NCBI GenBank assembly: GCA_029667085.1
Contig: JARUHJ010000002.1
Location: 124,001-188,000, forward strand
Reading direction: 5' to 3'
DNA length: 64,000 bases
Source of the DNA: Deltaproteobacteria bacterium IMCC39524
Lineage (GTDB): Bacteria; Desulfobacterota; Desulfuromonadia; Desulfuromonadales; BM103
Shown here: one piece after another, positions 1 to 64,000 of the stretch
How positions within the stretch are numbered: the first letter of the stretch is position 1
How the letters are laid out: the number at the start of each line of letters is the position of its first letter
Made by a program: the position numbers and the translations under genes
The notes under the pieces: generated by a model
Told to the model about the DNA's origin: nothing
The model's input: only the letters and a program-made list of their open reading frames with translations
Databases searched by the model: none

Positions 1-1308
1 GTCTCCCGGCGAGCTGACTGGAGCTTCGCCAATATATTCCTGCAGGAAAGGCAGATACTGGCCGATGGTGTTGAGGTTGATTGCACCTTCCTGGATAAAC
101 AGGAAGCCTGCCGCTCCACCCAGAATAACGAGCAGAAGAACCAACAGAACCAGAATACGCGAGAGAGAACTCTTCTTGGGCTGCGGTGGTGCTGGCAGCG
201 GCTCTTCATCGTCATAGTCGTCTGCAGGTGGTCTGGAAGTCTCCTGGCTTGGGCTGAAAGACTCCGGTTCCTCTTTCTGTTCCATCGACGCGCTGGAGAA
301 GTCATCATCAGAGTCAAAGCCGGGGGCTTCTTGCTCGGGAGTGTCGCTGGCAAAATCGATCTCGCCGAATTGCAGATCATCACTGCCGGACTGTGCCGCC
401 GGACTTTCTGCTGCTGTCTCATTATTGTCAAACTGGGGCTCTTCAAAGTCGAAGGAGGTGTCCTCATTGGCCGTCTTCTCTTCCCACTCGGAAGAGGAAT
501 CGTCAGCGAACGGGTCTTCGTCGCCAAAAGAAAACTCGTCAGGCTCACTGGTCTCCTCGCTTGCCGGAGTCGGCAGCTCTTCCTCTGCGTCACCAAAGGC
601 GAAAGCGTCGTCGCCAGAATCGTCAGCGAAGGAAAATTCGTCTGAAGGCTCCTGCTCATCCGTGTCTTCTGCCGAGGAAAAATCTATTTTGTCAACGGCC
701 GAGGGCTCATCCGTTGAAAAGTCGATCTCATCACTGGATGCTGATTCTGATGCCTCCGGCTCCTCGTTGAATTCAAACTCCACGGCTCCATCGGGTTCAC
801 CTGTTTCACTGAAAGCGTCGTTGAAGGCAGTCGATTCGTCTAAGGAGCTCTCTTCCCGTGGCTCTTCTTTGGCCGGAGATTCCTCTTCTGCGGTGTCTTC
901 CCCTGCTACGCTTTCTGTGTTCTGCAGCTGACTCGTGTCAACAAAGGTGAACTCGTCTGCCAACTCGTCATTTGCAACGGCATCACCCATTTCAGATTCC
1001 AGACCGCTGAAGTCGAGAGCACTGCTTTCTTCCTGGGCAGATTCTTCCGGTGGCGCCGCGTCCTCAGTTACAGACGTTTCAGAGGGGGGCTCTGCGTTGG
1101 TTGGAGAATCCTCGGCAGGAGACTCGTCAGCAACTTTCTCCATGTTGAACGAACCGTAGTCAACCGTCTCTTCAACAGGCTCCGGTTCTGGAGGCATCAC
1201 AGTGAAGACCTCCTTGCACTTGGAGCAGCGGACTTTGGTGCCGCCAGCCTTGATCTTCTCATCAGCTAAACGAAAACGGGTTTGGCATGCTTCACACCGA
1301 ACAATCAT
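1..1308 (-). CDS. MJ0042-type zinc-ribbon, acidic membrane protein (3' end outside window)
   Basis: The protein starts MIVRCEACQTRFRLADEKI and has a second CxxC (CSKC) near residue 29, which is the MJ0042 zinc-ribbon signature. About 340 residues follow that are very rich in Glu, Asp, Ser and Phe (repeats such as EFSFGDE), so most of the chain is probably disordered. One hydrophobic segment (SRILVLLVLLLVILGGAAG, about residues 381-402) then leads into a domain cut off by the window edge. This layout (zinc ribbon, acidic linker, one TM, C-terminal extracytoplasmic domain of DUF3426 type) is common in delta-proteobacteria; its function is unknown. A GGGAG ribosome site lies 7 bases before the ATG. 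The gene begins 20 bases after the hpt stop, so the two are probably cotranscribed. The low-complexity acidic stretch produces spurious plus-strand reading frames. Confidence 0.85.
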   Translation of the reverse strand, partial: MIVRCEACQTRFRLADEKIKAGGTKVRCSKCKEVFTVMPPEPEPVEETVDYGSFNMEKVADESPAEDSPTNAEPPSETSVTEDAAPPEESAQEESSALDFSGLESEMGDAVANDELADEFTFVDTSQLQNTESVAGEDTAEEESPAKEEPREESSLDESTAFNDAFSETGEPDGAVEFEFNEEPEASESASSDEIDFSTDEPSAVDKIDFSSAEDTDEQEPSDEFSFADDSGDDAFAFGDAEEELPTPASEETSEPDEFSFGDEDPFADDSSSEWEEKTANEDTSFDFEEPQFDNNETAAESPAAQSGSDDLQFGEIDFASDTPEQEAPGFDSDDDFSSASMEQKEEPESFSPSQETSRPPADDYDDEEPLPAPPQPKKSSLSRILVLLVLLLVILGGAAGFLFIQEGAINLNTIGQYLPFLQEYIGEAPVSSPGD

Positions 1309-1328
1309 TCAGTTTCTCCCTCTATATT

Positions 1329-1877
1329 TCAGGTGCCCTCAACGACACGAATGTCGGGCAGATCTCGATATTTTTCGTCAAGGTCCAGACCATAGCCGAC
1401 GATAAAGCCGTCATCCATGGAGAAGCCGACGTAGTCGACCGGTACCTCGGTAACCCGTTGGGCCTGCTTATCTATCAGGGTGCAAATTTTCAAACTGGCC
1501 GGTTGCCGGTTGAGCAACATTTCACGAAGTGACTCAAGGGTCAGGCCGCTGTCGACAATGTCTTCTACGACCAGGACATGTTTGTCCTTGATCGACATCT
1601 CAAGATCTTTGCGGACCTCGATGATGCCCGAAGACTGGGTTGCAGAGCCATAACTGGCAAGGCGTACAAAATCGATGACTGATGGAGTCTCAACAGCTCG
1701 GATCAGGTCGGCGATAAAGAGAAAGGAGCCTTTTAGGACCGCGATCATCAAGATTTCTTTGCCGCGATAATCTCGATCTATCTCAGCGGCAAGGGCCTTG
1801 ATTCGTGCAGCAATATCATCCGCAGAAAAAAGGGGCGTCAGGGATAGCTTTATTTGAGGAGTATTAGAGGTTTCCAT
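1329..1877 (-). CDS. hpt: Hypoxanthine(-guanine) phosphoribosyltransferase
   Basis: At 182 residues this is the normal size for a purine-salvage phosphoribosyltransferase, which joins hypoxanthine or guanine to PRPP to make IMP or GMP in the cytoplasm. The PRPP-binding signature VLVVEDIVDSGLT is intact near residues 100-112. The LKGSF loop near residue 49 and the late VGYGLDL segment, both typical of the family, are present. It is the first gene of a probable two-gene minus-strand unit with the zinc-ribbon protein. Its promoter should lie in the AT-rich gap shared with the divergent DUF1573 gene. Confidence 0.95.
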   Translation of the reverse strand: METSNTPQIKLSLTPLFSADDIAARIKALAAEIDRDYRGKEILMIAVLKGSFLFIADLIRAVETPSVIDFVRLASYGSATQSSGIIEVRKDLEMSIKDKHVLVVEDIVDSGLTLESLREMLLNRQPASLKICTLIDKQAQRVTEVPVDYVGFSMDDGFIVGYGLDLDEKYRDLPDIRVVEGT

Positions 1878-1962
1878 AATCGGCTATTCTATAGCAAAGC
1901 GGTTGATTTATGTCAATTTTTTAGGCTGATGAAGTTCCAGGACGGCAGTCGCAAAATCCTAT

Positions 1963-1987
1963 GTTATAATCTGCATCAGATTATAAC
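1963..1987. promoter_or_regulatory. 25-bp perfect palindrome, candidate operator
   Basis: Two 11-base arms, GTTATAATCTG and CAGATTATAAC, are exact reverse complements separated by CAT. The site lies in the gap between divergent hpt and the DUF1573 gene, about 75 bases before the latter's start. Each arm contains TATAAT, so it may overlap a -10 element. No run of T follows, which argues against a terminator. A dimeric repressor or activator site is the likeliest reading; the regulator is unknown. Confidence 0.55.
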
Positions 1988-2061
1988 TCTGTAGATAATT
2001 CTCTTAAGAGTGTAACCTGCCGCCTTGCGCTGTTTTTGTATTTCATGTCAGGAGAAATTTG

Positions 2062-2748
2062 ATGCGTACCATTGTTGTTCTTGTCAGTCTTGCCTCTTTG
2101 TATCTCTTTACGCCTTTCGCGTTTGCCGCTCCGGATTTACACGTTGAAACGCCGACTTTTAATTTTGGTGAGATCTACCAGGGCGATAAAGTCCCTCATG
2201 TCTTTGAGTTTACCAACCAGGGGGAAGATCCTCTGCTTATTGATCGTGTTCGCAGTTCCTGTGGCTGTACTGCGGTTCTGGTCTCCGAGAAAAACATTCC
2301 TCCCGGTGGCAAAGGCGAGCTGAAGGCCAACTTCGATAGTGCCCGCTTCCGTGGCGCCATTTCCAAAACCATTTATCTCTACAGCAACGATCCTGTGCGG
2401 CCAACCATGCAGTTCCATCTTAAGGGCAATGTTCTTGAAATTGTCGCCGTCGAACCTGCACAGATAAACTTTGGCAGGGTGGAGGCAGAAAACCCCGTGA
2501 CCACCAAGGTTGTGTTGCGCAACCAGGGTCAAGAAACTTTGACCCTCGGTAAGCCCCATGCTACCGCGGCGGAACTTATGGTCAAGATGCCTGAAGTTGA
2601 TTTTGTCAGCGGCGCTGAAGTGACTCTCGAGCTAAAGCTGACGCCCAAACCTGGCCAGGCCCGTTTCAGCGGGTATGTTCTGGTGCCTGTTGCCGGCGTC
2701 CCCAAGAACGAGCTCCGTATTCCTGTTTACGCAACGATTAACAAATAA
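2062..2748 (+). CDS. Exported DUF1573-domain protein
   Basis: This is a 228-residue protein with a clear signal peptide (MRTIVVLVSLASLYLFTPFA, cleavage after AFA). The mature part has two beta-sandwich-like repeats; the first begins with the DUF1573 hallmark F-x-F-G-x-I-x-x-G (FNFGEIYQG) and carries the conserved CGCT at residues 67-70. The fold resembles ASH/Ig-type periplasmic domains, and no enzymatic role is established for the family. The ATG is preceded by AGGAGA 7 bases upstream; a TTG immediately before it is not a plausible start. It lies 130 bases upstream of the Rieske gene and may be cotranscribed with the cytochrome complex, though no functional link is proven. Confidence 0.85.
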   Translation: MRTIVVLVSLASLYLFTPFAFAAPDLHVETPTFNFGEIYQGDKVPHVFEFTNQGEDPLLIDRVRSSCGCTAVLVSEKNIPPGGKGELKANFDSARFRGAISKTIYLYSNDPVRPTMQFHLKGNVLEIVAVEPAQINFGRVEAENPVTTKVVLRNQGQETLTLGKPHATAAELMVKMPEVDFVSGAEVTLELKLTPKPGQARFSGYVLVPVAGVPKNELRIPVYATINK

Positions 2749-2877
2749 GTTTCACAGGGACGGCCTCATTTTATCGTTTATGGGTTGAAAGAGCTGTCAT
2801 GTGGTCTATAATTGCCCTGTTTTGTCCTCGGTCGGCTAGGGGATCAGCACTCTCACAATTTTGTTCAAGGAGCCTGC

Positions 2878-3309
2878 ATGTCTACTCATGTCTCGCCACC
2901 ACAACGGCGCAAATTTCTCTTTACCATGCTCGGTGGTCTCGGTGTCCTGATCGGCGCTGCATCCGCTTGGCCCATTTTCCGTTTCCTTTCGCCTGTTGCC
3001 AGTGGTAGCGGCAACGACCAGGTTGTTGTTCCGCGAAGTGAGATCGCGGCGGGAAAAGCTCATTTCTTCGACTATCGCGGCAAGCCGGCTGTTCTTCTGC
3101 AACCGACTCCGGGCAATTTTGTTGCCTTGTCGGCGGTCTGCACGCATCTCGGTTGCGTTGTTGCCTGGCAGGATCAGGCTGGGGAGTTTCTTTGCCCTTG
3201 TCATGGCGGCCGCTTCTCTGCCGATGGCCAGGTCCTTGGCGGCCCGCCACCAAAGCCACTCGAGAACCTAGTCGTCGAGCTTGATGGCGACCAGCTTAAA
3301 GTCGGATAG
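2878..3309 (+). CDS. qcrA: Rieske iron-sulfur protein of a cytochrome b complex
   Basis: This 143-residue subunit carries a twin-arginine motif (RRKFLF, residues 10-15) and one N-terminal hydrophobic anchor. The Rieske cluster motifs are CTHLGC (88-93) and CPCHGG (106-111), giving the two Cys and two His ligands of the 2Fe-2S centre. It transfers electrons from quinol to the cytochrome c subunit on the outer face of the membrane. The ATG at this position has AAGGAG 6 bases upstream; the longer in-frame version starting 22 codons earlier lacks such a site. The cytochrome b gene follows after 9 bases, so the two are surely cotranscribed. Confidence 0.93.
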   Translation: MSTHVSPPQRRKFLFTMLGGLGVLIGAASAWPIFRFLSPVASGSGNDQVVVPRSEIAAGKAHFFDYRGKPAVLLQPTPGNFVALSAVCTHLGCVVAWQDQAGEFLCPCHGGRFSADGQVLGGPPPKPLENLVVELDGDQLKVG

Positions 3310-3318
3310 GGGGAACTT

Positions 3319-4419
3319 ATGCAACCGATAAAAATGCTGGTCGATTTCGTTGATACTCGCCTCGGCGTCAAAGATCTTTACAACAAGGAACTGCATGGCT
3401 ATCTGCTGCCGCGGAAAGTCAATGCCTGGTACACCCTTGGCGCGGTGCTCCTGGTCCTCTTCAAAATTCAGATTATTACCGGCATCCTGCTCCTTATGTT
3501 CTATGTGCCGGACTCGGAAAAGGCCTTCGCCAGTGTTCAGGCCATTATGAATGATGTGCCCTATGGCTGGCTCTTCCGTATGCTCCATGCCGTCGGCGCC
3601 AACGTCATCATGATTGCCCTGCTGCTGCACATGCTCTCTGTGCTCTTTATGTCCAGTTACAAAGGTCGCCGTGAGTTCACCTGGCTGACCGGGTTTACCA
3701 TCCTAAATCTGACCATGGGGCTCTGCCTGACCGGCTACCTCCTGCCCTGGAGCCAGCTCTCCTTCTGGGCGACCACGGTCGCGACAGATGCCGCAGGTGC
3801 GATTCCGGTGGTCGGAGATTACCTGGTGGAATTCCTGCGTGGTGGGGCGACCGTTGGTAACCAGACGCTGGGTCGTTTCTTTGCTTTGCATGTTGTCGGC
3901 ATGCCCCTGATCCTGCTTGGCTTGATCGGCGTCCATCTCTTCTGTGTCAAGCGTCGCGGTATTTCCGCACCTCCTTTTGGAGATGATTACAAGGCTTCTG
4001 AACCACTGCCTTTCTTCGAGCATGAGAAGCATAAGGACGGAATTCCCTTTTTCCCGAACTATTTTGTTAAAGATGCCGCTGTTATTTGCTTCTTTATCGC
4101 TTTCATGCTTGCGATCATCTTTTATGCTCCAGGCCTGTTCTTTCCCGAGTCTGCTTTCCAGCCCGCAGATCCGTTTGTGACTCCTCCGCACATCAAGCCG
4201 GAGTGGTATTTCCTCTGGGCCTACCAGACTCTGAAGATATTCCCCAGTGAAATTATCGGACTGGGTGTACAGGGTGCATTTATGACATTCCTGGCGCTGC
4301 TACCTTTTATTGATCGGAGCCCTGAGAGGCGGCCGGGCAAGCGTCCGTTGTTTATCACCTGCTACGTTCTTACCATCCTTGTTTTCGTGGCGATCTCTGT
4401 CTGGGGGCATTACTCATGA
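3319..4419 (+). CDS. qcrB: Cytochrome b (fused b6/subunit IV form) of a quinol-oxidising complex
   Basis: The 366-residue integral membrane protein has about eight hydrophobic helices. Heme b ligands are visible as His90/His104 and His191/His206. The 14-residue gap in the second pair is the cytochrome b6-like spacing. The Qo-site PEWY motif is at residues 294-297 (IKPEWYFLWAYQTLKIFP), so the b6-like and subunit-IV-like parts are joined in one chain, as in other delta-proteobacterial complexes. It presumably oxidises menaquinol. Its stop codon overlaps the start of the cytochrome c gene (ATGA). Confidence 0.94.
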   Translation: MQPIKMLVDFVDTRLGVKDLYNKELHGYLLPRKVNAWYTLGAVLLVLFKIQIITGILLLMFYVPDSEKAFASVQAIMNDVPYGWLFRMLHAVGANVIMIALLLHMLSVLFMSSYKGRREFTWLTGFTILNLTMGLCLTGYLLPWSQLSFWATTVATDAAGAIPVVGDYLVEFLRGGATVGNQTLGRFFALHVVGMPLILLGLIGVHLFCVKRRGISAPPFGDDYKASEPLPFFEHEKHKDGIPFFPNYFVKDAAVICFFIAFMLAIIFYAPGLFFPESAFQPADPFVTPPHIKPEWYFLWAYQTLKIFPSEIIGLGVQGAFMTFLALLPFIDRSPERRPGKRPLFITCYVLTILVFVAISVWGHYS

Positions 4420-5225
4420 TTCGCACATATAGTTCTCTTTTTGTCCTGATGCTTTTTACGCTATTGGCGGCTCCTGCACTTGTGCTGGCAGCTGACACCG
4501 TGTGCATCGATTGTCACGGCGGTCAGCCTGGCCCTCTCGGTGAGCCGGTTGGGCAATGGCGCACCAGTGTCCACGCTGAGAACGGCATCTCCTGTCACGA
4601 CTGTCATGGTGGCGACCCCACCGATTACGCTATGGCAATGAGTCCCGACAAAGGTTTCATCGGCGCTCCGGAGTATGCAGATGTCCCAGATTTCTGTGGC
4701 CGTTGCCATGTGGGGGTTGCCGATGCCTACAAAGGGGGCGCTCATGGACAAGCCCTTGAAGCTGGCGCGGCGCAATGCGTCGTCTGTCATGGCAATCACG
4801 AGATTCAAAGGGCAAATCTCGACCTGATCAATGAAGAGGCTTGTTCGCAATGTCATTCGTATGAGCGGGCCGCTTTGATTCGCTTGGCTCTGGTTGAAAC
4901 GGATACGATGATTACTGCCACAGAAGGAGATCTTGAACGACTCTACCGTCTCGGTTTCGCGGTTGATGAGATGGAAGATGGACTTTTCAACCAGCGCAAC
5001 AGTTTTCACCGCATCTTCCATGGTGTTGACGTTGAACGAGTACGAGCGGAGACTGCCGACGTGCAGGCCGAAGTCGGTAAGATAAGAAGCGAAGTCGCAG
5101 AGATCGATACAACGATCCAGGAACGTAAACTCTGGGGAAGCGTTGTGCTTGGTCTCTTTATTCTTGCCGGAGTGATCTTCCTTCTGGTGAGGAAAGCTTA
5201 CGAGGAAGAAGAGCGCAGCGGATAA
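4416..5225 (+). CDS. Membrane-anchored pentaheme cytochrome c of the bc-type complex
   Basis: The 269-residue protein has a signal peptide (cleavage near ALA, residue 26) and five CxxCH heme sites: CIDCH (30-34), CHDCH (60-64), CGRCH (94-98), CVVCH (121-125) and CSQCH (143-147). A predicted helical stretch follows, then a C-terminal transmembrane helix near residues 240-262 ending in basic and acidic residues. It probably replaces cytochrome c1 as electron acceptor of the Rieske protein and passes electrons to periplasmic multiheme cytochromes. Translation is coupled to cytochrome b by a 4-base overlap. The Rieske/b/multiheme c gene order matches the Cbc-type complexes of Geobacter; the exact class cannot be set from here. 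Confidence 0.9.
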   Translation: MIRTYSSLFVLMLFTLLAAPALVLAADTVCIDCHGGQPGPLGEPVGQWRTSVHAENGISCHDCHGGDPTDYAMAMSPDKGFIGAPEYADVPDFCGRCHVGVADAYKGGAHGQALEAGAAQCVVCHGNHEIQRANLDLINEEACSQCHSYERAALIRLALVETDTMITATEGDLERLYRLGFAVDEMEDGLFNQRNSFHRIFHGVDVERVRAETADVQAEVGKIRSEVAEIDTTIQERKLWGSVVLGLFILAGVIFLLVRKAYEEEERSG

Positions 5226-5247
5226 GAAGCTGCGAGTATAAAAAAGC

Positions 5248-5286
5248 CAGGGGCGCTGCATCGTGAATGCAGCGCCCCTGTTTGTT
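5248..5286. terminator. Strong bidirectional rho-independent terminator
   Basis: A perfect 14-bp stem (CAGGGGCGCTGCAT and its complement) has a 5-base loop. It is flanked by an A-run on the left and TTTGTTT on the right. It sits between the convergent cytochrome operon and the metallo-beta-lactamase-fold gene and can serve both. Confidence 0.92.
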
Positions 5287-5346
5287 TGAAAAGGTCTCTT
5301 TGCAAAGGAACTCTAGCAGTCTTTCGGACAATCAATAACCTGGCTG

Positions 5347-6267
5347 CTAGGGAAGGAAGTTGTTACTGAGATCGTTGTAGGCGCGCTTGAGATTGAGCTG
5401 GATCAACTGCTCGTAGCCATCCATCTGGTGATACTGAGGCAGGTCGAAGTTTGCCAGGGTCTGTTCCAGGGTCTCGCCGCGCTCAATGTGTTTCAGGACT
5501 TCCGTCAGGAAGTCGCGAAAGAACTGACCGAACTCATAAACATCTTCACTGTCGCCGACCGGTCCATAGCCGGGGATAATCTGTTTAGCATCAATCTGCT
5601 CCAGGAAGTCGAGAGCTAGCAGCCAGTCGGTCATGTAGCCGTTGCCCATATAGCCGACACTGTTAATATAAAGTAGATCGCTGGCGAACAGAACTTCGGC
5701 TTCGGGGATGAAAACAACGATGTCCCCATCGGTATGTCCTTTACCGATATTGGTCAGTACGACCGAGACGCCGCCGGGCTTCAAGGTTAAGCCTTCGTTG
5801 AAAAACATCGTCGAATACTCCGGCTCGCGAACTTCAGAGTCGATGTTTTTCCAGGTTTGCCAACTCATCAAAACGTCTTGGTCCGGCGGAAAATCGAAAT
5901 CAACATAGGTGTATCCGGCGTGATGGTGAGCCAGGATAAAATAACGAATCGGTTTCGTGGTACGGGCTGCGATAGCTCTGCGCAGGTCGTTGATGACCTC
6001 TTTGGTCATGTGAGCCCCTGCGGCAACAACATACTCTTTGCCAACGACAAAGATCGCGTTGGTTGTCGCACTGCCGCCGGGTTTGGCGATAGCCGCAAAG
6101 ACGCCGGCAGACAGCGGCTCAATCTGGAAACTGTCTTGCACTGAGACGACTGCGACTGCCGATCCGATTGGAGCTGGTTTCTTCTTGGGTGTCGCTGCCA
6201 ATGAGCCGGTTGTCAGCATATATGTTAAGATCAGGATGATCAGTAGTATTCGACACATATGGAGCAT
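5347..6267 (-). CDS. Exported metallo-beta-lactamase-fold protein with altered metal site
   Basis: The 306-residue product has a signal peptide (MLHMCRILLIILILTYMLTT, cleavage near SLA-AT). The MBL fold shows in the strand-loop pattern and in GKGHTDGDIVVF (His178) and FASDLLY (Asp197). At the canonical HxHxDH position it reads HHHAGY (114-119): the first two His are kept, but the Asp-His pair is replaced by Gly-Tyr, so only one zinc site or a non-hydrolytic role is likely. The nearest recalled relatives are quinoprotein-relay and SoxH-type hydrolases. The ATG at 6267 or the one three codons later are both possible; neither has a strong ribosome site. Any longer version would read antisense through the tRNA and is not real. 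Confidence 0.75.
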   Translation of the reverse strand: MLHMCRILLIILILTYMLTTGSLAATPKKKPAPIGSAVAVVSVQDSFQIEPLSAGVFAAIAKPGGSATTNAIFVVGKEYVVAAGAHMTKEVINDLRRAIAARTTKPIRYFILAHHHAGYTYVDFDFPPDQDVLMSWQTWKNIDSEVREPEYSTMFFNEGLTLKPGGVSVVLTNIGKGHTDGDIVVFIPEAEVLFASDLLYINSVGYMGNGYMTDWLLALDFLEQIDAKQIIPGYGPVGDSEDVYEFGQFFRDFLTEVLKHIERGETLEQTLANFDLPQYHQMDGYEQLIQLNLKRAYNDLSNNFLP

Positions 6268-6362
6268 AATAGCAGGGATTTGTTTGTTCCGGCAACTGTC
6301 TTGATGAGCTTTGATTACCCGTTGCAAAAACCTACGAAGCAGTGGTATAAACCATCCCCTGT

Positions 6363-6439
<77 letters not shown>

Positions 6440-6450
6440 ATAAAAACGAG

Positions 6451-6481
6451 AGGTTGGCCAGTTTTTGGCTGACCTTTTTTG
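6451..6481 (+). terminator. Terminator of tRNA-Arg
   Basis: AGGTTGGCCA pairs with TGGCTGACCT (G-U pairs allowed) around a short T-rich loop and is followed by a run of T. It lies 11 bases after the tRNA CCA. Confidence 0.8.
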
Positions 6482-7143
6482 TTGTCGTTTTTCTGTAAGG
6501 CCACAGTAAGGCCGATAGGAAAGAAAATACTTCTGAGACGGCTATGGGCCAACCACGTTTACTGTGTGTAGATACTTGATCTTAACCTCTCTATGCATTG
6601 CATCTCTCTTGCAAAGCAAAAGAAGCTTTGCAGCTGAACAACCCCGTCTGGTTTAGGGGCCTTTATATCCCCGAGTTTTTCGTTGCTCGCTACGCTTTTG
6701 CCATGGATGAGAGGTTCTGTTTGAGAGTTATTGTTGTTTTGTTCTCCAATGATTAAGACGATAACCGTTGATTAGTAGTTTGGTAGGCCTACCTGACGAT
6801 TGACATACAATGAGAACATAATACGATAGCTCTATTTGATGAGAATTAGAACGCATCTGACGGTAGAAGGTGATCAAAATTACCCGGATTTAACGTCTGC
6901 CAGAAGGGTGATGGGGGGGATAACAAGTTGCCGGGGGTACTGCTTTGGGGCCCCTTCATATATCTCAGCGATGTTCTGTTGAAAAGGTGTATGGCACTAT
7001 ACACAAACAATCACTGGTGGGAGAGAAGTAATTTATCTGCCTCAAATATCCCTAGGTGATGTAGGAACTAGTTGCGAGAGGATTTACAATAACAGTATCT
7101 TTGGGCTTTGCGGTTTTACTGTTAATTGTGACTTATAAGATAG
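6482..7143. other. 660-bp gap without a recognisable gene
   Basis: There is no convincing reading frame or RNA motif. It contains a 12-bp palindrome GGTAGGCCTACC near 6782. As the junction between tRNA-Arg and the accessory genes, it could contain decayed integration debris, but nothing identifiable remains. Confidence 0.5.
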
Positions 7144-8211
7144 TTAAGTGTTTGCTGTTGAAACCTTTTTGATAAAAAACTTTTTCTGAAGCCAGAAAGC
7201 GACATGGACCAAGCCGATCAAAGCAGGGACCTCAACCAACGGGCCGATAACAGCAGTAAACGCAACAGCCGAATCTAGTCCGAAGACAGCAACGGACACG
7301 GCGATTGCCAGCTCAAAATTGTTGCCGGATGCAGTGAAGGCTACCGTAGTTGTTTTGGGATAGTCAGCGCCTACCTTGACTCCCATCCAAAAGCTAACCA
7401 AAAACATTATGACAAAGTAGATCAACAGAGGGATGGCAATCCTTACCACGTCGAGGGGGATGGAAACGATGAGTTCTCCCTTGAGGCTGAACATCACAAC
7501 GATGGTAAAGAGCAACGCCACCAAGGTAATTGGACTGATTTTAGGAATGAACTTTTTCTCGTACCAGTCACGTCCACGACTCTTCAACAAGACAAATCTT
7601 GTGATCATACCAGCTACAAATGGGATACCGAGATAGATAGCGACACTTTCTGCGATCTGGGTGATAGAGACTTCCACAACGGCGCCAGCTAGACCGAACA
7701 GTGGCGGAAGTACCGTTACGAAAAACCATGCATAGATCGAATAGAAGAACACCTGGAAGATTGAGTTAAATGCGACTAGCCCGGCGCAATACTCAGTGTT
7801 TCCTTTGGCCAGTTCGTTCCAAACGATGACCATTGCAATACAACGAGCAAGACCGATCATGATCAATCCAACCATATAATCCGGATAGCCATGCAGAAAA
7901 ACAATGGCTAGGATGAACATCAATATTGGGCCGATCACCCAATTTTGAAACAACGAGACGCCTAGAATCCTCTTGTTCTGAAAGACTTCTCCCAATTCCT
8001 CGTAACGGACCTTGGCCAATGGCGGGTACATCATAAGAATCAGGCCAATCGCGATCGGGATGTTGGTCGTGCCCACCGAAAAGGAATTAACAAAACCCTT
8101 GATACCAGGGGCTAACCAACCCACACCAACACCGATGAACATGGCAAGGAAGATCCAGAGTGTTAGATAGCGGTCAAGAAATGAAAGCTTCTTAGTTAGC
8201 CCGTGCTCCAT
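7144..8211 (-). CDS. acr3: Arsenite efflux permease, Acr3 family
   Basis: The 355-residue protein has about ten transmembrane helices. Acr3 signatures are present: [10 protein letters not shown] near residue 86, [13 protein letters not shown] with the conserved Cys124 in the fourth helix, and the late [13 protein letters not shown] with the essential Glu. It exports As(III) using the proton-motive force. GAGG lies before the ATG. There is no arsR, arsC or arsM beside it, which is unusual for an ars determinant; regulation may come from elsewhere. It is the first gene of the accessory region after tRNA-Arg. Confidence 0.93.
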
Positions 8212-8304
8212 AACAACCTCACTGTAAAGATAATCTAATGCACTCTAAAAATTTATCCCATAAAGCTTTACAGTCAAATCCTTGCCAAAAGCCAGGTAAA
8301 GAGT

Positions 8305-8410
8305 AAATGGCCACACTTTGCCAGGTGGCCATAGTTTTGTGTATTAAACAGCTTACTGAATACCTATATCAATAAGAAGCCATATTCCGTCTTAGAAGTC
8401 GTAACAAATA
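8305..8410 (+). repeat. Dispersed accessory repeat, copy 1 (right half)
   Basis: It starts with the hairpin GGCCAC...GTGGCC (8309-8330) and continues through TATTAAACAGCTTACTGAAT and ATCAATAAGAAGCC to GAAGTCGTAAC. It closely matches the right halves at 9588, 11828, 16661 and 20656. The left half is not recognisable here. Confidence 0.88.
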
Positions 8411-8445
8411 AAAAGGCCCCGCCACAATTTGGTGACGGGGCTAAG
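8410..8445 (-). terminator. Terminator of the outer-membrane barrel gene
   Basis: Read on the minus strand, GCCCCGTCAC pairs with GTGGCGGGGC around AAATT and is followed by CCTTTTTATTT. It lies about 20 bases past the barrel gene's stop. Confidence 0.85.
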
Positions 8446-8462
8446 GTCAGGATACTGATTTA

Positions 8463-9212
8463 TTAGAAAACAAAGGATACGAAACCACCAACTGATAAAT
8501 CACTTTTATATTTTCCTTCTAACTCAAAGGACATATTTTCTGTCCTCCAAGCTAACCCACCGTAGGCTCCAAGGTTATGGTTCTCATCAATGTCCGTATC
8601 GTCTGACACGCTTGCGAAGCCATTTGAAACTTTTAAATCTAAATTTGCTGTTGATATGTAGGCTACAGGGCCAAAATAAAAAAGAGCATTATTAGCTTTT
8701 ACCTGAACAGGAAAAGCTAATTCAGCATCTACAACATTTTCTATAGTAGTTGTTAAATCAAAAGCGGTTCCGCCCAAAAGAAGCGTTGTACTGTCATCGA
8801 AGGAATCGATATACGAGACCTGTAGTACTCCACCAATCCCAAAGACTTGGCCTTGGAAGAACTCATTTCTCATCCCGACAGCAAACATGAGCTCTTCATC
8901 CGCATCAAAATCCAAGTCGTCATCGTCTTCAAGGTCTGCAACACCAATTCTCGCAAAGACTTCATAATTCGGTGTACTCTCATCGCCAAAGACTGCTCCT
9001 ATGTGGGCATAAGCTTGATTTTGTTCCATCTCAACATCTCCGCCACCGTCGACGTCCCATTCAGATTGGACGTAACTGTAACCTACACCAACATTTGGAG
9101 ATGCGACGCCACCTGAAATGTTTACTGCCGGCGTAGCTGGCCCAATATGCTGAGCGTTAGCAAAAGATGCACACGAAACGACAACCAATAAAGTTAAAAC
9201 CAACCTTTTCAT
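8463..9212 (-). CDS. Outer-membrane beta-barrel protein, unknown function
   Basis: The 249-residue protein has a signal peptide (MKRLVLTLLVVVSCASFANA). The mature chain is made of alternating short beta-like strands and Gly/Asp-rich loops (GVGYSYVQSEWDVDGGGDVE, ADLEDDDDLDFDADEE) and ends in a C-terminal Phe (FVSFVF), as expected for a BAM-inserted barrel. At this size an 8-10 strand barrel is likely. AAGGAGG precedes the ATG by 7 bases. It is transcribed alone, between repeat copies 1 and 2, with its own terminator. No specific substrate or family is recognised. Confidence 0.75.
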   Translation of the reverse strand: MKRLVLTLLVVVSCASFANAQHIGPATPAVNISGGVASPNVGVGYSYVQSEWDVDGGGDVEMEQNQAYAHIGAVFGDESTPNYEVFARIGVADLEDDDDLDFDADEELMFAVGMRNEFFQGQVFGIGGVLQVSYIDSFDDSTTLLLGGTAFDLTTTIENVVDAELAFPVQVKANNALFYFGPVAYISTANLDLKVSNGFASVSDDTDIDENHNLGAYGGLAWRTENMSFELEGKYKSDLSVGGFVSFVF

Positions 9213-9350
9213 GTTTTTTCCTCCTTAGATTTGTGAAACCATCACCCCAAAAAACCATGTGTACGCTGTGTCTTCAGTCTCATTCATCAAACATTTCGGT
9301 TCAATCACGAAACAAGTAATTCGTTAACTACACATTAAAGCTTGCGGCAC

Positions 9351-9392
9351 AAAAAACCGCCGGTCAGCACAAAGCCAACAGCAGCGGTTCAG
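9351..9392. repeat. Hairpin associated with the dispersed repeat (copy a)
   Basis: AAAAAACCGC and GCGGTT arms enclose a GGTCAGCA...AGCCAACAGC loop. A close relative is at 15770-15807, and both lie 120-170 bases before a left half of the dispersed repeat. On the minus strand it ends in a T-run and could act as a terminator. Confidence 0.65.
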
Positions 9393-9513
9393 GTTCTCTT
9401 TATAGGTAGTCCTGCAAGCCTGTAGATCATTTTCATCCCCCGACAAAAACATCAAATAAGATTCTGTTAATCTACTCGCCGATAGGCAGTAAGTAAAGGG
9501 TTATTTATTGTTT

Positions 9514-9700
9514 ATCCTCTTGCATTGTTTTGAGGTCTCCAGATTCAATAAAACACGAAATTCTTGCTGACTCTGCATTCCAGTAAAAAAGGTCACCAAA
9601 GCGTAAACCCTGGTGACCATAATTTTGTGGATTAAAGAGCTTACTGAATACCTCTATCAATAAGAAGCCGTTTTTCTTCTCGTAAGTCGTGAATTGTAAA
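9514..9700 (+). repeat. Dispersed accessory repeat, copy 2 (complete)
   Basis: The left half runs from ATCCTCTTGCATTGTTTTGA through CGAAATTCTTGCTGACTCTG to CCAGTAAA. The hairpin GGTCACC...GGTGACC follows, with compensating changes relative to GGCCACC/GGTGGCC in other copies. The right half carries GGATTAAAGAGCTTACTGAA and ATCAATAAGAAGCCG, ending AGTCGTGAATTG. It lies between the barrel gene and the small zinc-ribbon gene. Confidence 0.9.
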
Positions 9701-9715
9701 AAAAGTGTCTGATCT

Positions 9716-9892
9716 TCATGGATAACATGGATGCCTTGTTTGGCAGGATTCGCATGTCCATGTTTTGTTCTTATTGCGGGTCATTTTTTCGCCACACTCT
9801 GGGCAGCGGAGATCTCGATGTAAATACCCAAAAGCCGAAACACAAATGATTAAAAGAACAAATACAGCAAGAATAAAACCTGCAACTCCCAA
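9716..9892 (-). CDS. Small membrane zinc-ribbon protein
   Basis: The 58-residue protein has one N-terminal transmembrane helix (GVAGFILAVFVLLIICVSAF) followed by a cytoplasmic-type zinc ribbon with CPEC and CESC pairs. The start is taken as TTG because GGGAGGTGA lies 6-7 bases before it; an upstream start would run through that site. The ribosome site overlaps the end of the 25-residue gene, implying translational coupling. Function is unknown; the fold resembles short rubredoxin-like or DNA-binding ribbons tethered to the membrane. Confidence 0.6.
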   Translation of the reverse strand: MGVAGFILAVFVLLIICVSAFGYLHRDLRCPECGEKMTRNKNKTWTCESCQTRHPCYP

Positions 9893-9896
9893 AAGA

Positions 9897-9974
9897 TCAC
9901 CTCCCTCGGAAAAGGCAAAGAAACAGCACAAACACTGCAACCAGGACAACTATGACGCCGATTATATCTTCCAT
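9897..9974 (-). CDS. 25-residue single-helix membrane peptide
   Basis: The peptide is an acidic MED start followed by a hydrophobic helix (IIGVIVVLVAVFVLFLCLF) and a basic RGR end, giving inside-positive topology at the C terminus. AAGGAG lies 8 bases before the ATG. Its last codons overlap the ribosome site of the following zinc-ribbon gene. Composition, ribosome site and coupling support a real small protein; its function is unknown, and it could serve mainly as a coupled leader. Confidence 0.55.
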   Translation of the reverse strand: MEDIIGVIVVLVAVFVLFLCLFRGR

Positions 9975-10045
9975 TTAAAAATCTCCTTTTTTAAAAAAAT
10001 AGGCTCAATAGAATAATTTTCACATACCCTGCATTATAACAAAAA

Positions 10046-10086
10046 ATCCCCGCAGCCAAAGGATGGGGGAAGAGGTCTACGGGGAA
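10046..10086 (-). terminator. Terminator after the lipoprotein gene
   Basis: On the minus strand CCCCGTAG pairs with CTGCGGGG and is followed by ATTTTTTG. It is about 200 bases beyond the lipoprotein stop and just before the small-protein pair. TTATAAT follows at once and may be the -10 of that pair. Confidence 0.65.
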
Positions 10087-10287
10087 TGTCATTCAGGAGG
10101 CAAACAATTATCTGTTTACCCACCTATATTTTATCACTTTTCCCAACTCCTCATATATCCTTTCATTAAGTTCGACAACATAGGAATGCCCCCGGTCATA
10201 AGAAGGAGGGGCTTTCGTGTTTTATCAGTAGCTATCTATGGGATACACACCCAATTATATTCACTCACAATTTTGGATTTGTATTGC

Positions 10288-10830
10288 TTATATCTGGCCT
10301 AGAAAATCCTTGAACGCTTGTCTCGCTGTTATCGGGGCATCATTTGAGAAAACACCCTCGGCATAAGAATCCGTAAGTTCCACGGTGACATAAACATCTT
10401 CTGCCGCTACTATTTTTTCTATAAAGGACACATCTACAAGGTAATCTTTTGAAGACCAATTAGATGGAGCAACGTAAAAACCAGAACCAGTAAAACCCTC
10501 TGAAGTTTCAATGTCTCTCAACCTGTCAATTGAACTCAAACTCAAAGTTTCACCATCGATATTGAAATGCAACGAGGGATCATCATCAAAGATATGAGAA
10601 CCACGTACCACTGCAGTAAGAATCAGTTTTTCGTTAGGCATTTTTGAACTTTTGAATAAAGCTAGTTTGATTATTGAACTATAAAGCCAGGCGGGCTCCA
10701 TAATAAGCTGTTTTGAACCATCAAAACTGGATGTAGCTTGCGTGATGTGTCCTGGCGACTGCGTTCCACATGAAGCCAAAGTAACGACTGATAATATCAA
10801 ACAGATAAGAAAGGCTCTTGCTATAATCAT
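10288..10830 (-). CDS. Predicted lipoprotein, unknown function
   Basis: The 180-residue protein has a lipoprotein signal: basic start, hydrophobic AFLICLILSVVTLAS and Cys at the lipobox TLASC. The mature part contains alternating beta-like segments (EKLILTAVVRGSHIF, YVTVELTDSY) and no catalytic motif that I recognise. The start was placed at the ATG with AGGAAA about 9 bases upstream; an ATG 16 codons earlier lacks a ribosome site and would bury the signal. It follows the methyltransferase gene in the same direction. Confidence 0.65.
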   Translation of the reverse strand: MIIARAFLICLILSVVTLASCGTQSPGHITQATSSFDGSKQLIMEPAWLYSSIIKLALFKSSKMPNEKLILTAVVRGSHIFDDDPSLHFNIDGETLSLSSIDRLRDIETSEGFTGSGFYVAPSNWSSKDYLVDVSFIEKIVAAEDVYVTVELTDSYAEGVFSNDAPITARQAFKDFLGQI

Positions 10831-10913
10831 GCTCGATTTTCCTGCATTCCTGTAACGCAAATGCTTACTTGCAGTCATATCTTATGAGACAAGTAGCAGA
10901 CAGTTTTAAGTAA

Positions 10914-11669
10914 TTAACCTTCCAGCTTTCTTGCTATGTAGACCCCATAACTGTAATACGACTTGTATTTCTCATATAGAGCGATTTCAGTTTCTTCAGC
11001 AGAGACTATAGCCTGCGCTTCTTTGCTTTTGCCGTTCCTCTTGAGAAAATCACCAAAGGTTCTCTGCATGGGGCGATAATAATTATCTAGCCAGCAGTGT
11101 TCCGGCAGCAAAAAGTAAGCAATCGGTGAATAGCCGTTGTCTTCCAGAGCTTTAATCTTTGATGATGCAGTATTGATTTCTGGATATTCTTTTTCCCAGT
11201 GCGCTTGAAGCTCACAGGGTCGGCTGTTTGTACTCCAAGTAATTTCTGATACAACCAGCATGCCCCCAGGCTTGAGAAAACGACTCCACTCCTTAATGCC
11301 CTGCTCAAACCCCATATTGTAGATAGCGCCTTCAGACCAGATCACATCATATTCTTCATCACAGAAAGGCAAATCCTCCATGGAGCAAACAAGAGGATGT
11401 ATTGAGTTTTCCACTTCTGCTGTTATGGAGTTTTCTTTCAAGACATCAATAAAATCTGGCAGAAAATCTACGGCAGTCACTTGAGCGTTTAACTGTTTGG
11501 CGAGCAAAATTGCTGAAGCACCAGTTCCACAACCAATATCAGCAATCTTTAATTTTTTCATCTTATCCAGCATGGCCAACGCAATGGCTTTTTCCGTTTC
11601 TTTAGCACCGCCAGGTCCTTGCCGATTCGCATGCTTATGAAGATCAATTAGAAGATCAAGCTTTTCCAT
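10914..11669 (-). CDS. Class I SAM-dependent methyltransferase
   Basis: The 251-residue protein has motif I ADIGCGTGASAILLA near residue 43, the acidic end of strand 2 (VTAVDFLPDF) and the post-motif LKPGGMLVVSEI. This is a standard Rossmann methyltransferase of UbiE/small-molecule type. The C-terminal part (NYYRPMQRTFGDFLKR) resembles methyltransferases that act on small metabolites or lipids. The substrate cannot be told. It precedes the lipoprotein gene on the same strand with a short gap, so the two may be cotranscribed. Confidence 0.8.
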   Translation of the reverse strand: MEKLDLLIDLHKHANRQGPGGAKETEKAIALAMLDKMKKLKIADIGCGTGASAILLAKQLNAQVTAVDFLPDFIDVLKENSITAEVENSIHPLVCSMEDLPFCDEEYDVIWSEGAIYNMGFEQGIKEWSRFLKPGGMLVVSEITWSTNSRPCELQAHWEKEYPEINTASSKIKALEDNGYSPIAYFLLPEHCWLDNYYRPMQRTFGDFLKRNGKSKEAQAIVSAEETEIALYEKYKSYYSYGVYIARKLEG

Positions 11670-11750
11670 TTAGGGGCATTCTCATCCTGAAAGGGCCTAA
11701 GCTTTTAGTCGTGTCAGACACCTGCCTTTGACACACTTAAAAATTCTCAG

Positions 11751-11926
11751 AAATCCTCTCACATTGTTTTGATGCCGTCAAACTTACAGAAATGCGAAAT
11801 TCTTGTTAACCCTGACATATAGGAAAGGCCACCAAGGATCGAACCCTGGTGCCATAGTTTTGTCTTCCTGAATGTCTCTATCAATAAGAAGCCGGTTTTC
11901 TTCTCATAAGTCGTGACATTTAAGAC
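11751..11926 (+). repeat. Dispersed accessory repeat, copy 3 (complete)
   Basis: The left half contains CACATTGTTTTGA and ATGCGAAATTCTTGTTAACC. The hairpin is GGCCACCAAGGATCG...CTGGTGCC. The right half lacks about 15 bases of the usual TATTAAAGAGCTTA part but keeps ATCAATAAGAAGCCG and ATAAGTCGTGACAT. It separates the methyltransferase and sulfatase units. Confidence 0.9.
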
Positions 11927-12007
11927 AGCGCCCAACAATAGCATTTCATCTTCAGGGATGGTTATGCGAAGGATCGGTTGAGGGACGGGGCTGAAAATTC
12001 ACAAACA

Positions 12008-13879
12008 TTATTGTAAAGAGGAGATATCGTACTTGTTTTCTTTTAGGTGTTTGAATATGAAATTCTTTATTTTTGTTGCGGATGGAACTTCATTCTCATC
12101 TAGTGGATTTGTATGACCTTCGATCTCACTTGAGACAATCTGGCCATCCTTTAAAGAGAGACAATAGAACCTGTCTCTAATGATGACCGACACCGCATGC
12201 AAACTATAGAAAGGTGCATTGTAGTTCGACGCCATAGACAACCCATTTATCCAATCCCTTTGTTTGACAATGGTTGAGATAATGGGTTTCTTTATCCCTG
12301 CATCACTGAGGAGAAGGGGTTCTCCGTCGAGCCAGCCCGGCACCTCTAAGCCCAAATAATCAAGGATCGCTGGGGCGATGTCGATAATCTGGACATTCTT
12401 GGTTACAAGACCACGGTGCTGCTGATTAGGGAAACGTATTATAAGGGGAAGTCTCTGGTTTGCTTCCCATTTTTTTCCATGATCTGAGGTTAATATTATA
12501 AGTGTGTTCTCATACTGGCCAATCTTTTTAAGGTGCTGTACGACTTCTCTCACATTATCATCAAAATCTAAAATAGCATCATCGTAAAAATCATCCATCC
12601 ACTTGTTGTCTTGCTCTTTGCCAGCTGAAAAAGTTGAATGTCGGGGGAAAAATTTGGGCCCATGGGTGCCCATTAAGTGCATATGTACGAAAAAAGGTTC
12701 CGGAGAATCTTCGATAAAATCAAAAAACTGCTTAATGCGTTCTGAGTCTGGAATACTCTTTTTCTTTTGTGTAACCATGCTAAAAGCATTGACCATATTT
12801 TTGATTCTAAAAGTGTGGAATAGGCGACCTTTGATTCGTTCCAAGGTTTGTTCAAGAAAATAAACCTCTGCCTCAAATATTTTATTAATTTTTTCGAGAA
12901 TTGGGATAGTAGTTTCCTCATTAATTGTCCGCCCATTAACCATATGGAACGCTTCCCTCATGTTTAGGTCATAAGCATCACCATAATGTCTGATGCTGAT
13001 ATCTGCACTGCGATACCCTTTTTTGCGAAGCACACCAGGGAGGTGTTGATAGATGTGAATACTAGTGAAAATGTCCGGATTGTAGATGACTTTTGTGTTG
13101 GTTGGCAGCTTGCCGCTTAATAATGAACCAATGGAACCTGGACTATTTGAATTGTTAGTAAAATTGTTTTCGAATAGCAGTGATTCGGGCAGAATTTTTT
13201 TTATGAAGGGCGTTGTGTTTCGATGATAACCATAAGCCGACATATGGGTCGCATTCAGACCGTCGGCTGAAAGAATTAGGATGTTGGGAAATTGGTCGAG
13301 GCCTTCCTTCAAGGTCGAGTGAGTTTCCACTTCTGTATTATCTGGAACTTTTGCTAACAGATAATTTGTTACAGTAATTACTGTCGAAAGTGTGACTAAT
13401 GTGCCAACAAAAAAGAAGGCTATGCGCCCCTTTGTGTTCCATAAATTCGAATTGAGCCATCTGTGAAGAGTTTGGTTTGAACAAACGAAGAGGAGAATAA
13501 TTAGCAGAGCATAGATGAAACGGATTATACCTCCCGATAAGCCTACATTAAAACCAAACAGTGTGTATGTGAAGTTTTCGAAAAGTAGAAAGGCTGTCGC
13601 GGCAATTATCAATGCGGGGAGGAGAAGGGCGGTATGTCTGAACAACTTTGCACGCCATGACTTTCTTGTCGTGGTCGTAAGTAACCCAATGAAAAGTAGA
13701 GACGGTACGGTTACTAAAACCAGAAATAAAGGTGCTGTTGCCAGTACCTCAATGCTTTGTAAAATACTAAAACGAGTCAAGAATGATGGCTTCGTAATAA
13801 AGAAAAGCCATTCCATGAAAAGGTAGATATAGCTGGCCAGTATCGTGAGTAGCGTAATTCTTGCAAACTCATGTCTCAT
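12008..13879 (-). CDS. Membrane sulfatase/phosphoethanolamine-transferase superfamily protein
   Basis: The 623-residue protein has about five N-terminal transmembrane helices (residues 5-180) followed by a periplasmic alkaline-phosphatase-like domain. That domain starts FPNILILSADGLNATHMSAYGYHRNTTPFI, where the Asp is a metal ligand. A Ser-rich NNSNSPGSIGSLLSG segment stands at the nucleophile position, and HMHLMGTHGPKFF and LTSDHGKKW supply the late His/Asp ligands. The layout matches LTA-synthase/EptA-like enzymes that modify envelope lipids or glycans. It is downstream of the NoeA-like gene by 17 bases and so belongs to a three-gene operon with the small YLDPG protein. The substrate is unknown. 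Confidence 0.82.
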   Translation of the reverse strand: MRHEFARITLLTILASYIYLFMEWLFFITKPSFLTRFSILQSIEVLATAPLFLVLVTVPSLLFIGLLTTTTRKSWRAKLFRHTALLLPALIIAATAFLLFENFTYTLFGFNVGLSGGIIRFIYALLIILLFVCSNQTLHRWLNSNLWNTKGRIAFFFVGTLVTLSTVITVTNYLLAKVPDNTEVETHSTLKEGLDQFPNILILSADGLNATHMSAYGYHRNTTPFIKKILPESLLFENNFTNNSNSPGSIGSLLSGKLPTNTKVIYNPDIFTSIHIYQHLPGVLRKKGYRSADISIRHYGDAYDLNMREAFHMVNGRTINEETTIPILEKINKIFEAEVYFLEQTLERIKGRLFHTFRIKNMVNAFSMVTQKKKSIPDSERIKQFFDFIEDSPEPFFVHMHLMGTHGPKFFPRHSTFSAGKEQDNKWMDDFYDDAILDFDDNVREVVQHLKKIGQYENTLIILTSDHGKKWEANQRLPLIIRFPNQQHRGLVTKNVQIIDIAPAILDYLGLEVPGWLDGEPLLLSDAGIKKPIISTIVKQRDWINGLSMASNYNAPFYSLHAVSVIIRDRFYCLSLKDGQIVSSEIEGHTNPLDENEVPSATKIKNFIFKHLKENKYDISSLQ

Positions 13880-13896
13880 AAAAATTCCACCTGCTC

Positions 13897-15300
13897 TTAT
13901 AATATCTCTGCAAAGTAAAGAATCCGAGTTCGTGATTCAAGAATCTCACTGCGTTGTATTGTGAAAGAATTTTTAAGGCAATTTTCGAAATATTCGACTT
14001 CATACTCGTCATGATTGCTTTCCTTGTTGCAGAGCAACTTCTTAACCATGACATCATCCTTGGTCACAAACTCTATCACCAGAGAGGTGTGCAGGCTCGC
14101 TAGCCACTGAACAAACTCTTGCAGCGGAACATTCGCTCCAATTACGATGTGGTGAATTAATGCTAGACATAGGGTGAGCTCAGGCTTACCACGTCTGGCT
14201 AGAGACTTTCTTTCCTGGCCCCGCCATCCTAAGTTTGGTGATGGGTCAGCAATATTAGCAACAAGTGGAAGGATGTTCTTGGCGTCATCATCATTTAAGG
14301 AACGATAAAGATGATCAATCGCCAAATGGTCGAAATCCAACGCGACCACGCAATCTGCATTTTCCGCGGCGATTTTCGAGAATGTTCCGGTGTTGCAACC
14401 GATATCCCAGACAAGCGGCCATCGGCGCAATGTTACGATCTCCCTTACAAATTCGGTTTTTCTACGATGATCAGAATCGCTATAGCTGTGGGTATTGGCA
14501 TAACTTGACCATTCCGAGTTGGAACGCTTCCATTCCAGTCCCTGTACGAGCTTTTGAATCCGCTGTACGTTGGCCTCAATAAGTTTCTTATTGAAACATG
14601 CTTTCTGAAGTTCGACCTTTATATCTCTATCAGCATCTCCGTAACGATTTTGAATTTTGGCCTGAAGAAAGACGTTCAAAAAGATCCCGGGCCGAAGGAG
14701 ATCCTTCGTGGACATAAGGTTATTAAATTGTTCAGGGGCAATCCCATCAATGCTGCCTCGGAGCCATGGATGAAAGGCCACGTCCTTGTAGGCCTGGAGA
14801 AAAAGAGGGTAGAGGAATAATTGGCAAAACTGCCGGTAACCGACCCAAGGGTCCCCTGGTTGAAGTATCTCAAAAGATGGGATGTCAATGAATACTGGTG
14901 TAGTACCGATCCATTGGACATTAAATGCAGATGAGTCCTTTAGAATCATATCCTCATCGAGAGCCGCGAGTAACAGTTCAAGGTGCAGCAGCGCAGCATT
15001 TTTTAGCATGCTAAAGGACCATTCGTAAGGATAAGAAACAAACGGGACTGCTTGATGTTTCAATACCGCTGCCCAGTCCTGAATAAGGTCTGGCGGAAAG
15101 CCCTCATCAGTCGGGTCAACTTGGGTCGTTCCCACAAGCTTCCCGGCAGCAAGAAAGTGCGGAAAAAGATTTGTCGATGACAATCTTTCCCAGTCGCAAA
15201 GTGCTTTTTTGCTCAGTCCACGGTAAATGTTGCCTCTACAATAAAACACTCTGCCGTTAGAGTCCCTAAAGGAGCTGGGTTCGACTTGGTAGTCGGTCAT
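13897..15300 (-). CDS. NoeA-like SAM-dependent methyltransferase
   Basis: The 467-residue protein begins with SFRDSNGRVFYCRGNIYRGL, close to the start of NoeA-type proteins. It has an N-terminal region with a kinase-like flavour (LLAALDEDMILKDSSAFNVQW, VFIDIPSFE) and a C-terminal methyltransferase domain (LVWDIGCNTGTFSKIAAENA near residue 300, then VVALDFDHLAIDHL). NoeA proteins were first described in rhizobial nodulation, but homologues are widespread near surface-glycan genes. Cotranscription with the sulfatase-family gene (17-base gap) suggests a shared envelope substrate. Confidence 0.72.
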   Translation of the reverse strand: MTDYQVEPSSFRDSNGRVFYCRGNIYRGLSKKALCDWERLSSTNLFPHFLAAGKLVGTTQVDPTDEGFPPDLIQDWAAVLKHQAVPFVSYPYEWSFSMLKNAALLHLELLLAALDEDMILKDSSAFNVQWIGTTPVFIDIPSFEILQPGDPWVGYRQFCQLFLYPLFLQAYKDVAFHPWLRGSIDGIAPEQFNNLMSTKDLLRPGIFLNVFLQAKIQNRYGDADRDIKVELQKACFNKKLIEANVQRIQKLVQGLEWKRSNSEWSSYANTHSYSDSDHRRKTEFVREIVTLRRWPLVWDIGCNTGTFSKIAAENADCVVALDFDHLAIDHLYRSLNDDDAKNILPLVANIADPSPNLGWRGQERKSLARRGKPELTLCLALIHHIVIGANVPLQEFVQWLASLHTSLVIEFVTKDDVMVKKLLCNKESNHDEYEVEYFENCLKNSFTIQRSEILESRTRILYFAEIL

Positions 15301-15377
15301 ATATTCAAGCCCTTAATCGTGCGAAGGTGGATATATCTCAAGGGGTGCCAGCTCTGACATAAAAAGTTCTGACAGGC

Positions 15378-15602
15378 TTACAGCTCTGTTTTTTCATCCC
15401 CGGCATTCTTGTGTTTACTGAATTGGAAAAGTGTTTTGAAACGGTTCCAGAAAAGCTTTACGAAAATAGCTATGCCGGCAATGCCACCAAGTATTACCTG
15501 AAGAATCAAGCTCCCCGCGCCTGGATCCAAGTATGCATGGGCAGGGCAGGTTGAAAAAATGATCATATAAAACATTAATGTGGCGATTCCTGTTTTTCTC
15601 AT
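15378..15602 (-). CDS. Small exported membrane protein with YLDPGAGS motif
   Basis: The 74-residue protein has a signal peptide (MRKTGIATLMFYMIIFSTCPAHA). The motif YLDPGAGSLILQVILGG follows immediately, then a second hydrophobic helix and a basic tail (KLFWNRFKTL). Short proteins with YLDPGxGS at the mature start recur next to sulfatase-like and methyltransferase envelope genes in proteobacteria; the role is unknown. AAGGAGG precedes the ATG. It is the first gene of the operon with the NoeA-like and sulfatase-family genes. Confidence 0.75.
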   Translation of the reverse strand: MRKTGIATLMFYMIIFSTCPAHAYLDPGAGSLILQVILGGIAGIAIFVKLFWNRFKTLFQFSKHKNAGDEKTEL

Positions 15603-15769
15603 TTATTTCCTCCTTGTTAGTATGTCCTACAATCAAAGAATCATCCCGATGATGGGGAAAAAAAGAAATTCAACAGTATGGCAGCCCATAACCAAAGCCA
15701 CCAAAAGCTACGTTAACCTAACTTTAGTTTCCTCCAGAACAGTAGGCTCAAATCCAGTGAATCAAACAA

Positions 15770-15807
15770 AAAAACCGCTGGTCAGCAATAAGCCGACAAC
15801 AGCGGTT
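15770..15807. repeat. Hairpin associated with the dispersed repeat (copy b)
   Basis: AAACCGCTG pairs with CAGCGGTT around GTCAGCAATAAGCCGACAA. It matches the hairpin at 9351-9392, and the 120 bases after each copy also share blocks such as TCATCC(A)TCCCCC and ACATCAAA. Confidence 0.7.
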
Positions 15808-15927
15808 GAAGTTTGATGAGTCTTGTCCAGTAAGTCGTTCGATCATCCATCCCCCATAGGATACATCAAAATTGCCATACAAATTATACTCGAGAAAAAT
15901 TAGCCGTCAAAGGGACGAGGTTCTTAT

Positions 15928-16004
15928 TATCCCTCCTACATTGTTTTGAGGGTTTGAAATTGGTTGAAATGCGAAATTCTTACTAACCCTGCAATTCAGT
16001 AAAA
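15928..16004 (+). repeat. Dispersed accessory repeat, copy 4 (left half)
   Basis: It contains TACATTGTTTTGAGGGTTTG, AATGCGAAATTCTTACTAAC and CCTGCAATTCAGTAAAA, then loses similarity. It lies immediately upstream of the serine recombinase, while a right half lies immediately downstream (16661). Confidence 0.88.
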
Positions 16005-16083
16005 TCTTCCGATCCTAGATAAACTTTCATGACCACTCCCACAGCAGCGGATGGGCAAAGACAGCTATTAAAGGGAGGCTATC

Positions 16084-16656
16084 ATGGGCATGAGAGTAGG
16101 TTATGCAAGGGTTAGTACCGTTGGCCAGAAACTGGAAGTTCAAATGGACCACTTGTCAGATTGTGAACGCATCTTTCGAGAGAAAGCCTCGGCCAGTTCG
16201 ACCAAAAATCGTCCTGAACTAAAAAATGCTCTCGACTTTGTTAGGGAGGAAGATGTTTTCGTGGTCACAAAGCTTGATCGCCTTGCTCGATCCGTAGTTG
16301 ATTTATCAATAATTGTTCAGCGACTTGAAGAGAAGAATGTGGATCTCGTTGTCATGGACCAGGGGATCGACACCACAACCATCTACGGCAAACTTCAATT
16401 CAACATTCTCGCAGCTATTGGTGAATTTGAGCGAGGATTGATCAGGGAACGCTCACTGGAGGGCCGAGAGAAAGCCAAAGCTCGCGGTGTTGTCTTCGGG
16501 GCGAAACCAAAACTTACACCTCAAGAGATAGTCGAACTTGTAAATGATTACGAAACGCCAGGGTGTAGTAAACGTGAGATTGCCGAACATTATGGCATCA
16601 GCACATCCTCTGTATATCGACTATATTATGAGAACAGACAGGCATTGTCTGCATGA
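16084..16656 (+). CDS. Serine recombinase (resolvase/invertase family)
   Basis: The 190-residue protein is the size of Tn3 resolvase and Hin/Gin invertases. The N terminus is MGMRVGYARVSTVGQKLEVQ with nucleophile Ser11. Conserved Arg residues are in TKLDRLARS and GEFERGLIRERSLEG, and the C-terminal helix-turn-helix is CSKREIAEHYGISTSSVYRL. It should cut and rejoin short paired sites through Ser-DNA intermediates. GGGAGG lies 6 bases before the ATG. No transposase, inverted terminal repeats or invertible segment is obvious next to it. It is flanked by a left half and a right half of the dispersed repeat, which makes it the prime candidate enzyme for the array. Confidence 0.92.
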   Translation: MGMRVGYARVSTVGQKLEVQMDHLSDCERIFREKASASSTKNRPELKNALDFVREEDVFVVTKLDRLARSVVDLSIIVQRLEEKNVDLVVMDQGIDTTTIYGKLQFNILAAIGEFERGLIRERSLEGREKAKARGVVFGAKPKLTPQEIVELVNDYETPGCSKREIAEHYGISTSSVYRLYYENRQALSA

Positions 16657-16660
16657 ACAC

Positions 16661-16773
16661 AAAAGGCCACCCGACGATGATCCGGTGGCCTTGATTCTGT
16701 GGATTAAAGAGCTTACTGAATACCTCGATCAATAATAACCCGATTTTCGTCTTATAAGTCGTGATTTACAAAA
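16661..16773 (+). repeat. Dispersed accessory repeat, copy 5 (right half)
   Basis: It starts with the hairpin AAAAGGCCACCCG...CCGGTGGCCTT only five bases after the recombinase stop, so it probably also serves as its terminator. It then carries GGATTAAAGAGCTTACTGAA, ATCAATAATAACCCG and ATAAGTCGTGAT. Confidence 0.9.
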
Positions 16774-16845
16774 ACATTCATCGTGGGTGCTTGAGTCCGG
16801 ATTGATCCCCGAACCAGCCGGTGCAGGTACTGGAATGAAATAATG

Positions 16846-18237
16846 TTACTCAAGTAGACTAGAAAGAAGGTCAATCCCCGACGGGATTTCTTCAATGGGG
16901 ATTCCACCGAAACCGATCAGCAGCTTGTTGTGCTCTTTTTTGCCATCTACATAAAAATCTGAAAACGACAGCAACCTGCATTCCCGTTGCTTCGCTTGAC
17001 TGATAAATTCAGTCTCATCCTTAATCCTATCCGCTAACTCCAAGACAATATGAAGTCCAGCGCCTTGGCCGATTACCGTTACCTTATCTCCGAAACTTTG
17101 CTCAATCGCTCGAAGCGTTAAGTCGTGTTTCTTTTTGTAAAATATGCGGACACGTCTCAAATGCTGCTCCCAATGTCCCTGCTCCATGAAAGAAATCATC
17201 GCCCGTTGAGTTAGGAGAGGAACAGGAGAAAGATAATTTTTAAACTTCTTCTTGTAGGTATCTGCCAACCGAGCAGGAAGAACCATGTAGCATAAGCGTA
17301 ACGCCGGAGAGAAAACCTTTGAGAAGCTCCCCAGATAGATAATGTTCCCTTGAGGATTCAACCCTTGGAGAGACGAAATTGGTCTTCCTATATATCGGAG
17401 CTCACTGTCGTAATCATCCTCTATAATAAACTTTTCACCCATATCGGCCCAGGAGATGAGCTTTAATCTATCAGCGACAGGCATGACGTAACCGAGCGGC
17501 ATCTGGTGTGAAGGCGTTATATAAACAACCGTGCTCTCGCTTGATTTCAGTATATTTGGATTGAGGGTGGAAGAACCTATATCTATTGGATTGATTCTGA
17601 AACCGAGATTTCTGAATACATCTTGCGGTAGATGGTAGCCGGGATTTTCAGTAGCGATGGAACTGTGGTCATCCCGAATTAACTGGGCAACTATCTCCAG
17701 GTTCTGTTGCAATCCTGAACTAATAACTATTTGATCCGGGCTACAGTGAACACCGCGAGAACGCTCCAGATAAAATTGAATGTTGCAACGTAACCCCCAT
17801 TCGCCTTGAGGTTCGCTGTACTCAGAAAAACTACCTGCTTCCGTGCGAACGGCGTCAATGAGACATCTTCTCCAGTGAGTTGTAGGAAAAACTTCAGGGT
17901 CGAGGCGAGCCGGATGGAAATCAAATCGATAACGCTCTGCCAACTTTGGGTGAAGATCCTGCTTCGGATAAGACACAGTTGTCGCAGTCGCTAGCTCCAG
18001 TTCAATGTCTGAGACAAAGTAACCACTCCGCGACTTGCTGTAGATGTACCCCTCCGCACACAGTTCTTGGAAAGCCCCTTCAATTGTATTGCGGCTTGCT
18101 GACAACTCTTCCGCTAAGTCCCGAATTGAAGGAAGCTTAGTATGCGCTGGCAACTTTCCTGACAATATTTTTTCTTGAATTTGAAGGAAAAGTTGCTGGT
18201 AGAGCGGAGTGGAATCTGTATTGTTTAAATTAAACAT
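16846..18237 (-). CDS. MocR-type transcription regulator (GntR HTH + aminotransferase-like domain)
   Basis: The 463-residue protein has an N-terminal GntR winged helix (residues 8-75, TKLPSIRDLAEELSASRNTI) joined to a fold-type-I aminotransferase-like domain. The PLP-lysine is in YLGSFSKVFSPALRL, with upstream IEDDYDSELRY and TPSHQMPLG. MocR regulators such as PdxR and GabR sense PLP or amino compounds and usually control a divergent neighbour. Here that is an FMN-binding pyridoxamine-oxidase-like gene, which fits a vitamin B6 or amine-linked circuit. The DNA-binding region and PLP site look intact. Confidence 0.9.
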   Translation of the reverse strand: MFNLNNTDSTPLYQQLFLQIQEKILSGKLPAHTKLPSIRDLAEELSASRNTIEGAFQELCAEGYIYSKSRSGYFVSDIELELATATTVSYPKQDLHPKLAERYRFDFHPARLDPEVFPTTHWRRCLIDAVRTEAGSFSEYSEPQGEWGLRCNIQFYLERSRGVHCSPDQIVISSGLQQNLEIVAQLIRDDHSSIATENPGYHLPQDVFRNLGFRINPIDIGSSTLNPNILKSSESTVVYITPSHQMPLGYVMPVADRLKLISWADMGEKFIIEDDYDSELRYIGRPISSLQGLNPQGNIIYLGSFSKVFSPALRLCYMVLPARLADTYKKKFKNYLSPVPLLTQRAMISFMEQGHWEQHLRRVRIFYKKKHDLTLRAIEQSFGDKVTVIGQGAGLHIVLELADRIKDETEFISQAKQRECRLLSFSDFYVDGKKEHNKLLIGFGGIPIEEIPSGIDLLSSLLE

Positions 18238-18281
18238 GATCTGATTACGGGCAATCTGTCCTCATAGTTTTTTTGTGAATT

Positions 18282-18313
18282 GTACCTTTTGATGGGGACA
18301 GCAATCAAGTACC
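18282..18313. promoter_or_regulatory. Direct GTACC repeats in the MocR divergent promoter region
   Basis: GTACC(T/C)TT occurs twice, 27 bases apart, between the MocR gene and the FMN-binding gene. MocR regulators typically bind paired direct repeats in the divergent intergenic region. The match is short and the assignment is inference. Confidence 0.4.
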
Positions 18314-18360
18314 CTTACACCATCTTTAATAACAAACTATTTAGTAAAGGAGAACCCATT

Positions 18361-18732
18361 ATGATTTCTGAAAAACTACTCGAAATTCTCAAAAAGGACG
18401 GAATTGTTTCGATTGCAACGCAGGGTAAAGATGGCCTTCACATGGTCAATACCTGGAACAGTTATGTCCAAATATCACCGGAAGGGCGTTTTCTGATCCC
18501 AGCCGGATATATGCATAAGACAGAAGAAAACATCAAGCATAACCATGAAGTTGCCATCACTACAGCAAGTAGTAAGGTTAAGGGACTGCACGGAGCGGGC
18601 GCAGGTTTTTTGATTAAGGGGAAGGCCGAATTTGTAACTTCCGGGCCAGATTATAACATCTTGAAGGAGAAGTTTAGCTGGCTAAGGGCAACGCTCGCTG
18701 TCACAATTGATTCCGCCACCCAAACCTGGTAA
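18361..18732 (+). CDS. FMN-binding pyridoxamine 5'-phosphate oxidase-like protein
   Basis: The 123-residue split-barrel protein begins MISEKLLEILKKDGIVSIAT. It has the flavin-barrel pattern HMVNTWNSYVQI...RFLIPAGYMHKTEENIKHN and a later GAGFLIKGKAEFV. The length fits the short PNPOx-like/Pfam PF01243 group rather than full PdxH. AGGAGAA lies before the ATG; an in-frame TTG 27 codons upstream is not credible. It is divergent from the MocR gene and followed 41 bases later by a small winged-helix gene, with a terminator after both. Confidence 0.8.
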   Translation: MISEKLLEILKKDGIVSIATQGKDGLHMVNTWNSYVQISPEGRFLIPAGYMHKTEENIKHNHEVAITTASSKVKGLHGAGAGFLIKGKAEFVTSGPDYNILKEKFSWLRATLAVTIDSATQTW

Positions 18733-18773
18733 CCCTTACTCAAAAAGAGAATTTTCACTGAAGGAGTATAAAA

Positions 18774-18950
18774 ATGGATGTTACTGAAAAGGTTCTCGAA
18801 GTTATGCGTTCTGAAGGACAGCCTCTCAATGCAGGCAAGATCACAGAACTTAGCGGACTTGACCGCAAAGCAGTCGACAAAGCAATGGCACAACTAAAAA
18901 AAGAAGATAAAATCGTCTCGCCTAAACGTTGCTACTGGACTCCAGCTTAA
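18774..18950 (+). CDS. Small winged-helix protein
   Basis: The 58-residue chain is [52 protein letters not shown] in sequence, with three helices and a wing pattern. It resembles stand-alone MarR/ArsR-like winged-helix modules. AAGGAG lies 9 bases before the ATG and a terminator follows closely. It is the second gene of the MocR-controlled unit and may be a regulator or an RNA/DNA-binding accessory. It is short enough to be missed by length-filtered gene finding. Confidence 0.75.
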
Positions 18951-18972
18951 ACCACATTTTCCTTCATATGAG

Positions 18973-19002
18973 AAAAGGCCCACCGTTAACTAGTGGCCTT
19001 TT
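18973..19002 (+). terminator. Terminator of the FMN-binding/winged-helix unit
   Basis: AAAAGGCC-CAC pairs with GTGGCCTTTT around CGTTAACTA, about 23 bases past the winged-helix stop. Confidence 0.85.
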
Positions 19003-19070
19003 CGTTTGAATTAAAGTGTCTCTAAAAGGAGCAAGAGGGCGTTGGTTTGAATCTAGCCTATCGGTTACTA

Positions 19071-19155
19071 TTTATACTCTCACCTTGTTTTGACTAGCAG
19101 TGATACACAGAAATGCATAATTGCTGCTTAAGCTTCATTCCAGTAATGGCCACAC
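19071..19155 (+). repeat. Dispersed accessory repeat, copy 6 (left half, diverged)
   Basis: It contains TACTCTCACCTTGTTTTGA, CACAGAAATGCATAATT and TTCATTCCAGTAATGGCCACA, the left-half blocks in the right order. The hairpin and right half have decayed. Confidence 0.75.
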
Positions 19156-19316
19156 CAAAATAATGCACTTGCCCTAATGCTATATGGCTAATATTCAGCC
19201 AAGTTCTAGTTAAATAGCTAGAACTTATAATAAGAACAAATCCTCTTTACCCTGTAAGAGGTTAATTAATAGAGGCAAAGCCCTGTTGGCCTGCTTGTTG
19301 CTAATCTATTAAAGAA

Positions 19317-19396
19317 GAAACTCCGATAAAGGCAAAGTCAGGGTAACCTGATGACGCAAAGCCACGGGTCCTAATTGAGGATAGCCGAGTTACCAG
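19317..19396 (+). promoter_or_regulatory. GEMM-I (cyclic dinucleotide) riboswitch upstream of c7 cytochrome
   Basis: The class-I GEMM core is present: GATAAAGGCAAAG, a P1b stem capped by a GNRA tetraloop (TCAGG-GTAA-CCTGA), GACGCAAAGCCACGGG, and GATAGCCGAGTTACC. The outer stem AACTC/GAGTT closes it. By hand alignment to the well-known Vibrio Vc2 aptamer, the ligand-contacting position 20 reads G, as in c-di-GMP sensors; confirming c-di-GMP versus cGAMP specificity needs a covariance model. Downstream lie a four-codon open frame with a strong ribosome site and a terminator hairpin, then a triheme cytochrome gene. GEMM switches before cytochrome genes are a known Geobacter theme. Confidence 0.88.
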
Positions 19397-19406
19397 GAGG
19401 CCAATA

Positions 19407-19461
19407 ATGAGAAAACAGTAAAAGCCATCCGCATTTATTAAAGTGGGTGGCTTTCTGTTTT
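19407..19461 (+). promoter_or_regulatory. Riboswitch expression platform: MRKQ mini-frame plus terminator
   Basis: AGGAGG 6 bases before ATG AGA AAA CAG TAA gives a four-codon frame. AAAGCCATCC then pairs with GGGTGGCTTT (19421-19454) and is followed by CTGTTTT. The hairpin is a plausible terminator between riboswitch and cytochrome gene; the mini-frame ends exactly at its base. Confidence 0.65.
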
Positions 19462-19491
19462 GGTCGGCATGCTAATTCTAAAGGGGGAATC

Positions 19492-19803
19492 ATGCGTAAG
19501 TACAGTTTCTAAATACTATTGACGTTTGTTTCTTTTTTCTGTTGTGCTTTTAGTGAGGAAAACTACAACCATAAATTTAAGACAGAATATCAAACATCTG
19601 CAGGAATCGTAATTTTTGACCATGAAGTCCATTCCATGGATCGCCTGAATGATTGCCATGCATGCCATAGCGCATTGAAAGCTTTTGGTGGTTCTATGAC
19701 TAAACTGTTGGCGCATAGTTATTGTCAAAATTGTCATGAATCCTCAAAAGGGCCAACCGAATGCAACGGTTGCCACCATCAAAAAAAGATAGCAAGTAAA
19801 TAG
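19492..19803 (+). pseudogene. PpcA-like triheme cytochrome c7, interrupted by in-frame TAA in the signal peptide
   Basis: AGGGGGAAT precedes an ATG reading MRKYSF, then TAA, then ILLTFVSFFCCAFSEEN and the mature protein in the same frame. The mature part has three heme sites (CHACH, CQNCH, CNGCH), an IVIFDHEVHS start and a KGPTECNGCHH end, very like the periplasmic c7 cytochromes (PpcA family, about 70 residues). These shuttle electrons between inner- and outer-membrane cytochromes. The stop at codon 7 would abolish export unless it is suppressed or translation restarts at the TTG at 19519, which would give a signal lacking its basic end. A one-base change (for example TTA to TAA) explains it; a sequencing error is also possible. 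Confidence 0.82.
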
Positions 19804-19895
19804 CTTGGTGTTTAAATCGGACGAAATATGCTAACTTTTACTCCAAAGGATTCGGGAGCTGGGGGAGCGGCTCGAATCCAGTTACCCTCCTTACT

Positions 19896-20032
19896 ATTAA
19901 TCCTCTCGTATTGATTTGGGTTGCTCAGATTGGCAGAAATGAGAAATTCTTACTGCCCCTGCAATCCAATAAAAAGGCCACCCATTCCCAGGTGGCCATT
20001 ATTCATTATATAAGTCGTGACATATAAGAACA
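19896..20032 (+). repeat. Dispersed accessory repeat, copy 7 (internally shortened)
   Basis: The left half is complete (TCCTCTCGTATTGATTTG, CAGAAATGAGAAATTCTTAC, CCTGCAATCCAATAAAA). The hairpin GGCCACCCATTCCCAGGTGGCC is perfect. The right half lacks its middle (the ATTAAAGAGC to AAGAAGCC part) but ends TATAAGTCGTGACATATAAG. Confidence 0.9.
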
Positions 20033-20106
20033 AAATCAGGTATCGACGACCTTGCTAGACAGCCCCCCTTGACGCCAGAACTACCAAGGTAGATAATTAC
20101 AGTTGT

Positions 20107-20198
20107 AAGGTCTCGATAAAACCAAACTTGCTGAAAAGCAGGGACGGAAAGCGGCGGATCTCACTTCTTAAACACTTCCAGATGGCCGAGCTACCGAA
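20107..20198 (+). promoter_or_regulatory. Second GEMM-I-like riboswitch, variant core
   Basis: The core reads CGATAAAACCAAAC, a P1b stem with GAAA tetraloop (TTGCT-GAAA-AGCAG), GGGACGGAAAGCGGCGG, and GATGGCCGAGCTACC. Outer stem GGT-CTC pairs with GAG-ct-ACC. Relative to Vc2 the 21:46 pair appears changed from G-C to C-G (a covariation), and position 20 reads A. A20 is the change reported to favour cGAMP over c-di-GMP, so this may be a cGAMP switch; that is inference from hand alignment. It controls the exported EFDYSPR-repeat gene 65 bases downstream. Confidence 0.7.
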
Positions 20199-20233
20199 GG
20201 ACAAATTCTAACGGTGCGCTCGGTTTTATTTTT
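20186..20233 (+). terminator. Terminator overlapping the riboswitch 3' strand
   Basis: CCGAG-C-TACCG pairs with CGGTG-CG-CTCGG and runs into TTTTATTTTT. The left arm is also the 3' strand of the aptamer's closing stem, so aptamer folding and termination exclude each other. Ligand binding should therefore turn the downstream gene on. Confidence 0.75.
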
Positions 20234-20262
20234 GATGCGGGCGCAAAGGAAAGGACTCTGCC

Positions 20263-20619
20263 ATGAAAAATCTTGCCAAGGTATTGCTCTTCAGTATTCT
20301 CATCTCTTTGTTTGCCTTAACAACCCCTACAGCAGTTATTGCAGGAGGCTATGGGACAGCTAATGTTTATCTAGAGGATAAAGGCTCAATTGATATTATG
20401 GGAAACGACGGCATTGAGTTTGCCTACTCACCGATGACGGTCAGTAGCGGTCTTGCATCTGCTTCTTCCAAGAATACTAATAGCGAAGTTATTGAGTTTG
20501 ATTACTCACCTAGAAAGAGCAGCAGCATTGGTTCTGTACTCTCGATGAAGAAAGACAGTGAAGACATCGAGTTCGACTACTCACCGAGGCCGGTGAAATG
20601 CGGGACCTCATATTGCTAA
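20263..20619 (+). CDS. Exported protein with three (I)EF(D/A)YSP(R/M) motifs, unknown function
   Basis: The 118-residue protein has a signal peptide (MKNLAKVLLFSILISLFALT, cleavage after VIA near residue 27). The mature 90 residues carry IEFAYSPM (51-58), IEFDYSPR (77-84) and IEFDYSPR (102-109), spaced 25-26 residues apart by Ser/Lys-rich linkers, and end with KCGTSYC. I know no family with this motif. AAGGAAAGGA precedes the ATG. The gene is directly downstream of the second GEMM-like riboswitch, so it is probably controlled by a cyclic dinucleotide. The next unit encodes a TpsB-like transporter. It may be a surface or extracellular structural peptide, or a multi-core precursor; both are guesses. 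Confidence 0.75.
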   Translation: MKNLAKVLLFSILISLFALTTPTAVIAGGYGTANVYLEDKGSIDIMGNDGIEFAYSPMTVSSGLASASSKNTNSEVIEFDYSPRKSSSIGSVLSMKKDSEDIEFDYSPRPVKCGTSYC

Positions 20620-20655
20620 ACAGGGAACATAGGGGCTAGAGGCAGACGTCTTATA

Positions 20656-20770
20656 AGAAGGCCACCAAGGATCGTCCCCTGGTGGACATAGTTTTGTGTA
20701 TTAAACAGCTTCCTGAATGTCTCTATCAATAAGAAGCCGTTTTTCATCTCAGAAGTCGTGACTTTTAACA
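20656..20770 (+). repeat. Dispersed accessory repeat, copy 8 (right half)
   Basis: It contains GGCCACCAAGGATCG...CCCTGGTGG, ATAGTTTTGTGTATTAAAC, ATCAATAAGAAGCCG and AGAAGTCGTGAC. It lies between the EFDYSPR gene and the TpsB-like gene. The left half is absent. Confidence 0.9.
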
Positions 20771-20890
20771 ACTAGGTTGCATTCTATACTTTTTTGGTTA
20801 TATTTTGGGGGTGTTTTTGTTTTCGTAGAGCTCTCTGGCCACTAAGTGAAATTGGTGGCTCCTGAAAATTTTAGTAGAGAGGTAAGTTTT

Positions 20891-22621
20891 ATGCATTTCA
20901 TTGTTATGTGTGGGGTTTTCGCTTCGTTTTTAATCTCTACACAAACTATTGCCGCGCCCTTGCCAAACTCTGGAAGTCTGTATCGCCAAATCAAAGACGA
21001 TTCTTTGCGCGACATTGGCAAAGGTAAAAAGCAACCTGAAACAGAGATCTCAGTTCCAGACCAAATAACCTATGATGATACGCATCAACTGCACGTCAAT
21101 GGTTTTAAGATTGTTGGCAACACGCGTCTGAGTAAAAATGAACTTCATCATGTAATGCAACCCTTTACAAATCGCCTGCTTAACACATCGGCGCTACATG
21201 AAGCGGCCAACACCTTGATGAGATATTATCGAAATCAAGGCTATTTTGCCGCTAAAGTCTACATCCCACCGCACAGTATTCACGAAGGAATCGTCATTTT
21301 ACATGTCTACGAAGGCTATCTGGAAGATGATGGTATAGAACTGGAGAATAGTGGTGATCGCGTCAAAGACGATATCATCACAAAACTTTTAACGAGCACC
21401 CTAAAGCCGGGAATTATCATAAAAGAGGATTATGAACGTGCCATTCTTTTAGCTAACGACCTCCCTGGCATTACTGCAAGGGGGGTCCTGTACCCAGGGC
21501 GTGAGGTTGGTGCTGCAGGATTTTTATTGCAAACTCATGATGAAGATGTCTTTCAGGGCAACTTAGACTATGACAACTTCGGTGATTATTACACTGGCGA
21601 GAACCGTTTTGGGACAACACTGTATTTCAACAGCCCAACTAAAAACGGTGAGGAGTTGGTTTTCAGGTTTGTGACTACTGGCGAATACTCTAATTTTGGT
21701 TATGTTGATCTAGCTGTTCCCGTTTCAGATAATGATATGCGTATCGGCGCATCTTTTGACTATTATAAGTATAAACTTGATCATGAATTTCGCGATGTAG
21801 GCGCTGAGGGTGATGCTTTTAGTGCTCGGGTTTATGTAAAATATCCCTTTGTGCGTACGCGACATAACAACGTTCATGGTGAAGCGAGTTATATCTATAC
21901 CAGGATGACCGATGAGTCAGATGCAGGAGAGTTAGCAGATCGCGTAGTGCATACAGGAGTATTCGGTCTTCACGGAGATCATGATGATGATTTTGTCTCA
22001 AATGGAGTCACCTATTTTGATTCTTCTCTAACGGTTGGCTATCTCGACTTAGATGGCAATGATGGTTATGAAAATTTCGATGACATGACGGCTGAAACAG
22101 CCGGGAGTTTTGCTAAATTAAACGTTTCATTATCAAGGCTACAGCATCTCTATGGAAATCTTTCGTCCAATATTTCTGTTTCAGGCCAAATTGCAAACAA
22201 AAACCTAGACACCTCGCAAAAATTCTATCTTGGGGGCCCTTATAGTGTGGGTGGATATCCAACGGGTCAGGCAGGTGGAGATGATGGAGCGCTGTTAAAT
22301 GCAGATCTGAGGTATGATTTTTATGATCTCCCCTGGAAAGGGAATCTCCAACTCAGCGCCTTCTATGCATATGGCTGGACTAAACTTCACAAGGACCCCT
22401 GGGATGGCTGGGAAGGGAATAACGATTTCATAAAGAATGATATTGTACTTCAATCTGTTGGACTTACTTTGACTCAAACATGGAGCGACACTATGGTGAT
22501 CCGTGCAATGTTGGGGCGACAAATTGGTAATAATGACACGAAATGGCCAGATACTGGTGAAGCCAGAGATCGTTCGGATAGTGACTATCGTTTCTGGATA
22601 AATACGATTTTTTATTTTTAG
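20891..22621 (+). CDS. TpsB/FhaC-type outer-membrane transporter (two-partner secretion)
   Basis: The 576-residue protein has a signal peptide (MHFIVMCGVFASFLISTQTI, cleavage after AA-AP). It has POTRA-like segments (HVNGFKIVGNTRLSKNELHH, near residues 70-230) and a 16-strand-type barrel ending FWINTIFYF. At the conserved L6 tip of Omp85/TpsB barrels, normally VRGY/F, it reads SVGGYPTGQ: the key Arg is Gly. The start was set at the ATG with GAGAGG upstream, not the GTG 15 codons earlier. The next gene starts 9 bases later and encodes a secreted Pro/Thr repeat protein, presumably its cargo, although that protein lacks a recognisable TPS domain. Confidence 0.85.
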   Translation: MHFIVMCGVFASFLISTQTIAAPLPNSGSLYRQIKDDSLRDIGKGKKQPETEISVPDQITYDDTHQLHVNGFKIVGNTRLSKNELHHVMQPFTNRLLNTSALHEAANTLMRYYRNQGYFAAKVYIPPHSIHEGIVILHVYEGYLEDDGIELENSGDRVKDDIITKLLTSTLKPGIIIKEDYERAILLANDLPGITARGVLYPGREVGAAGFLLQTHDEDVFQGNLDYDNFGDYYTGENRFGTTLYFNSPTKNGEELVFRFVTTGEYSNFGYVDLAVPVSDNDMRIGASFDYYKYKLDHEFRDVGAEGDAFSARVYVKYPFVRTRHNNVHGEASYIYTRMTDESDAGELADRVVHTGVFGLHGDHDDDFVSNGVTYFDSSLTVGYLDLDGNDGYENFDDMTAETAGSFAKLNVSLSRLQHLYGNLSSNISVSGQIANKNLDTSQKFYLGGPYSVGGYPTGQAGGDDGALLNADLRYDFYDLPWKGNLQLSAFYAYGWTKLHKDPWDGWEGNNDFIKNDIVLQSVGLTLTQTWSDTMVIRAMLGRQIGNNDTKWPDTGEARDRSDSDYRFWINTIFYF

Positions 22622-22630
22622 GAGCTTGCC

Positions 22631-23728
22631 ATGAGAAAAGTTGCGCCTTTGGCACTATTGCTGTTCTTATTGATGAACAGCATGCTCTTCGCAGGACTTT
22701 GTACGACGGGGAGACACACCGGTAACCCACACTGCCAGAGTCACACCTCAGACAGCGGAAGGGCCCCCAGCGGGACCACGACAGGGATTGGATCTACCGG
22801 AGTAACACCAGACACTTCAACAACCAACCCACACACTGGAACAATTACTCCAGATCATCACAATGCTTACCTTGTTCCGCCTCAACCGATACCAACGCCA
22901 ACAGCAACACCAACGCCGGTGCCGCATCAAGTGCCTCAACCAACACCTGGGAAAATACCGCAGTTGGTTCCATCGCAGGTTGTAACGGGTACGTACGCTA
23001 AAGGGCCTTCAGGCTATGCTCCTGTTCCACCTCAACCGATACCGACGCCAACGGCAACACCAACGCCGGTGCCGCATCAAGTGCCTCAACCAACTCCTGG
23101 GAAAATACCGCAGTTGGTTCCATCGCAGGTTGTAACGGGTACGTATGCTAAAGGGCCTTCAGGCTATGCTCCTGTTCCACCTCAACCGATACCGACGCCA
23201 ACGGCAACACCAACGCCGGTGCCGCATCAAGTGCCCCATCCAACTCCTGGGGCAATACCGCAGTTGGTTCCATCGCAGATTGTAACGGGTACGTATGCTA
23301 AAGGGCCTTCAGGCTATGCTCCTGTTCCACCTCAACCGATACCGACGCCAACAGCAACATCAACGCCGTTACCGCATCAAGTGCCCCATCCAACTCCTGG
23401 GGTAACACCGCAGTTGGTTCCATCGCAGGTTGTAACAGGCATAGTTAGCCCTGGAGCAACCTCACAAGCGTTATTGCCTAAAACACAACCAACGCACTAC
23501 ATCGGAGTCGTGAGCAAAGGCACTCAAATGCCTGTAACCTCTGGAAGGCACATCGTTCAAACGAGTTATGGGTTCAATGTAATCGAGCCTGGCATTCAAA
23601 ATAAGCAAGTAGCCGTATATCGAAGTAATGATGCAAGAGAAATGCTCTACAAAGACACCATCAAAATGGACAATACAGGTTTTTTACTTATAGACTTGGG
23701 CATACGTGATCCGGACTATATTAAATAA
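22631..23728 (+). CDS. Secreted Pro/Thr-rich protein with four 50-residue repeats
   Basis: The 365-residue protein has a signal peptide (MRKVAPLALLLFLLMNSMLF, cleavage after FA). A His/Thr/Gly-rich segment follows, then four tandem repeats of about 50 residues, each with VPPQPIPTPTATPTPVPHQV and ending YAKGPSGYAP (the last incomplete). The C-terminal domain of about 90 residues is globular-looking (GRHIVQTSYGFNVIEPGI, TGFLLIDLGI). The repeats suggest a rigid, possibly glycosylated stalk holding the C-terminal head away from the cell. GGAG precedes the ATG. Overlap in operon position with the TpsB gene implies secretion by it, but the usual TpsA features (about 250-residue TPS domain, beta-helix) are missing. 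Confidence 0.75.
   Translation: MRKVAPLALLLFLLMNSMLFAGLCTTGRHTGNPHCQSHTSDSGRAPSGTTTGIGSTGVTPDTSTTNPHTGTITPDHHNAYLVPPQPIPTPTATPTPVPHQVPQPTPGKIPQLVPSQVVTGTYAKGPSGYAPVPPQPIPTPTATPTPVPHQVPQPTPGKIPQLVPSQVVTGTYAKGPSGYAPVPPQPIPTPTATPTPVPHQVPHPTPGAIPQLVPSQIVTGTYAKGPSGYAPVPPQPIPTPTATSTPLPHQVPHPTPGVTPQLVPSQVVTGIVSPGATSQALLPKTQPTHYIGVVSKGTQMPVTSGRHIVQTSYGFNVIEPGIQNKQVAVYRSNDAREMLYKDTIKMDNTGFLLIDLGIRDPDYIK
22874..23443 (+). repeat. Tandem 150-bp coding repeats (about 3.8 copies)
   Basis: The period is 150 bases: 22874-23023, 23024-23173, 23174-23323 and 23324 onward. Copies 1-3 are nearly identical at DNA level, including synonymous sites; copy 4 is diverged and merges into the C-terminal domain. This indicates recent expansion and a likely length polymorphism. 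Confidence 0.92.
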
Positions 23729-23888
23729 GCTCTTTGAGTTTTTCATTTTGAGAACCTGAATAGTTTTCAGTTCGCTCAGATCTCACATCTGAGAAGAACG
23801 TCATCTTTCCAACTGGTAAGTTAGCCTAATTATCTTGATTTTTAAGCATCATTTTGACGAAGAGGAGATTGATGATGAGTCATGATTA

Positions 23889-24058
23889 CTATAATTCCTC
23901 CTGCATTGCTGTAAGTCACGCAGTTTGACCGAAAAAAATATTCTCACGAACCCTGTCCTACGAGCAAGGGCACCAAGGGTCAAATCCTGATGGCCATCAT
24001 TTGTTGTATTAAAGAGCTCCATGAGTACCCCTCAATCGGGGAAAAAGCCATGGCCGTG
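23889..24058 (+). repeat. Dispersed accessory repeat, copy 9 (diverged, complete order)
   Basis: It carries TAATTCCTCCTGCATTG, ATATTCTCACGAACCCTG, GGCACCAAGGGTCAAATCCTGATGGCC and TGTATTAAAGAGCTCC in the family order. It is the most degraded and last copy, coinciding with the end of the accessory region; beyond it gene style returns to that of the backbone. Confidence 0.7.
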
Positions 24059-24079
24059 AATGGGGCGCGGGGTTGAATC

Positions 24080-24400
24080 TTGAGTATCTCTGGTAAGGGT
24101 CACAGCAAAAAAGCCGGGCCAAAGCCGACAGTCCCGGCCGGTCGAAAAGTCCCGGTCGTGAGGAAGATCTTGAAATTCAAGATTTTCCTGGCAAGCCTGG
24201 TTCTGCTTGTGTTGGGATTCACGAGCCTGTTCCTTGAAAGCACCTTCTACCAGTATCTGGACAAAGACGGCGTTTTGCATGAGAGTTTTTTTCTGCCCCT
24301 TGGATGTCTGAGCCTGATCGCTGGTGGATTTGGTCTGCTTATTATGGGGATTAAACTCATCTGGACTTATTTCCAGAGGAACAACAACGGCTCACCCTAG
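24080..24400 (+). CDS. Small two-helix membrane protein (DUF3955-like)
   Basis: The 106-residue protein has a basic, Pro/Lys-rich N terminus, then two transmembrane helices (KIFLASLVLLVLGFTSLFLE and PLGCLSLIAGGFGLLIMGIK) separated by YLDKDGVLHESFFL. The D(K/E)DGVLHE-FFL loop resembles the DUF3955 family, whose function is unknown. The TTG start is uncertain, because the ribosome site is weak and an internal GTG (codon 31) would still include both helices. It lies just outside repeat copy 9. Confidence 0.6.
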   Translation: MSISGKGHSKKAGPKPTVPAGRKVPVVRKILKFKIFLASLVLLVLGFTSLFLESTFYQYLDKDGVLHESFFLPLGCLSLIAGGFGLLIMGIKLIWTYFQRNNNGSP

Positions 24401-24448
24401 AGCGACAAGATCCGACTCGCCAGGTCTGTCACTGAAATGATTTAAAAT

Positions 24449-25138
24449 ATGAAATTTCTTGTCATCATAATGTGCCTTCTCATGCCCCTGCAGGCACATG
24501 CTGCATGTGCGGTCCTTCTTCACGGTCTTGCTCGTTCCGACAGCTCAATGGAAAAGCTGGCAGAGTCTCTAAGGCAGGAGAACTTCCAGACCGTAAATGT
24601 TGACTACCCTTCTCGAGATTACCCTATTGAGATCCTGTCTGAAGCAACGATAGCTCCGGCTCTGGAGCAGTGCTCCGACGATAAAGGGATCAATTTTGTC
24701 ACGCATTCGCTGGGCGGCATCTTGGTTCGACACTATCTGAGCAATCACGAGATTCCAAACCTTGAACGTGTTGTCATGCTCGGGCCGCCCAACCAGGGCA
24801 GTGAAGTCGTGGATAAATTGAAAAGTTTCCCAGGGTTTCATTTCATAAATGGGGATGCCGGGATGCAGCTCGGCACAGGAGAGCTGAGTATTCCAAACCA
24901 ACTCGGCAAAGCTGAGTTTGATGTTGGTATTGTTGCCGGTACGAAAAGCATAAACTGGATTTTGTCATGGATCATACCGAGCACTGACGACGGCAAGGTT
25001 TCTGTCGAAAGGACCAAGCTGGAGGGGATGAATGACCATATTGAAATGAAAGTCACTCACCCGTTTATGATGAAGAATGATGACGTGATCGCTCAAGTTG
25101 TCCATTATTTGAAGAACGGGACATTCAAACGCCAGTAA
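24449..25138 (+). CDS. Exported alpha/beta-hydrolase (lipase-like)
   Basis: The 229-residue protein has a signal peptide (MKFLVIIMCLLMPLQAHA). The hydrolase core begins CAVLLHGLARSDSSM (oxyanion HG), the nucleophile elbow is FVTHSLGGILVRHYL, and VMLGPPNQGSEVVDK with the late THPFMMKNDDVIAQV provides the remaining conserved pieces. This is the PGAP1/lipase-like group often annotated as acetyltransferase/hydrolase. The likely role is a periplasmic or secreted esterase/lipase. Another hydrolase gene follows about 110 bases later. Confidence 0.82.
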   Translation: MKFLVIIMCLLMPLQAHAACAVLLHGLARSDSSMEKLAESLRQENFQTVNVDYPSRDYPIEILSEATIAPALEQCSDDKGINFVTHSLGGILVRHYLSNHEIPNLERVVMLGPPNQGSEVVDKLKSFPGFHFINGDAGMQLGTGELSIPNQLGKAEFDVGIVAGTKSINWILSWIIPSTDDGKVSVERTKLEGMNDHIEMKVTHPFMMKNDDVIAQVVHYLKNGTFKRQ

Positions 25139-25249
25139 GCAGAGCATAAGCAGAAAACGCCTTGGATCGGCCCGGTGACACAATTGTCTCTGAGAGTTTA
25201 TCGTGTAAGCTAGTTGATAAACACTTAACTTTTCCCAGTGGTGATTTCG

Positions 25250-26575
25250 ATGACAACAAGGCCCTCCAGGCTGTTTTCATATTTCATTTCAATGCTGCTG
25301 CCAATTTCCCTCTACGCTGGTTGCAGTGCGCCCCCGCAGTTTGTTCTGATGGAGACCCCTGCGATCTACCATGAGGCTGCGGTTGATCCCTTTGCCCATC
25401 TTGATGAAACGCAGCATGAGACGGCCCTGTCCGTGTTCTATGTGACCAACCGGAAGCCGCAACAAATCGAGACAGGAGGGCTCCCCTACGGCAACGATAA
25501 GGGGCAAAGACTCCATCTGGGTCATTCTGTGCTGCGCTTTGGAGATGAGAACTTTAGCTGGTCAGACCTGTATCTCGCCTCGACTTCAAAGCAACGGGAG
25601 TCTCCCGTTCACATCACTCTGGAGAGCTTTGAAGAACTAGCGACCTTGCCGGAAAGTTTCCAGGCCAAAGACAATGTACCTCTCTCTGCGGAACAGAAAA
25701 AGTTTGCCACAGAGATCAATGCGCAACTGGCCGCAGCGGAAGATAAGGAAATTATGGTCTACGTGCACGGCACAAAGGTCGACTTTCTGAATTCTGTGGC
25801 CATGACGGCGGAAATCGACCATTTCACCGGGCGGGATTTTGTTGGCGTTGCATTCTCCTGGCCGTCCCATCAGAACATCCTTTACTACCTGTTCGGGGTC
25901 GACGTGACTCGCGCCCGGGATTCCAGCCAGGCCCTGCGCGCGCTGCTGGAGTTTCTCGCCGAGCATACGACAGCAAAACATATCAACCTGCTCTCCTATA
26001 GCGCCGGAGCTCGCGTCGCTTCAAAAGCCCTGCATGAGTTACGTACTTCATACAACTCTCTCGACCAGGATGCGGTTAAACAGAAGTTTCGCCTTGGCTC
26101 TGTAATCTTTGCGGCCGCCGATGTTCCCTTGCACACCTTCCAGGAACGACTCCCATCAGTCAGTGCTCTTGCTAAGCAGGTCGTCGTCACAGTCTCCGAT
26201 CATGACCCGGCCTTGCTGGCCGCGGAAAAATATATGGATGGCGGGGTTCGCATCGGCGAAGAATCGGCATTGACGGAAGAACTAGCCGTGGTTGAGTCTT
26301 TGGGGGTCGAAAACTTCGAGGTGATTGACCTGTCGCTCAACCAGGAAGGGAGAGGCTTTGATATTATCGGTCATCACTACTGGTATCGTCACCCCTGGGC
26401 CAGCAGTGACATCGTCCTGTTACTGCGGACCAACCTGCCATCCCATCTCCGCGGTTTAAGTTCCGCCGAACTGGAAGGTGTTTTTTTCATGTCACCAGAG
26501 TACCCCAACGAAGTACGCGAAGCGACCAGGCAAGAGCTCGGCAGTCGATGGTTTGGCGGCGAGAAAGAAAAATAA
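25250..26575 (+). CDS. Alpha/beta-hydrolase lipoprotein, DUF900 family
   Basis: The 441-residue protein has a lipoprotein signal (lipobox LYAGC near residue 25). The DUF900 core includes FYVTNRKPQ, IMVYVHGTKVDF, FVGVAFSWPSHQN, the nucleophile elbow INLLSYSAGARVASKAL, and a late IIGHHYWYRHP. DUF900 enzymes are predicted serine hydrolases with unknown substrates. The start is set at the first ATG that gives a clean signal; GTG codons just upstream are less likely. The following gene begins 32 bases after its stop. Confidence 0.82.
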   Translation: MTTRPSRLFSYFISMLLPISLYAGCSAPPQFVLMETPAIYHEAAVDPFAHLDETQHETALSVFYVTNRKPQQIETGGLPYGNDKGQRLHLGHSVLRFGDENFSWSDLYLASTSKQRESPVHITLESFEELATLPESFQAKDNVPLSAEQKKFATEINAQLAAAEDKEIMVYVHGTKVDFLNSVAMTAEIDHFTGRDFVGVAFSWPSHQNILYYLFGVDVTRARDSSQALRALLEFLAEHTTAKHINLLSYSAGARVASKALHELRTSYNSLDQDAVKQKFRLGSVIFAAADVPLHTFQERLPSVSALAKQVVVTVSDHDPALLAAEKYMDGGVRIGEESALTEELAVVESLGVENFEVIDLSLNQEGRGFDIIGHHYWYRHPWASSDIVLLLRTNLPSHLRGLSSAELEGVFFMSPEYPNEVREATRQELGSRWFGGEKEK

Positions 26576-26607
26576 ACGACTGTTTTTGCAGCCGCACGGC
26601 AGAGTCA

Positions 26608-28071
26608 ATGAACATGAATACCCGAATCTTCCTAATGACAGTCACATTTGTTTTATCCGCAACCAGCCTGATTCTTGCCTCACCGTCCTTCGACTGCAGC
26701 AAAGCCGCCGGCGAAGTGGAACAACTGATCTGTCGCGACCAACCGTTGGCTAAGCTGGATCAAAACCTGGCCGAGGTTTACGAGTCCGCAATGAAACGCC
26801 TGCCGACGGATGAGCATGCCAAGACACGAGCGATGCAGCGAGGCTGGATCAAGGGTCGAAACGATTGCTGGAAGGCCGAGGACGTAAGGGGCTGTGTTGA
26901 AGTTAGCTACCAGACACGTATCGTCGAATTGCAGATTACAGGTGGTCTGCTGATGTCTCCCAATTACACGACCCTGATCTGCAACCAGCAACAGAGCATA
27001 CCGTTCACGACCGTATTTTATAACCAGACGATTCCGCCCAGTGCTGTCCTGACCTGGGGCAATGATCAGGTCATCGCCTTTATTCAACACAGCGGCAGCG
27101 GCGCACGCTATGCCGCACCGGGCGTTGAATTCTGGTCACATCAGGGTGAGGCCACGGTTGACTGGTTCGGCACCCGGCTACTCTGTCTCCCTCACGGTGG
27201 CGCAACCACAGCCTTGCCCGGGGAGACCCTCTCTTTAAAAGCTTTGCGTAACGCCAATTACCGCGGCTTTGAAGGTCTTGCCGCCGAGATAACCCTGCAA
27301 AATGGCCGCTGGGAAGGCGAGCCGTATGTCGCTGGAGGCGCCACTCTGCCCCAGGCACAGATGGTTGAGGATCTTTACCTCAGCGGAGATCTCGATTTGG
27401 ATGGCAGCCCAGAAACAGCGGTCCTGATCAATTATGCCCCCGGCGGCACCGGAGATTTTTTATACCTGGCCATCATGAAGAAGTACGAGGACATGCCGAA
27501 TAACCTGGCAACATTGTCCGTTGGAGACCGGGTCCGGATTCGTGACTTTTATCTCAAGGGTAACCGCATCCATATTGACCTGATTCAGGCCGGCCCCGAT
27601 GATGGAATGTGCTGCCCTGGTGATGCGCTGACGCGAATCTGGACCTTTGACGGGCAGCGTCTGGAAGAGCAACCTCTTGAGCGGGCGGCTGAACGTCTGT
27701 CTCCCGAGCTTTTGCAAGGCCAGCTTTGGCGCCTGACGCGTTGGCGTAATGAGGAACCGGTTGCTTCCGCTATCAACATAACCTTGAGCTACAAAGGCGG
27801 TCGATTGATCGGTTCTTCCGGCTGCAATAATTATTTTGCCAATGTCGCCAGCGGTGAGAGGCCCGGCGACATCACGGTTACAGCTGTGGGTTCCACCCGC
27901 AGGGCCTGCGCAGACCCGGTGCTTTCTGCAGCAGAGCAACGATTTCTTGAACTTCTCTCACGAGTGGGACACTTTTCCTGGGCTGCAGGCAAGCTGACCA
28001 TCAGTTACGGGCAGGGTGAGGATTGGGGTGTCATGTTCTTCGCAGGCGCATCTGATATGAACATGCAATAA
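26608..28071 (+). CDS. Three-domain exported protein: LprI-like, MliC-like and META (HslJ-like)
   Basis: The 487-residue protein has a signal peptide (TRIFLMTVTFVLSATSLILA). Residues about 28-110 show the LprI/DUF1311 pattern (FDCSKAAGEVEQLICRDQPL, LDQNLAEVYESAM, QRGWIKGRNDCW). Residues about 118-200 match MliC, the c-type lysozyme inhibitor (LICNQQQSIPF, SGSGARYAAPGVEFWSHQGE). Residues about 370-485 form a META/HslJ domain (GQLWRLTRW, GSSGCNNYFANV, TRRACADPVLSAAEQRFLEL). The combination suggests protection against lysozyme-like enzymes in the periplasm or on the surface. It lies downstream of the two hydrolases in the same direction. Confidence 0.8.
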   Translation: MNMNTRIFLMTVTFVLSATSLILASPSFDCSKAAGEVEQLICRDQPLAKLDQNLAEVYESAMKRLPTDEHAKTRAMQRGWIKGRNDCWKAEDVRGCVEVSYQTRIVELQITGGLLMSPNYTTLICNQQQSIPFTTVFYNQTIPPSAVLTWGNDQVIAFIQHSGSGARYAAPGVEFWSHQGEATVDWFGTRLLCLPHGGATTALPGETLSLKALRNANYRGFEGLAAEITLQNGRWEGEPYVAGGATLPQAQMVEDLYLSGDLDLDGSPETAVLINYAPGGTGDFLYLAIMKKYEDMPNNLATLSVGDRVRIRDFYLKGNRIHIDLIQAGPDDGMCCPGDALTRIWTFDGQRLEEQPLERAAERLSPELLQGQLWRLTRWRNEEPVASAINITLSYKGGRLIGSSGCNNYFANVASGERPGDITVTAVGSTRRACADPVLSAAEQRFLELLSRVGHFSWAAGKLTISYGQGEDWGVMFFAGASDMNMQ

Positions 28072-28106
28072 GCGGCTGTGTTCATGCTCTCCCGGGGTCT
28101 GGTGTC

Positions 28107-31040
28107 TTAAGCTAGATAACTCTCGATATCCACCTCGTCAATCTGGTCGGGGGCAAGATATTCCTGTGCATATTCCAGATAGATGCCACTCCTTAAAAAC
28201 AGATCAAACAGATCACCATCGATGTGCTGGTCTTTTTTAAAGAAACTCATGACGCGGATTGCATCGCTCAGTTTCTTGGGCTTTTTATAGGGCCGGTCCG
28301 ATGCAGTCAGGGCTTCAAAAATATCGGCGACAGCCATCATCCTGGCTGGCAGAGACATCTCCTCTTTGCTTAATTTCTTCGGATAGCCCTGACCAAGCAT
28401 TGTCTCGTGATGGCTTCCTGCGATCGCCGGAACCTCCTTGAGATGTTTCGGATAGGGGAGCTTTTCCAGCATCATGATTGTCTGCACGACATGATCGCCA
28501 ATCTTGTAACGCTCTTCGGGAGTCAGCGTTCCCCGTTCGACCTTGAGATTGTATAGCTCTCCCTGGTTATAACGGTACTCGGGGACCTTCATCTTGAATC
28601 CCCAGGGATTGTCCTCGGGCATCTTTTCGTTTTCCGTGCGTTCGATCAGATGGTCAATTCTGTCGGCAAGCAGGTATTCCTCAACCGGGAGCGGCGCTCG
28701 TGGCAACCTGTCCTTGCGCTTCTCCTCCTCCCAGGAGATACCCACACGGTCGTCAAGTGTCCGCGTCCAGGTCCTCTTGGCGATTTGCTCCAGGCGCTCA
28801 ACCTGTTCTGGGGTGACCATCTCGTCGCCGAGATTGCAACCCGCGACAAAGGTGAACTCTTCATCAAGCTGACTAAGTTCCTGGTCCAGTTCTTCCCGCA
28901 AGGACTTCCTGTCAGCGCCGTCAGCGACCTGTTCCCAGTACTTGATCTGCATATCTCTTTTCAGGACTTCAAAACGGGTTCGCACTTCGTGAATGCGGTC
29001 GTAGATCGTTTCAAGCTTGGTTGCCTTGTCGACAACGTACTCGGGCGTGGTCACCTTACCGCAGTCATGCAGCCAGCCGGCGAGGTGCAGAGCCTCCCAG
29101 CCATCTTCATCAAGCTGGAAGTCCTTGAAAAAGCCCTTGTCATGGCAGGCAGCCTTTGCCAGCATCTTGACCAGAACGGGAACCCGCTGGCAGTGGCCAC
29201 CCGTATAAGGTGACTTTGCGTCTATCGCTCCGGCAAGCAGGAGTATAAATGAGTCGAGCAAGCGCTTCTGCATCTCCAACAAATGTCTGCTTTCCAGTGA
29301 AACCGAGGCAAAGCCGGAGAAGGTGCGCACAAAATCCATGCGACCAACGGCCGCTTCACTTTTCAGACTCTCATCCGTCGCTTTGTTCAGCTGGCAGAGC
29401 AGACCAATCACCTCGTTCTTACGGTTGCAGAGAGGAAAAGCGGTGACCGCCAGCGTCTCAACATCAAGGACTTTAAAAAGGACGCTCAAGTCGCCATGGT
29501 CGATCTTGCGAAGATTCCATTGACTGACATTGCCTTGCCTGGCGGCTTCCGCCAGGGGCTGCTCGCCATCAACAGCGTATGACGGCAGGCCTGTGAGGTC
29601 CGCTTTTCCCTTTCCCTGGTCATAAAAGGCGACGGGTGTCAATGCATTGGTGGCGTCATCAACCAGCCAGGTCAAGACGCCATCGGCTTCACTGACATGC
29701 AATGTTTCTTCGGTAATTTGTTCGAGCATGGCTTGAAAATTCTGCTCGCTGGCCAGCGATTTAATCAAGGCAAGAAACCTGCTGATGGTACTTTTCATCA
29801 TCTCCATCGAACGAGCCAGTTCGTCGACCTCCTTGATCTTCGACCGCAGAGGCAGCGGCCTGTTGAAATCAAATCGACTGATCAGGACGGCTTCTTCAGC
29901 GAGCTTGTTTAAAGCCTGTGAAATCATCCTGGCGACAACTGAGACCAGTGGAATAGAAACGAGTAAAATTGCGAGGGTAATAAGAAGGGAGATTTTAACC
30001 CTCCTGTTGACATCGGCTAACAGCTCATCACGCGGGGAGAGCATCACCAAGGTCAGGTCTTTTCCCTCGACACCACTGACATTGAACGTGCGAACAGAGC
30101 CATGCCAGTCTCTGCCTTCGTCTGAGAAGCTCAGTGGCCCCGGTTGCAGCAGCTTGTTGGTATTTACGAAAGTAAAAACACGACTGCCCAATTCATCAAG
30201 TTTGGCAATTTTGAACTGTTCATCGTCTTGAATGATAATGTTTTTTTCAGGCTGGTTATAACCCAGCACGTAGCCATCGGCGCTCAGCAGAGCGATCTCG
30301 GAGCCTGGCGTAGGCAGGTATTCTGCCAGGGTCGCAGAAAGTTGCTGTAAGGTGACATCTGCGGCAATAACCGTCTTTTTGCCGGCGGGGGCATAGAAAA
30401 CGGTTGTGCCAATTTCTTTGAGAAAATAAAACAGGTAGGGCGCTACAGCGGCGACGCGATCTGTTTTGACGGCCTGAAGGTACCAAGGCCTCAGTCTGGG
30501 GTCATACTCCGTGACTTCGGGAGCTTTACGCCATAATTGCGCCATTGACTCATCAAAAAAAAGTCTTTCCAGAAATCTTTGCCCGGTTGCAGAATCCGTC
30601 GTAATGTTATCAACCGTAAATGCCGTGTTGTCCGGCGCATCAAAAAGGCTGCGGAGCCGACGGGATGGTGTTGGGCGGACAATGAAATAGTCACCATTTT
30701 CATAGCCGACCTGCAGCCCGGCGACCTCCGCGCGGTTGCTCATAGCCGTAGTCATCAAAGGCAACTGCTGCAATCTCTCGTCAAGGGTTAGCGCATCCAT
30801 GATAGGCGTCATGGAAAGCAAGCTGACCGTATCGAACACAGGTTTGTAGGTGTGTTGAAAATCTTTGGCAAGAGAAACCAGGGTGTGGTCATACTCCTGC
30901 TCAACTTCGCTCAAAATTATTTTTTTTGTATCGCTGTAGTTGTGCCAGGCAAGAATCCCTCCAATAAAGATTATGACGGCAATAAAAAGCGCATTGATGG
31001 TCAGGTAGAAGGTCGGGCGGTAATTTTTATCCTGTGTCAT
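28107..31040 (-). CDS. Cache-HAMP-GAF-HD-GYP signalling protein (predicted c-di-GMP phosphodiesterase)
   Basis: The 977-residue protein has an N-terminal transmembrane helix and a large periplasmic dCache sensor (about residues 40-330). A second TM and a HAMP linker come near residue 400, a GAF-like domain at about 430-580, and a C-terminal HD-GYP domain. The domain shows HCQRVPVL, the HD pair in AGWLHDCGKVTTPEYVVDKA, and HHETMLGQGYP in place of HHExxDGxGYP (Asp to Leu), followed by MAVADIFEALTASDRPYK. A charged insertion with two coiled segments lies inside the HD-GYP part. AGGGGG precedes the ATG. It should link an external ligand to cyclic-dinucleotide turnover, relevant to the two GEMM switches in this window. 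Confidence 0.88.
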   Translation of the reverse strand: MTQDKNYRPTFYLTINALFIAVIIFIGGILAWHNYSDTKKIILSEVEQEYDHTLVSLAKDFQHTYKPVFDTVSLLSMTPIMDALTLDERLQQLPLMTTAMSNRAEVAGLQVGYENGDYFIVRPTPSRRLRSLFDAPDNTAFTVDNITTDSATGQRFLERLFFDESMAQLWRKAPEVTEYDPRLRPWYLQAVKTDRVAAVAPYLFYFLKEIGTTVFYAPAGKKTVIAADVTLQQLSATLAEYLPTPGSEIALLSADGYVLGYNQPEKNIIIQDDEQFKIAKLDELGSRVFTFVNTNKLLQPGPLSFSDEGRDWHGSVRTFNVSGVEGKDLTLVMLSPRDELLADVNRRVKISLLITLAILLVSIPLVSVVARMISQALNKLAEEAVLISRFDFNRPLPLRSKIKEVDELARSMEMMKSTISRFLALIKSLASEQNFQAMLEQITEETLHVSEADGVLTWLVDDATNALTPVAFYDQGKGKADLTGLPSYAVDGEQPLAEAARQGNVSQWNLRKIDHGDLSVLFKVLDVETLAVTAFPLCNRKNEVIGLLCQLNKATDESLKSEAAVGRMDFVRTFSGFASVSLESRHLLEMQKRLLDSFILLLAGAIDAKSPYTGGHCQRVPVLVKMLAKAACHDKGFFKDFQLDEDGWEALHLAGWLHDCGKVTTPEYVVDKATKLETIYDRIHEVRTRFEVLKRDMQIKYWEQVADGADRKSLREELDQELSQLDEEFTFVAGCNLGDEMVTPEQVERLEQIAKRTWTRTLDDRVGISWEEEKRKDRLPRAPLPVEEYLLADRIDHLIERTENEKMPEDNPWGFKMKVPEYRYNQGELYNLKVERGTLTPEERYKIGDHVVQTIMMLEKLPYPKHLKEVPAIAGSHHETMLGQGYPKKLSKEEMSLPARMMAVADIFEALTASDRPYKKPKKLSDAIRVMSFFKKDQHIDGDLFDLFLRSGIYLEYAQEYLAPDQIDEVDIESYLA

Positions 31041-31314
31041 TTAAGCCCCCTGGTGAAAAATATTCATTTAATCTTATGATTTTTAGAATATCAGGTTATT
31101 GCGCCCGGTCTAGCGATCCTCTTGCCAAACCGGCTGCGCCCAGAGGAAATTATGGGAAGAGCGGGTCGTTATGGACTTTCTCATCCTCTTTAGGTTATCT
31201 TGCTTAAATATTACTAAAAGGGTGTTTAATGGCAAGTGGGAGAACGTTTGCCGAGACTCAAATGGGCGCCCTGAGCTTTTTTTCTGTGATAGCCACTACC
31301 AAGCTGAGGTTGTT

Positions 31315-32376
31315 ATGAATATCTCTCAGATGAAAGACGTTTTGGCCGAAATCCTGACCAAAACGAATTTGACCCCTTGCGTTGTTGGTCATCGCGGGGT
31401 CGGCAAGAGTGCCGGTATTACCCAAGTCTGCCGTGAAATAGGTCGTGATTATGTTGCCTTGCGTCTTGGCCAGATGGAGGTCGGCGACCTGGTTGGCATC
31501 CCCTACCGCGAAGAAAAAGTCATGCACTGGTCGCAACCATCGTGGTGGCCAGTCTCTGGCGCCCCCGCAACCATTGTGCATTGTGATGAGCTGAATCGTG
31601 CCCAGCAGGAAGACACCCTGCAAGCGATCTTCCAGTTTGTGGAACCTCCTGTTAAAGGTGAGCAGCGTCGCTTGCACACTCACGTACTGGATCAAAAGCA
31701 TAAGGTCGTGGTGTCCATCAATCCGCCGGACGGCACCTACCAGGTAGCGACTCTGGATCGAGCCCTGCTTGATCGCATGGTGATGATTTACGTTGAAACC
31801 GATTACAACTGTTGGGCCCGCTACGCTAAAGAACAGCAGTTCGATGAAGCGGTCCAGCAATTCCTCTCAGCCTACCCGAATCTTCTGGCAAAGCCCGGTG
31901 CGGCCATCGATATGCAGATGGAACCAACCGAACGAGCCTGGGAGATGGTCAGCACGCTGCGCCGATGCTGTCGTTTCCCGGCAGATTTGGAGATGGAGAT
32001 TTATGCGGGAATTGTGGGTCAGGAAGCCGCGGTGAGCTTTTTGCGTTGGTCCCGTGAGCAGAAGGAACGTCCGGTAACCGCCCGGCAGGTTCTTGATAGC
32101 TGGAGTGACGTCGAAGTCCAGGTGAAGCAACAACGTGATGACCTGCAGGCGGTCACACTCAATGATCTGGTGACGACTCTCGAAGTTGACGCGGGGCTGA
32201 CCCTGGGCCAGGAACAGAACCTGGTCGCTTACATCGATGCGCTACCGCGTGATTTGAAGTTTGGTCTGGTCAAGGCGTTGCTGAAAAATCCCCAAGTGGC
32301 CGAGATCCTCTGCAAAGACGATTACGATGCCGTGATCCTTGAAACCATTGAATGCATCAGCTGCGAGGCGTCTTAG
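31315..32376 (+). CDS. MoxR-type AAA+ ATPase
   Basis: The 353-residue protein has Walker A GHRGVGKSAG (residues 26-35) and Walker B IVHCDELNR (87-95). A sensor segment KVVVSINPPDGTYQVATLDR and an arginine-finger region LDRALLDRM follow. MoxR ATPases act with VWA-domain proteins to load metals or assemble complexes. The VWA-like partner is encoded about 100 bases downstream. The start at the ATG after TGAGGTTGTT is preferred; the 48 extra in-frame codons upstream are of poor quality. Confidence 0.87.
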   Translation: MNISQMKDVLAEILTKTNLTPCVVGHRGVGKSAGITQVCREIGRDYVALRLGQMEVGDLVGIPYREEKVMHWSQPSWWPVSGAPATIVHCDELNRAQQEDTLQAIFQFVEPPVKGEQRRLHTHVLDQKHKVVVSINPPDGTYQVATLDRALLDRMVMIYVETDYNCWARYAKEQQFDEAVQQFLSAYPNLLAKPGAAIDMQMEPTERAWEMVSTLRRCCRFPADLEMEIYAGIVGQEAAVSFLRWSREQKERPVTARQVLDSWSDVEVQVKQQRDDLQAVTLNDLVTTLEVDAGLTLGQEQNLVAYIDALPRDLKFGLVKALLKNPQVAEILCKDDYDAVILETIECISCEAS

Positions 32377-32477
32377 GAAAACGGTGCGTGGGGCGCGGTC
32401 CGTGGCTCGTGGAAAATCTTTAAATCTTATGGAACGGCATGAAATCAGGTGCCGTGTGCAATTATGGTTCATGAGTG

Positions 32478-33713
32478 ATGAGCGCTGAACTGATCAGTTT
32501 TCCGGACAGGCAACCCCTCCCAGACAGCCCTCCTCGGGTTCTCGAAAATGCTGTTGTCCGTCTGCTTAAGCAGAAACCTTTTTACGGTCATCTCCTTCTG
32601 GGGTTTCGGCGACGAGTTGTGCAAGATCAATGTGGCCTGGGCGTGACTATCAGTCATGGCACCCCCATCCTCTCCGTTGATCCCGAAACCCTTGCTGCTT
32701 ACTCTGCCGACGAACAGGTGGCCCTGCTTGAACATGGCATCAAGCATCTGTTGCACCTGCACCCGGTTCGTGGTCGCGGTGTCCATCGCCTGACCTGGGA
32801 TGTGGCTACGGATCTGGCAATCAATCCTTCCATCGCCAATATGCCTGAGGCCGCTCCGAGGCCTGAGAGATTCAAGCTGGAGACAGGCCTCGCTGCAGAA
32901 GAGTACGCTCGCTTGCTGACCAGGCCCTTTGATATAGGTAACCTGGAAGGGGAAGGTCTTGGCAATGCCAGCCTGGAAGCCTTCGGTCAAGATGATGAGA
33001 GTGGCCAATCAGATGCGGACCAGAGTTCTTCGACGCCCGTCGATGATCACAGCTTATGGAACGAGGCCGACAGCACTCCCGAGCGTCTTGCCGAACAGGT
33101 GGTTCGCGATCTGGTGCGTGAGGCTCATCGCAAGGCTCATGGCGAAGTCCCCGAAGACATCACTGGCCTGATTGAGGGCTGGTTGGCGCCACCGGAAATT
33201 CCGTGGCAGCAGATCTTGCGTCAGTTTATCGGCACGGCCGGTCGTATCGGTCGACAGAGCAGCTGGCAGCGTCAGCATCGGCGTTTCCAACACAACACGC
33301 CGGGGGTTCGCAAACGCCGGCAATTGAAGCTGTTGGTTGCTATTGATGTCAGCGAATCGACCGATGAGGGGCCTCTGCGAGAGACTTTCGCCAGGGAACT
33401 CCTGCAGATTGCACGGGGGCGTGACAGTCACATCACGGTTCTCTATGCCCATAGCCGAATCCGCCGTATCGATCAGTTCCGCAGCATCCAGATGACCGCA
33501 GAAGTTTTCCACGGTGGTGGTTTTACCGACCTGCGCCCGGTTTTTGATTATGCGAAAGAGATGCATCCATTGCCGGCGGCTGTGATCTACCTGACAGACG
33601 GCTATGGCCCAGCGCCCGAGGAGATGGAATTTCCAACCTTGTGGGTGTTGACACCTGATGGGCAGAAGCCGGTTTCGTGGGGGGTGGAGTTAAGACTCAG
33701 TTCTGAGCGTTAA
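32478..33713 (+). CDS. VWA-like DUF2201 protein, partner of the MoxR ATPase
   Basis: The 411-residue protein has an N-terminal putative metallopeptidase-like domain with LEHGIKHLLHLHPVRGRG near residue 85 (His-rich, HxxxHxxHxH). The C-terminal VWA-like domain starts LKLLVAIDVSESTDEGPLRE, where D-x-S-x-S is the MIDAS motif, and includes ITVLYAHSRI and HGGGFTDLRPVFDYA (the conserved Thr-Asp). This is COG3864, regularly paired with MoxR AAA proteins. The middle is acidic and variable. A chaperone-like role is inferred. Confidence 0.85.
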   Translation: MSAELISFPDRQPLPDSPPRVLENAVVRLLKQKPFYGHLLLGFRRRVVQDQCGLGVTISHGTPILSVDPETLAAYSADEQVALLEHGIKHLLHLHPVRGRGVHRLTWDVATDLAINPSIANMPEAAPRPERFKLETGLAAEEYARLLTRPFDIGNLEGEGLGNASLEAFGQDDESGQSDADQSSSTPVDDHSLWNEADSTPERLAEQVVRDLVREAHRKAHGEVPEDITGLIEGWLAPPEIPWQQILRQFIGTAGRIGRQSSWQRQHRRFQHNTPGVRKRRQLKLLVAIDVSESTDEGPLRETFARELLQIARGRDSHITVLYAHSRIRRIDQFRSIQMTAEVFHGGGFTDLRPVFDYAKEMHPLPAAVIYLTDGYGPAPEEMEFPTLWVLTPDGQKPVSWGVELRLSSER

Positions 33714-33762
33714 CGGGACGCGATACTGAGAACGTGAAACTTGGGGGCGGTGTCTCTTTGAT

Positions 33763-33832
33763 GGTTAACCACGAAGAGCGCGAAGTTCACGAAGGGATTT
33801 AGCTTCGTGGGCTTCGTGACCTCTGTGGTTAA
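33763..33832. repeat. Imperfect inverted repeat of the TTAACCACGAAG type
   Basis: TTAACCACGAAG...CACGAAG is mirrored by CTTCGTG...GTGGTTAA around GGATTTAG, forming a long imperfect hairpin between genes. Similar intergenic units are widespread in delta-proteobacteria. No T-run is present, so it is not a classical terminator. Confidence 0.75.
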
Positions 33833-33849
33833 AATGTGAGGATGCAAAA

Positions 33850-34254
33850 ATGAATCAGCCAAAACCGATGACCGAGGAATCGATCAAAGAACTTTTAGAG
33901 AGCGCCGGCGCCAGGGTGATGTCGCGTGGTGGACGCACAGACAGCTACAGTGCCCCGCGTGAATTTTCCTTCGAGGCCAAGGGGGCTTTTGCAAATGGCC
34001 TGATGCTGCATGTTGTTGCCCGCCAGTATGATTACCGCGATCCCTGGGAAGCGACCGGGCGAATCAATGAGATGGTTGATGTGACTCTGCTGCGGGATGG
34101 GACTTATTCAGAATTGCCGAAAGGTTATGACTGGTTTCAGGGCAAAGACGAGGAAACAGGTGTTGACGAAGAGGGGCTGAAAAAGATTGTTGCTTGCGTC
34201 AAAGATCTCAACCCGAAGCTGTTCACGTTGCAGAAACTCACAGGGGATCTTTAA
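33850..34254 (+). CDS. Hypothetical cytoplasmic protein
   Basis: The 134-residue protein has no signal or TM. It starts with a helical segment (MTEESIKELLESAGARVMSR) followed by an alpha/beta region (FEAKGAFANGLMLHVVARQY, VDVTLLRDGTYSELP) and a C-terminal helix. No family is recognised. GTGAGGATG lies before the ATG, and codon use resembles the neighbours. Inverted repeats flank it on both sides, suggesting a single-gene unit. Confidence 0.65.
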   Translation: MNQPKPMTEESIKELLESAGARVMSRGGRTDSYSAPREFSFEAKGAFANGLMLHVVARQYDYRDPWEATGRINEMVDVTLLRDGTYSELPKGYDWFQGKDEETGVDEEGLKKIVACVKDLNPKLFTLQKLTGDL

Positions 34255-34385
34255 AAGACCAACGCAAAGACGCAAAGGGTCATTGTTCTTGCTTTTTGAA
34301 GTGGTTTTCTTTGCGGGCTTTCTCTACCCCTTCGCGCCTTCGCCTAAAGCGCCTAATTTTGGTGCGTTAAATGTCATTGGTTTAT
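34255..34385. repeat. Inverted repeat of the AACGCAAAGACGCAAAG type
   Basis: ACCAACGCAAAGACGCAAAG is partly mirrored by CTTTGCG, CTTCGCGCCTTCGC and GGTGCGTTAAATG...TTGGT at the other end. It is an intergenic unit in the convergent gap between the hypothetical gene and selD. Confidence 0.65.
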
Positions 34386-34392
34386 AGGGTCG

Positions 34393-35424
34393 TTATTTTA
34401 TAGTCAACATCCCCGGATGATCCCCGACAACCCGACCAATATGGATCGCATTACAGCCAGCCGCCTCAAGTTGAACCTTAAGCTGCGATAACTTGTCTTC
34501 CGCTACACAGATCATCAGGCCGCCAGAGGTCTGCGGATCGGCGAGAATGTCCACGATCACAGGAGCGACCCGTTCACGATTGACCACGCTTGGCATATAA
34601 TGCTCTCGATTACGATAACTGCCGACCGGCACCAGGCCGATTTCAGCAAGATCTATAACTTGGGGATAAACGTGCAAAGCAGAGGCTTCGATTTCGAGGC
34701 CGACCTGGCTGGCGTCTGCCAACTCCTGAGCGTGACCGAGTAAGCCGAAGCCGGTAATGTCGGTGCAGGCATTTACACCCACCTTGAGCATGACTTCCGA
34801 AGCCGCGCGGTTCAAGGTCTCCATGCCTTGAATGGCCTCTTTCATCTGCTCTTCCTTGATGACCTCGCCTTTTAATGCTGTTGCCAGAATACCGACTCCG
34901 AGAGGTTTGGTCAGCACTAGAACGTCTCCAGCTTTTGCTCCGGCCGTGGTAATCAGGTTCTTCGGATCAACCAGGCCGGTTACGGCCAGCCCGAATTTCG
35001 GCTCGTCATCCTCAACAGTGTGGCCGCCGACAACAATCGCTCCGGCTTCGTGCACCTTCTCTGCTCCCCCTTTAAGGATTTCGACCAGGACGTCCTCTTC
35101 AAGGCAGGCCGGGAAACCGACCAGGTTCAGCACCGTGAGAGGCTTTCCGCCCATGGCATAGATGTCGGAGAGGGCATTGGCCGCAGCAATGCGCCCAAAA
35201 ATGCGCGGATCGTCGACGATCGGGGTGAAGAAGTCGACCGATTGCACCAGGGCACAGTCCGGCGCGATTTGATAAACACCTGCATCCGCAAAGGGAATCG
35301 ACGCGGTGAGGAAGTTCTTGTCTTCAACCGTTGGTAGCTGGCGCAGCACCTGCGCCAATGGCCCGGGGGCCATCTTGGCGGCTCAACCGCTGGTTTTGGA
35401 CAGGTGAGACAGTTTTACGCTCAT
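34393..35424 (-). CDS. selD: Selenide, water dikinase; itself a selenoprotein (Sec at codon 14)
   Basis: The enzyme makes selenophosphate from selenide and ATP, the Se donor for Sec-tRNA. Reading from the ATG at 35424 gives MSVKLSHLSKTSG, then TGA (35383-35385), then AAKMAPGPLAQVL and a full-length 343-residue SelD. The TGA sits exactly at the catalytic Cys/Sec of the family's GC/U-AAK motif. Just after it, CCA-AG-ATGGCC...GGCCAT-TGG can form a bulged stem with apical loop CCCG, a fitting bacterial SECIS. Glycine-rich and Asp motifs (VVGGHTVEDDE, DITGFGLLGHAQELA) are intact. GGAG precedes the ATG. A start at the internal ATG would delete the active site. Confidence 0.93.
35355..35385 (-). promoter_or_regulatory. 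Candidate bSECIS element in selD
   Basis: The stem CCA/TGG plus ATGGCC/GGCCAT, with an AG bulge and loop CCCG, is centred about 18 bases after the Sec TGA. This spacing fits SelB-bound bacterial SECIS hairpins. Confidence 0.65.
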
Positions 35425-35435
35425 TGTGTTCGCTC

Positions 35436-35513
35436 CAAACTTGGGACGAGGGACGTGGTCCGCGGGACGAGAAAAGCTTTCCGCGCTCCGCGTACCTCGT
35501 ACCGCGTTCCGTT
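35436..35513. repeat. GGGACGAGGGACG-type intergenic repeat
   Basis: Degenerate G(G/A)GACGAG(A/G) and CGCGTACCTCGTACC units form an imperfect inverted repeat between selB and selD. A related fragment (GGTGCGTGGGGCGCGGTCCG) lies at about 32384. Confidence 0.55.
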
Positions 35514-37422
35514 ATTTAGGTAATTGCCAGGCGACGCGTTCGTCACCTTTACGCATAGTGTACTTGAGGCTATCGAAGAGTTCCAGAATTGCCTGGGTTT
35601 GTTTGCGGGCGCTGCCGATCAGGTCGCGGAACTCGCCCAGGGTCAGGGTCTCTTTTGAACCGAAATGATTGACCAGAGAGGTGAGCGCTTTCTGGTAGGC
35701 CGCCTTGTGCAGGAATGAATCATCGTTGAGGCGAATCAGGACGCCGTTGGCAAAAAGGAACGCGAGTAATGATTCCACCTGTGTATCGGGAACTCCTGCC
35801 AGAGCCAGCATATCGACGCGGCCTTTGGCCTCAACGCCGGCATCCAGGTAAACTTTTTCAAGCTTTTGTAACAGCTGCTCCTGCTTTTCGGTCGGCTGAG
35901 CGGTAAAGTCGATTCTTGCAACCCACTCTCCGCGTTGTACCAGTTGCGACTCATCAACGAGTTCGCCAAGGAGTTGTTCAAAAGCTTTCGGCGCAACCTT
36001 CGCAGGCAACGCAGATTTGAGGGTTGCGTGCGGAATGCCGGGTTGCAGAGCATTGTCCCGGTGATAGTTGTCAACCGCGTCCAGAAGGGTGCGTTGCCAG
36101 GCCCGTGCGGTTTCCATGGTCACCCATTGGTCACCGATCCTGGTGACTTGCGAGGCTTCGGTGAGGCTTTCCAGGAGAGCTGTAATCTTCTCCCTGCCCA
36201 AGCCCGAGGCCTGTTCCAGTTCCTTTAGCTTGACACAACCGAGCTCGGCAAGTTTCTGGACAATAAAAGAACCCTCTCCCGATTCCAGCTCTTTCAGGGC
36301 GTGCATCACCCCATCACGGAAGCGTTTATGTTTCACCGGTGTGGGGTCGATGATCTGGCCGCCGCCGATCGTCGCCATCGGTGAGTAGGAACGAACGATG
36401 AAGCGATCCTGGCGATGGGCGACCAGGGGGCTGTCGAGATGAAATTGAGCGAGCACGCTTTCGCCCTGCTGCATTTCGTCGCGATCAAGCAGCGCCACGC
36501 GGGCGGTGACCTTGGCGGTTCCCATATGCAGATGAACGGGGTCGCGAAACTTGAGTGGGCGCGGTGCTTCTTTGAGCAGATTGAGCCGGGCATCGAAACG
36601 CTCGGTCATGGTAAAGAATCCGGGGGTTGCCACCACGGCACCTCGGGTCAGGTTGCTGCGTTCCAGTCCAGCAAGGTTGAGTGCCACACGCTGACCGGCT
36701 CTGGCCACCTCTGCTTTTTCACCGTGAACCTGAACCTCACGGACCCTGACGGTTTCGCCGGGCGGCATGACTTCAACCGTGTCGCCGACCTTGATTTTTC
36801 CTGAGAGGAGCGTACCGGTGACCACCGTACCGAAGCCGCTGATCGTGAAATGCCGATCGATCGGCAGGCGCGTCGGACCCTCTTCATCGCGCGGTGGCAA
36901 CTCTTTGAGAATCTCCTGAATCGTCTGTCGAAGCTCTTCAAGCCCCAGTCCCTGCAGCGCGGACACCCGGCAACAAGGTGCTTTTTCCAGAAAGGTTCCG
37001 GCGAGAGTCTCGCGAACCTCTTCTTCGACGATGTCGATCCAGTCTTCTTCCGCAAGGTCACACTTGGTCAGCACCAGGATGCCGCGTGGGATCTGCAGCA
37101 GTTGCAAAATCTGCAGATGCTCGCGGGTCTGCTGCATGACCCCTTCATTAACATCGACGACCAGCAGGACCAGGTCGATGCCGCCGATTCCGGAGAGCAT
37201 GTTGTGGATGAATTTCTCGTGACCGGGAACGTCAACGACCCCGGCCATGCTGCCATCTGCCAGTTTGAAGGGTGCGAAGCCGAGATCGATGGAGATGCCA
37301 CGTTCCTGCTCTTCTTTCAGGCGGTCGGTATTGATGCCGGTGAGCTTATTGATCAGGACCGTCTTGCCGTGGTCAACGTGACCGGCCGTGCCGATGATGT
37401 GGTAGCGGGTTGAGTCGTTCAT
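35512..37422 (-). CDS. selB: Selenocysteine-specific elongation factor
   Basis: The 636-residue protein has the G domain GTAGHVDHGKTVLINKLTGI (residues 11-30), GISIDLGFA (switch), VDVPGHEKFIHNM and LTKCDLAEED. These are followed by two EF-Tu-like beta-barrel domains (RHFTISGFGTVVTGTLLSG) and four C-terminal winged helices, the last ending KGDERVAWQLPK. It carries Sec-tRNA to the ribosome at UGA codons followed by a SECIS hairpin. Its two visible clients in this window are selD and the AhpD-like gene. It sits between selA and selD on the same strand. Confidence 0.95.
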   Translation of the reverse strand: MNDSTRYHIIGTAGHVDHGKTVLINKLTGINTDRLKEEQERGISIDLGFAPFKLADGSMAGVVDVPGHEKFIHNMLSGIGGIDLVLLVVDVNEGVMQQTREHLQILQLLQIPRGILVLTKCDLAEEDWIDIVEEEVRETLAGTFLEKAPCCRVSALQGLGLEELRQTIQEILKELPPRDEEGPTRLPIDRHFTISGFGTVVTGTLLSGKIKVGDTVEVMPPGETVRVREVQVHGEKAEVARAGQRVALNLAGLERSNLTRGAVVATPGFFTMTERFDARLNLLKEAPRPLKFRDPVHLHMGTAKVTARVALLDRDEMQQGESVLAQFHLDSPLVAHRQDRFIVRSYSPMATIGGGQIIDPTPVKHKRFRDGVMHALKELESGEGSFIVQKLAELGCVKLKELEQASGLGREKITALLESLTEASQVTRIGDQWVTMETARAWQRTLLDAVDNYHRDNALQPGIPHATLKSALPAKVAPKAFEQLLGELVDESQLVQRGEWVARIDFTAQPTEKQEQLLQKLEKVYLDAGVEAKGRVDMLALAGVPDTQVESLLAFLFANGVLIRLNDDSFLHKAAYQKALTSLVNHFGSKETLTLGEFRDLIGSARKQTQAILELFDSLKYTMRKGDERVAWQLPK

Positions 37423-37467
37423 AAGTAGTCTGTCCGTATCAATTGTTTCTGGGGCTGTAATAAGTCA

Positions 37468-37543
37468 TTCAACGCGGAGGTGCGGTGACGCAGAGGGAAA
37501 CTTCAGGTAAAGGTTTTCAGCGTCACCGCGCCTCCGTGTTGAA
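37468..37543. repeat. Near-perfect 24-bp inverted repeat between selA and selB
   Basis: TTCAACGCGGAGGTGCGG and the mirrored CCGCGCCTCCGTGTTGAA form arms of about 24 bases with two mismatches and a 27-base loop. It is an intergenic repeat unit; it may stabilise or attenuate the selA-selB message. Confidence 0.8.
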
Positions 37544-37551
37544 TAATATCA

Positions 37552-38952
37552 TCAACAGAAAATCTGCTTCAGGGCCTTCAAAAGCAAGGCTTCATCCTCC
37601 TGGTTCAGGGTCCGGGGGTCGATCAGGAACCGATCGTCCTGAATGCGCCCGATAACAGCCGGCTCACAACTGCGTAATCGCGTTGTCAGCTCATTGAGAG
37701 AGATTTGCTTTGGCGCCAGAGCGATGACGCATCCGGGCAGCTCGGCAAGAGGCAGCGCGCCGCCACCCACGGTTGCCGTTGTTTCGATGATGCCACAGTC
37801 TGCTTTGTCGCCAAGATGAGTCAAGAGATGGGGCAGGAGGTTTTCGCAGCGGTACTGCAACTCCTCGACCGGCAATGACAGCATTCTCAAGGTGGGGATT
37901 TGCTGCAAAGCTTTCCGGGGATCAAGATAAAGCCTGAGGGTCGCTTCGAGGGCCGCCAGGCTCAGCTTGTCACTCCTCAGGGCGCGGGCCATGGGGTGCT
38001 TGCGGACCTTGTCGATAACGTCTTTATTGCCGACGATGATCCCTGCCTGGGGTCCTCCGAGCAGCTTGTCGCCGCTGAAGGTGACCAGGTCGATGCCGGT
38101 TCCCAGTGCTTCCCGTACCGTTGGCTCGCGTGGCAGTCCATAAGGGGTCAGGTCCATCAACAGGCCGCTACCGAGATCTTCGAGGACCGGAATGTTTTGT
38201 TGATGAGCAAGTTCAGCCAGCTCTTCGCCGCTGACCGCTTCGGTGAAGCCCAGGATCCGGTAGTTGCTGGTGTGGACCTTGAGAATAAGCGCCGTCTCTT
38301 TGTTGATGGCGTCAGCGTAATCCTTGAGATGAGTCTTGTTGGTGGTGCCCACTTCAACCAGTTCGACACCACTGGCCGCCATAATGTCCGGGATACGGAA
38401 AGAGCCGCCGATCTCGATCAGCTCGCCACGTGAGACGATGGCACTCTTGCCACCGGACAGGGCTGCCAGGGCGAGCATGACCGCGCCGGCGTTGTTGTTG
38501 ACCACCGTCGCTGCTTCGCCACCGGTCAGCTTGCAGATCAGTTCTTCAACATGGGTGAAGCGTTTGCCGCGTTGGCCTGCATCGAGATCATACTCAAGGT
38601 TGGAATACCCCTGGGCAACCTCTTTGATTGCCTGCAGCGCTTCGTTGCAGAGCGGCGCCCGACCGAGGTTGGTGTGCAGAAGCGTGCCGGTAACATTGAT
38701 GACCTTGCGTAAAGAGGGCTTGGCCATCAACGCGACCCGAACGGCGACCCGTTCGGCAACGGCCTCAATGTCCAGGTCGGGCAGGGGGGCCTTTTGGTCA
38801 AGAAGCTGTTGGCGCAGGTCGTCGACAACCTGCTGGGCGGCCTCAAGAATCAGAAGGTGGGGTTGAGTTTCCTCAAGCTTGGAGAGGATTCTGGACCCCA
38901 GCAGCCTATCGATTGCAGGCAGAGTGCGCAAGAGTGCGCGGCGATCAGGCAT
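37552..38952 (-). CDS. selA: L-seryl-tRNA(Sec) selenium transferase
   Basis: The 466-residue PLP enzyme converts Ser-tRNA(Sec) to Sec-tRNA(Sec) using selenophosphate. Recognisable parts are the N-terminal helical tRNA-binding region, INVTGTLLHTNLGRAPL, NNNAGAVMLALAALS, EVGTTNKTHLKDY and the PLP-lysine loop TFSGDKLLGGPQAGIIVG. GGAGGTGA lies before the ATG. It follows the AhpD-like selenoprotein gene after 45 bases and heads the selA-selB-selD series. Confidence 0.96.
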   Translation of the reverse strand: MPDRRALLRTLPAIDRLLGSRILSKLEETQPHLLILEAAQQVVDDLRQQLLDQKAPLPDLDIEAVAERVAVRVALMAKPSLRKVINVTGTLLHTNLGRAPLCNEALQAIKEVAQGYSNLEYDLDAGQRGKRFTHVEELICKLTGGEAATVVNNNAGAVMLALAALSGGKSAIVSRGELIEIGGSFRIPDIMAASGVELVEVGTTNKTHLKDYADAINKETALILKVHTSNYRILGFTEAVSGEELAELAHQQNIPVLEDLGSGLLMDLTPYGLPREPTVREALGTGIDLVTFSGDKLLGGPQAGIIVGNKDVIDKVRKHPMARALRSDKLSLAALEATLRLYLDPRKALQQIPTLRMLSLPVEELQYRCENLLPHLLTHLGDKADCGIIETTATVGGGALPLAELPGCVIALAPKQISLNELTTRLRSCEPAVIGRIQDDRFLIDPRTLNQEDEALLLKALKQIFC

Positions 38953-38997
38953 GGGTCACCTCCAGATGTTTTACGTCGCAGAATTTACGGGTCTGTT

Positions 38998-39270
38998 TCA
39001 GTCTTGGGAAGGAGGGGGGATGTCGCGCATCATGACGTTGATCTTGCCGGCGGCAACAGCCATGACGATCCCCTGGATGGCGCCGATTTCTTCGTCTGTA
39101 ATCTTCTGTTCCCTGGCCACGCCAAGGTAGTATTCGACTCATGGCTGGCATTCCCGGGCCATGGCGGCAGCCAACCCTATCATCGCTGTGGTGCGAGAAT
39201 CGAGCTGCTTTTCGTTGCGAACCGTGTCGTAGAAATCGCAGTAGGCTTTATGTTGTTCGGCTGGCAGCAT
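38998..39270 (-). CDS. AhpD-like (carboxymuconolactone decarboxylase family) selenoprotein, CxxU
   Basis: The frame from the ATG at 39270 reads MLPAEQHKAYCDFYDTVRNE ... GLAAAMARECQP, then TGA (39139-39141), then VEYYLGVAREQKITDEEIGA and on to a TGA stop, 90 residues in all. The segment around the first TGA is the AhpD active site (usually ExCxxC...H-like), here ECQPU, so the TGA encodes Sec at residue 44. CCTTGGC-GTG-GCCAGG forms a hairpin with its loop 20 bases after the TGA. The product would be a thiol/selenol redox protein of AhpD type, reducing peroxides or disulfides. AAAAGG lies 12-13 bases before the ATG, a little distant. It is upstream of selA in the same direction. Confidence 0.88.
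39112..39141 (-). promoter_or_regulatory. Candidate bSECIS element in the AhpD-like selenoprotein gene
   Basis: Directly after the Sec TGA, the minus strand folds as CCT-t-GGC / GCC-AGG with loop GTG. Stem, bulge and distance agree with bacterial SECIS elements. Confidence 0.6.
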
Positions 39271-39803
39271 TATTTCATGACCTTTTGATGCGTCATCTGT
39301 TGGTTATGTTTCCCTGTAGTTTGTGTAACAAATTGCGTTCCAACTTTCAACTAATATTCACAAAAGTGATTGACGAAGTCCCTCTGCCGTAAGGATGGGG
39401 CAAGGTGGTGATGACCTGTGCAAACTGGGCCTGATGATTGCATCAACGTGGTCACAGCAATATTCTGGGGTACTTTTAAGCCTTTTCAAGGTCAAGGATG
39501 ATTAAATGGAGGACATGGCGCTCCTTTGAGGGCATGAGTTCAGCGGAGCACCCTATACTTAGAGGGACAATAATGGTCTTTTCACTGTTGCTAAACTGTG
39601 ATATTTTACCGCGTTATTGTGCCCTTTGCAGGGAAAGGGCGTAAATTGTTCTTTGGGGGAAGACGCTTCTTATCGCTTTGATGCTAAAGCGAAACAAACA
39701 TCTATCCTGTGTGAATCCTCCTTTTACCTTTCATTACATCGAAAAGCTGACGTTTATGATTTGGAACTGCAAGGAAATTTTTCTGATTGCAAGGAGCAGG
39801 GTT
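39271..39803. other. 530-bp divergent gap between the sel operon and the secretion locus
   Basis: There is no convincing gene. It must hold the promoters of both operons. Candidate -10-like ACCCTATACTTAG lies near 39550 on the plus strand; no operator or riboswitch is recognised. In-frame codons exist upstream of the TolC-like gene's GTG start, but they lack a ribosome site. Confidence 0.5.
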
Positions 39804-42800
39804 GTGCTTGCTAGTCTCAGGTGGTGTGTTTGCTGTTCACTCCTTTTGACTCTGCAATTTGTTGCGTCTTCATTTGTTTCGACCTCTGCTGCCGAAGTGC
39901 AGTTGGGCACCGATGATTCGACATCATCAACCCGTGCATCTTCGAGTCGGTCTGAGTCTTTCGTCAGTCCCCTCACGACACCAACGGGGATTGTGATGGG
40001 TTTTGTCCTGGGGGTGGGTGAGCTTCCGGAGTTTTCAAAAGATTTGGAGGCCGTTGGTTTTTATCTGCAAGAGCAGTTATCCCTGCCGGTCAAGATGCGT
40101 ACTTTTGGAAGCGATGACCAGCTATACAACTGGTTGTCGCGTTTTAGAGAGGTTGATGTCGCCTGGCTCAGTGAGGATTTCCTCAAGAGTCTCCCTGTCG
40201 GAGACGTTTCCTCTCTGGCTCAAAGCCCAAGGCCTTCTGGTCTTTTCCCCTCGGGAGAGCTCGTCGCTCACCCCGGCTTTGATGGTGAACTCCGTCAACG
40301 GATCAGTGATGTCTTTTTGAGTATGGATCAAACATCTTCGGGGCGGGAGTTGTTGGCTCGACTTGAAATTGAACATTTTGTTGCGTCATCTCAAAGAATG
40401 CCCTCGAAGGTGGCAGAGGCGGTTGTGCCGGCGGGAGAGCCTGGTTCCCCCCTTGATGAAGTCAAAGGCATACCGATGTCGGTGTTTGTTGCCGGTCGCG
40501 CAACGCAGACCGGGCGCACGCCAGAATCTCGAGTCCTCGAGTCCGAGGACGACGTGGAGCTTAATGCTCTGGTTCGCTCCCCTGCTGCAGAAGATTTTGT
40601 CGAGCCTTTAGAGCCAGCGAGCTCTTCAAGAGCACCCGACGTGTTAATTGCTTCTCCCCCATCTCGGGACACCATTGATTCCGAACGTGTCTCGATCGGT
40701 TTTATTGTGGATGATTGCGATAATTTATCGCCATCAAAAAATATGCAGAAATTCAGTTTCTACCTGCAAGAACACCTCTCAATCCCCGTTCAGGTGCGCA
40801 ACTTTTGCACGGAAGATCAGTTATATGACTGGTTAATTCGTTTCAGAGAGGTTGATGCTGCCTGGTTCAGCAAGCAATTCCTCGATGAACTCCCCGTTGG
40901 AGAAATTTTTTCCCTAGCAGAGAATCCAAGTCCTTCTTCAGTGTTTCCTTACGGAGAACTCGTCGCTCGTCCAGGGGTTGAAGATGATCTTCGCAAGCAG
41001 ATAAGTGGTGCTCTGCTGAGCATGGAGCAAACCGCCCCGGGGCGCCAGTTGTTGGCCGAGCTTGAGGTCAGTCGTTTTGTTCCACCACCTCATCGGCAAC
41101 CGTCTCCAGAGCGAAAAGAGACCGTGCAGCGGGACGATTCTGGCGACTATCTCGCGATAAGCGACAATGCATCGCACCTCTCGGAATCGAAGAGTTCTGA
41201 CGTTTCACCGCCACTTTTGTCCAGTCCTGTTCCTGCATTGGCAGAAACCCCGTCGATGCCGGTGACTTCTGCTGGGCAAGCAGAGCAGGTTGTCAGCAGA
41301 CCAAAAGCTCAATCAGTTGAGCTTTTGGAGCAAGAAAAACTTGCACCAGCAAACTCCAGTTCAAAGGCGTCTTCACCACTTCGAAAGACTGATGGGGCCG
41401 GGCAGGTTTTGATCGGTTTTGTCGCCGATGATGGTGCTCTGGTTCAATCTTCAAAAGCCGAGGAGAAAATCGGTCGTTATCTTCAAGCCCAGCTGTCCGT
41501 ACCTATCAAGATGCGCAGCTTCGATACGGAAGCTCAGCTGTATAGCTGGTTGACTCGATTCAGGGAAGTCGACGCGGCATGGCTCAGTAAAACATTCCTC
41601 GATAAACTACCTGTTGGTGAAGTCTTTCGTCTGGCTCAAAGCTCAAGTCCTTCATCGGCTTTGCCTTACGGCGAGTTGGCTGCCCATCCAGGTGCGGATG
41701 GTGAACTCAGGAAACGGATAGGCGCTGCTCTGCTGGGTATGGAGCGAACCTCTGCTGGTCGCGAGCTTTTGGCTGAGCTTGAAATCAGTCGTTTTGTGTC
41801 GTCATCTCAAAAAGAGGCCTCTTCAGAAATGGAGGAACTGGCGCCGCTCGGTGAAACAGAGCCCGCTCGTGCGGTGAATACCGATAAATCGCAGGCCTCA
41901 GAACAGAATGAACCCGAGGCTGCCCCGGCAGTTTTGCTCAATGCCGTTCCTGCTTCGGTTGAAACCCCGTCGGTGCCGGTGGCCGGTGCCGGTCAAACAG
42001 CTCAGGATCTCCGCACACAAGAATCTGTATTCGTCGAGCCTGAGAATGTTGAAAAGACTGCTGATCTGGAAGTACCTACTGTTCGAGAAGACTCTGGCGA
42101 GTCTTCAGCTCCAAAAGATTCTTCTCAATCAAGCACTATCCCAGAGATCTCTTCTTCAGCACAAAGTGTTGAAGACTCCAGGCCGGTTGCAGATGGTTTG
42201 AATGTGCCGGGGGAGCGAAGCTTGGCGGGGTTGGTTGGTCGGTCTGAAATTTCAGTCCTCGCAGACGCCGAAGGGCAGTTTGTGAAAAGCATGGCGATCA
42301 ATCAAGTGTTGGAAGATGAATTCGCCAACCAGGTCGGAGAAACAGACCTTCAGGAGTCGATCAGCGCCGGTCGAAGTTTTAGTCGCGAAAGTCTTGCTGC
42401 TTTGGCGCGTGTTGAACAGGCGGAAGCGCAAACCGGGCAGGCTCTCGCCCAAATGCTGCCTTCCGTTACACTTCGGGCAAATCGTGGTTATGAGACCTCT
42501 GAGCCTTCCGTTGTCGTGGATGAAACAACCGGGGAACTTATCGACTCTGATAAGCACATTCGGACTGATACTGCGCTTACCATTCGTCAGCCTTTGTTTG
42601 ATCTTCCCATCTTTCTGGATTGGCAACGTCGCAAGGTCAAAGAACAGGCTCGCGACGAGGGTTATCGGGGCAATGACGGCGATGCCTATCTCTCCACTGT
42701 CAGCTCCTACCTTTCTCTGGTCTCCAGTCGTTTGCAGGCTGATGTGACGCGCGACTTTGAAAAACAGCTTGACGAGCTACTGACCTATATCGAAAAAAGA

Positions 42801-43607
42801 TCCGAAGCTGGAGCAGCCAGCGTTTCTGACATGACCCGTGTACTCGCGCGCAGTCAGGCGACTGTGTCCTCCCGATTGGAGCTTGAGTCTGCCCATGCTG
42901 CGGCGGGGTCTGAATTTGTTCGGCTGACCAACCTTGTCCCTGAGAAGGTTCGGCTCCCGGTCGTTGAGGACGTTGGCGCCTCGTTGCTGCCGGAATCCTT
43001 TGATGAAGCTGTTGCTGTTGCTATGAAACACAACCCTGATATTGCTGCGCTCACCGCTGAACTTGAGGCTGCAAAAATTGACCAGCACTCAGCAAAGGGC
43101 CGCTATCTGCCCCGTGTTGACGCCGAGTACACGGACACCTATTCCCGTGGCGCAGGTGGTGCTCCCAGTGAAGACGACCAGAGAGACAAGCGCCTCATGC
43201 TGGTGTTGAACTGGGAGCTTTTCAGCGGCGGAAACGACTACAATTTTCATCTTGAAAAAGTAGCGCGACACAAAGAGTTGCAGTACCGTCTGGACGATCA
43301 GCGTCGTAGCGTTGTGCAAGCCCTTTCAGCCAATTATGCTGCTCTTACATCAACGAGGGATCGGATTAAGTCCGGGTACCAGGAGTTGGAGTCGATCTCC
43401 ATTGCGTCAGAAGCCATGTCAAAAAGGATGCTTTCCGGAAACCAGTCTCTACTGGATCTTCTGGATGTCTACAACCAGCACTACCAGGTTCGTGCCCGCT
43501 TGGTCAGCTTGCATACTCTTGAGATGAACACGGTGGCGCAGTTGGCTCGACTGACACTCGGCACTCCGTGGGCGAAGTCTGAAAGAAGGTCTTCTCAGGG
43601 TGAATGA
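39804..43607 (+). CDS. TolC-like outer-membrane channel with three N-terminal repeated modules
   Basis: The 1,267-residue protein is about three times a normal TolC. The start is the GTG with AAGGAG 7 bases upstream, giving a signal peptide (LASLRWCVCCSLLLTLQFVA). Three modules of about 135 residues (about 62-197, 294-430, 533-669) share IGF(V/I), YLQxQLSxPxxxR(T/N/S)F, LxRFREVD(V/A)AW(L/F)S, LP(V)GE(V/I) and GRxLLAxLE(I/V)xxFV. These are joined by Ser/Pro/Glu-rich linkers. The pattern resembles part of PhnD-type periplasmic binding proteins. Residues about 850-1265 are an outer-membrane efflux protein domain (SRESLAALARVEQAEAQTGQ to LARLTLGTPW). It is first in the adhesin secretion operon, the SiiC/LapE position. 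Confidence 0.85.
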   Translation: MLASLRWCVCCSLLLTLQFVASSFVSTSAAEVQLGTDDSTSSTRASSSRSESFVSPLTTPTGIVMGFVLGVGELPEFSKDLEAVGFYLQEQLSLPVKMRTFGSDDQLYNWLSRFREVDVAWLSEDFLKSLPVGDVSSLAQSPRPSGLFPSGELVAHPGFDGELRQRISDVFLSMDQTSSGRELLARLEIEHFVASSQRMPSKVAEAVVPAGEPGSPLDEVKGIPMSVFVAGRATQTGRTPESRVLESEDDVELNALVRSPAAEDFVEPLEPASSSRAPDVLIASPPSRDTIDSERVSIGFIVDDCDNLSPSKNMQKFSFYLQEHLSIPVQVRNFCTEDQLYDWLIRFREVDAAWFSKQFLDELPVGEIFSLAENPSPSSVFPYGELVARPGVEDDLRKQISGALLSMEQTAPGRQLLAELEVSRFVPPPHRQPSPERKETVQRDDSGDYLAISDNASHLSESKSSDVSPPLLSSPVPALAETPSMPVTSAGQAEQVVSRPKAQSVELLEQEKLAPANSSSKASSPLRKTDGAGQVLIGFVADDGALVQSSKAEEKIGRYLQAQLSVPIKMRSFDTEAQLYSWLTRFREVDAAWLSKTFLDKLPVGEVFRLAQSSSPSSALPYGELAAHPGADGELRKRIGAALLGMERTSAGRELLAELEISRFVSSSQKEASSEMEELAPLGETEPARAVNTDKSQASEQNEPEAAPAVLLNAVPASVETPSVPVAGAGQTAQDLRTQESVFVEPENVEKTADLEVPTVREDSGESSAPKDSSQSSTIPEISSSAQSVEDSRPVADGLNVPGERSLAGLVGRSEISVLADAEGQFVKSMAINQVLEDEFANQVGETDLQESISAGRSFSRESLAALARVEQAEAQTGQALAQMLPSVTLRANRGYETSEPSVVVDETTGELIDSDKHIRTDTALTIRQPLFDLPIFLDWQRRKVKEQARDEGYRGNDGDAYLSTVSSYLSLVSSRLQADVTRDFEKQLDELLTYIEKRSEAGAASVSDMTRVLARSQATVSSRLELESAHAAAGSEFVRLTNLVPEKVRLPVVEDVGASLLPESFDEAVAVAMKHNPDIAALTAELEAAKIDQHSAKGRYLPRVDAEYTDTYSRGAGGAPSEDDQRDKRLMLVLNWELFSGGNDYNFHLEKVARHKELQYRLDDQRRSVVQALSANYAALTSTRDRIKSGYQELESISIASEAMSKRMLSGNQSLLDLLDVYNQHYQVRARLVSLHTLEMNTVAQLARLTLGTPWAKSERRSSQGE

Positions 43608-43777
43608 AACCAACTTTAACTGATATCAAAGTCTTTTGTGTAAAGGTTCTAACAGTTAACCTCGTTCGTCACTTTGTCGCGCAAAGCAAAATAACATCGG
43701 CGCCACTTGGAGATAGCTGCAGTTGAAACAATGGGTTAAGTGAAACTCAAGTGCGTAACTAAGGGTGGATAATCAAT

Positions 43778-44461
43778 ATGGCATCACGTCATGAAGATAA
43801 CGATGGCTCAGATATTTTCTGGCCCGGCTATGTAGACGCTACGACCAACCTGATCCTTAACCTCCTCTTCCTCTTGACGATTTTGATGGTCGCTGTCTTC
43901 ATGTTTGCTCTCGAACTAGGGCGTTCCAGCCCGACTAAACCAGAAAATCCACCGGTGGTTTCTCCCCTAGAGGATCCGGAAGCTATTCCTTCGGGCACAA
44001 CTGACCCAGTTCAGGAAAATATTGCGTTAAGGCGTGAAGTTCTGCGTTTGAAAATGGAGCTTGCAAAGAAGGTCCCAGAGTCTGCTCAAGCAGGTGGTGT
44101 CGTTGAAACTGTGGAGGGTACCTCCCCTTTGGCGATACCGCAGAATGGCCTGGATAAGACCTTGGCTAGTGAGACAGAAATTATTGTACGGTTCATGGGA
44201 GAGTCCATTGAATTTATGCCTGCAGAACACGACCGCTTGCTCGAGGTATTGAAGCCCATTGCCGAAGCAGGGAAGGCAAGTATTACCGTTGAAGTCCCCG
44301 CGGGCTTTTCAGAAGCTAAGCGTATGGGGTTCTATAGAGCGATGTCGGTGCGAAATTTACTGATTGAAATGGAACTTCTCCAGGAAAACATTGATGTTTC
44401 GGTGGTTGAAGGAAACAACAAGGCCAACGCCTCAATCGTCAGGGTCAGGCCGCGTCAATAA
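43778..44461 (+). CDS. MotB/SiiA-like membrane protein with OmpA-like periplasmic domain
   Basis: The 227-residue protein starts with a short cytoplasmic segment, then GYVDATTNLILNLLFLLTIL. This is one TM helix with an Asp at its beginning (Asp19), the position of the proton-binding Asp in MotB, TolR and ExbD. A Pro-rich linker, a coiled segment (ENIALRREVLRLKMELAKKV) and an OmpA/MotB-like C-terminal fold (VRFMGESIEFMPAEHDRLLE, ...RAMSVRNLLIEMEL) follow. In SPI-4, SiiA plays this role beside SiiB. The HlyD-like gene starts 5 bases after its stop. The pairing with the downstream MotA-like gene makes a proton channel likely. Confidence 0.8.
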   Translation: MASRHEDNDGSDIFWPGYVDATTNLILNLLFLLTILMVAVFMFALELGRSSPTKPENPPVVSPLEDPEAIPSGTTDPVQENIALRREVLRLKMELAKKVPESAQAGGVVETVEGTSPLAIPQNGLDKTLASETEIIVRFMGESIEFMPAEHDRLLEVLKPIAEAGKASITVEVPAGFSEAKRMGFYRAMSVRNLLIEMELLQENIDVSVVEGNNKANASIVRVRPRQ

Positions 44462-44466
44462 GACTT

Positions 44467-45765
44467 ATGCAACTTTCCATATTTCATAAGGTACGTAAAG
44501 CCTTTGCTGACTTGTCGCCCCGGGTCGCCTTTGTCTTGCTGTTGCTGTTTAGCAGTATCGGTTTATTCGTGTGGGCTGGAATTGCAGAAGTCGATGTTAT
44601 TGTGCGCACTGAGGGACAGATCATTCCAGCCGGAAAATCGCAAATTGTGCAACATCTTGAAGGCGGGATTGTTCGTAAAATTCTGGTGAAGGAAGGTCAG
44701 GTCGTTGTTGCCGGAGAACCTTTGATAGAGTTAGCCGATGTACAGACCCGCTCAGACCTGGGGCAGGAACAGTCCATGCTTGATGCCTTGCGTGGCCGTG
44801 AAGCCCGTTTGATGGCTGAGTTAAATGGGACAGACACGATTACCTTCCCCGACACGCTGAATGACCCCAATGTGATCCGTTCGGAGACCGCTGCCTGGCA
44901 GGCGCGTCGTGCTCAACTTGACGAAGAGGTTCAGGTCTTGCAGGCGTTAAGTCTGCAAAAGAAGAGCGAGTTGGCGGAAATAAATTCGAAAAGAGAGAAC
45001 CTTCTTGAAGAGTTGAAATTGGCGATGAAAAAGCATCAGGTTATTGATGACCTGAGAAAAAACAACGCTGCCTCTGAACTGGAAGTTCTTGAAAGCCAGA
45101 TCCGCATACAAAAGCTCAATTCGCAAATAGATGAAGCCATAAATGCTGCTCCGCGCTTACGGGCTGCCCAGTCAGAAGCCGAATCGCGGGTAAAAGAAGC
45201 CGTTGCCCGTTTTCAGGCGGAAGCGTCTTCGGCATTGACTGAAGTGCGTGAGGATCTTGAAAAACTAAGTCATGAGATTGGTACCAGCGTCGACCGACTC
45301 GACAGGAATGTCGTCAGGAGCCCGGTTGCGGGTTTTATTAATAAATTGAATATCTCGACCATTGGCGCCGTCGTACGTCCTAGCGAAATATTGTTGGAAA
45401 TTACGCCTAGCGATGAACGCTTTGTCATTCAGACCCGATCAAATCCAAACGATCGCGCCCATCTCCGCCGTGGCTTGCCGGCGCGAGTGCGCATTGGAGC
45501 CTATGATTACGCAACCTATGGCACCTTTGAAGGTCATGTGACCGAGGTCAGCTCCGATACTCTGGTCGATGAGAGAGACAATCACTATTACCGTGTGAAT
45601 ATAGAGGTCGATGTGTCGACGATCATGTCACGTGCCCGCCAGCCGGGTGTGCTGATGCCTGGCATGGCTGCAAGCGTTGATATTGCCGTTGGTAAACGAA
45701 CGGTTCTGTCGTACATCCTTTCTCCTTTGTTGAAGTTTCGTGATGGGGCGTTTCGTGCCAATTAA
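44467..45765 (+). CDS. HlyD-family membrane fusion protein (type I secretion adaptor)
   Basis: The 432-residue protein has an N-terminal TM (VAFVLLLLFSSIGLFVWAGI) followed by IVRTEGQIIPAGKSQIVQHL and EGGIVRKILVKEGQVVVAGE, the biotinyl-lipoyl-like half-motif typical of HlyD/PrtE adaptors. A long alpha-hairpin (about residues 100-270) and the second half-motif VVRSPVAGFINKLNIST come next, then a beta-barrel domain ending VDIAVGKRTVLSYILSPLLK. It bridges an inner-membrane ABC transporter to TolC, so an ATPase partner is required somewhere. It corresponds to SiiD/LapC. Confidence 0.93.
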   Translation: MQLSIFHKVRKAFADLSPRVAFVLLLLFSSIGLFVWAGIAEVDVIVRTEGQIIPAGKSQIVQHLEGGIVRKILVKEGQVVVAGEPLIELADVQTRSDLGQEQSMLDALRGREARLMAELNGTDTITFPDTLNDPNVIRSETAAWQARRAQLDEEVQVLQALSLQKKSELAEINSKRENLLEELKLAMKKHQVIDDLRKNNAASELEVLESQIRIQKLNSQIDEAINAAPRLRAAQSEAESRVKEAVARFQAEASSALTEVREDLEKLSHEIGTSVDRLDRNVVRSPVAGFINKLNISTIGAVVRPSEILLEITPSDERFVIQTRSNPNDRAHLRRGLPARVRIGAYDYATYGTFEGHVTEVSSDTLVDERDNHYYRVNIEVDVSTIMSRARQPGVLMPGMAASVDIAVGKRTVLSYILSPLLKFRDGAFRAN

Positions 45766-45837
45766 GCTTTTTATACCAGTTGTTTGTGGAGTCTGACCGG
45801 CCTTTTGCCAACAAATAAACCTTAGAGAGAGAGTGTT

Positions 45838-47802
45838 ATGTTTAAACAACTCAAAATTTACTACATTCTTATATCACTGCCTTTTGTTTTGCTGCTGACT
45901 GGCTCCGCAGTTTTTTTTGACGCGATTCAGATGACCATAACCCGCAATCCTCATCCACAAATCAACTATACCATTTTCATTATTATCCTTTTCGGGGGCT
46001 TCCTGATCCTTATCAATGCCCGCCAGTTGGTAAAGGAAGCCAGGACAGTGGTGGATTTTTCCAGAGCTATCCACGCGAAAATTGATTTGGACGCTCTGCA
46101 GGAAATAGCCAGCAAATATACGGGCGCTGTTGCTTGCTTGTTTCAAATGGTCGCTTCATCGACCGGCCGCTCCATCTCTCATCAGGAACAGGTCGCCATT
46201 GAGAATGAACTGACAAACGCACGGTCCGGTCTGCAACGTCGTAATGCCTTGCCCCAATACCTGACCGGTTTGTTGGTCGGTATGGGACTGCTGGGAACAT
46301 TTATTGGTCTGCTCGCAACTCTTAATGACATTTCAACCCTGATCAGCAGCTTTGCAGAAATTGATATGAAAACTGCGAGTCCCCTCGTTGTCTTCCGTAC
46401 CATGATTGAACGGATGAAAGCCCCGATGCAGTCAATGGGGATTGCTTTCTCGGCCTCTATGTTCGGCTTGCTGGGATCAATCATCCTCGGCTTGATGATG
46501 GTCGGAATCCGCCGTTTACAGGGGGATATCTTCTCCTTGCTTCATTCGGAAGTTGCTCGTCACATCGAATTTGCTCTTTCCTTTGAACCCGCTGTCTCCG
46601 CCGGCTTGACCGGAGGAGTGGCGGTGCGCAGCGGAGATGAATACAAAGTTCTGATTCGCATTGAAGAAAGATTGGCCGAGGCGGCACGCCTGCAGCAGCG
46701 TAAATTGTCATCTGAAATAGACGATTTTCAAAAACAGCGCGCTGATATGTTGAGGGCTTTAACCGAGCAAACCGAAGCAAGCAATAACTTTCGTGGTGAA
46801 TTACAGGAACTGGGCAGGCAGCTCGGCACTATTGTCAATATTATGGAGAAGGGCAACGGTGAGGTCTGTAACCAAATTTCTGAGTTGACAGTTCATATGG
46901 CTGGAGACGCCAAAGAAACGCGTAAGCTGTTGGCTATGCAGGTGGATGAGCAGAAGGGCTTAAAGGAAACACTCGACTCTTACAATATTGAAGAAAGATT
47001 GTCTTTGGCGGAAAAATTGCATGAGCAAAAGCTGGCTTCCACAGAGAATACGCTTCAAGAACAACGCTCTGACATGTTGCGTACCCTTGCCGAGCAGACC
47101 GAGGCGAACAATGGTTTCCGTGATCAGTTGCAACAGCTTGGGGGCAAACTCGGCAGCCTTTTCGATGTGATAGAGAAGGGCAGCGGTGAGGTTTCCAGTC
47201 AACTGTCCGAACTGACGGTTCATCTGGCTAATGATGCAAAGGAGTCACATATCCTTCTTACCGATGCGAGTAATAACTTCCGCACTGATTTGCAGCAGCT
47301 TGGCAGCCAGCTGGGCAGCATTTGTAATCTTATCGAGAAGAGTGATGGTGATGTCAGTCGTCAGATTTCCGAGCTGACAGCGCGACTTGCTGTGGATGCC
47401 CAGGAGTCCCGGAGCCTGCTCGCCAATCAGGTGGATGAACAGAAAGGCCTGAGAGAGACTCTCGATTCATACAACATCGAAGAAAGGTTAGCAGAGGCGG
47501 CACGCGTTCAACAGCGAGCATTGTCATCTGAGATTGATGACTTCCAAAAGCAACGAGCTGACATGCTCCGTACCTTGAATGAACAGGTTGAGGCCAGCAA
47601 TAACTTCCGCAGTGAATTGCAGCAACTGGGCCGGCAACTCGAGACCATCTTCAATGTTACGGAGAAAGGCAACGATGAGATCTGTAGCCAGGTTTCCGAG
47701 TTAATGATTCATATGACCGCGGATGCCAAGGAGTCGAACAGGCTGCTTGGCTTGCTGGTGAGTGAACAGAGTCACAAAGATGACGCAGATTTGCAGACTT
47801 AG
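45838..47802 (+). CDS. MotA/TolQ/ExbB-like (SiiB-like) protein with repeated coiled-coil tail
   Basis: The 654-residue protein has TM helices at about 7-27, 44-60, 142-163 (GLLVGMGLLGTFIGLLATLN, the MotA/ExbB signature) and 201-225. From about residue 260 onward the chain is charged coiled coil built from repeats of about 110 residues. Shared blocks are EERL(A/S)EAAR, SEIDDFQKQRADMLR, SNNFRxELQxLGxQL and EQKGL(K/R)ETLDSYN; there are roughly three full repeats and a partial one. The first part matches the proton-channel subunit SiiB in SPI-4; the tail is not part of ordinary MotA or ExbB. It is separated from the MotB-like gene by the adaptor gene. Strong AGAGAGAG precedes the ATG. Confidence 0.82.
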   Translation: MFKQLKIYYILISLPFVLLLTGSAVFFDAIQMTITRNPHPQINYTIFIIILFGGFLILINARQLVKEARTVVDFSRAIHAKIDLDALQEIASKYTGAVACLFQMVASSTGRSISHQEQVAIENELTNARSGLQRRNALPQYLTGLLVGMGLLGTFIGLLATLNDISTLISSFAEIDMKTASPLVVFRTMIERMKAPMQSMGIAFSASMFGLLGSIILGLMMVGIRRLQGDIFSLLHSEVARHIEFALSFEPAVSAGLTGGVAVRSGDEYKVLIRIEERLAEAARLQQRKLSSEIDDFQKQRADMLRALTEQTEASNNFRGELQELGRQLGTIVNIMEKGNGEVCNQISELTVHMAGDAKETRKLLAMQVDEQKGLKETLDSYNIEERLSLAEKLHEQKLASTENTLQEQRSDMLRTLAEQTEANNGFRDQLQQLGGKLGSLFDVIEKGSGEVSSQLSELTVHLANDAKESHILLTDASNNFRTDLQQLGSQLGSICNLIEKSDGDVSRQISELTARLAVDAQESRSLLANQVDEQKGLRETLDSYNIEERLAEAARVQQRALSSEIDDFQKQRADMLRTLNEQVEASNNFRSELQQLGRQLETIFNVTEKGNDEICSQVSELMIHMTADAKESNRLLGLLVSEQSHKDDADLQT

Positions 47803-47909
47803 AAAATGATTCTGGTGCCACTGTAACGTGGCGTCAGCTCTTCACAGTTGGCCAGGTTGTCCCGTGCCTGATTGTGGAATATCGGTAGAAATAGAAAATG
47901 GGAGTTGTT

Positions 47910-50900
47910 ATGGCAAAAAGCACTGACGGCGAAAAAGGAAATACCGTGATTGAAGGGATCGAGCAAGGGCAGCAGGTTGAGGTCGCCCTTATTGCCCCGG
48001 ATGGAACCATTTCCCTTCCACAGCCTGCAGAAAATCTCGAATCCGTTTCTGTAGCGGACGTCGATTTATTGTTGCGCTTTTCTGATGGCACCTTCGTCAT
48101 CATACCCAATGGTGCGCTTGATGCTGCTATTAACTCCGAGCAGGCAGTCTTTTTTACGACGGATGACAGCGACAATGATCATCAGAGTAGCTTGGGTGAT
48201 CTTTTTAAAATGGTCGGTATTACCCGAATTGCAGGTCCCGGCAGCGTAAGGGTTGTGAGTGAAAATGTTGAAGTCATACAAGCGCTGGAAGAAGACGTTG
48301 ATCCAGAAAAACATGACTATGATCCTGCCCCTTCAAGAGAATCATCTCTAAAAGACAAAAGCACTTTATCTGATCCGGTTGAAACGGCAAGCAGCGGTGC
48401 TGCCTTGAACGGTAAGGGGCCGGGGACTGGTGCTACTGATCCAAGTTCATTCCTTGAGGAGACCTCTGATCCGGTAGTGCCGAGAACAACACCTCGGCCT
48501 ACGGTCTATCAGGCAGCTAAAGAAACAGAAGATCTCAGCGAACCGACAGTTACCCTTGATGCAAATATTACCGCTGACGATATCATTAATATTGCTGAAT
48601 CGGGCGGTGACGTCACGGTTACCGGTACGGCTGGCGGCGGCGCCAGGGCCGGTGATGTCGTCACGCTGACGGTTAATGGCATTAACTCTTTTGGCCTGGT
48701 GCAGGGTGATATGACCTTCAGCGCCGTTGTCGCGGGTTCCGACCTTGTTGCTGACGGTGATTACACGATTGACGCCAGTATCACCTCTGCCGGTTCTTCT
48801 AACCCCGGCACAGATACCGAGGGCTACGGTGTCGACATCAAGGCACCTGCCCCGACAATCGAACTTGATGCCAGTCTTGCCGCTGCCGATGTCGTCGCAA
48901 TCGCGGATGATGGCGGTAGTGTGGCGATCACTGGTACCGTCGGCGGTGATGCCCAGGTTGGTGATTTGGTCACTCTGACCGTAAATGGTGTCGATTTTAT
49001 TGGACTGGTTCAAACAGACCTGTCTTTCAGTATCGATGTCGCAGGTTCCGGTTTGGTCGATGGTGAAGGTGTGGTCGACGCCGCACTTATCACCAGCCCA
49101 GATATCGCAGGTAACCCAAGCTTGCTTGGCACTGACACCGTACAATATGATCTCGGCGCACCGGAGCTCGCTGTTGGTCAAAGCTACAATTACGCTGAGA
49201 ACCAAGTCGAAGGCAATGTGATCGCCATTGTTGCTGCCAGCGATGATATAGGTGTTACCGATTTCCGTTTCAGCGCCAGCGGCACCAATCTGAGTGCTGA
49301 CGGTTACTACACGATTTCTTCCGATGGACAAATCAGCATTACATCAGCCGGTGTTGCCGCCGGTGTAGCTCAGAACGATTTTGAGCCCGTTGAAGGCGAC
49401 ATGGTCGCCTTCGTGTCTGCCTCCGATGCCGTCGGGGTGACCGACTTCCGTTTCAGCGCCAGCGGCACCAATCTGAGTGCTGACGGTTTCTATACGATTT
49501 CTTCCGAAGGACAAATCAGCATTACATCAGACGCAGTTGTCGCCGGTGTGGCTCAGAACGACTTTGAGAGTGGGTTTAACAGCTCTATCTATGACATCGA
49601 GGCTGACGATGGGGCGGGCACATGGTCGCCATTCGTAAACATCACCCTTAACGATATCAATTCTTTTAACTATGTCATCGAGGCGGGCGATGCCGCCGGG
49701 AAATGGTCGTCTGCCGAGAACATTATCCTTAACGTTACTAACGTCGATGAGGCCGCCCCGGAGGTTGCCTCTGACCAGATTTTCAACTACGCAGAGGATC
49801 GGTCTGAAGGTGACGTGGTCGCCACCGTGGCGGCAACCGATGATGTTGGTGTTGTCGCCTATCGAATTTCCAGCGGAAACGACAATGGCTATTTTGCCAT
49901 AGATACCAACGGTCAAATTACTCTGACTGCCGACGGTGTGGCTAGCGCGGTCAATGACTACGATACCAATCCGAACAGCTTTGACCTTGGTATCCAGGCC
50001 GTAGATGCCGCGGGTAAATGGTCTACTGAAAAGACCATCACACTTGATGTCTTCGGAGACGTTAATAGTGTCGATCTTACCCCTCCAGAAGTTACAAAAG
50101 GGCAAAGTTTTAGCTATGCTGAGAACCAGGCTGCCGACGCAGTAGTAGCGACTGTTGCGGCCAGTGATGCCCGGGGTGTCGTTAGGTATGAGATTGTCAC
50201 CGGCAATGACAATGGATATTTCTCCATTGACGCTGATGGCCAGATTAAGATCACCGGGGATGGCGTTGCTGCTACAACTAACGACTTTGATGACGGAGTT
50301 GATAGTTTCATCCTCGGTGTTCGGGCCTACGACGCAGCTAATAACCCGTCAATTGTCGAAGATGTCACTCTCTTCGTTACCAATGTGAACGAGGCACCGG
50401 CCGGTACAGACAAAACCATCACGATGCTGGAAGACGGCAGTCACTCCTTCGCGGCCAGTGACTTCGGCTTTACTGACCCAAGCGACCTTCTGGAAAACAA
50501 CCTGGCAGCAGTGGAGATCACCACGGTGCCTGGCGCTGGCACACTGACGCTGAATGGCATAGACGTTAATGCCGGTGATCTCATTGCCGCCGCAGACATT
50601 CATAATCTGGTTTACCAGCCAACGGCTGATGATAATGGTAACGGCTACGCGAGCTTTACCTTCAAGGTGCAGGATGACGGCGGCACGGCTAATGGCGGCA
50701 TCAATCTCGATCCGAGCGCCAACGTCATCACCTTCGACATCACTCCTGTGAACGACGCGCCGGTGGCGACTGCTGATGCTCAGACAACGGAAGAGAACAC
50801 CGTCTTGAGCAGCAATGTTCCTACAGCGACAGATGTTGACGACACCATTGCCAGTTATCAACTGGTCGGTGACGTTTCTGAAGGCACGCTGACCTTCAAC

Positions 50901-53900
50901 GCAGATGGCAGTTACAGTTTCGATCCGGAAACCGCCTTCGACAACCTGGCGGACGGGGACAGTCGCGATGTAACGTTTACTTACACGGCCACCGACGATT
51001 TTGGAGACGTCAGCGACGCCCAGACGGTGACCATCACAGTCACGGGGAAGAACGACGCGCCGGTGGCGACTGCTGATGCTCAGACAACGGAAGAGAACAC
51101 CGTCTTGAGCAGTAATGTTCCTACAGCGACAGATGTTGACGGCACCATTGCCAGTTATCAGCTGGTCGGTGACGTTGCTGAAGGCACGCTGACCTTCAAC
51201 GCAGATGGCAGTTACAGTTTCGATCCGGAAACCGCCTTCGACAACCTGGCGGACGGGGACAGTCGCGATGTAACGTTTACCTACACGGCTACCGACGATT
51301 TTGGAGAAGTCAGCGACGCCCAGACGGTGACCATCACGGTCACGGGGACGAACGACGCGCCGGTGGCGACTGCTGATGCTCAGACAACGGAAGAGAACAC
51401 CGTCTTGAGCAGCAATGTTCCTACAGCAACAGATGTTGATGGTACCATCGACCGCTATCAGCTGGTCGATACGGCTGCTGAGGGCTCCCTGACTTTCAGT
51501 CCAGACGGCAGCTACACCTTCAACCCCGGAACCGACTTCGACGATCTGGCCGCTGGAGTTAGCCGTAACGTCACTTTCACTTACACCGCCACCGATAACT
51601 CGGGTGCGACCAGCGCGATCCAGACAGTGACCATCACGGTCACGGGGACGAACGACGCGCCGGTGGCGACTCCGGATGCTCAGACAACGGAAGAGAACAC
51701 CGTCTTGAACAGCAATGTGCCTGTAGCAACAGATGTTGACGGCACTATCACAGATTATCAGCTGGTCGATACGGTTACCGAAGGCTCTTTGGCTTTCAGC
51801 TCGGACGGCAGCTACACCTTCACCCCCGGAACCGACTTCGACGATCTGGCGGATGGCGCCAGCCGCGACGTTACTTTCACGTATACTGCCACTGACAACC
51901 TTGGAGAGCCCAGTGCGCTTCAGACCGTCACCGTGACCGTGACCGGGAGCAACGACGCACCGACAACAAGTTCGGTCGCCCTGGCGCCAATTGCCGAGGA
52001 TGGTGTCCGGCTGATCACCACGGGAGAGCTCCTGGCCAACGCCAACGATGTCGATAGTGCTAGCGGTAGCCTGACGATCAACAACCTTGTCATCAGCTCC
52101 GGGAATGGCAGCCTGAATGATAACGGCGATGGTACCTGGAACTACACTCCGGCGGCTGACGACGACACCAATGTCAGCTTCAGCTACGATATTAGCGACG
52201 GCATCGATTCGGTCGTTGGCAGTGCAACTCTAGACATCACACCTGTGAATGACGCACCGGTGGCGACACCTGATGCTCAGTCAACGGAAGAGAATACTGT
52301 CTTGAGTAGCAATGTGCCTGTAGCAACAGATGTTGACGGCACCATCGACCGCTATCAGCTGGTCGATACGGTTGCCGAGGGCTCCCTGGCCTTCAGCCCG
52401 GACGGCAGCTACACTTTTAACCCTGGAACCGACTTCGACGATCTGGCCGCTGGAGCTAGCCGTGATGTCACTTTCACCTACACCGCTACCGACAACTCGG
52501 GTGCGACCAGCGCGATTCAGACCGTCACCCTCACAGTGAACGGGACGAACGACGCTCCGGTGGTGACACCTGATGCTCAGACAACGGAAGAGAACACCGT
52601 CTTGAACAGCAATGTGCCTGTAGCAACAGATGTTGACGGCACTATCACAGATTATCAGCTGGTCGATACGGTTACCGAAGGCTCTTTGGCTTTCAGCTCG
52701 GACGGCAGCTACACCTTCACCCCCGGAACCGACTTCGACGATCTGGCGGATGGCGCCAGCCGCGACGTTACTTTCACGTATACTGCCACTGACAACCTTG
52801 GAGAGCCCAGTGCGCTTCAGACCGTCACCGTGACCGTGACCGGGAGCAACGACGCACCGACAACAAGTTCGGTCGCCCTGGCGCCAATTGCCGAGGATGG
52901 TGTCCGGCTGATCACCACGGGAGAGCTCCTGGCCAACGCCAACGATGTCGATAGTGCTAGCGGTAGCCTGACGATCAACAACCTTGTCATCAGCTCCGGG
53001 AATGGCAGCCTGAATGATAACGGCGATGGTACCTGGAACTACACTCCGGCGGCTGACGACGACACCAATGTCAGCTTCAGCTACGATATTAGCGACGGCA
53101 TCGATTCGGTCGTTGGCAGCGCTACTCTGGATATTACTCCGGTGAACGACGCGCCGACAACGACACCCATTACGCTTGATCCGATTGCAGAAGACAGCGG
53201 GGTTCTTGTTATCACTCAAGCGGAACTGTTGGCGAATGTCAGCGATGTTGATGATAACAGTCATACCGTGAGCAACTTGGGGATCACTTCAGGCAGCGGT
53301 ACTTTGATCGATATCGGCGGTGGCACATGGAACTACACACCGGCCGCCAATGACGACACCAGCGTAAGCTTCAGCTACACCATCACTGATAACGGCACGA
53401 CCAATGGGGCGCCTGATCCGAAGAGCGTGAATGGCAGTGCGACATTGGAAATTACACCAGTTAACGATGCACCGGTGGTTGCTGATATTGATGTAACTGG
53501 CGCTGTCACAGAGATGATCGTCCCGTCTGGAAACCTGACTGATAGCGGCACGATCTCCTTTAGCGATGTTGATCTGTCTGATAGTCATAGTGTTAGCTTG
53601 GTAACCTCCTCAGCGGGGGCTTTGGGCTCTCTTAGTGTCAACGTTATCCAAACGGACGGTACCGGCAACGGCGGCGTGATCAACTGGGGCTACACGGTTG
53701 CGGCTTCTGATGTGGAATTCTTGGCTGCTCGCGAAATCAAGGTTGAAACTTTCAGCTTTGATGTGTTGGATGGACAAGGTGGAAGTGTCAGTAGGACTGT
53801 TGAAGTTACCATAACCGGGACCAACGATGAGCCGGTCATTGATGTTGCAAATGTCACGGGTGATATTCTCGAGATGGGCACTCCAGTCGGTAATCTTACT

Positions 53901-56900
53901 GCCTCTGATACCATCACCTTTAGCGATGTGGATTTAAACGATATCCATAGCATTGGTTTAGTGTCCTCGCCTTTAACGCAATTAACTCTTGGCACTCTGA
54001 CCGCGAGTGTGACCGCCGGAACTGACAACACCTCTGGTTTGGGTGGCGAGATTACCTGGCTTTATACAGTGGAAGCTTCTGCCGTAGAATTTCTTGGCGA
54101 CGGCCAATTGCATTCCGAAACTTTTAGTTTTGATGTAATCGACGGGCAAGGTGGGAGCGTTCCCCAGACGGTTACTATAACTATCACTGGCACCAGCGAT
54201 GGCATTAACAATCCGCCTGTGGTCGATGTCGTCGACGTAACCGGCGAAGTTACTGAGATGATTGTCCCAGATGGCAATCTGACCAACAGCGGCACGATTG
54301 GCTTCAGTGATGTAGATGTGATGGATATTCACAGTGTCAGCTCTGTGACCGCGTCAGAAGACGCTTTGGGCAACTTTGCTGCTAACGTTACCACTGATAC
54401 CACTGGTACCGGTATTGGTGGCGTAGTGACCTGGACATATTACGTAGACGCTTTGGCTGTAGAGTATCTGGCTCTGGACGAAACAAAAGTTGAAACTTTC
54501 TCTTTTTATGTTCTTGACGACCGTGGTGGTGCTGTCGAACGAACGGTCGAGGTGACGATTACGGGTACGAATGATGCGCCGACGATCGATGTGGTAGCGA
54601 CCGACGCTGCAGGTGCCATTACGGAGACGGATGGGCCGGTTGTTGATCCTTCCGATCTGACCGATAGCGGCACGATCTCTTACGCCGACGTTGACCTGAC
54701 TGACACACACACTGCCACTATTACTTCGGACGTGACTGGCTATTTGGGTGCCTTCACGCTTGACGCAGCAGTAGACACCGACGCCCGGACTGTGGGCTGG
54801 GATTTCAAAATCGATCCGACTCTGGTCGAGTATTTGGCAGCAGATCAGGAGTTGGTCCAGAGTTACACCGTAACCATCAAGGATCAGCATGACGAACCGG
54901 TCGATCAGATTGTGACGATCACGGTCACCGGAACCAACGATGCGCCTGTGATCAATGCGATCACGAAGACAGACGTGTCGGAGCAGACTGATACGGATGT
55001 TTTGACCAGTGAGATTGATGTCACCTTTACGGACATTGATCTTGCCGATGTGGATCACAGCGCCAGTATCACAGACGTAACCTATAGCGGAGTGTTCACC
55101 GGCCTGACTCTAGATAAAGCGGCCCTGATTGACCTGATCAGCGTCGGCACCGTGACGAAGGCAGAGGGAAGTGATGCTGGCAGCCTGACTCTGACTTTTG
55201 AGGCAGGTTCGACGGCATTTGACTACTTGGCCGATGGTGAGATTGTTACCTTGACCTACACCGCCGAAGTGGATGATGGCGATGGCGACACGGACACTCA
55301 GAACTTTGTCGTAGAGATCACCGGTACGAACGATGTGCCGACGATCGATGTGGTAGCGACCGATGCTGCAGGTGCTATTACGGAGACGGATGGGCCGGTT
55401 GTTGATCCTTCCGATCTGACCGATAGCGGCACGATCTCTTACGCCGACGTTGACCTGACTGACACACACACTGCCACTATTACTTCGGACGTGACTGGCT
55501 ATTTGGGTGTCTTCACGCTTGACGCAGCAGTAGACACCGACGCCCGAACTGTGGGCTGGGATTTCAAAATCGATCCGACTCTGGTCGAGTATTTGGCGGC
55601 AGATCAGGAGTTGGTCCAGAGTTACACCGTGACCATTAAGGACAACAATGGAGAGCCGGTCAACCAAATTGTGAAGGTGACGATTACCGGCACCAATGAC
55701 GCACCGGTAGCTGTAGCCGATACTGCCAATGCGGTCGAGGCAGGTGGTGTAGACAACGACATTACGGGCAGCAATGCCACTGGGAATGTGCTCACGAACG
55801 ATCAGGATGTTGACAGTGCTGCCGGTGGTGAAACCAAGGCCGTGTTGGCAGTATCTGGCGATACCGCAAATGTGGGCGTGGATGTTATTGGAACCTACGG
55901 CACGCTGACCCTGAACGCAAACGGCAGCTACACCTATGTGGTTGACGAAAGCAATTCCACTGTTCAGGAACTTCGCATATCCGGGCAAACCGTCTCCGAG
56001 TCCTTTGCCTATACGATGGCCGATGGTCAAGGTTCGACCAGTTCCAGTACCTTAACCATCACGGTCAAAGGTAGCAACGATGCGCCGGTGGCTGTCGCCG
56101 ATACGGGGAGTGCAGAAGAGGCTGGTGGGGTAGATAATGGCACTCTGGGCAGCAATGCCACCGGTAATGTTCTCACGAATGACACCGATGTTGATAGTGA
56201 GCTCAATGGCGAGACTAAAGCCGTGTCGGCCGTCAGCGGCGATTCCTCAAATGTGGACAAAGCGGTAGTCGGAACTTACGGCACGCTCACCTTGAGTGCT
56301 GATGGCAGCTATACCTATGTGGTCGATGAAAACAATGCTGATGTTCAAGCGCTGCGCGTCGCCGGAGAAACTGTCTCTGAAGAATTTAGCTACACTGTTG
56401 TTGATGCAGGAGGACTCTCCAGTTCCAGCACTTTGACCATCACAGTCGAAGGGCGCAACGATGCTCCGACGGCAATTGAAATGCTTGGTACTGTTGTAAA
56501 TGATAAGGCTGATGCTGGAACCCTGATCAGTGTGCTTTCTGGAGTCGATGTGGATGCGGGCGATACATTTACCTACAAGTTGGTTGACGACGTCAATTTT
56601 GCTGACAACGCGCTGGTTGAGATTGTTGGGAACGAGTTGCGAGTTAAGACTGATGGCACGATTGATTATGATACCAATCCAACTCTTGAAATCAAGGTCG
56701 AGGTCACTGATGCTGAAGGGTTGAGCCATGAGGAGAGTTTAACCGTCAATGTCATCAACCTGGATGATGGTCCACCAGAGATTGTACTCGACCAGTCGTA
56801 CATCTACCTCGAAGGGCAGTCTGACCCAGGAGGCGGGTTGGGTAAAGTCGTTGCGACCGTTGCAGCAACAGATGACATAGGTGTCACCGATTTCCGTTTT

Positions 56901-59900
56901 ACTGATGGCTACGATGTTAATGGGGATGGGAGTCTTTACGATCACACCACCAGCGCTGACGGTTTTTTTACGATCTCATCTAATGGTCAAATTTCATTGG
57001 TTGACTTCGACGGAACTGCCAATGATTACGACGATGGCGTGTTCCGTTTCGAGTATTTGGTCGAGGCCACTGATGCTGTCGGTGAGACCACCGGTGTATG
57101 GTCCGCACCAGAGAAAGTCGTTCTCAGCGTCATCGATAATCCTTCGGATAATACAGTGTCCGCGGTGAACGCCACCATTACGATGAGTGATTCACAGCTA
57201 GCGATTGATGAAACAGCAATAGTCACGATAAAGTTCGACGAGCCTATCGATGCAAGCACCTTTTCGCTTGATGATCTATCCGCTCAACGAGGTGATTTTT
57301 TACTTGATGACCTCACTCAGGATGACCTCGATCTTAGTCTCTGGACCGCCACATTTACTCCAGATGCAGGCATCCAAGAAGCGGCCAACTACATTTCACT
57401 GGATCTCACTGGAGTGGAGGACTCTAATGGTGCCCCAGGTATAGGCAATTCTTTGTCGGAGGTTTATGAGATTGATACTCTGCGACCTACAGTGATCATC
57501 GATGTTGCCGAAGAAAATCTAGATTCAGTCAGTGTGAAGACGTCCTTGGTTACCTTTACTTTTAGTGAGCCCGTGACGGACTTCACAAAAGCAGATCTTG
57601 CGATTACCCTTGACGCTAATGGCGATCCTGTTGGGTGGCTGTCGGATCCCGTTGATGCGGGTGGTACCGGGCGCTTTTATACGGCGACTTTTACACCCTA
57701 TGCTGGTGTCGAAGTTACCGGCAACACCATTACTTTGAAAGACGGTAGTGTCTACGATGCTTTACTGAACACCAATCTAGGTGATCTCCCCACCGATAGC
57801 TTCAACATTGATACCCGACTTCCAAGTGTCGAGATTGATGGAGTTACTGTCAGCGATGATTTGATCGTTGATTCAGAGACCGGTACGTTGGAGACATTCA
57901 CGGTCACAGTCACCTTTGATGAAACAATGGATACCAACACTCCTCCAACGCTGTCCTTCATCGATGGGGCTGGCGTGACCATTACCGACCCCGCCGCCAC
58001 CCTCGGATTGACACTCAACACCATCACTAGTGGCTGGGACCTTACTGACAAAAAGACCTACACGGCAATCTACAGTGTGTCCGATGAAAATGTTGACCTC
58101 TCGAATATTCAGATCGGCGTAACTGACGCCCTCGATGCTGCAGGGAACCCACAACAGAATTACGATTATACGAGTGGTCCTCAATTTGCTGTCGAAACCG
58201 AAAACCCGACGGTGAAGATCACAACAAGCGGTCACGACAGTATTGTTTCCGATGACGACCCAACTGTGACCTACAATCTGGAGTTTAGCGAGGAAGCCGT
58301 TTTTGCCCAAGGTGACTTGGCCATTTCGGGGGGAGCCTTGGTGGATGGCAGTTTTGCCTTCGATGGACAAATCGCCTCCTTCCAGGTGACCGCTTCAAAT
58401 AATAGTGATGACCCTCTGGTGGTCACAGTCGAGGAAACGGTTGTCGACCTTAATGGCAATAGCTTGGCCTTGGTGGATAATTCCAGCACGCTACCTGTCG
58501 ACCGGATCAACCCGAGTGTTGCCACTCCCTTTGGCATTACCGTCAGTGATACTTTGATCAACGAGGCTGATGCAGCTTCGATAACGTCATTCACCGTCAA
58601 AGTAACTTTCGATGAAGCGATGGATGTCAACACTCCTCCGACGCTGTCTTTCTTAGATGGGGCTGGCGTGGTTATCAACGACCCCGTTATCAGCCTCGGA
58701 TTAACGTTCAACAGCGATAATAGTGGCTGGAATGGTACAGGAAAGACCTACACGGCAACCTACACTGTCTCTGATGAAAATGTTGAACTGTCAAACATCA
58801 AGGTCGGTGTCACCGGTGCGTTGGATGCGGCAGGTAACGAACAGGTGCTTTACGATTACACGGTGGGGCCGTCTTTTGAAGTCGACACCACGAGCCCGAA
58901 ACCGTTCATAGAAAAGATCGATCCTGTCGCAGGTGACAATACGCTTGATTACCTGGAGTCTCTCAACGAGTACACCACGATCACCGGTACTGTTGGTGGC
59001 GATGATATTGCGACAGGCTATACCGTCACCCTGAATATTAATGGTACGCCTTCTGATTATGTATTTGGTCCTCTTCTCGATCCTTCTTTCGATGAGCATT
59101 TCAGTATCGATGTGCTAACGGCAGATCTTGTTGCCGATTTTGATGGTGATCCCGGTACCGATAATGTCATTAGTGCCACTGTCACCACAACAGACGCTGC
59201 GGGCAATGTCGGTACCTCGCCGGTTTTCGACTGGTCTTACAAGACAGATCTCACGACACCGTTTTTTACTTCGACGCTTTATACAGGCTCAGCTTTCAAG
59301 GTTGACCTCGACGGTACACCTTTCCCCGGGGCTCCGGAAGGAGACGTCGACTCCTCCCCTGCGGGCCAGGCCTATCTGGAAACACTGGTTGGCTCCGATG
59401 GGGATGACACCATTAATCATAACAGCGCCTTCAGCGCAGATGAAACCAAGTGGGCTAAACGCCTGCACCTCGATTTCAGCGTCTTTACTGCGGTTACGTT
59501 GATTACCTTACAGTTTGACGCCGCGATTGCGGGTGTCCCCGGCTTTGGCCTGGAGGTGGCTAACGCGGACGTTCAACGGACAGGTGATACATTTACAATT
59601 ACCCCAGATAACCCGCTCTCTTCTGATGACGATCTTGATATCAAGATTGTGTATTCTGTCGACAGTGTGCTTCCGTCAGTGGACTTCTTCTCGGCGCATG
59701 TCAAGGTCGACGGCGACGGCGTGCCGGCCGAAGATGACCTGTACTTCACCTGGCGCGATGCTACTGATGAAGACAGTTTTACCGTGCCGATCGATGCCGA
59801 CGACCTCACTAAGGGCTACATGATGGTCCTACCCCGTGAGGGCCTGGGGGTGCAGATCGAAGCGGGTGAGGGTAGTGACGAGGTGTATGCCGGTGCCGGG

Positions 59901-62729
59901 AATGATATCGTTTATGGCGGGATCGGCAATGATACCCTCTACGGGATGGCCGGTAATGATACCCTCTACGGCGAAGCAGGCAATGATGAACTGTTTGGCG
60001 GTGCGGGTGATGACTTCCTCGATGGTGGGGCTGACATCAACATTCTTCATGGGGGTGACGGTAACGACACCATGATCGGTGGTGTGGGCGCTGACACCTT
60101 CAACGGTGGGATTGGTGTTGTTGATGCTGGCAACGACACCGTAAGTTATGTCAACTCAACGGATGGAATTGAGGCCTCTCTGTATGCCGGCAATGGCACC
60201 GCAGGTGATGCCGCAAATGACTCTTACAACGGCATTGAAAACCTGATTGGTGGTTCCGGCGATGATACTCTGATTGGCAGTTCCAGCGACAACCTCCTTT
60301 CTGGGGGCAGCGATGGCAACGATACGGTCAGCTATGCGGACGATGGCAGCGGTGTCGATGCCTCACTCACAAGCAATACCGGTATTGGTACTGCTATCGG
60401 TACAGATAAGTACAGCAGCATCGAAAACCTCATCGGTGGTTCCGGAAAAGACTCTCTGACAGGGAATGGTGAAGATAACCTTCTCGCAGGCGGTTCCGGT
60501 GACGACACCCTGGTGGGTATGGCTGGTAGCGATACCCTCGTCGGTGGAGAAGGGGGTGACAGCCTCGTGGGCGGTGGTGGCAACGATTATGCGAGCTATG
60601 CTGGCGCTGCTGATGCCGGCGCTGGCGTGGGTGTTACCGCTTCCCTTGCCAATTCTCTAATCAACACTGGCGAGGCCGAGAACGATAGCTACAGCAGTAT
60701 AGTGAATCTGATTGGTTCTGCTTACAACGACACGCTTGTTGGTAATAGCAGTCAGAACACCCTCATCGGTGGCTTAGGCAACGACACACTCGAGGGCGGT
60801 GCTGGTGGCGATTCTTTAGTGGGTGGCGAAGGCGAAGACACGGCCGACTATACATTGTCAAATGCTGCGGTCACCATTTCACTGATAGACAACACTGCGA
60901 CCGGTGGCCATGCTCAAGATGATAGATTAGACAGAGTAGAGAACCTGATTGGCTCCAATCACTATGACAAACTGACTGGTAATGATGACCCCAACATCCT
61001 TTCTGGCGGTTTGGGCAATGACTCCTTGTATGGCGGCTTGGGCAATGACACCCTTTACGGTGAAGATGGCTACGACTGGATTTATGGCGGCGACGGAGAA
61101 GATTACCTGGATGGTGGTGCTGGGGAGTACACCAGACTTTACGGCGAGAATGGCGATGACACCATTATTGGTGGCGTGGACAAGGACTATTTGTACGGGG
61201 GCAATGACAATGATAGCCTGCGGGCTGGAGCTGGTGCGGATAACCTTGATGGTGGTGCCGGAAATGATACTCTTTACGGCGAGGATGGCAATGACACCCT
61301 TAGCGGCCAAAGTGGGAATGATTTACTTTATGGGGGTACCGGAAGCGATTTCCTAAGTGGTGGTATTGACGCCGATATCCTTTATGGGGAGGAGGATGGC
61401 GACAGGTTGGATGGTGGTTCTGGTAATGACTATTTATACGGAGGAGCTGCTGATGATACTCTTGTTGGGGGCTGGGGAGGAGATAGATTAGAAGGTGGCG
61501 CTGGCAACGACACTGCTGATTATTCTGCTTCAACGGTCGCTGTCAATGTTTCTCTGCTTGACGGTAGCGCTTCTGGTGGACACGCCGATGGCGATACTTT
61601 CGATAGTATCGAGAACTTGGTTGGGACTAACAATTTTGCAGGTGATATTCTCACCGGTGATGGTGAAAACAACCTCTTAAGCGGACTTGGCGGCAACGAC
61701 ATACTCGATGGCGGATTAGGCAATGACACTCTGGTAGGGGGACTTGGGGACGACATCTTGATTGGCGGTTTGGGTAATGATGTTTTGGATGGTGGAGCCG
61801 GTGCCGATGAATTTGTGGGTGGTGGCGGTATTGATACAGTCACCTATGAAAATAGTGCCTCAGGTGTGGTTGTTTCGCTTTCTGGTGGAATTACCCCTGA
61901 TGGTGAGGCTATAGGAGACACCTTTTCTAGTATAGAAAATATCATTGGTACATCAAAAGGAGACACCATTAAGGGCAACTCTTTAGCGAACGTCATCGAA
62001 GGCGGTGATGGAGCTGATAATATGGACGGCGGCTTGAATACTGACGGACTTGACATAGCGAGCTATGCCCACGCTTCGGGAGACGTTATCGTTGACCTTT
62101 CGATCTCTGGTATTCAGGACACCGGCTCCGCCGGTTCAGATACCCTGAATAACTTCGAAGGCTTACAAGGCTCGAGTTTTAATGACGATTTGACCGGTGA
62201 TGATTTTAGTAACTGGATCGACGGCGGCGCTGGCAACGACACCATCGATGGCGGCGCTGGTAACGACACCCTCCACGGCGGCGCTGGCGATGACATCTTG
62301 CATGTCTCTGCTGTCCCGGCTAACGTGCCAGGCCTTGTTGACGGTGGGAGTGGGAGCGAGGTCGACGGTGACACTCTGGTGCTGCATGACCTGGTTCATG
62401 AGAATGTCGTTGCGTACGATTTTACTGAGATTGCCGGGGCGGATGGGCGACTGGTTGATCTTGAAATTCTCGATATCAGAGGTGATGGTGCCAATACTCT
62501 GATTGCGATTACCGGTCAGGATGTACAAAACATGGTGGACGACGGTGTTACATCGAAGTTGATCGTTAAGGCAGATAACGGCGATGAACTCGATCTCACT
62601 GCCTTTGGCCCGGGGGAGATCTGTACCCCAGATGCCACTCTTCCTAACCCGGATGCCGTTACAACGTATACAATTACTGACACAGATTCGAATCCTCTAG
62701 CTACGATTGAATGGCATGCCGCCGTGTAA
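47910..62729 (+). CDS. Giant RTX adhesin secreted by the type I system (4,939 residues)
   Basis: The N-terminal ~120 residues (VDLLLRFSDGTFVIIPNGAL) probably form the retention/entry module of large adhesins. Then come Ig-like units (about 210-413), cadherin-like units (415-827, YNYAENQVEG, ISSDGQISIT), and a long array of VCBS/cadherin-like domains ending GTNDAP (about 830-2850). Further Ig-like domains with FDEAMD-type motifs (about 3080-3670) follow. A beta-rich segment precedes an RTX block of GGxGxDxLxG nonapeptides (about 3990-4800) that binds calcium, and the last 140 residues hold the secretion signal. GGGAG precedes the chosen ATG; another ATG lies four codons upstream. Function: calcium-rigidified surface adhesion. 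It is the SiiE/LapA position of the locus. Confidence 0.93.
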   Translation: MAKSTDGEKGNTVIEGIEQGQQVEVALIAPDGTISLPQPAENLESVSVADVDLLLRFSDGTFVIIPNGALDAAINSEQAVFFTTDDSDNDHQSSLGDLFKMVGITRIAGPGSVRVVSENVEVIQALEEDVDPEKHDYDPAPSRESSLKDKSTLSDPVETASSGAALNGKGPGTGATDPSSFLEETSDPVVPRTTPRPTVYQAAKETEDLSEPTVTLDANITADDIINIAESGGDVTVTGTAGGGARAGDVVTLTVNGINSFGLVQGDMTFSAVVAGSDLVADGDYTIDASITSAGSSNPGTDTEGYGVDIKAPAPTIELDASLAAADVVAIADDGGSVAITGTVGGDAQVGDLVTLTVNGVDFIGLVQTDLSFSIDVAGSGLVDGEGVVDAALITSPDIAGNPSLLGTDTVQYDLGAPELAVGQSYNYAENQVEGNVIAIVAASDDIGVTDFRFSASGTNLSADGYYTISSDGQISITSAGVAAGVAQNDFEPVEGDMVAFVSASDAVGVTDFRFSASGTNLSADGFYTISSEGQISITSDAVVAGVAQNDFESGFNSSIYDIEADDGAGTWSPFVNITLNDINSFNYVIEAGDAAGKWSSAENIILNVTNVDEAAPEVASDQIFNYAEDRSEGDVVATVAATDDVGVVAYRISSGNDNGYFAIDTNGQITLTADGVASAVNDYDTNPNSFDLGIQAVDAAGKWSTEKTITLDVFGDVNSVDLTPPEVTKGQSFSYAENQAADAVVATVAASDARGVVRYEIVTGNDNGYFSIDADGQIKITGDGVAATTNDFDDGVDSFILGVRAYDAANNPSIVEDVTLFVTNVNEAPAGTDKTITMLEDGSHSFAASDFGFTDPSDLLENNLAAVEITTVPGAGTLTLNGIDVNAGDLIAAADIHNLVYQPTADDNGNGYASFTFKVQDDGGTANGGINLDPSANVITFDITPVNDAPVATADAQTTEENTVLSSNVPTATDVDDTIASYQLVGDVSEGTLTFNADGSYSFDPETAFDNLADGDSRDVTFTYTATDDFGDVSDAQTVTITVTGKNDAPVATADAQTTEENTVLSSNVPTATDVDGTIASYQLVGDVAEGTLTFNADGSYSFDPETAFDNLADGDSRDVTFTYTATDDFGEVSDAQTVTITVTGTNDAPVATADAQTTEENTVLSSNVPTATDVDGTIDRYQLVDTAAEGSLTFSPDGSYTFNPGTDFDDLAAGVSRNVTFTYTATDNSGATSAIQTVTITVTGTNDAPVATPDAQTTEENTVLNSNVPVATDVDGTITDYQLVDTVTEGSLAFSSDGSYTFTPGTDFDDLADGASRDVTFTYTATDNLGEPSALQTVTVTVTGSNDAPTTSSVALAPIAEDGVRLITTGELLANANDVDSASGSLTINNLVISSGNGSLNDNGDGTWNYTPAADDDTNVSFSYDISDGIDSVVGSATLDITPVNDAPVATPDAQSTEENTVLSSNVPVATDVDGTIDRYQLVDTVAEGSLAFSPDGSYTFNPGTDFDDLAAGASRDVTFTYTATDNSGATSAIQTVTLTVNGTNDAPVVTPDAQTTEENTVLNSNVPVATDVDGTITDYQLVDTVTEGSLAFSSDGSYTFTPGTDFDDLADGASRDVTFTYTATDNLGEPSALQTVTVTVTGSNDAPTTSSVALAPIAEDGVRLITTGELLANANDVDSASGSLTINNLVISSGNGSLNDNGDGTWNYTPAADDDTNVSFSYDISDGIDSVVGSATLDITPVNDAPTTTPITLDPIAEDSGVLVITQAELLANVSDVDDNSHTVSNLGITSGSGTLIDIGGGTWNYTPAANDDTSVSFSYTITDNGTTNGAPDPKSVNGSATLEITPVNDAPVVADIDVTGAVTEMIVPSGNLTDSGTISFSDVDLSDSHSVSLVTSSAGALGSLSVNVIQTDGTGNGGVINWGYTVAASDVEFLAAREIKVETFSFDVLDGQGGSVSRTVEVTITGTNDEPVIDVANVTGDILEMGTPVGNLTASDTITFSDVDLNDIHSIGLVSSPLTQLTLGTLTASVTAGTDNTSGLGGEITWLYTVEASAVEFLGDGQLHSETFSFDVIDGQGGSVPQTVTITITGTSDGINNPPVVDVVDVTGEVTEMIVPDGNLTNSGTIGFSDVDVMDIHSVSSVTASEDALGNFAANVTTDTTGTGIGGVVTWTYYVDALAVEYLALDETKVETFSFYVLDDRGGAVERTVEVTITGTNDAPTIDVVATDAAGAITETDGPVVDPSDLTDSGTISYADVDLTDTHTATITSDVTGYLGAFTLDAAVDTDARTVGWDFKIDPTLVEYLAADQELVQSYTVTIKDQHDEPVDQIVTITVTGTNDAPVINAITKTDVSEQTDTDVLTSEIDVTFTDIDLADVDHSASITDVTYSGVFTGLTLDKAALIDLISVGTVTKAEGSDAGSLTLTFEAGSTAFDYLADGEIVTLTYTAEVDDGDGDTDTQNFVVEITGTNDVPTIDVVATDAAGAITETDGPVVDPSDLTDSGTISYADVDLTDTHTATITSDVTGYLGVFTLDAAVDTDARTVGWDFKIDPTLVEYLAADQELVQSYTVTIKDNNGEPVNQIVKVTITGTNDAPVAVADTANAVEAGGVDNDITGSNATGNVLTNDQDVDSAAGGETKAVLAVSGDTANVGVDVIGTYGTLTLNANGSYTYVVDESNSTVQELRISGQTVSESFAYTMADGQGSTSSSTLTITVKGSNDAPVAVADTGSAEEAGGVDNGTLGSNATGNVLTNDTDVDSELNGETKAVSAVSGDSSNVDKAVVGTYGTLTLSADGSYTYVVDENNADVQALRVAGETVSEEFSYTVVDAGGLSSSSTLTITVEGRNDAPTAIEMLGTVVNDKADAGTLISVLSGVDVDAGDTFTYKLVDDVNFADNALVEIVGNELRVKTDGTIDYDTNPTLEIKVEVTDAEGLSHEESLTVNVINLDDGPPEIVLDQSYIYLEGQSDPGGGLGKVVATVAATDDIGVTDFRFTDGYDVNGDGSLYDHTTSADGFFTISSNGQISLVDFDGTANDYDDGVFRFEYLVEATDAVGETTGVWSAPEKVVLSVIDNPSDNTVSAVNATITMSDSQLAIDETAIVTIKFDEPIDASTFSLDDLSAQRGDFLLDDLTQDDLDLSLWTATFTPDAGIQEAANYISLDLTGVEDSNGAPGIGNSLSEVYEIDTLRPTVIIDVAEENLDSVSVKTSLVTFTFSEPVTDFTKADLAITLDANGDPVGWLSDPVDAGGTGRFYTATFTPYAGVEVTGNTITLKDGSVYDALLNTNLGDLPTDSFNIDTRLPSVEIDGVTVSDDLIVDSETGTLETFTVTVTFDETMDTNTPPTLSFIDGAGVTITDPAATLGLTLNTITSGWDLTDKKTYTAIYSVSDENVDLSNIQIGVTDALDAAGNPQQNYDYTSGPQFAVETENPTVKITTSGHDSIVSDDDPTVTYNLEFSEEAVFAQGDLAISGGALVDGSFAFDGQIASFQVTASNNSDDPLVVTVEETVVDLNGNSLALVDNSSTLPVDRINPSVATPFGITVSDTLINEADAASITSFTVKVTFDEAMDVNTPPTLSFLDGAGVVINDPVISLGLTFNSDNSGWNGTGKTYTATYTVSDENVELSNIKVGVTGALDAAGNEQVLYDYTVGPSFEVDTTSPKPFIEKIDPVAGDNTLDYLESLNEYTTITGTVGGDDIATGYTVTLNINGTPSDYVFGPLLDPSFDEHFSIDVLTADLVADFDGDPGTDNVISATVTTTDAAGNVGTSPVFDWSYKTDLTTPFFTSTLYTGSAFKVDLDGTPFPGAPEGDVDSSPAGQAYLETLVGSDGDDTINHNSAFSADETKWAKRLHLDFSVFTAVTLITLQFDAAIAGVPGFGLEVANADVQRTGDTFTITPDNPLSSDDDLDIKIVYSVDSVLPSVDFFSAHVKVDGDGVPAEDDLYFTWRDATDEDSFTVPIDADDLTKGYMMVLPREGLGVQIEAGEGSDEVYAGAGNDIVYGGIGNDTLYGMAGNDTLYGEAGNDELFGGAGDDFLDGGADINILHGGDGNDTMIGGVGADTFNGGIGVVDAGNDTVSYVNSTDGIEASLYAGNGTAGDAANDSYNGIENLIGGSGDDTLIGSSSDNLLSGGSDGNDTVSYADDGSGVDASLTSNTGIGTAIGTDKYSSIENLIGGSGKDSLTGNGEDNLLAGGSGDDTLVGMAGSDTLVGGEGGDSLVGGGGNDYASYAGAADAGAGVGVTASLANSLINTGEAENDSYSSIVNLIGSAYNDTLVGNSSQNTLIGGLGNDTLEGGAGGDSLVGGEGEDTADYTLSNAAVTISLIDNTATGGHAQDDRLDRVENLIGSNHYDKLTGNDDPNILSGGLGNDSLYGGLGNDTLYGEDGYDWIYGGDGEDYLDGGAGEYTRLYGENGDDTIIGGVDKDYLYGGNDNDSLRAGAGADNLDGGAGNDTLYGEDGNDTLSGQSGNDLLYGGTGSDFLSGGIDADILYGEEDGDRLDGGSGNDYLYGGAADDTLVGGWGGDRLEGGAGNDTADYSASTVAVNVSLLDGSASGGHADGDTFDSIENLVGTNNFAGDILTGDGENNLLSGLGGNDILDGGLGNDTLVGGLGDDILIGGLGNDVLDGGAGADEFVGGGGIDTVTYENSASGVVVSLSGGITPDGEAIGDTFSSIENIIGTSKGDTIKGNSLANVIEGGDGADNMDGGLNTDGLDIASYAHASGDVIVDLSISGIQDTGSAGSDTLNNFEGLQGSSFNDDLTGDDFSNWIDGGAGNDTIDGGAGNDTLHGGAGDDILHVSAVPANVPGLVDGGSGSEVDGDTLVLHDLVHENVVAYDFTEIAGADGRLVDLEILDIRGDGANTLIAITGQDVQNMVDDGVTSKLIVKADNGDELDLTAFGPGEICTPDATLPNPDAVTTYTITDTDSNPLATIEWHAAV
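50754..51660 (+). repeat. Three tandem ~303-bp VCBS-domain repeats in the adhesin gene
   Basis: Units begin at GACGCGCCGGTGGCGACTGC (50755, 51055, 51355) and are almost identical over the first two; the third diverges in its second half. This is evidence of recent domain duplication. Confidence 0.9.
51675..53119 (+). repeat. Exact direct repeat of about 548 bp (51675-52222 and 52572-53119)
   Basis: The two copies, 897 bases apart, look identical to the base when compared by eye, including synonymous positions. They encode a VCBS unit plus a following cadherin-like unit. Such a repeat is a hotspot for domain-number change and for assembly error. Confidence 0.88.
54582..55665 (+). repeat. Second duplicated adhesin segment (~300 bp, offset 759)
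   Basis: The segment from ACGATCGATGTGGTAGCGAC at 54582 recurs at 55341 with only scattered base differences (for example GCC/GTC) until the copies part near ATCAAGGATCAG versus ATTAAGGACAAC. Confidence 0.85.
59880..62290 (+). repeat. RTX nonapeptide array at the adhesin C terminus
   Basis: Dozens of GGxGNDxLxG-type units are present, in blocks separated by NLIGS-type spacers (SYADDGSGVDASL, DYSASTVAVNVSLLDG). The array continues nearly to the last 140 residues, ending GGAGNDTLHGGAGDDILH. Confidence 0.93.
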
Positions 62730-62752
62730 AGGCTTCGATCCGCCAGGAGAGC

Positions 62753-64000
62753 ATGAACGTCCTTTTTGCCCATCAAAATTTCCCGGGTCAGTTCAAACAC
62801 CTGGCACCACACGTGGCGGCCGACCCAAACAACCGGGTCGTGGCTTTACACATCAATTCTGCACCCAGGCTGCCGGGTGTCGAAATGGTGAGTTACTCTC
62901 CAGAAAGAGGCACGACGCCAAAAATACACCCCTGGGTCTCGGACCTGGAAACCAAGGTTATCCGCGGCGAGGCGGCCTGCCGAGCGGCTAAAAGACTGAA
63001 GCAGTCAGGATTTAACCCGGATGTCATCGTTGCTCATCCTGGTTGGGGCGAGAGCTTGTTCTTGAAAGATGTCTGGCCGAACGCCAAACTTGGGATTTAT
63101 TGCGAATACTACTACCAGGCCGAGGGTGGAGACGTTAATTTTGACCCGGAGTTTTCCAGAGGTGAAAACGATGATCCTTGCCGCATTCGCCTGAAGAATG
63201 CTTTTTATGCCTTGCAGATGGCAGAGGTAAAGGCAGGTCTTTCTCCCACACACTGGCAGCGTTCCACCTTTCCAGAGCCGTTCCGCAATAGAATCAGCGT
63301 GGTCCATGATGGGATTGATACCAACTCTGTACGTCCTGACCCCAATTCCACTTTGCAACTTAAAACCAGGGGAGGGGACGACTTCACGTTGACCAAAAAT
63401 GATGAAATCATCACTTTTGTCAATCGTAACCTGGAGCCTTATCGTGGTTACCATATCTTTATGCGGGCACTGCCGAAAATCCTGCAAGAAAGGCCCCGTG
63501 CGCGCGTCTTGATCGTTGGCGGAGATGACACAAGTTACGGACAGAAACCCGAACAATCGGGTGTTTCTAAGTCTAAAGGAAAAAGTTGGAAGCAAATTTT
63601 TCTGGATGAAGTCAGTCCTGAACTCGATTTAAGCAGAGTGCATTTTCTTGGTAAACTTCCTTACCGGCAGTATCTTGATCTTTTGCAACTATCGACCGTG
63701 CATGTTTACTTGACTTACCCCTTTGTGTTGAGTTGGAGTCTGTTAGAAGCCATGAGCACAGGGTGCTCCATCGTGGCAAGTGATACCGCCCCGGTTCGAG
63801 AGGCGGTTCATCACAATGAAACGGGCAGATTGGTGGACTTTTTCGATGTTGATGGCTTGGCTGAAAATGTCATTGAACTCTGCCAAAAACCTGATGAACG
63901 TCTACGGCTTGGAGCTGCTGCCAGGACTTTTGCGGTCGAACACTACGACCTGTCCAAAATTTGCTTGCCAGGGCAACTGAGATGGCTGGAAGATTTAGCT
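62753..64000 (+). CDS. GT4-type glycosyltransferase (3' end outside window)
   Basis: The 416 residues visible start MNVLFAHQNFPGQFKHLAPH with AGGAG 5 bases before the ATG. The GT-B fold is suggested by an N-terminal domain ending VVHDGIDTN, then TFVNRNLEPYRGYHIFMRAL, ARVLIVGGDDTSYG, and the donor-site motif YPFVLSWSLLEAMSTGCSIV followed by REAVHHNETGRLVDFFD. The EAM-x-x-G-x-x-(V)-A-S motif marks GT family 4. It begins 23 bases after the adhesin stop. Large glycosyltransferases like this often accompany giant secreted adhesins; whether it glycosylates the adhesin or makes exopolysaccharide is open. Confidence 0.88.
   Translation, partial: MNVLFAHQNFPGQFKHLAPHVAADPNNRVVALHINSAPRLPGVEMVSYSPERGTTPKIHPWVSDLETKVIRGEAACRAAKRLKQSGFNPDVIVAHPGWGESLFLKDVWPNAKLGIYCEYYYQAEGGDVNFDPEFSRGENDDPCRIRLKNAFYALQMAEVKAGLSPTHWQRSTFPEPFRNRISVVHDGIDTNSVRPDPNSTLQLKTRGGDDFTLTKNDEIITFVNRNLEPYRGYHIFMRALPKILQERPRARVLIVGGDDTSYGQKPEQSGVSKSKGKSWKQIFLDEVSPELDLSRVHFLGKLPYRQYLDLLQLSTVHVYLTYPFVLSWSLLEAMSTGCSIVASDTAPVREAVHHNETGRLVDFFDVDGLAENVIELCQKPDERLRLGAAARTFAVEHYDLSKICLPGQLRWLEDLA

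Follow-up and report, generated by a model that had tools for sequence, protein, structure and literature searches.

A small serine recombinase gene within an array of mobile cassettes that probably form an integron-like system

We analyzed a 64,000-nucleotide window (positions 124001-188000 of contig C2) from the 3.78 Mb genome of an anaerobic bacterium, the assembly of which is 99.99% complete. On the forward strand of this window, the ORF at 16084-16656 encodes a small serine recombinase of the resolvase/invertase type. The protein matches the Pfam Resolvase domain (PF00239, E 3.5e-38) and has a weak C-terminal HTH match, aligns nearly full length, and about equally well by score, to both phage Mu Gin and gamma-delta resolvase, and retains all of the catalytic residues R9, S11, R43, D65, R66, and R69 of that alignment. 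Its Resolvase domain, catalytic Ser/Arg set, C-terminal HTH, and length of 190 aa are those of the small serine recombinases. Two forward-strand repeats flank the gene, as the original prediction had stated. An L module at 15926-15992 (profile E 2.1e-17) forms the 3’ end of the preceding cassette and an R module at 16661-16764 (E 2.2e-24), beginning 4 bp past the recombinase stop codon, forms the 3’ end of the recombinase cassette. The gene is also, as had been claimed, the sole recombinase in the repeat-bearing stretch of the window (8.3-24.0 kb), and no transposase was noticed among its adjoining ORFs in a reading of the ORF list.

The same arrangement recurs elsewhere. The original prediction had called for a search for further recombinase-containing copies, and the genome indeed holds three more within arrays, so that all four array copies have the order L, recombinase, R. 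Two of these genes are intact (the window copy and one on C13), one contains stops, and one a frameshift. In two copies, an additional stretch with a small ORF separates L from the recombinase. The named relatives of the protein come from MAGs of Desulfuromonadales, Desulfuromonas, and Geobacteraceae, and in the other array copies, as in the orthologs from Desulfuromonadales MAGs, R lies a few bp after the stop codon and L ~90 bp before the ATG. The L-recombinase-R arrangement is not due to chance, since it recurs in the further copies and in orthologs.

Neither module is confined to the recombinase gene. In the 344 kb of this genome that the profile-searched loci cover, we counted 104 R and 65 L modules, and 246 kb of another genome of the genus (G017) contained 79 R and 54 L modules. 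They occupy contigs C11, C12, and C13, parts of C14 and C15, and the ends of C1, C3, C4, and C10, in dense runs. Across seven genomes, 333 of 348 adjacent modules are co-oriented and 15 opposed. Between successive modules sit one or a few unrelated genes, which run to hundreds across this bacterium and its relatives. The genes are oriented with the array in 27 cases and against it in 41. This cargo is diverse, with 64 Pfam families found among 82 ORFs of C11-C13, including response regulators, glyoxalases, LysR regulators, an ArsP permease, YceI, SCO1, and a ZIP transporter. The sequences in these loci are thus an array of mobile gene cassettes, each with a recombination site at its end, as in integrons.

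Within the window, the isolated copies that had been noted at 8305, 19071, and 20656 are real and were recovered by the repeat profile search, on the forward strand like the other window modules given here, as an R module at 8305-8402, an L module at 19069-19128, and an R module at 20658-20761. Complete L+R copies with constant spacing lie at 9509-9692 and 11751-11916 and number 36 in the loci read, where 62 R modules (among those with a complete start) have no L immediately upstream and 27 L modules have no R immediately downstream. L modules followed by a truncated R occur at 19895-20005 and at 23890-24036, the latter closing the window array on its right side. The cassette at 19136-19961, delimited by two L cores, is also present at C13:18376-19202 with 93.5% identity. 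L and R are two modules of one cassette array, and each forms the 3’ attachment end of a cassette; what looks like a complete copy consists of an L module with an R mini-cassette lacking a gene immediately behind it. The original prediction was right that repeats and recombinase belong together, but its view of L and R as halves of one split element does not hold, as each occurs alone.

Several other features were observed in these loci. Two c-di-GMP-I riboswitches (19322-19398 and 20112-20199) lie within neighboring cassettes; thus, some cassettes bring their own regulation. Two blocks that are non-coding or contain short ORFs (9726-10028 and 10027-10186) recur at many array positions, with or without an R after them, and elsewhere the second fits exactly from an L core to the left edge of an R. 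A 1.4-kb element is present in two inverted copies of 99.5-99.7% identity on C11 (L010:9211-10592, and L010:19571-20000 joined to L011:1-952), located within R modules at about model positions 67-79, and is possibly an R-targeting insertion sequence. Just within the right end of the array, 22631-23728 encodes a proline-rich protein with 150-bp tandem repeats, and the adjoining ORF at 20846-22621 reads as a two-partner-secretion-type transporter. Outside of the array, the very long tandem-repeat region at 48000-63000, with 300-nt, 381-nt, and RTX-like 27-nt units, is probably a giant calcium-binding adhesin.

When the copies were aligned at their ends, R modules shared the consensus TTCTCANAAGTC-GT-GACTTATAAGAA and L modules the consensus TTCTTACTAACC-CT-GANATATAAGAA, with conservation of both breaking off sharply ~12 bp beyond the core and the sequence being random thereafter. 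When all centers and spacers were scanned over 162 R and 148 L modules, one dyad came out best in both classes, with arms of 12 bp separated by a 2-bp spacer at an identical offset and 7.07 (R) and 6.20 (L) of 12 positions matching compared to a mean of about 3.1-3.2. This spacer, or core, reads GT in 173 of 183 R modules (95%) and CT in 136 of 140 L modules (97%). Around the window recombinase, the L-type 26-bp crossover site TTCTTACTAACC-CT-GCAATTCAGTAA spans 15977-16002 with its core at 15989-15990, and the R-type site GTCTTATAAGTC-GT-GATTTACAAAAA spans 16749-16774 with its core at 16761-16762. The exchange point had been predicted to be the AAAA at which the halves join; the cores are found instead ~10-12 bp before the AAAA-type join (CT) and at the far end of R (GT). 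Judged by its sequence, this 26-bp dyad, with inverted half-sites of 12 bp flanking a 2-bp core, has the crossover-site anatomy of a small serine recombinase. The left half-sites are better conserved than the right half-sites, which is expected if each right half-site starts the next cassette.

The modules also contain hairpins. A longer form of the L module extends over ~15764-15992 and includes a forward-strand hairpin, AACCGCTG...CAGCGGTT, at 15773-15807; this upstream hairpin stretch recurs in relatives both alone and together with L. The R module carries a terminator-like hairpin, GGCCACC...GGTGGCC, on the forward strand at 16665-16690, which covaries across copies, six of its eight pairs having changed on both sides (0/500 shuffles). 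RNAalifold found no consensus structure for the repeat as a whole, though the R hairpin alone covaries, and a search of Rfam returned no match for the repeat, the region giving only a tRNA and the two c-di-GMP riboswitches. We rejected L+R as one structured RNA or attC-like strand, as the DNA fold was weak (z -1.1) and the fold as a minus-strand RNA was moderate (z -2.5) and came mostly from the R hairpin.

Among the ends of segments shared between arrays, 41 of 229 fell ≤5 bp from a core versus 1.0% expected, a count that derives from related segments, so that the ends are not all independent. We also compared cassettes having the same start behind different sites, which yielded 14 families within and between genomes. 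Over the 60 bp preceding the core, identity was ~0.6, rising to 0.92-0.99 (about 0.96) from the core onward, and the averaged step falls on the first core base, with single-pair change points varying by a few bases and three outliers. None of the 14 families combined an L with an R site (6 L-L and 8 R-R), as expected if cores must match. The cassette following the recombinase begins at the GT core and occupies 16763-18300 of the forward strand (right end provisional), its gene, GntR/MocR-type by ORF reading, lying on the reverse strand at 16846-18237. In another genome (G016:C36), this cassette has 88% identity and the same core start and sits behind a different R module and a different gene, without a recombinase, which supplies the recombinase-free site that the original prediction had suggested looking for. 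A second, weaker class of breakpoints lies at the left edge of R, between AAAA and GGCCACC (e.g. window position 10186 versus several other copies), and is not fully explained. Site-specific exchange at the cores is nonetheless well supported by these sequence comparisons.

We considered whether the modules might be ordinary interspersed repeats, such as terminators or MITE-like sequences, with the genes shuffled by homologous recombination between them. The terminator-like hairpin of R fits this explanation, and copies are often 70-90% alike, which is enough for occasional homologous exchange. However, the exchange points concentrate at the 2-bp core rather than being spread over the 70-106 bp of homology, the core classes are unmixed in the 14 families, conservation stops sharply at the half-site, and the runs are co-oriented, all of which makes this explanation highly improbable. 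We rejected a fixed MITE- or IS-derived unit as well, because L and R are independent and segments end at the cores, not at unit ends. A two-site invertase or resolvase system was similarly rejected as a description of the arrays.

A different history was proposed in the original prediction, namely that the recombinase gene had inserted into an L-R repeat at AAAA or that the L-R copies arose from an L-recombinase-R element by deletion. In its favor, nearly every copy of the gene lies between L and R, and L-R copies do exist. Nevertheless, the window recombinase cassette matches its C11:25322 copy all the way from the L core to the end of R, yet the preceding L modules and the following DNA differ. 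Because different L modules precede near-identical recombinase cassettes, L does not travel with the gene, contrary to both versions of this history. In addition, dozens of other genes are accompanied by R or L alone, and we give such an origin very little credence. The related suggestion that short copies are non-autonomous derivatives is true only in a wide sense: most cassettes bear other genes and would need a recombinase supplied in trans.

The distribution of the system was examined in 136 genomes of the order, among which R modules are dense solely in the family of the window, and recombinases of about 73% identity or more are also present in other families, including where the R model is absent and the sites are diverged. 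Downstream of the stop codon, sequences of the other-family recombinases differ, with most having a hairpin and a GT-core R-type site at ~+52 or +95-120, and an L-type site is often found upstream of the gene. For 20 homologs with 52-79% identity, most of them from other families, R-type sites ≤200 bp after the stop (combined p 1.6e-11) and L-type sites before the ATG (combined p 6e-7) were enriched relative to random windows of the same loci. Thus, orthologous recombinases in other families tend, as far as sequence can indicate, to carry their own diverged L-type and R-type sites. A complete genome from another family (G062) has a diverged module of its own in several copies, some of them in one cluster around the recombinase. 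Orthologs lacking adjacent repeat halves had been named as evidence against the link between gene and repeat; most of the other-family homologs do carry diverged sites, but several of the 20, chiefly those of ~50-55% identity, have no convincing site, and no convincing R-type sites were found near most of the more distant recombinases of G074 (~50-55%). A sample of 395 genomes from the phylum yielded no member of the recombinase clade beyond the order, and a plasmid or phage origin was rejected, as plasmid relatives are all <60% identical and none occur in phages.

The arrays could be real and yet be moved by another serine or tyrosine recombinase, with the window recombinase being mere cargo. 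Arrays do exist in genomes without it: one draft genome (G007) has 24 R modules (loci L163 and L164) and no Resolvase-domain protein, either because it resembles recombinase-less integron cassette clusters or because the gene is missing from the draft assembly, and a second draft genome (G012) has arrays and only more distant serine recombinases. Candidate alternative enzymes are also available in the genome of the window, which has nine tyrosine-recombinase matches and two other serine recombinases (C1:741123 and C1:119063). The latter, however, are just ~35% identical to the window recombinase, and a dyad symmetric up to a 2-bp core suits small serine recombinases, not the 6-8 bp spacer or folded attC of tyrosine recombinases. 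Moreover, it is this recombinase clade that, in other families too, has L-type and R-type sites in constant positions and that is multi-copy within arrays. We consider another mover unlikely, and favor movement of the cassettes by the window recombinase itself.

Comparison with known systems begins with integrons. The likeness to integrons and superintegrons is considerable, as both have long arrays of single-gene cassettes, each with an end site, which are shuffled, shared between species, and diverse in cargo, and the recombinase-less arrays recall integron CALINs. However, no TIGR02249 match above the cut-off was found for an IntI integrase in this 99.99% complete genome, and an integron with IntI was rejected on that curated cut-off. 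Cores of the attC type (RYYYAAC/GTTRRRY) are absent from the cassette-end consensus. Unlike in integrons, the sites here are 26-bp dyads with a 2-bp core of two classes, the recombinase is itself a cassette inside the array, and the genes point both ways. No fixed attI platform was found beside the recombinase copies, which lie inside arrays; as these extend to the contig ends, a platform may sit at an array end. Lacking both IntI and attC-type sites, the system is not an integron by definition, yet its sequence organization is integron-like in how it appears to work.

The recombinase belongs to a well-known enzyme family. Hin/Gin/Cin invertases and Tn3/gamma-delta resolvases share its sequence family, length, catalytic residues, and sites of 12-bp arms plus a 2-bp core. 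Known small serine recombinases invert one segment or resolve cointegrates using few sites, whereas exchangeable genes are linked here by >100 directly oriented sites. Shufflons and other multi-site inversion systems (Rci, Min, and Mpi) similarly use one recombinase and many sites to create variation. They rearrange fixed segments by inversion, in contrast to cassettes that vary between genomes and sites in direct orientation. SCCmec (Ccr) and elements of the large serine integrases resemble the present system in that a serine recombinase is carried on the DNA being moved, but their recombinases are large (model lengths 442-558), and they have a single attB target and no arrays of single-gene cassettes; the NCBIfam Ccr models score far under their cut-offs for the window recombinase. 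The pdif modules of Acinetobacter also place genes between short recombinase sites and are mobile as modules; they use host tyrosine recombinases at XerC/XerD sites.

Multicopy palindromic intergenic sequences have been reported from Geobacter and Pelobacter genomes as unexplained families (PMC2996986, PMC3543383), and the excerpts of these papers make no tie to a recombinase or to cassettes. No description of serine-recombinase gene-cassette arrays was found in the open-access literature searched. Because the cassette system departs from the defining features of integrons and is unlike the known action of small serine recombinases, we regard it as categorically new as a system, with its priority not certain given that preprints lie outside the literature search.

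Overall, the sequences point to what is probably an integron-like gene-cassette system run by a small serine recombinase, and the window contains part of a large array. Each cassette starts with a right half-site (GANNNATAAGAA), usually carries one unrelated gene in either orientation, and ends in an L or R module, the last 12 bp of which before the core are the left half-site. Two neighboring cassettes together form a 26-bp site with a 2-bp core of CT (L) or GT (R). A Hin/Gin/gamma-delta-type recombinase would bind a pair of these sites, make 2-bp staggered cuts at the core, rotate, and rejoin the ends, such that cassettes could be excised as circles and inserted at any site with the same core and whole stretches could be exchanged between arrays. 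From the array, the site anatomy, the exchange at matching cores, and the linkage of recombinase to sites, all established at the level of sequence, we infer that this recombinase would be the catalyst and that cassettes would pass through circular intermediates. The recombinase gene is itself carried in the array between a CT site and a GT site, and a gene between unequal cores could not leave as a simple circle. Unequal cores could guard it from lone excision and in this way keep it in the array. We lean, by a modest degree, toward the fuller proposal that this is a serine-side analogue of the integron, in which the CT and GT cores are heterospecific, cassettes move within their class, swaps occur by double exchange, and the recombinase gene is protected.

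Integrons are the standard example of gene-cassette storage and reshuffling in bacteria and rely upon one enzyme class and an unusual single-stranded site. If the arrays described here are a second, independent solution, based upon double-stranded sites and a resolvase-like enzyme, then cassette capture evolved more than once. Such a cassette system would also account for the unannotated repeats and the many contig breaks in the genomes of this group, and it would provide a simple two-core recombination toolkit.

Follow-up and report, generated by a model that had tools for sequence, protein, structure and literature searches.

The gene at 20263..20619 (+ strand) in a 64,000-nucleotide stretch of DNA from a Geobacter-like bacterium (the whole analysed stretch, hereafter the window) encodes an exported repeat protein of 118 aa, and our preferred reading, tentative at a probability of roughly 0.45, is that this product may be a protein of the cell surface or matrix, flexible and multivalent, that belongs to a cGAMP regulon. 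A known type of regulation governs the gene; its product is an orphan, with a role that lies beyond the reach of sequence reading, and on present evidence the locus does not represent a new kind of system. What is known of cGAMP regulons in relatives of Geobacter concerns mostly cytochromes, pili, and polysaccharide, and this gene offers a clean and small test case, with one promoter, one switch, and one orphan exported product that bears a selected motif.

The open reading frame starts with ATG and is preceded by a ribosome-binding site (AGGAAAGGA, 20247..20255, + strand) that ends 7 nt 5′ of this codon, and frame 0 has the highest coding score among the six frames of the region. The product begins with a predicted Sec signal peptide (aa 1-27, reading MKNLAKVLLFSILISLFALTTPTAVIA|GG), which was called by eye from the MKNLAK start, a hydrophobic core, and the VIA|GG junction. 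Its removal would leave a mature chain of 91 aa that is acidic (pI 4.5), contains 19% Ser, and carries at its C-terminus the sequence CGTSYC (20599..20616, + strand), in which C113 and C118 may form a disulfide. No CXXCH heme motif occurs within the 118 aa, and an AlphaFold model built without an alignment gave no usable fold (mean pLDDT 42.7); this low-confidence model places strands at residues 93-97 and 102-106, in the third repeat unit. The initial annotation had described a small exported protein with two C-terminal Cys, which agrees with both the signal peptide, clear by eye, and the Cys pair, and we infer an extracellular location for the product.

Three copies of an octapeptide, IEFAYSPM at aa 51 (20413..20436), IEFDYSPR at aa 77 (20491..20514), and IEFDYSPR at aa 102 (20566..20589), all on the + strand, recur in the translated sequence with a spacing of 26 and then 25 residues, as the earlier description of near-identical octapeptides 25-26 residues apart had stated. 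When the mature sequence was shuffled 1000 times, three copies occurred in 0 shuffles, two in 6, and one in 994. Copies 2 and 3 differ in five of their eight codons, every difference being synonymous, and the simulated probability that the peptide remains intact after five random nucleotide changes is 0.00016, which argues that the peptide, rather than the DNA, is conserved. This synonymous-only divergence is the best evidence, as far as sequence goes, for a real gene and for the motif as the conserved unit, and it lends weight to the original idea of modular cores in that the motif appears to be a selected module. The linkers between the motifs (TVSSGLASASSKNTNSEV and KSSSIGSVLSMKKDSED) bear merely a general resemblance to each other, the residues flanking the motif differ in all three copies and include no conserved cleavage residues, and the residue following SPR or SPM is T, K, or P.

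That this gene answers to a cyclic-dinucleotide switch had been proposed, and its leader indeed contains an aptamer, a promoter, and a terminator, all on the + strand. The predicted promoter (TTGACG-17-GATAAT, 20069..20097) agrees with 10 of 12 consensus positions, and transcription is expected to start near position 20104, immediately 5′ of a GEMM-I aptamer (20112..20199). This aptamer matches Rfam RF03167 with 61.7 bits (E 3.9e-12), above the gathering score of 59 and hence within the family, and upon alignment to the model it shows a GEMM-Ib (cGAMP) signature, namely A20, C-G rather than G-C at positions 21-46, and A47 (Vc2 numbering). Since an A20G change converts GEMM-Ib selectivity from cGAMP to c-di-GMP (PMC6456294), the A at position 20 favours cGAMP over c-di-GMP as the ligand that the aptamer would sense, with the C21-G46 pair as a caveat to this assignment. 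The intrinsic terminator obtained by folding (20184..20233, with its U-tract at 20224-20233; -22.1 kcal/mol, z -1.9) uses the 3′ strand of the aptamer (GCCGAGCUACCG) as its 5′ arm, so that a ligand-stabilised aptamer would exclude the terminator; from this terminator-type platform we infer a transcriptional ON switch. The same block of promoter, aptamer, terminator, and ribosome-binding site also heads two unrelated exported proteins in the genome (L105 and L095) at approximately 79-82% identity, with the -35 region, GATAAT, the terminator stem, the U-tract, and the GGAAAGG of the ribosome-binding site retained in both paralogous leaders, which suggests a reused control cassette.

A second GEMM-I aptamer (19322..19398, + strand; RF03168, 67.3 bits) sits 790 nt upstream of the A20 aptamer, is of the G20, c-di-GMP-like type, and serves an upstream c7 cytochrome unit. 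The c7-type triheme cytochrome of this unit (19492-19803) has an in-frame TAA (19510-19512) within its signal peptide, and an intact paralogue behind the same GEMM leader is present in L110 (93% identity over 822 bp).

Across the genome, 39 GEMM-I matches were found, and among the 37 scored at position 20, A20 occurs in 16 and G20 in 21. Exported or membrane products were assigned to 14 of the 16 A20 genes and 8 of the 21 G20 genes (Fisher P 0.003), under a simple signal-peptide or membrane-segment rule that is crude and missed at least one likely signal peptide in each group. The A20-type GEMMs of this genome are linked to exported proteins, many of them without a family. Three GGDEF proteins (L185, L186, and L190) carry GHxxGS or GYxxGS instead of GHxxGD, and we take their Ser to be the equivalent of the Hypr Ser (GacA S347). 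This Hypr-like Ser makes a cGAMP pathway likely in the genome, GacA with its residue S347 being a cGAMP-making Hypr enzyme; the GEMM-Ib genes of Geobacter are turned on by cGAMP and include genes for extracellular proteins (PMC6456294).

Outside its own genome, the full 118-aa protein returned noise alone when searched against 98 related genomes (E ≥ 0.02), and it had no match in genome_contigs. A repeat profile applied over the family, order, and class (22, 136, and 277 genomes, respectively) recovered this gene as the sole find, the weak matches in other genomes having the look of chance (of two that were read, L146 is an unrelated frame and L151 an RlmN-like protein). A scan of all species for the spaced-motif pattern, which required GAG for the first Glu and could miss relatives with GAA, hit a single contig (L153). 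The hit falls within repeated DNA there, and the motif is encoded by none of the listed ORFs. Searches of viral_contigs, plasmids, phages, and PDB gave nothing, and a literature text search for EFDYSPR retrieved no paper. There is also no family match for the protein in Pfam and NCBIfam, which, together with the empty genome searches, upholds the previous statement that it belongs to no known family. Several other GEMM-driven genes of the genome have orthologues in the same-genus genome G005 (e.g., L091/L090), so that the absence of the present gene from G005 is probably real rather than an effect of thin genus data. The gene just cited (L091 735-1181 and L090 706-1380, minus strand) encodes a GEMM-driven exported repeat protein, Gly-rich and then (E[QH]MQG)n, whose G005 orthologue has a longer repeat array.

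Downstream of the gene lies tpsB, which encodes an outer-membrane transporter of the ShlB/FhaC type (20891..22621, + strand; Pfam POTRA_2 9.1e-15, ShlB 1.2e-17); its longest frame starts at 20846 and its likely ATG at 20891, 271 bp from the gene. Next to it, an orphan exported Pro/Thr-rich protein of 365 aa with 50-aa repeats is encoded at 22631..23728 (+ strand), with no family in Pfam or NCBIfam. The initial annotation had placed the gene near an outer-membrane secretion pair, of which the TpsB half holds, as it adjoins the gene; the presumed partner at 22631-23728 lacks a TPS domain (PF05860) in Pfam, as does the 20263-20619 product, and without a TpsA the pair is only half right. In G005 (L125), an A20 GEMM lies directly 5′ of tpsB-tpsA, and the TpsA there has a TPS domain (3.3e-42), the two TpsB proteins being only 30% identical. 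The Pro/Thr-rich gene itself contains a 150-bp tandem repeat (3.8 copies, 95% matches), and a search of the order for its protein gave no clear relatives and weak matches only, those that were read being apparently unrelated genes or antisense frames.

Between the gene and tpsB lies a dispersed intergenic hairpin repeat of 119 bp (20653..20771, + strand). This repeat (GGCCACCAAGGATCG..CCCTGGTGGCCATAGTTTTGTG...AAGTCGTGAC, roughly 120 bp) occurs at least 41 times in the genome, in both orientations, with related pieces in the window at 19896-20030 and 23963-24032; G005 has it as well. It is dense on contigs C11, C12, and C13 and at the end of C3, and GEMM aptamers cluster in these same places. 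An integron attC site was considered for it and set aside, as inspection by eye revealed no attC core ends and the copies occur in both orientations. Farther along the window, a reading by eye picked out selD-, selB-, and selA-like genes in a row (34393-38952), apparently selenocysteine machinery, so that this genome may decode TGA as Sec; genes resembling type I secretion parts (39678-45765); and, downstream of the latter, a frame of 4943 aa (47898-62729) that contains long repeats and, at its C-terminus, repeats of calcium-binding appearance, a giant adhesin candidate.

In the mechanism that we propose, the gene would be placed within a cGAMP regulon and would stand alone, so far, in an orphan family of exported repeat proteins. 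Rising 3′,3′-cGAMP would bind the nascent GEMM-Ib aptamer of the leader, and the bound aptamer would withhold its 3′ strand from the terminator, allowing polymerase to read through and the precursor to be made. The precursor would then pass Sec and shed its 27 residues, yielding an acidic, Ser-rich, flexible chain with three short amphipathic IEF(D/A)YSP stretches, variable linkers, and the Cys pair at the end. These repeats may provide multivalent, low-affinity binding at the cell surface or in the matrix, with minerals, polysaccharide, or partner proteins in extracellular electron transfer as possible targets, by analogy with PgcA. A surface-binding role appears the most likely one for the protein, comparison lending it no support since no homologue was found. 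It strikes us as unlikely that IEF(D/A)YSP is a new modular unit of binding or self-assembly, serving electron transfer or the matrix, through which a heme-free, cGAMP-induced protein tethers cells, cytochromes, or minerals via three strand motifs.

Other explanations account for part of the same evidence. The protein could be a self-assembling, functional-amyloid-like matrix protein, in which 25-residue strand-turn-strand units stack as in CsgA and FapC and the Cys pair closes the end. The alternation of hydrophobic and polar residues in IEFDYSP would suit such stacking, as would the two strands of the weak model in the third unit, and FapC has three imperfect repeats plus a C-terminal Cys, a layout that the present protein resembles. 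However, the repeats are acidic and Ser-rich rather than Gln/Asn-rich, neither Pfam nor NCBIfam gives a match, the confidence of the model is very low, and none of the neighbouring genes could be recognised as encoding a chaperone or pore for such a system; we regard this assembly as improbable. Near-identical cores set between variable linkers, with conservation limited to the core, would also fit a peptide precursor, the three motifs being released or modified after export to give a signal peptide, a pheromone, or a modified peptide. Processing at the motif, which had been raised as one meaning of the regular spacing, is nevertheless unlikely as a general rule, given the T, K, or P after SPR or SPM, the missing Arg in copy 1, and the R-P of copy 3, which is a poor site. 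Together with unconserved flanks, and with neither a peptidase nor a modifying enzyme, of the radical-SAM or another type, recognised within approximately 5 kb (ORFs and family scans), this leaves a precursor role very unlikely.

The surroundings of the gene bear on two further explanations. As tpsB follows the gene in the same orientation, and as an A20 GEMM directly precedes tpsB-tpsA in the same-genus G005 (L125), the protein might serve the neighbouring TpsB as cargo or as a helper, with one riboswitch governing the production of both. We consider this quite doubtful, because the TPS domain is absent from both candidate products, the hairpin repeat occupies part of the interval before the tpsB ATG, and the G005 transporter is so distant in sequence. 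Alternatively, a repeat-rich accessory region that shuffles riboswitch leaders and genes may have given rise to a young, species-specific gene with little present function. The failure of every search to find a relative, the stop codon already present in the adjoining c7 cytochrome unit, the duplicated leader, and the dispersed repeats are all in keeping with such an origin, whereas the five synonymous and zero non-synonymous changes between motif copies 2 and 3, along with an intact promoter, switch, and ribosome-binding site, speak against it and reduce its chances to a small one.

Compared with known systems, the flexible, multivalent surface or matrix protein that we favour has several partial counterparts. 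Like CsgA and FapC, it is small, is exported through Sec, and contains short imperfect repeats, but it lacks Gln/Asn-rich repeats and a family match, and dedicated export genes were not seen nearby. With two-partner secretion (FhaC/ShlB plus TpsA), the locus shares an adjacent TpsB and, in G005, the GEMM-tpsB-tpsA arrangement, but no PF05860 protein is adjacent here. The surface proteins CD2831 and CD3246 of Clostridioides difficile, which are under a c-di-GMP riboswitch (PMC11477304), are a case of exported adhesive proteins switched on by a cyclic-dinucleotide riboswitch, although theirs is a class II c-di-GMP switch in a Gram-positive host and the proteins have known domains. PgcA (GSU1761) of Geobacter sulfurreducens, a GEMM-Ib-controlled, repeat-rich extracellular cytochrome with reported Fe(III) oxide binding (PMC5732950), resembles the present protein in cGAMP-riboswitch control, Sec export, and repeated low-complexity Ser/Thr-Pro segments, whereas the latter has neither heme motif nor lipobox, measures only 91 aa when mature, and is unrelated in sequence, with a different repeat. 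The Geobacter GEMM-Ib (3′,3′-cGAMP) regulon (Kellenberger 2015 and Nelson 2015, as cited in PMC6456294) is matched in the GEMM-I fold with A20, the terminator-based ON platform, the many copies per genome, the extracellular proteins served, and the Hypr-like GGDEF (GHxxGS) of the same genome. The present case differs from that regulon in having C21-G46 instead of G21-C46, in a ligand that is predicted from sequence, and in serving an orphan instead of genes for cytochromes, pili, or polysaccharide; should the motif prove to bind minerals or matrix, a heme-free protein would join the cGAMP-controlled components.

Follow-up and report, generated by a model that had tools for sequence, protein, structure and literature searches.

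A small gene at the front of the sel operon, named cmdU here, very probably encodes a genuine selenoprotein: UGA44 would be read as selenocysteine (Sec) through a SECIS hairpin, the product would be an oxidoreductase with the carboxymuconolactone decarboxylase (CMD) fold, and the gene would have moved once to its present position. The selenoprotein gene, the SECIS, the fold family and the operon position are shown by comparative sequence evidence, while co-transcription, the chemistry and the physiological substrate are what we infer. The window (the whole stretch of 64,000 nucleotides analysed) holds the following features of the locus.

38998..39270, minus strand: cmdU, candidate CxxU CMD-family selenoprotein gene, 90 aa; start ATG 39270-39268, stop TGA 39000-38998
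39139..39141, minus strand: in-frame TGA, predicted selenocysteine codon, residue 44 (C41-x-x-U44), from orthologue comparison
39111..39127, minus strand: predicted bacterial SECIS hairpin CCUUGGC-GUG-GCCAGGG, from covariation, frozen synonymous sites and thermodynamics
38953..38997, minus strand: cmdU-selA gap of 45 nt, holding the selA ribosome-binding site (CUGGAGGUGACCC)
37552..38952, minus strand: selA, L-seryl-tRNA(Sec) selenium transferase (PF03841, 538 bits; TIGR00474)
35512..37422, minus strand: selB, selenocysteine-specific elongation factor (GTP_EFTU, SelB beta-barrel and SelB winged-helix Pfam domains)
34393..35424, minus strand: selD, selenophosphate synthetase (TIGR00476, 348 bits), with an in-frame TGA at 35385-35383 in SGUAAK

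The cmdU reading frame and codon 44

The cmdU frame comprises 90 codons with one internal TGA only, at codon 44 (39141-39139), so that the CxxU motif reads C41-Q-P-U44. Its translation is MLPAEQHKAYCDFYDTVRNEKQLDSRTTAMIGLAAAMARECQPUVEYYLGVAREQKITDEEIGAIQGIVMAVAAGKINVMMRDIPPPSQD, followed by the stop. The original prediction had described an interrupted 90-residue frame at 38998-39270, in which a single TGA replaces the second Cys of a CxxC pair. We could confirm the coordinates and the replaced Cys but corrected the strand, as the gene lies on the minus strand; a plus-strand reading of 38998-39270 was rejected, its translation being unrelated. It had also been expected that routine gene calling would miss the frame. 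Indeed, under table 11 the region yields only short overlapping frames and the cmdU protein is not among them; in at least 50 genomes, standard annotation is likely to overlook the gene or cut it short. The same split could be taken to mean two short proteins (residues 1-43 and the product of an internal restart) in place of one selenoprotein. We consider this highly improbable, since in the predicted model the TGA falls within the active-site helix (H42-54) and the Cys relatives are continuous.

Orthologues were collected from a first set of 58 related genomes, an order-wide set of 136 genomes and a phylum sample of 395 genomes. The first set gave 20 orthologues, besides weaker matches, each with one in-frame TGA at the identical position. 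Order-wide, codon 44 was TGA at 44 of the 46 orthologous loci; one locus had TTA (G135) and one was a fragment without this codon (G107). Ten additional TGA orthologues, all in other families, came from the phylum sample, bringing the total to about 55 in Desulfuromonadales and other Desulfobacterota. The orthologues share the TGA, the downstream frame and the hairpin far beyond chance.

Homologues with Sec or Cys at this position, whose absence would have spoken against the original prediction, were thus found in both forms: four distant stop-free relatives carry Cys (TGC) aligned to U44, in the motifs CYPC, CPAC, CRHC and CKHC. A conserved UGA together with Cys in stop-free relatives is the pattern by which bacterial selenoproteins are recognised. 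The conserved hairpin sequence was absent from all four Cys relatives, and in the two of them that were folded no hairpin of the cmdU type formed. Both sides of the TGA appear equally constrained as protein, because dN/dS (Nei-Gojobori) was 0.19 for codons 23-43 before it and 0.17 for codons 54-82 after it. A lack of conservation downstream of the TGA in relatives would also have refuted the prediction, and the purifying selection found there shows the opposite.

These data also bear on whether cmdU is a pseudogene, left behind when a point mutation created the TGA and inactivated a CMD gene. A stop codon does break the frame, and three related genomes hold broken copies. However, the same TGA recurs in about 54 orthologues from many families, and the downstream conservation, in which purifying selection is combined with a covarying hairpin, refutes this explanation, to which we attach almost no weight.

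The hairpin downstream of the TGA

The hairpin that had been noticed after the TGA was recovered at 39127-39111. It begins 11 nt past the UGA and consists of a 7-bp stem capped by a GUN triloop (GUG here), with a folding energy of -10.5 kcal/mol when folded alone. Its apical loop starts 18 nt past the UGA, the same distance as in E. coli fdhF, the sequence of which we verified and folded. A SECIS prediction had been proposed as a check. Published limits for bacterial SECIS elements (PMC13188914) are a loop of 3-9 nt, a stem of 4-16 bp, a G in the first two loop bases, a UGA-to-loop distance of 16-37 nt and a minimum free energy at or below -7.5, and the cmdU hairpin lies within all of them (3 nt, 7 bp, GUG, 18 nt and -10.5 kcal/mol). 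No Rfam family matched the hairpin at the gathering threshold. We also weighed a bulged-U hairpin of the E. coli fdhF type and rejected it, because in orthologues with GCCAAGG the U in question has an A as its partner and the 7-bp stem fits better.

Covariation was analysed in 48 distinct sequences, where 99.1% of hairpin pair cells were paired and five of the seven pairs showed double-sided changes (11 cells). None of 500 shuffles reached any of the five covariation measures, and sliding the partner by 1-3 bases as a control reduced pairing to 20-62%. In one orthologue (L141), both arms were remodelled to CCUCGAC-GGG-GUCGGGG and the protein at this place changed from LGVA to LDGVG. Synonymous divergence (pS) was 0.21 in the hairpin codons versus about 0.67 elsewhere, and 0.000 within the gene's own family. 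Judged by this comparative evidence the hairpin is a SECIS, and the cmdU orthologues make up an unusually clean, covarying SECIS family. The YLGVAR of the protein would then owe its strict conservation partly to the RNA; the Cys relatives do not keep this stretch. Copies of the hairpin sequence elsewhere (e.g. in G042, G119 and G120) were few, hardly different in number from the background given by the reversed pattern, about 4 per 136 genomes.

The genome holds the machinery for Sec insertion, comprising SelA, SelB, SelD and a tRNA-Sec with anticodon UCA, which is encoded on the same contig about 4.6 kb outside the window. SelB and this tRNA would decode UGA44 as selenocysteine, directed by the 7-bp SECIS 11 nt downstream. 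An open frame with TGA taken as X does not itself specify the residue, and the codon could in principle be read as Trp or by a near-cognate suppressor. We regard such a reading as scarcely credible, given the presence of tRNA-Sec(UCA) and selABD, the SECIS-type hairpin, the alignment of Cys rather than Trp in stop-free relatives, and the fact that cmdU itself also ends in TGA.

Family, fold and proposed chemistry

AhpD features had been claimed for both sides of the TGA. The broad assignment to the CMD superfamily was borne out, as cmdU with U read as C scored 40.6 bits against PF02627 (cut-off 23) over residues 8-74, but the AhpD core was not: TIGR00778 gave 13.7 bits against a cut-off of 27.8. 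In place of the AhpD-core His, which follows the second active-site Cys at a distance of four residues, cmdU has a Tyr; this Tyr48 is invariant in 20 orthologues and aligns to His in 3bey. We conclude that cmdU is not AhpD proper, because the core model fails and Tyr occupies the active-site His position. It shares with AhpD (1KNC) the superfamily fold and a CxxC-type active site, although the structural match to 1KNC is weak (TMq 0.47).

Among NCBIfam models, the best matches were ArsM_AhpD_UU (NF041537) at 51.6 bits and MduS (NF045649) at 47.8 bits, and an orthologue from family f8 reached 63 and 58 bits against the same two models. These are C-terminal domain matches only, well short of the full-length cut-offs of 510 and 380. 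CxxU is given for both families (PMC13188914), and cmdU resembles their C-terminal AhpD domain; unlike them, it is a stand-alone domain with no methyltransferase part. The GSU3128 family (NF041047), a 'distant AhpD homolog' of Geobacter, is likewise a short, single-domain CMD protein with CxxU, but cmdU scored 23.3 bits against its cut-off of 110. A second AhpD-superfamily selenoprotein of this genome (L003, G000:C5:150763-150936) is a true GSU3128-family member, with CPDU and 145.7 bits. Its sequence CPDULTKH has the His four residues after Sec that cmdU lacks.

AhpD/CMD-superfamily selenoproteins with CxxU have featured in the literature since 2005-2008 (PMC1088965, PMC2398784) and also appear in a 2026 review (PMC13188914). 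They include a CMD domain-containing or CMD-like CxxU selenoprotein from the Sargasso Sea (PMC1088965), listed in a PF02627 row of PMC13188914, and the pfam02627 selenoprotein AhpD-like 2 from GOS (PMC2398784). The likeness of cmdU to the Sargasso and GOS proteins is known from the shared Pfam family and CxxU alone. No NCBIfam model (June 2026) covers the cmdU subfamily. With the published proteins compared by description, cmdU appears to represent a new subfamily within the known AhpD/CMD-like selenoproteins with CxxU, a well-supported addition that lies beyond the reach of NCBIfam models.

An AlphaFold model of cmdU (pLDDT 83, pTM 0.61) showed four helices, in keeping with the all-helical CMD fold. 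C41 lies just before helix 3 (H42-54) and U44 within its start. The best structural matches were the CMD proteins 3bey (TMq 0.73), RclX 7y4r (TMq 0.68) and TM1620; all top matches were CMD with probability 1.00, though the best Foldseek E-value against PDB was no better than 3e-3. The product would thus be a 90-residue all-helical CMD protein whose active-site C-x-x-Sec pair sits where the third helix begins. Most likely it would work as a small selenol-thiol oxidoreductase, either a peroxidase or a disulfide reductase. By analogy with the CxxC/CxxU class, the Sec44 selenolate would attack the oxidised substrate and Cys41 would resolve the selenenyl-sulfide. The AhpD relay is completed by a His, and we do not assume AhpD activity for cmdU because the relay-His position is an invariant Tyr. 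This invariance may itself reflect RNA, since Tyr48 lies in the SECIS-constrained YLGVAR.

Position at the head of the sel operon

The gene order on the minus strand is cmdU, selA (beginning 45 nt past the cmdU stop), selB and selD. Scanning the cmdU-selA gap revealed no terminator-like site, and a Shine-Dalgarno-like sequence precedes selA; cmdU is probably co-transcribed with selA-selB-selD. Mechanical ORF calling begins selD at 35373, 17 codons late and beyond a Sec codon. SelD itself is a predicted selenoprotein, because MSVKLSHLSKTSG-U-AAK lies in frame upstream of the called start. The operon would accordingly begin (cmdU) and end (selD) with Sec clients.

That cmdU heads selA-selB-selD is confirmed, and the arrangement is shared by 18 genomes from two families. 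In the gene's own family (f1), selA was found in 20 of 22 genomes and cmdU in 15 of these 20, always directly before selA, while one genome that is 99% complete (G006) had neither. The linkage was also found in three genomes of family f17 (G051, G135 and G037). We built a maximum-likelihood tree of cmdU from 83 columns; many of its forks are unresolved, but the 17 selA-linked rows formed one clade with support 91/92. Since they fall in one clade, the linkage looks like a single relocation, one evolutionary event in which cmdU moved to the front of the sel operon in this lineage. Four selA-positive genomes of the own family carry no cmdU, which makes the gene dispensable. Where cmdU is missing, a tRNA-Sec gene stands directly upstream of selA in two genomes (L112 in G016, 6012-6107; L116 in G030, 2045-2140), so the head position of the operon is variable. 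In another genome (L109 in G132, reverse complement ~5140-5553), an inserted segment of roughly 150-170 bp interrupts cmdU at the Sec codon and is flanked on either side by CAACCGTGA, in the manner of a target-site duplication.

We searched the open-licence literature for a selenoprotein encoded ahead of selA and found no paper on one, nor any that places a CMD-like selenoprotein at the head of a sel operon or with hsp33. The genomic position of cmdU is thus one for which we found no report, and the locus offers a concrete case for a little-studied question, the bacterial regulation of the selenocysteine operon. It had been claimed that this position couples a client to its own biosynthesis genes, a statement that holds as gene linkage and is limited to that.

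A first cistron bearing a SECIS could mainly, or also, be a regulatory leader for selA-selB-selD. SelB binding and read-through of the UGA would signal how much selenium and Sec-tRNA is available, and the three genes would be tuned by early termination at UGA44 or by SelB staying on the hairpin. In E. coli, a SECIS-type RNA precedes selA in the sel mRNA, and the SelB autoregulation system was reportedly described by Thanbichler and Boeck in 2002. The arrangement here is similar in having a SECIS-type RNA ahead of selA and differs in that the SECIS lies inside a coding selenoprotein gene; the likeness is one of sequence arrangement. E. coli SelB autoregulation, cited in PMC8124441, serves as the analogue for a leader role.

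In the selA-linked clade cmdU is fixed at the head of selA, usually exactly 45 nt away. Three selA-linked genomes have a broken protein and an intact hairpin. G037 (L058) shows an apparent 1-nt deletion before the TGA, and G135 (L090) has TTA (Leu) as codon 44. In G011 (L110) about 45 nt are left, which run from CCATGA to shortly after the SECIS and lie about 210 nt ahead of selA. This relic (reverse complement ~5870-5906) gave a local alignment score of 47, whereas shuffles reached 28 at most; the four further f1 genomes with selA but no cmdU scored 16-20. An intact hairpin next to a damaged protein in these three genomes is suggestive of a retained RNA element. However, recent decay or errors in draft assemblies may account for the three broken copies, and the cmdU protein is under purifying selection along its entire length. 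Orthologues away from sel genes keep the same hairpin, so its conservation needs no regulatory role, and the four selA-positive genomes of the own family do without such a leader. A regulatory role therefore seems to us possible but on balance unlikely. We are a little more doubtful of its most specific form, in which the leader senses selenium: the reading of UGA44 as Sec and the presence of SelB on the SECIS would set expression of selA-selB-selD, the operon would gauge its own product via a client, and the SECIS could outlast the protein as a regulatory relic, as in G011, G037 and G135.

Away from the sel genes, the neighbours of cmdU bear on the function of the oxidoreductase that we favour. 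In family f8, an ABC-2 permease gene, cmdU and hsp33 follow one another on one strand in 19 of 19 loci examined, and this conserved hsp33 neighbourhood speaks for an involvement in oxidative protein stress. Taken together, the neighbours suggest work in oxidative stress and thiol redox, and name no substrate. One genome (G015) has a gene for a Prx-like UxxC selenoprotein directly upstream of cmdU; a general Prx-cmdU operon was rejected, as G015 alone had a Prx-like neighbour among the loci examined.

The source genome is probably selenoprotein-rich. On contigs C1, C3 and C4 of this genome we observed five redoxin-domain matches (L127-L131) with one in-frame TGA each. Divergent from the sel operon, the window encodes a 1309-aa protein (39678-43607, plus strand) in which three Phosphonate-bd stretches (PF12974) are fused to a TolC-type outer-membrane efflux domain (PF02321), and a gene for an HlyD-family protein comes after it. 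Two c-di-GMP-I riboswitch variants, of the UAU and GGC types, lie 0.7 kb apart on the plus strand at 19322-19398 and 20112-20199.

Follow-up and report, generated by a model that had tools for sequence, protein, structure and literature searches.

A lineage-specific family of single-lobe PhnD-type modules on a TolC channel and other envelope proteins of Desulfuromonadales

The window, i.e., the whole stretch of 64,000 nucleotides that was analysed from the sediment-type Deltaproteobacteria bacterium IMCC39524 (genome G000), harbors an SPI-4-like operon in which the gene of a TolC-type channel is extended by three additional modules. The genes of this operon and the parts of the channel gene are as follows:

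39756..43607 (+), TolC-type outer-membrane channel preceded at its N-terminus by three single-lobe PhnD modules; 1283 aa, one open frame
39756..39977 (+), signal peptide and short N-terminal linker; hydrophobic N-terminus MIWNCKEIFLIARSRVVLASLRWCVCCSLLLTLQ...SAA, by eye; start as the ATG of G017
39978..40388 (+), module M1, lobe-1-only PhnD domain (PF12974); dN/dS 0.38
40389..40679 (+), linker 1, polar and low-complexity; dN/dS 0.91, identity 70%, zero gaps
40680..41087 (+), module M2, lobe-1-only PhnD domain, the modelled module; Z 16.7 to E. coli PhnD; dN/dS 0.39
41088..41399 (+), linker 2; dN/dS 0.72
41400..41804 (+), module M3, lobe-1-only PhnD domain (PF12974); dN/dS 0.28
41805..42218 (+), linker 3; dN/dS 0.64; P/S/E/K/Q/T/D/G make up 62%
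42219..43604 (+), TolC channel core (OEP); dN/dS 0.09; same-locus orthologues 54-94% identical
43778..44461 (+), SiiA-like MotB-type protein with one transmembrane segment, invariant Asp20, linker and peptidoglycan-binding-type domain
44467..45765 (+), HlyD-type membrane fusion protein (TIGR01843, 1.2e-105, above cut-off)
45838..47802 (+), MotA-like membrane protein in the SiiB position with a long coiled-coil-like tail
47898..62729 (+), giant repeat adhesin of 4943 aa, the presumed T1SS substrate; follows SiiB in the operon

The start of the channel gene is better placed at the ATG at 39756, giving 1283 residues, because the orthologue in the related genome G017 begins at the equivalent ATG; it likewise comprises 1283 residues and aligns with the window protein without gaps. 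The sequence-only reading had named a frame-fusion artefact as a way in which it could fail, and this is ruled out by the same continuous gene of the same length in G017. Pfam assigns Phosphonate-bd (PF12974) three times to the open reading frame (whole-protein E 8.1e-27, above the cut-off) and, in the same frame as the modules, two stretches of OEP (8.3e-35). These OEP repeats, the T1SS gene neighbours and a signal peptide recognized by eye identify a TolC-type T1SS channel, which shares the two repeats with TolC and LapE-type proteins and matches TIGR01844 with 1.6e-41, i.e., under its curated cut-off. In contrast to these channels, it features ~800 additional N-terminal residues with three beads. 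The modules comprise ~136 residues each and are separated by low-complexity linkers. Both motifs read from the letters were found in all three of them, namely RFREVDVAWLS, RFREVDAAWFS and RFREVDAAWLS as the first motif of M1, M2 and M3, and GRELLARLEIEHFV, GRQLLAELEVSRFV and GRELLAELEISRFV as the second, with M2 being 49% identical to M1 and 57% to M3. No Rfam element was found upstream of the gene.

The genes for TolC, the SiiA-like protein, HlyD, the SiiB-position protein and the giant adhesin form a block that is conserved in ~14 genomes. Asp20 of the SiiA-like protein is located at the start of the transmembrane helix and is invariant in an alignment of 13 orthologues, and the model of the periplasmic domain has its best match in Salmonella SiiA (6qvp, Z 12.5, rmsd 2.2 over 99), ~two Z units above the OmpA-type remainder. 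Accordingly, a transmembrane Asp and a predicted peptidoglycan-binding-type periplasmic domain occur together as in SiiA of SPI-4. In Salmonella, SiiA and SiiB together constitute a proton channel, with SiiA additionally binding to peptidoglycan (PMC12607715). The SiiB-position protein is conserved with 62-100% identity across 15 of the order's genomes; it is called MotA-like by position and eye only, because a Pfam MotA_ExbB match is absent. Within the first 600 residues of the adhesin, Ca2+-stabilised tandem repeats were matched (NF033510, NF012196), and a T1SS ABC gene is located just past the end of the window (best model TIGR03375 with 2.3e-125, below its cut-off). The Salmonella SPI-4 T1SS (SiiA-F) thus features the same set of parts as this operon, comprising TolC, SiiA-like protein, HlyD, SiiB-position protein, giant adhesin and T1SS ABC, whereas the order here is C-A-D-B-E, glycosyltransferase and then F, the TolC bears modules, and the likeness to SiiB is by position alone. 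The glycosyltransferase gene (62711-64000, continuing in L016:212-1507) is located between the adhesin gene, with whose end it overlaps, and the ABC transporter gene; its product possibly modifies the adhesin. Beside the operon, the selenocysteine genes selD, selB and selA are arranged divergently (34393-38952, minus strand), and selA and selB occur likewise in G017.

The raw Pfam match is confined to the C-terminal portion of the PF12974 profile (139-239), which is misleading. A module that represents the C-terminal half of PhnD is ruled out, as its first ~60 residues align to the PhnD N-terminus. In a profile built from 84 modules (A2), columns 4-64 correspond to residues 14-72 of E. coli PhnD and columns 59-139 to residues 177-259; residues ~73-176 have no counterpart in the ~138-residue module, which consequently has no second lobe or hinge. 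AlphaFold2 predicted M2 as a compact alpha/beta domain (mean pLDDT 91.4, pTM 0.85), of which 132 of 140 residues were aligned to E. coli PhnD along chain positions 5-252 with a Z of 16.7. ArrX (16.9) and PtxB (15.4) gave similar values, with the solved members ranging overall from Z 14 to 17, and ~130 of the 140 module residues align over ranges of ~245 residues in the chains of ArrX, PhnD and PtxB, with ~115 residues being skipped. Lobe 1 of PtxB consists of residues 1-84 and 202-255 (138 residues), while the STS-H phosphite/ligand motif is part of lobe 2 (PMC5700983). The two-piece alignment to PhnD, the skipped residues and the lobe boundaries of PtxB therefore show that lobe 2 is missing and that every module corresponds to an entire lobe 1 of a PhnD-type (type II) periplasmic binding protein, standing by itself. 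The proposed structure prediction and profile comparison of one module thereby returned a binding-protein-like fold. Relatedness to PhnD, as had been suspected, holds on the basis of PF12974 and the Z of 16.7, but the part in question is not an arbitrary one; it is precisely lobe 1. The family features the signature V-x-V-R-x-F ... W-L-x-R-(F/Y)-R-x-(V/I)-D.

In lobe 1 fold and sequence the modules resemble PhnD, PtxB, ArrX and AioX (PF12974). Nevertheless, they are devoid of lobe 2, hinge and ligand motif and are fused in tandem to other proteins with no adjoining cognate ABC importer; near the window TolC, such an importer was not found, the neighbours being the sel genes and the T1SS operon. 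A function as phosphonate receptor is rejected, as phosphonate binding is not expected because its site is gone with lobe 2. A partner protein consisting of lobe 2 only was not seen among the PF12974 proteins of the source genome in a non-exhaustive search, and a search of a viral structure library gave no useful match.

Carriers of the module comprise ~78 ORFs in ~31 Desulfuromonadales-type genomes. Matches with E <= 1e-12 were obtained in 31 of 277 genomes of the class, all 31 belonging to one order that is represented by 136 genomes among those searched, with these distribution counts resting on a loose first filter. Likewise, when 395 genomes were drawn from the phylum, full-length matches occurred only in the Desulfuromonadales-type order, whereas the matches outside of it were partial and mostly located in ordinary PhnD-sized frames. 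A pattern scan with one genome per species (84,980 species) confirmed 13 loci, all of which are labelled Deltaproteobacteria or Desulfuromonadales. Neither the phylum draw nor this species-wide scan revealed a full-length module match outside the order. In 77 of the 78 carrier ORFs, the first module starts no more than 120 residues from the frame start, and each ORF in the loci read bears one to three modules. Carrier types include LptD, TolC (OEP), DUF4388, MBL fold, Big (Ig-like), TPR, PgaA_barrel and IAT_beta proteins. The modules thus constitute a domain family specific to this lineage, and they are attached close to the N-terminus in numerous envelope proteins that are not related to one another. 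No report of such a fusion was found in the open-licence literature. Further carriers and loci are the following:

L015:3695-6706, LptD carrying the module (source genome)
L012:367-2301 (-), inner-membrane DUF4388 carrier of 644 aa (source genome)
L018:2946-5771 (-), groEL-adjacent carrier of 941 aa (source genome)
L120:1905-5441 (-), inverse autotransporter carrier (source genome)
L012, L062, L063, L069, L072, L080, L086, L088, L099, L110 and L112, DUF4388 carrier loci with ResB/CcsA neighbourhood
L018, L081, L090, L092, L096, L098, L100, L103, L104, L111, L116, L117, L118 and L122, groEL-adjacent carrier loci
G020:C32:232591-232887, G022:C19:17939-18289 and G021:C88:20158-20475, short single-module frames

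The DUF4388 protein, in which the DUF4388 domain follows a transmembrane segment, is the commonest carrier. As it is also the most widespread one, the ancestral role of the module may have been at the inner membrane. Two genomes (G040 and G042) possess DUF4388 carriers, with no outer-membrane carrier found in them. The DUF4388 carrier is repeatedly located beside ResB/CcsA genes for cytochrome c synthesis and often beside a response regulator. A proline-rich carrier with one to three modules adjoins groEL in all listed loci, which stem from three families of the order, and the C-terminal domain of this carrier gave no Pfam match. In addition, the short frames, which are 225-230 aa long and show a single weak module, are possible free-standing single-lobe proteins.

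Among 14 orthologous TolCs, i.e., the window protein and 13 relatives with cores being 54-94% identical, modules are absent from 11, which bears out the earlier expectation that TolC proteins normally have no such extension. The TolCs of G000 and G017 carry three modules on the N side, and that of G019 carries two on the C side. In a module tree, which is based on 145 columns and leaves deep forks unfixed, the N-side modules nest with those of LptD (support 99/97) and the C-side modules of G019 with the groEL-adjacent family (100/100). Since N-side and C-side fusions thus differ in their donors (LptD and groEL-linked, respectively), the modules were recruited to orthologous TolCs at least twice, from different donors and at opposite ends. 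Each of M1, M2 and M3 groups with the corresponding module of G017; therefore, the triplication is older than the split of both genomes. The bare, N-side and C-side variants of these TolCs offer a natural comparison set.

The modules are under purifying selection which is much stronger than that on the linkers, with dN/dS values of 0.28-0.39 and 0.64-0.91, respectively, compared to 0.09 for the core, all computed on the single genome pair G000 and G017. No indels were found in the linkers between these two genomes. Since the fold is under selection, the ligand site is removed, the tethers are flexible, the carriers are unrelated and recruitment was repeated, the family is read as an interaction module, and the data point to one that is undescribed so far. 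We tentatively propose that the lobe-1 family on envelope proteins works as a tethered docking domain rather than as a phosphonate receptor, a reading which has a good but not a predominant chance of being correct. Each module would serve as a periplasmic docking bead, with flexible, indel-free linkers allowing the beads to reach away from the channel and to bind a shared periplasmic or inner-membrane partner. TolC is trimeric and its termini are periplasmic. Three copies per chain would provide nine beads per trimer, so that weak contacts could add up in order to concentrate, position or hold the exporter. Genomes with DUF4388 carriers as the sole carriers found (G040 and G042) imply that a single universal partner on the outer-membrane side is not required. 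The earlier proposals that the modules engage the adhesin or contact the MotB-like domain are not favoured, because such a partner is not expected for LptD, PgaA-type and DUF4388 carriers, which share the module.

Ligand sensing had also been suggested, and in its classical form it is unlikely because the modules possess neither the ligand cleft nor lobe 2 with its STS-H motif. A half-domain could still sense if the exposed face of lobe 1 bound an ion or a small molecule, either in a single module or in a pair of modules, with the signal gating TolC or crossing the inner membrane via the DUF4388 protein. Isolated lobes of binding proteins fold on their own (PMC10601554, PMC9815098), as is predicted for the modules. 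Such engineered lobes, e.g., domain 1 of TmArgBP, domain A of LAO and the halves of ribose-binding protein, are laboratory constructs, whereas the module represents a natural and repeatedly recruited domain family. Their stability, one lobe of TmArgBP solved with bound arginine (7a99, 6gpc) and the sensor-like layout of the commonest carrier, an inner-membrane protein with DUF4388 after the transmembrane segment, agree with sensing by a half-domain. Nevertheless, this remains rather unlikely, given that the phosphonate motif resides in the missing lobe, that the ligand Tyr of lobe 1 is not conserved (A/E/D/Q/K at the aligned module position 48), that the loop regions following strand 1 and near positions 85-93 vary, and that isolated halves of the ribose-binding protein lost binding (PMC10601554).

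The beads might instead act as passive spacers or shields that do no more than enlarge and extend the channel at its periplasmic opening. A copy number varying from one to three across carriers and the fact that most orthologous TolCs manage without modules would be in line with this. Still, the purifying selection on the modules, far above that on the linkers, the retention of one specific fold across ~78 ORFs and the independent recruitment of the same family twice, rather than of any domain, make it improbable. Besides, binding of a polyanion (peptidoglycan or LPS) via positive charge is unsupported, as the modules of TolC and LptD are acidic on average (mean charge -6.5 and -4.2, respectively). 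The DUF4388 inner-membrane module was more positive than the outer-membrane modules in 13 of the 13 genomes with both (Wilcoxon p 2.4e-4, a test that ignores shared ancestry). This difference would suit a clamshell-like dimerization of inner- and outer-membrane modules, tying the membranes or coordinating exporters, and separated halves of the ribose-binding protein re-associate and regain binding (PMC10601554). However, periplasmic domains of inner-membrane proteins may be basic for other reasons, and G040 and G042 feature the inner-membrane module although an outer-membrane carrier was not found in them, which leaves such trans-envelope pairing quite improbable. Its extension to a Desulfuromonadales "envelope socket", where lobes on inner- and outer-membrane proteins would pair as a split clamshell and link LPS, adhesin and PNAG exporters to an inner-membrane regulator, is a speculative idea with a slim chance of being correct. 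Finally, a handle by which a periplasmic chaperone or assembly factor is bound during outer-membrane delivery fits the near-N-terminal placement in nearly all carriers and the many outer-membrane proteins among them, but is very unlikely, with modules also present on an inner-membrane protein and soluble-looking carriers and at the C-terminus of the G019 TolC.

Beyond the individual channel, LptD, TolC and PgaA-type porins all carry this domain, which suggests a common partner or a shared layer in the organisation of the envelope. Binding proteins are thought to stem from the duplication of a single-lobed ancestor. To our knowledge, single-lobed binding proteins are known mainly from the laboratory, and one shortened natural solute-binding protein, cited in PMC10601554, was reportedly described by Bae et al. 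in 2018. The opposite route is seen here, with a modern binding protein retaining a single lobe that has been distributed among essential as well as accessory envelope proteins, in an order which includes metal-reducing and electrogenic bacteria.

Two further observations concern the surroundings of the operon and the source genome. Two c-di-GMP-I riboswitch aptamers (RF03168 and RF03167; 19322-19398 and 20112-20199, plus strand) lie ~700 bases apart upstream of genes from ~20263, not adjoining the adhesin operon. In addition, the source genome possesses a second adhesin-type T1SS locus (L018:6921-15102) with LapD-like and LapG-like genes, recognized by eye, which is separate from the SPI-4-like operon of the window.
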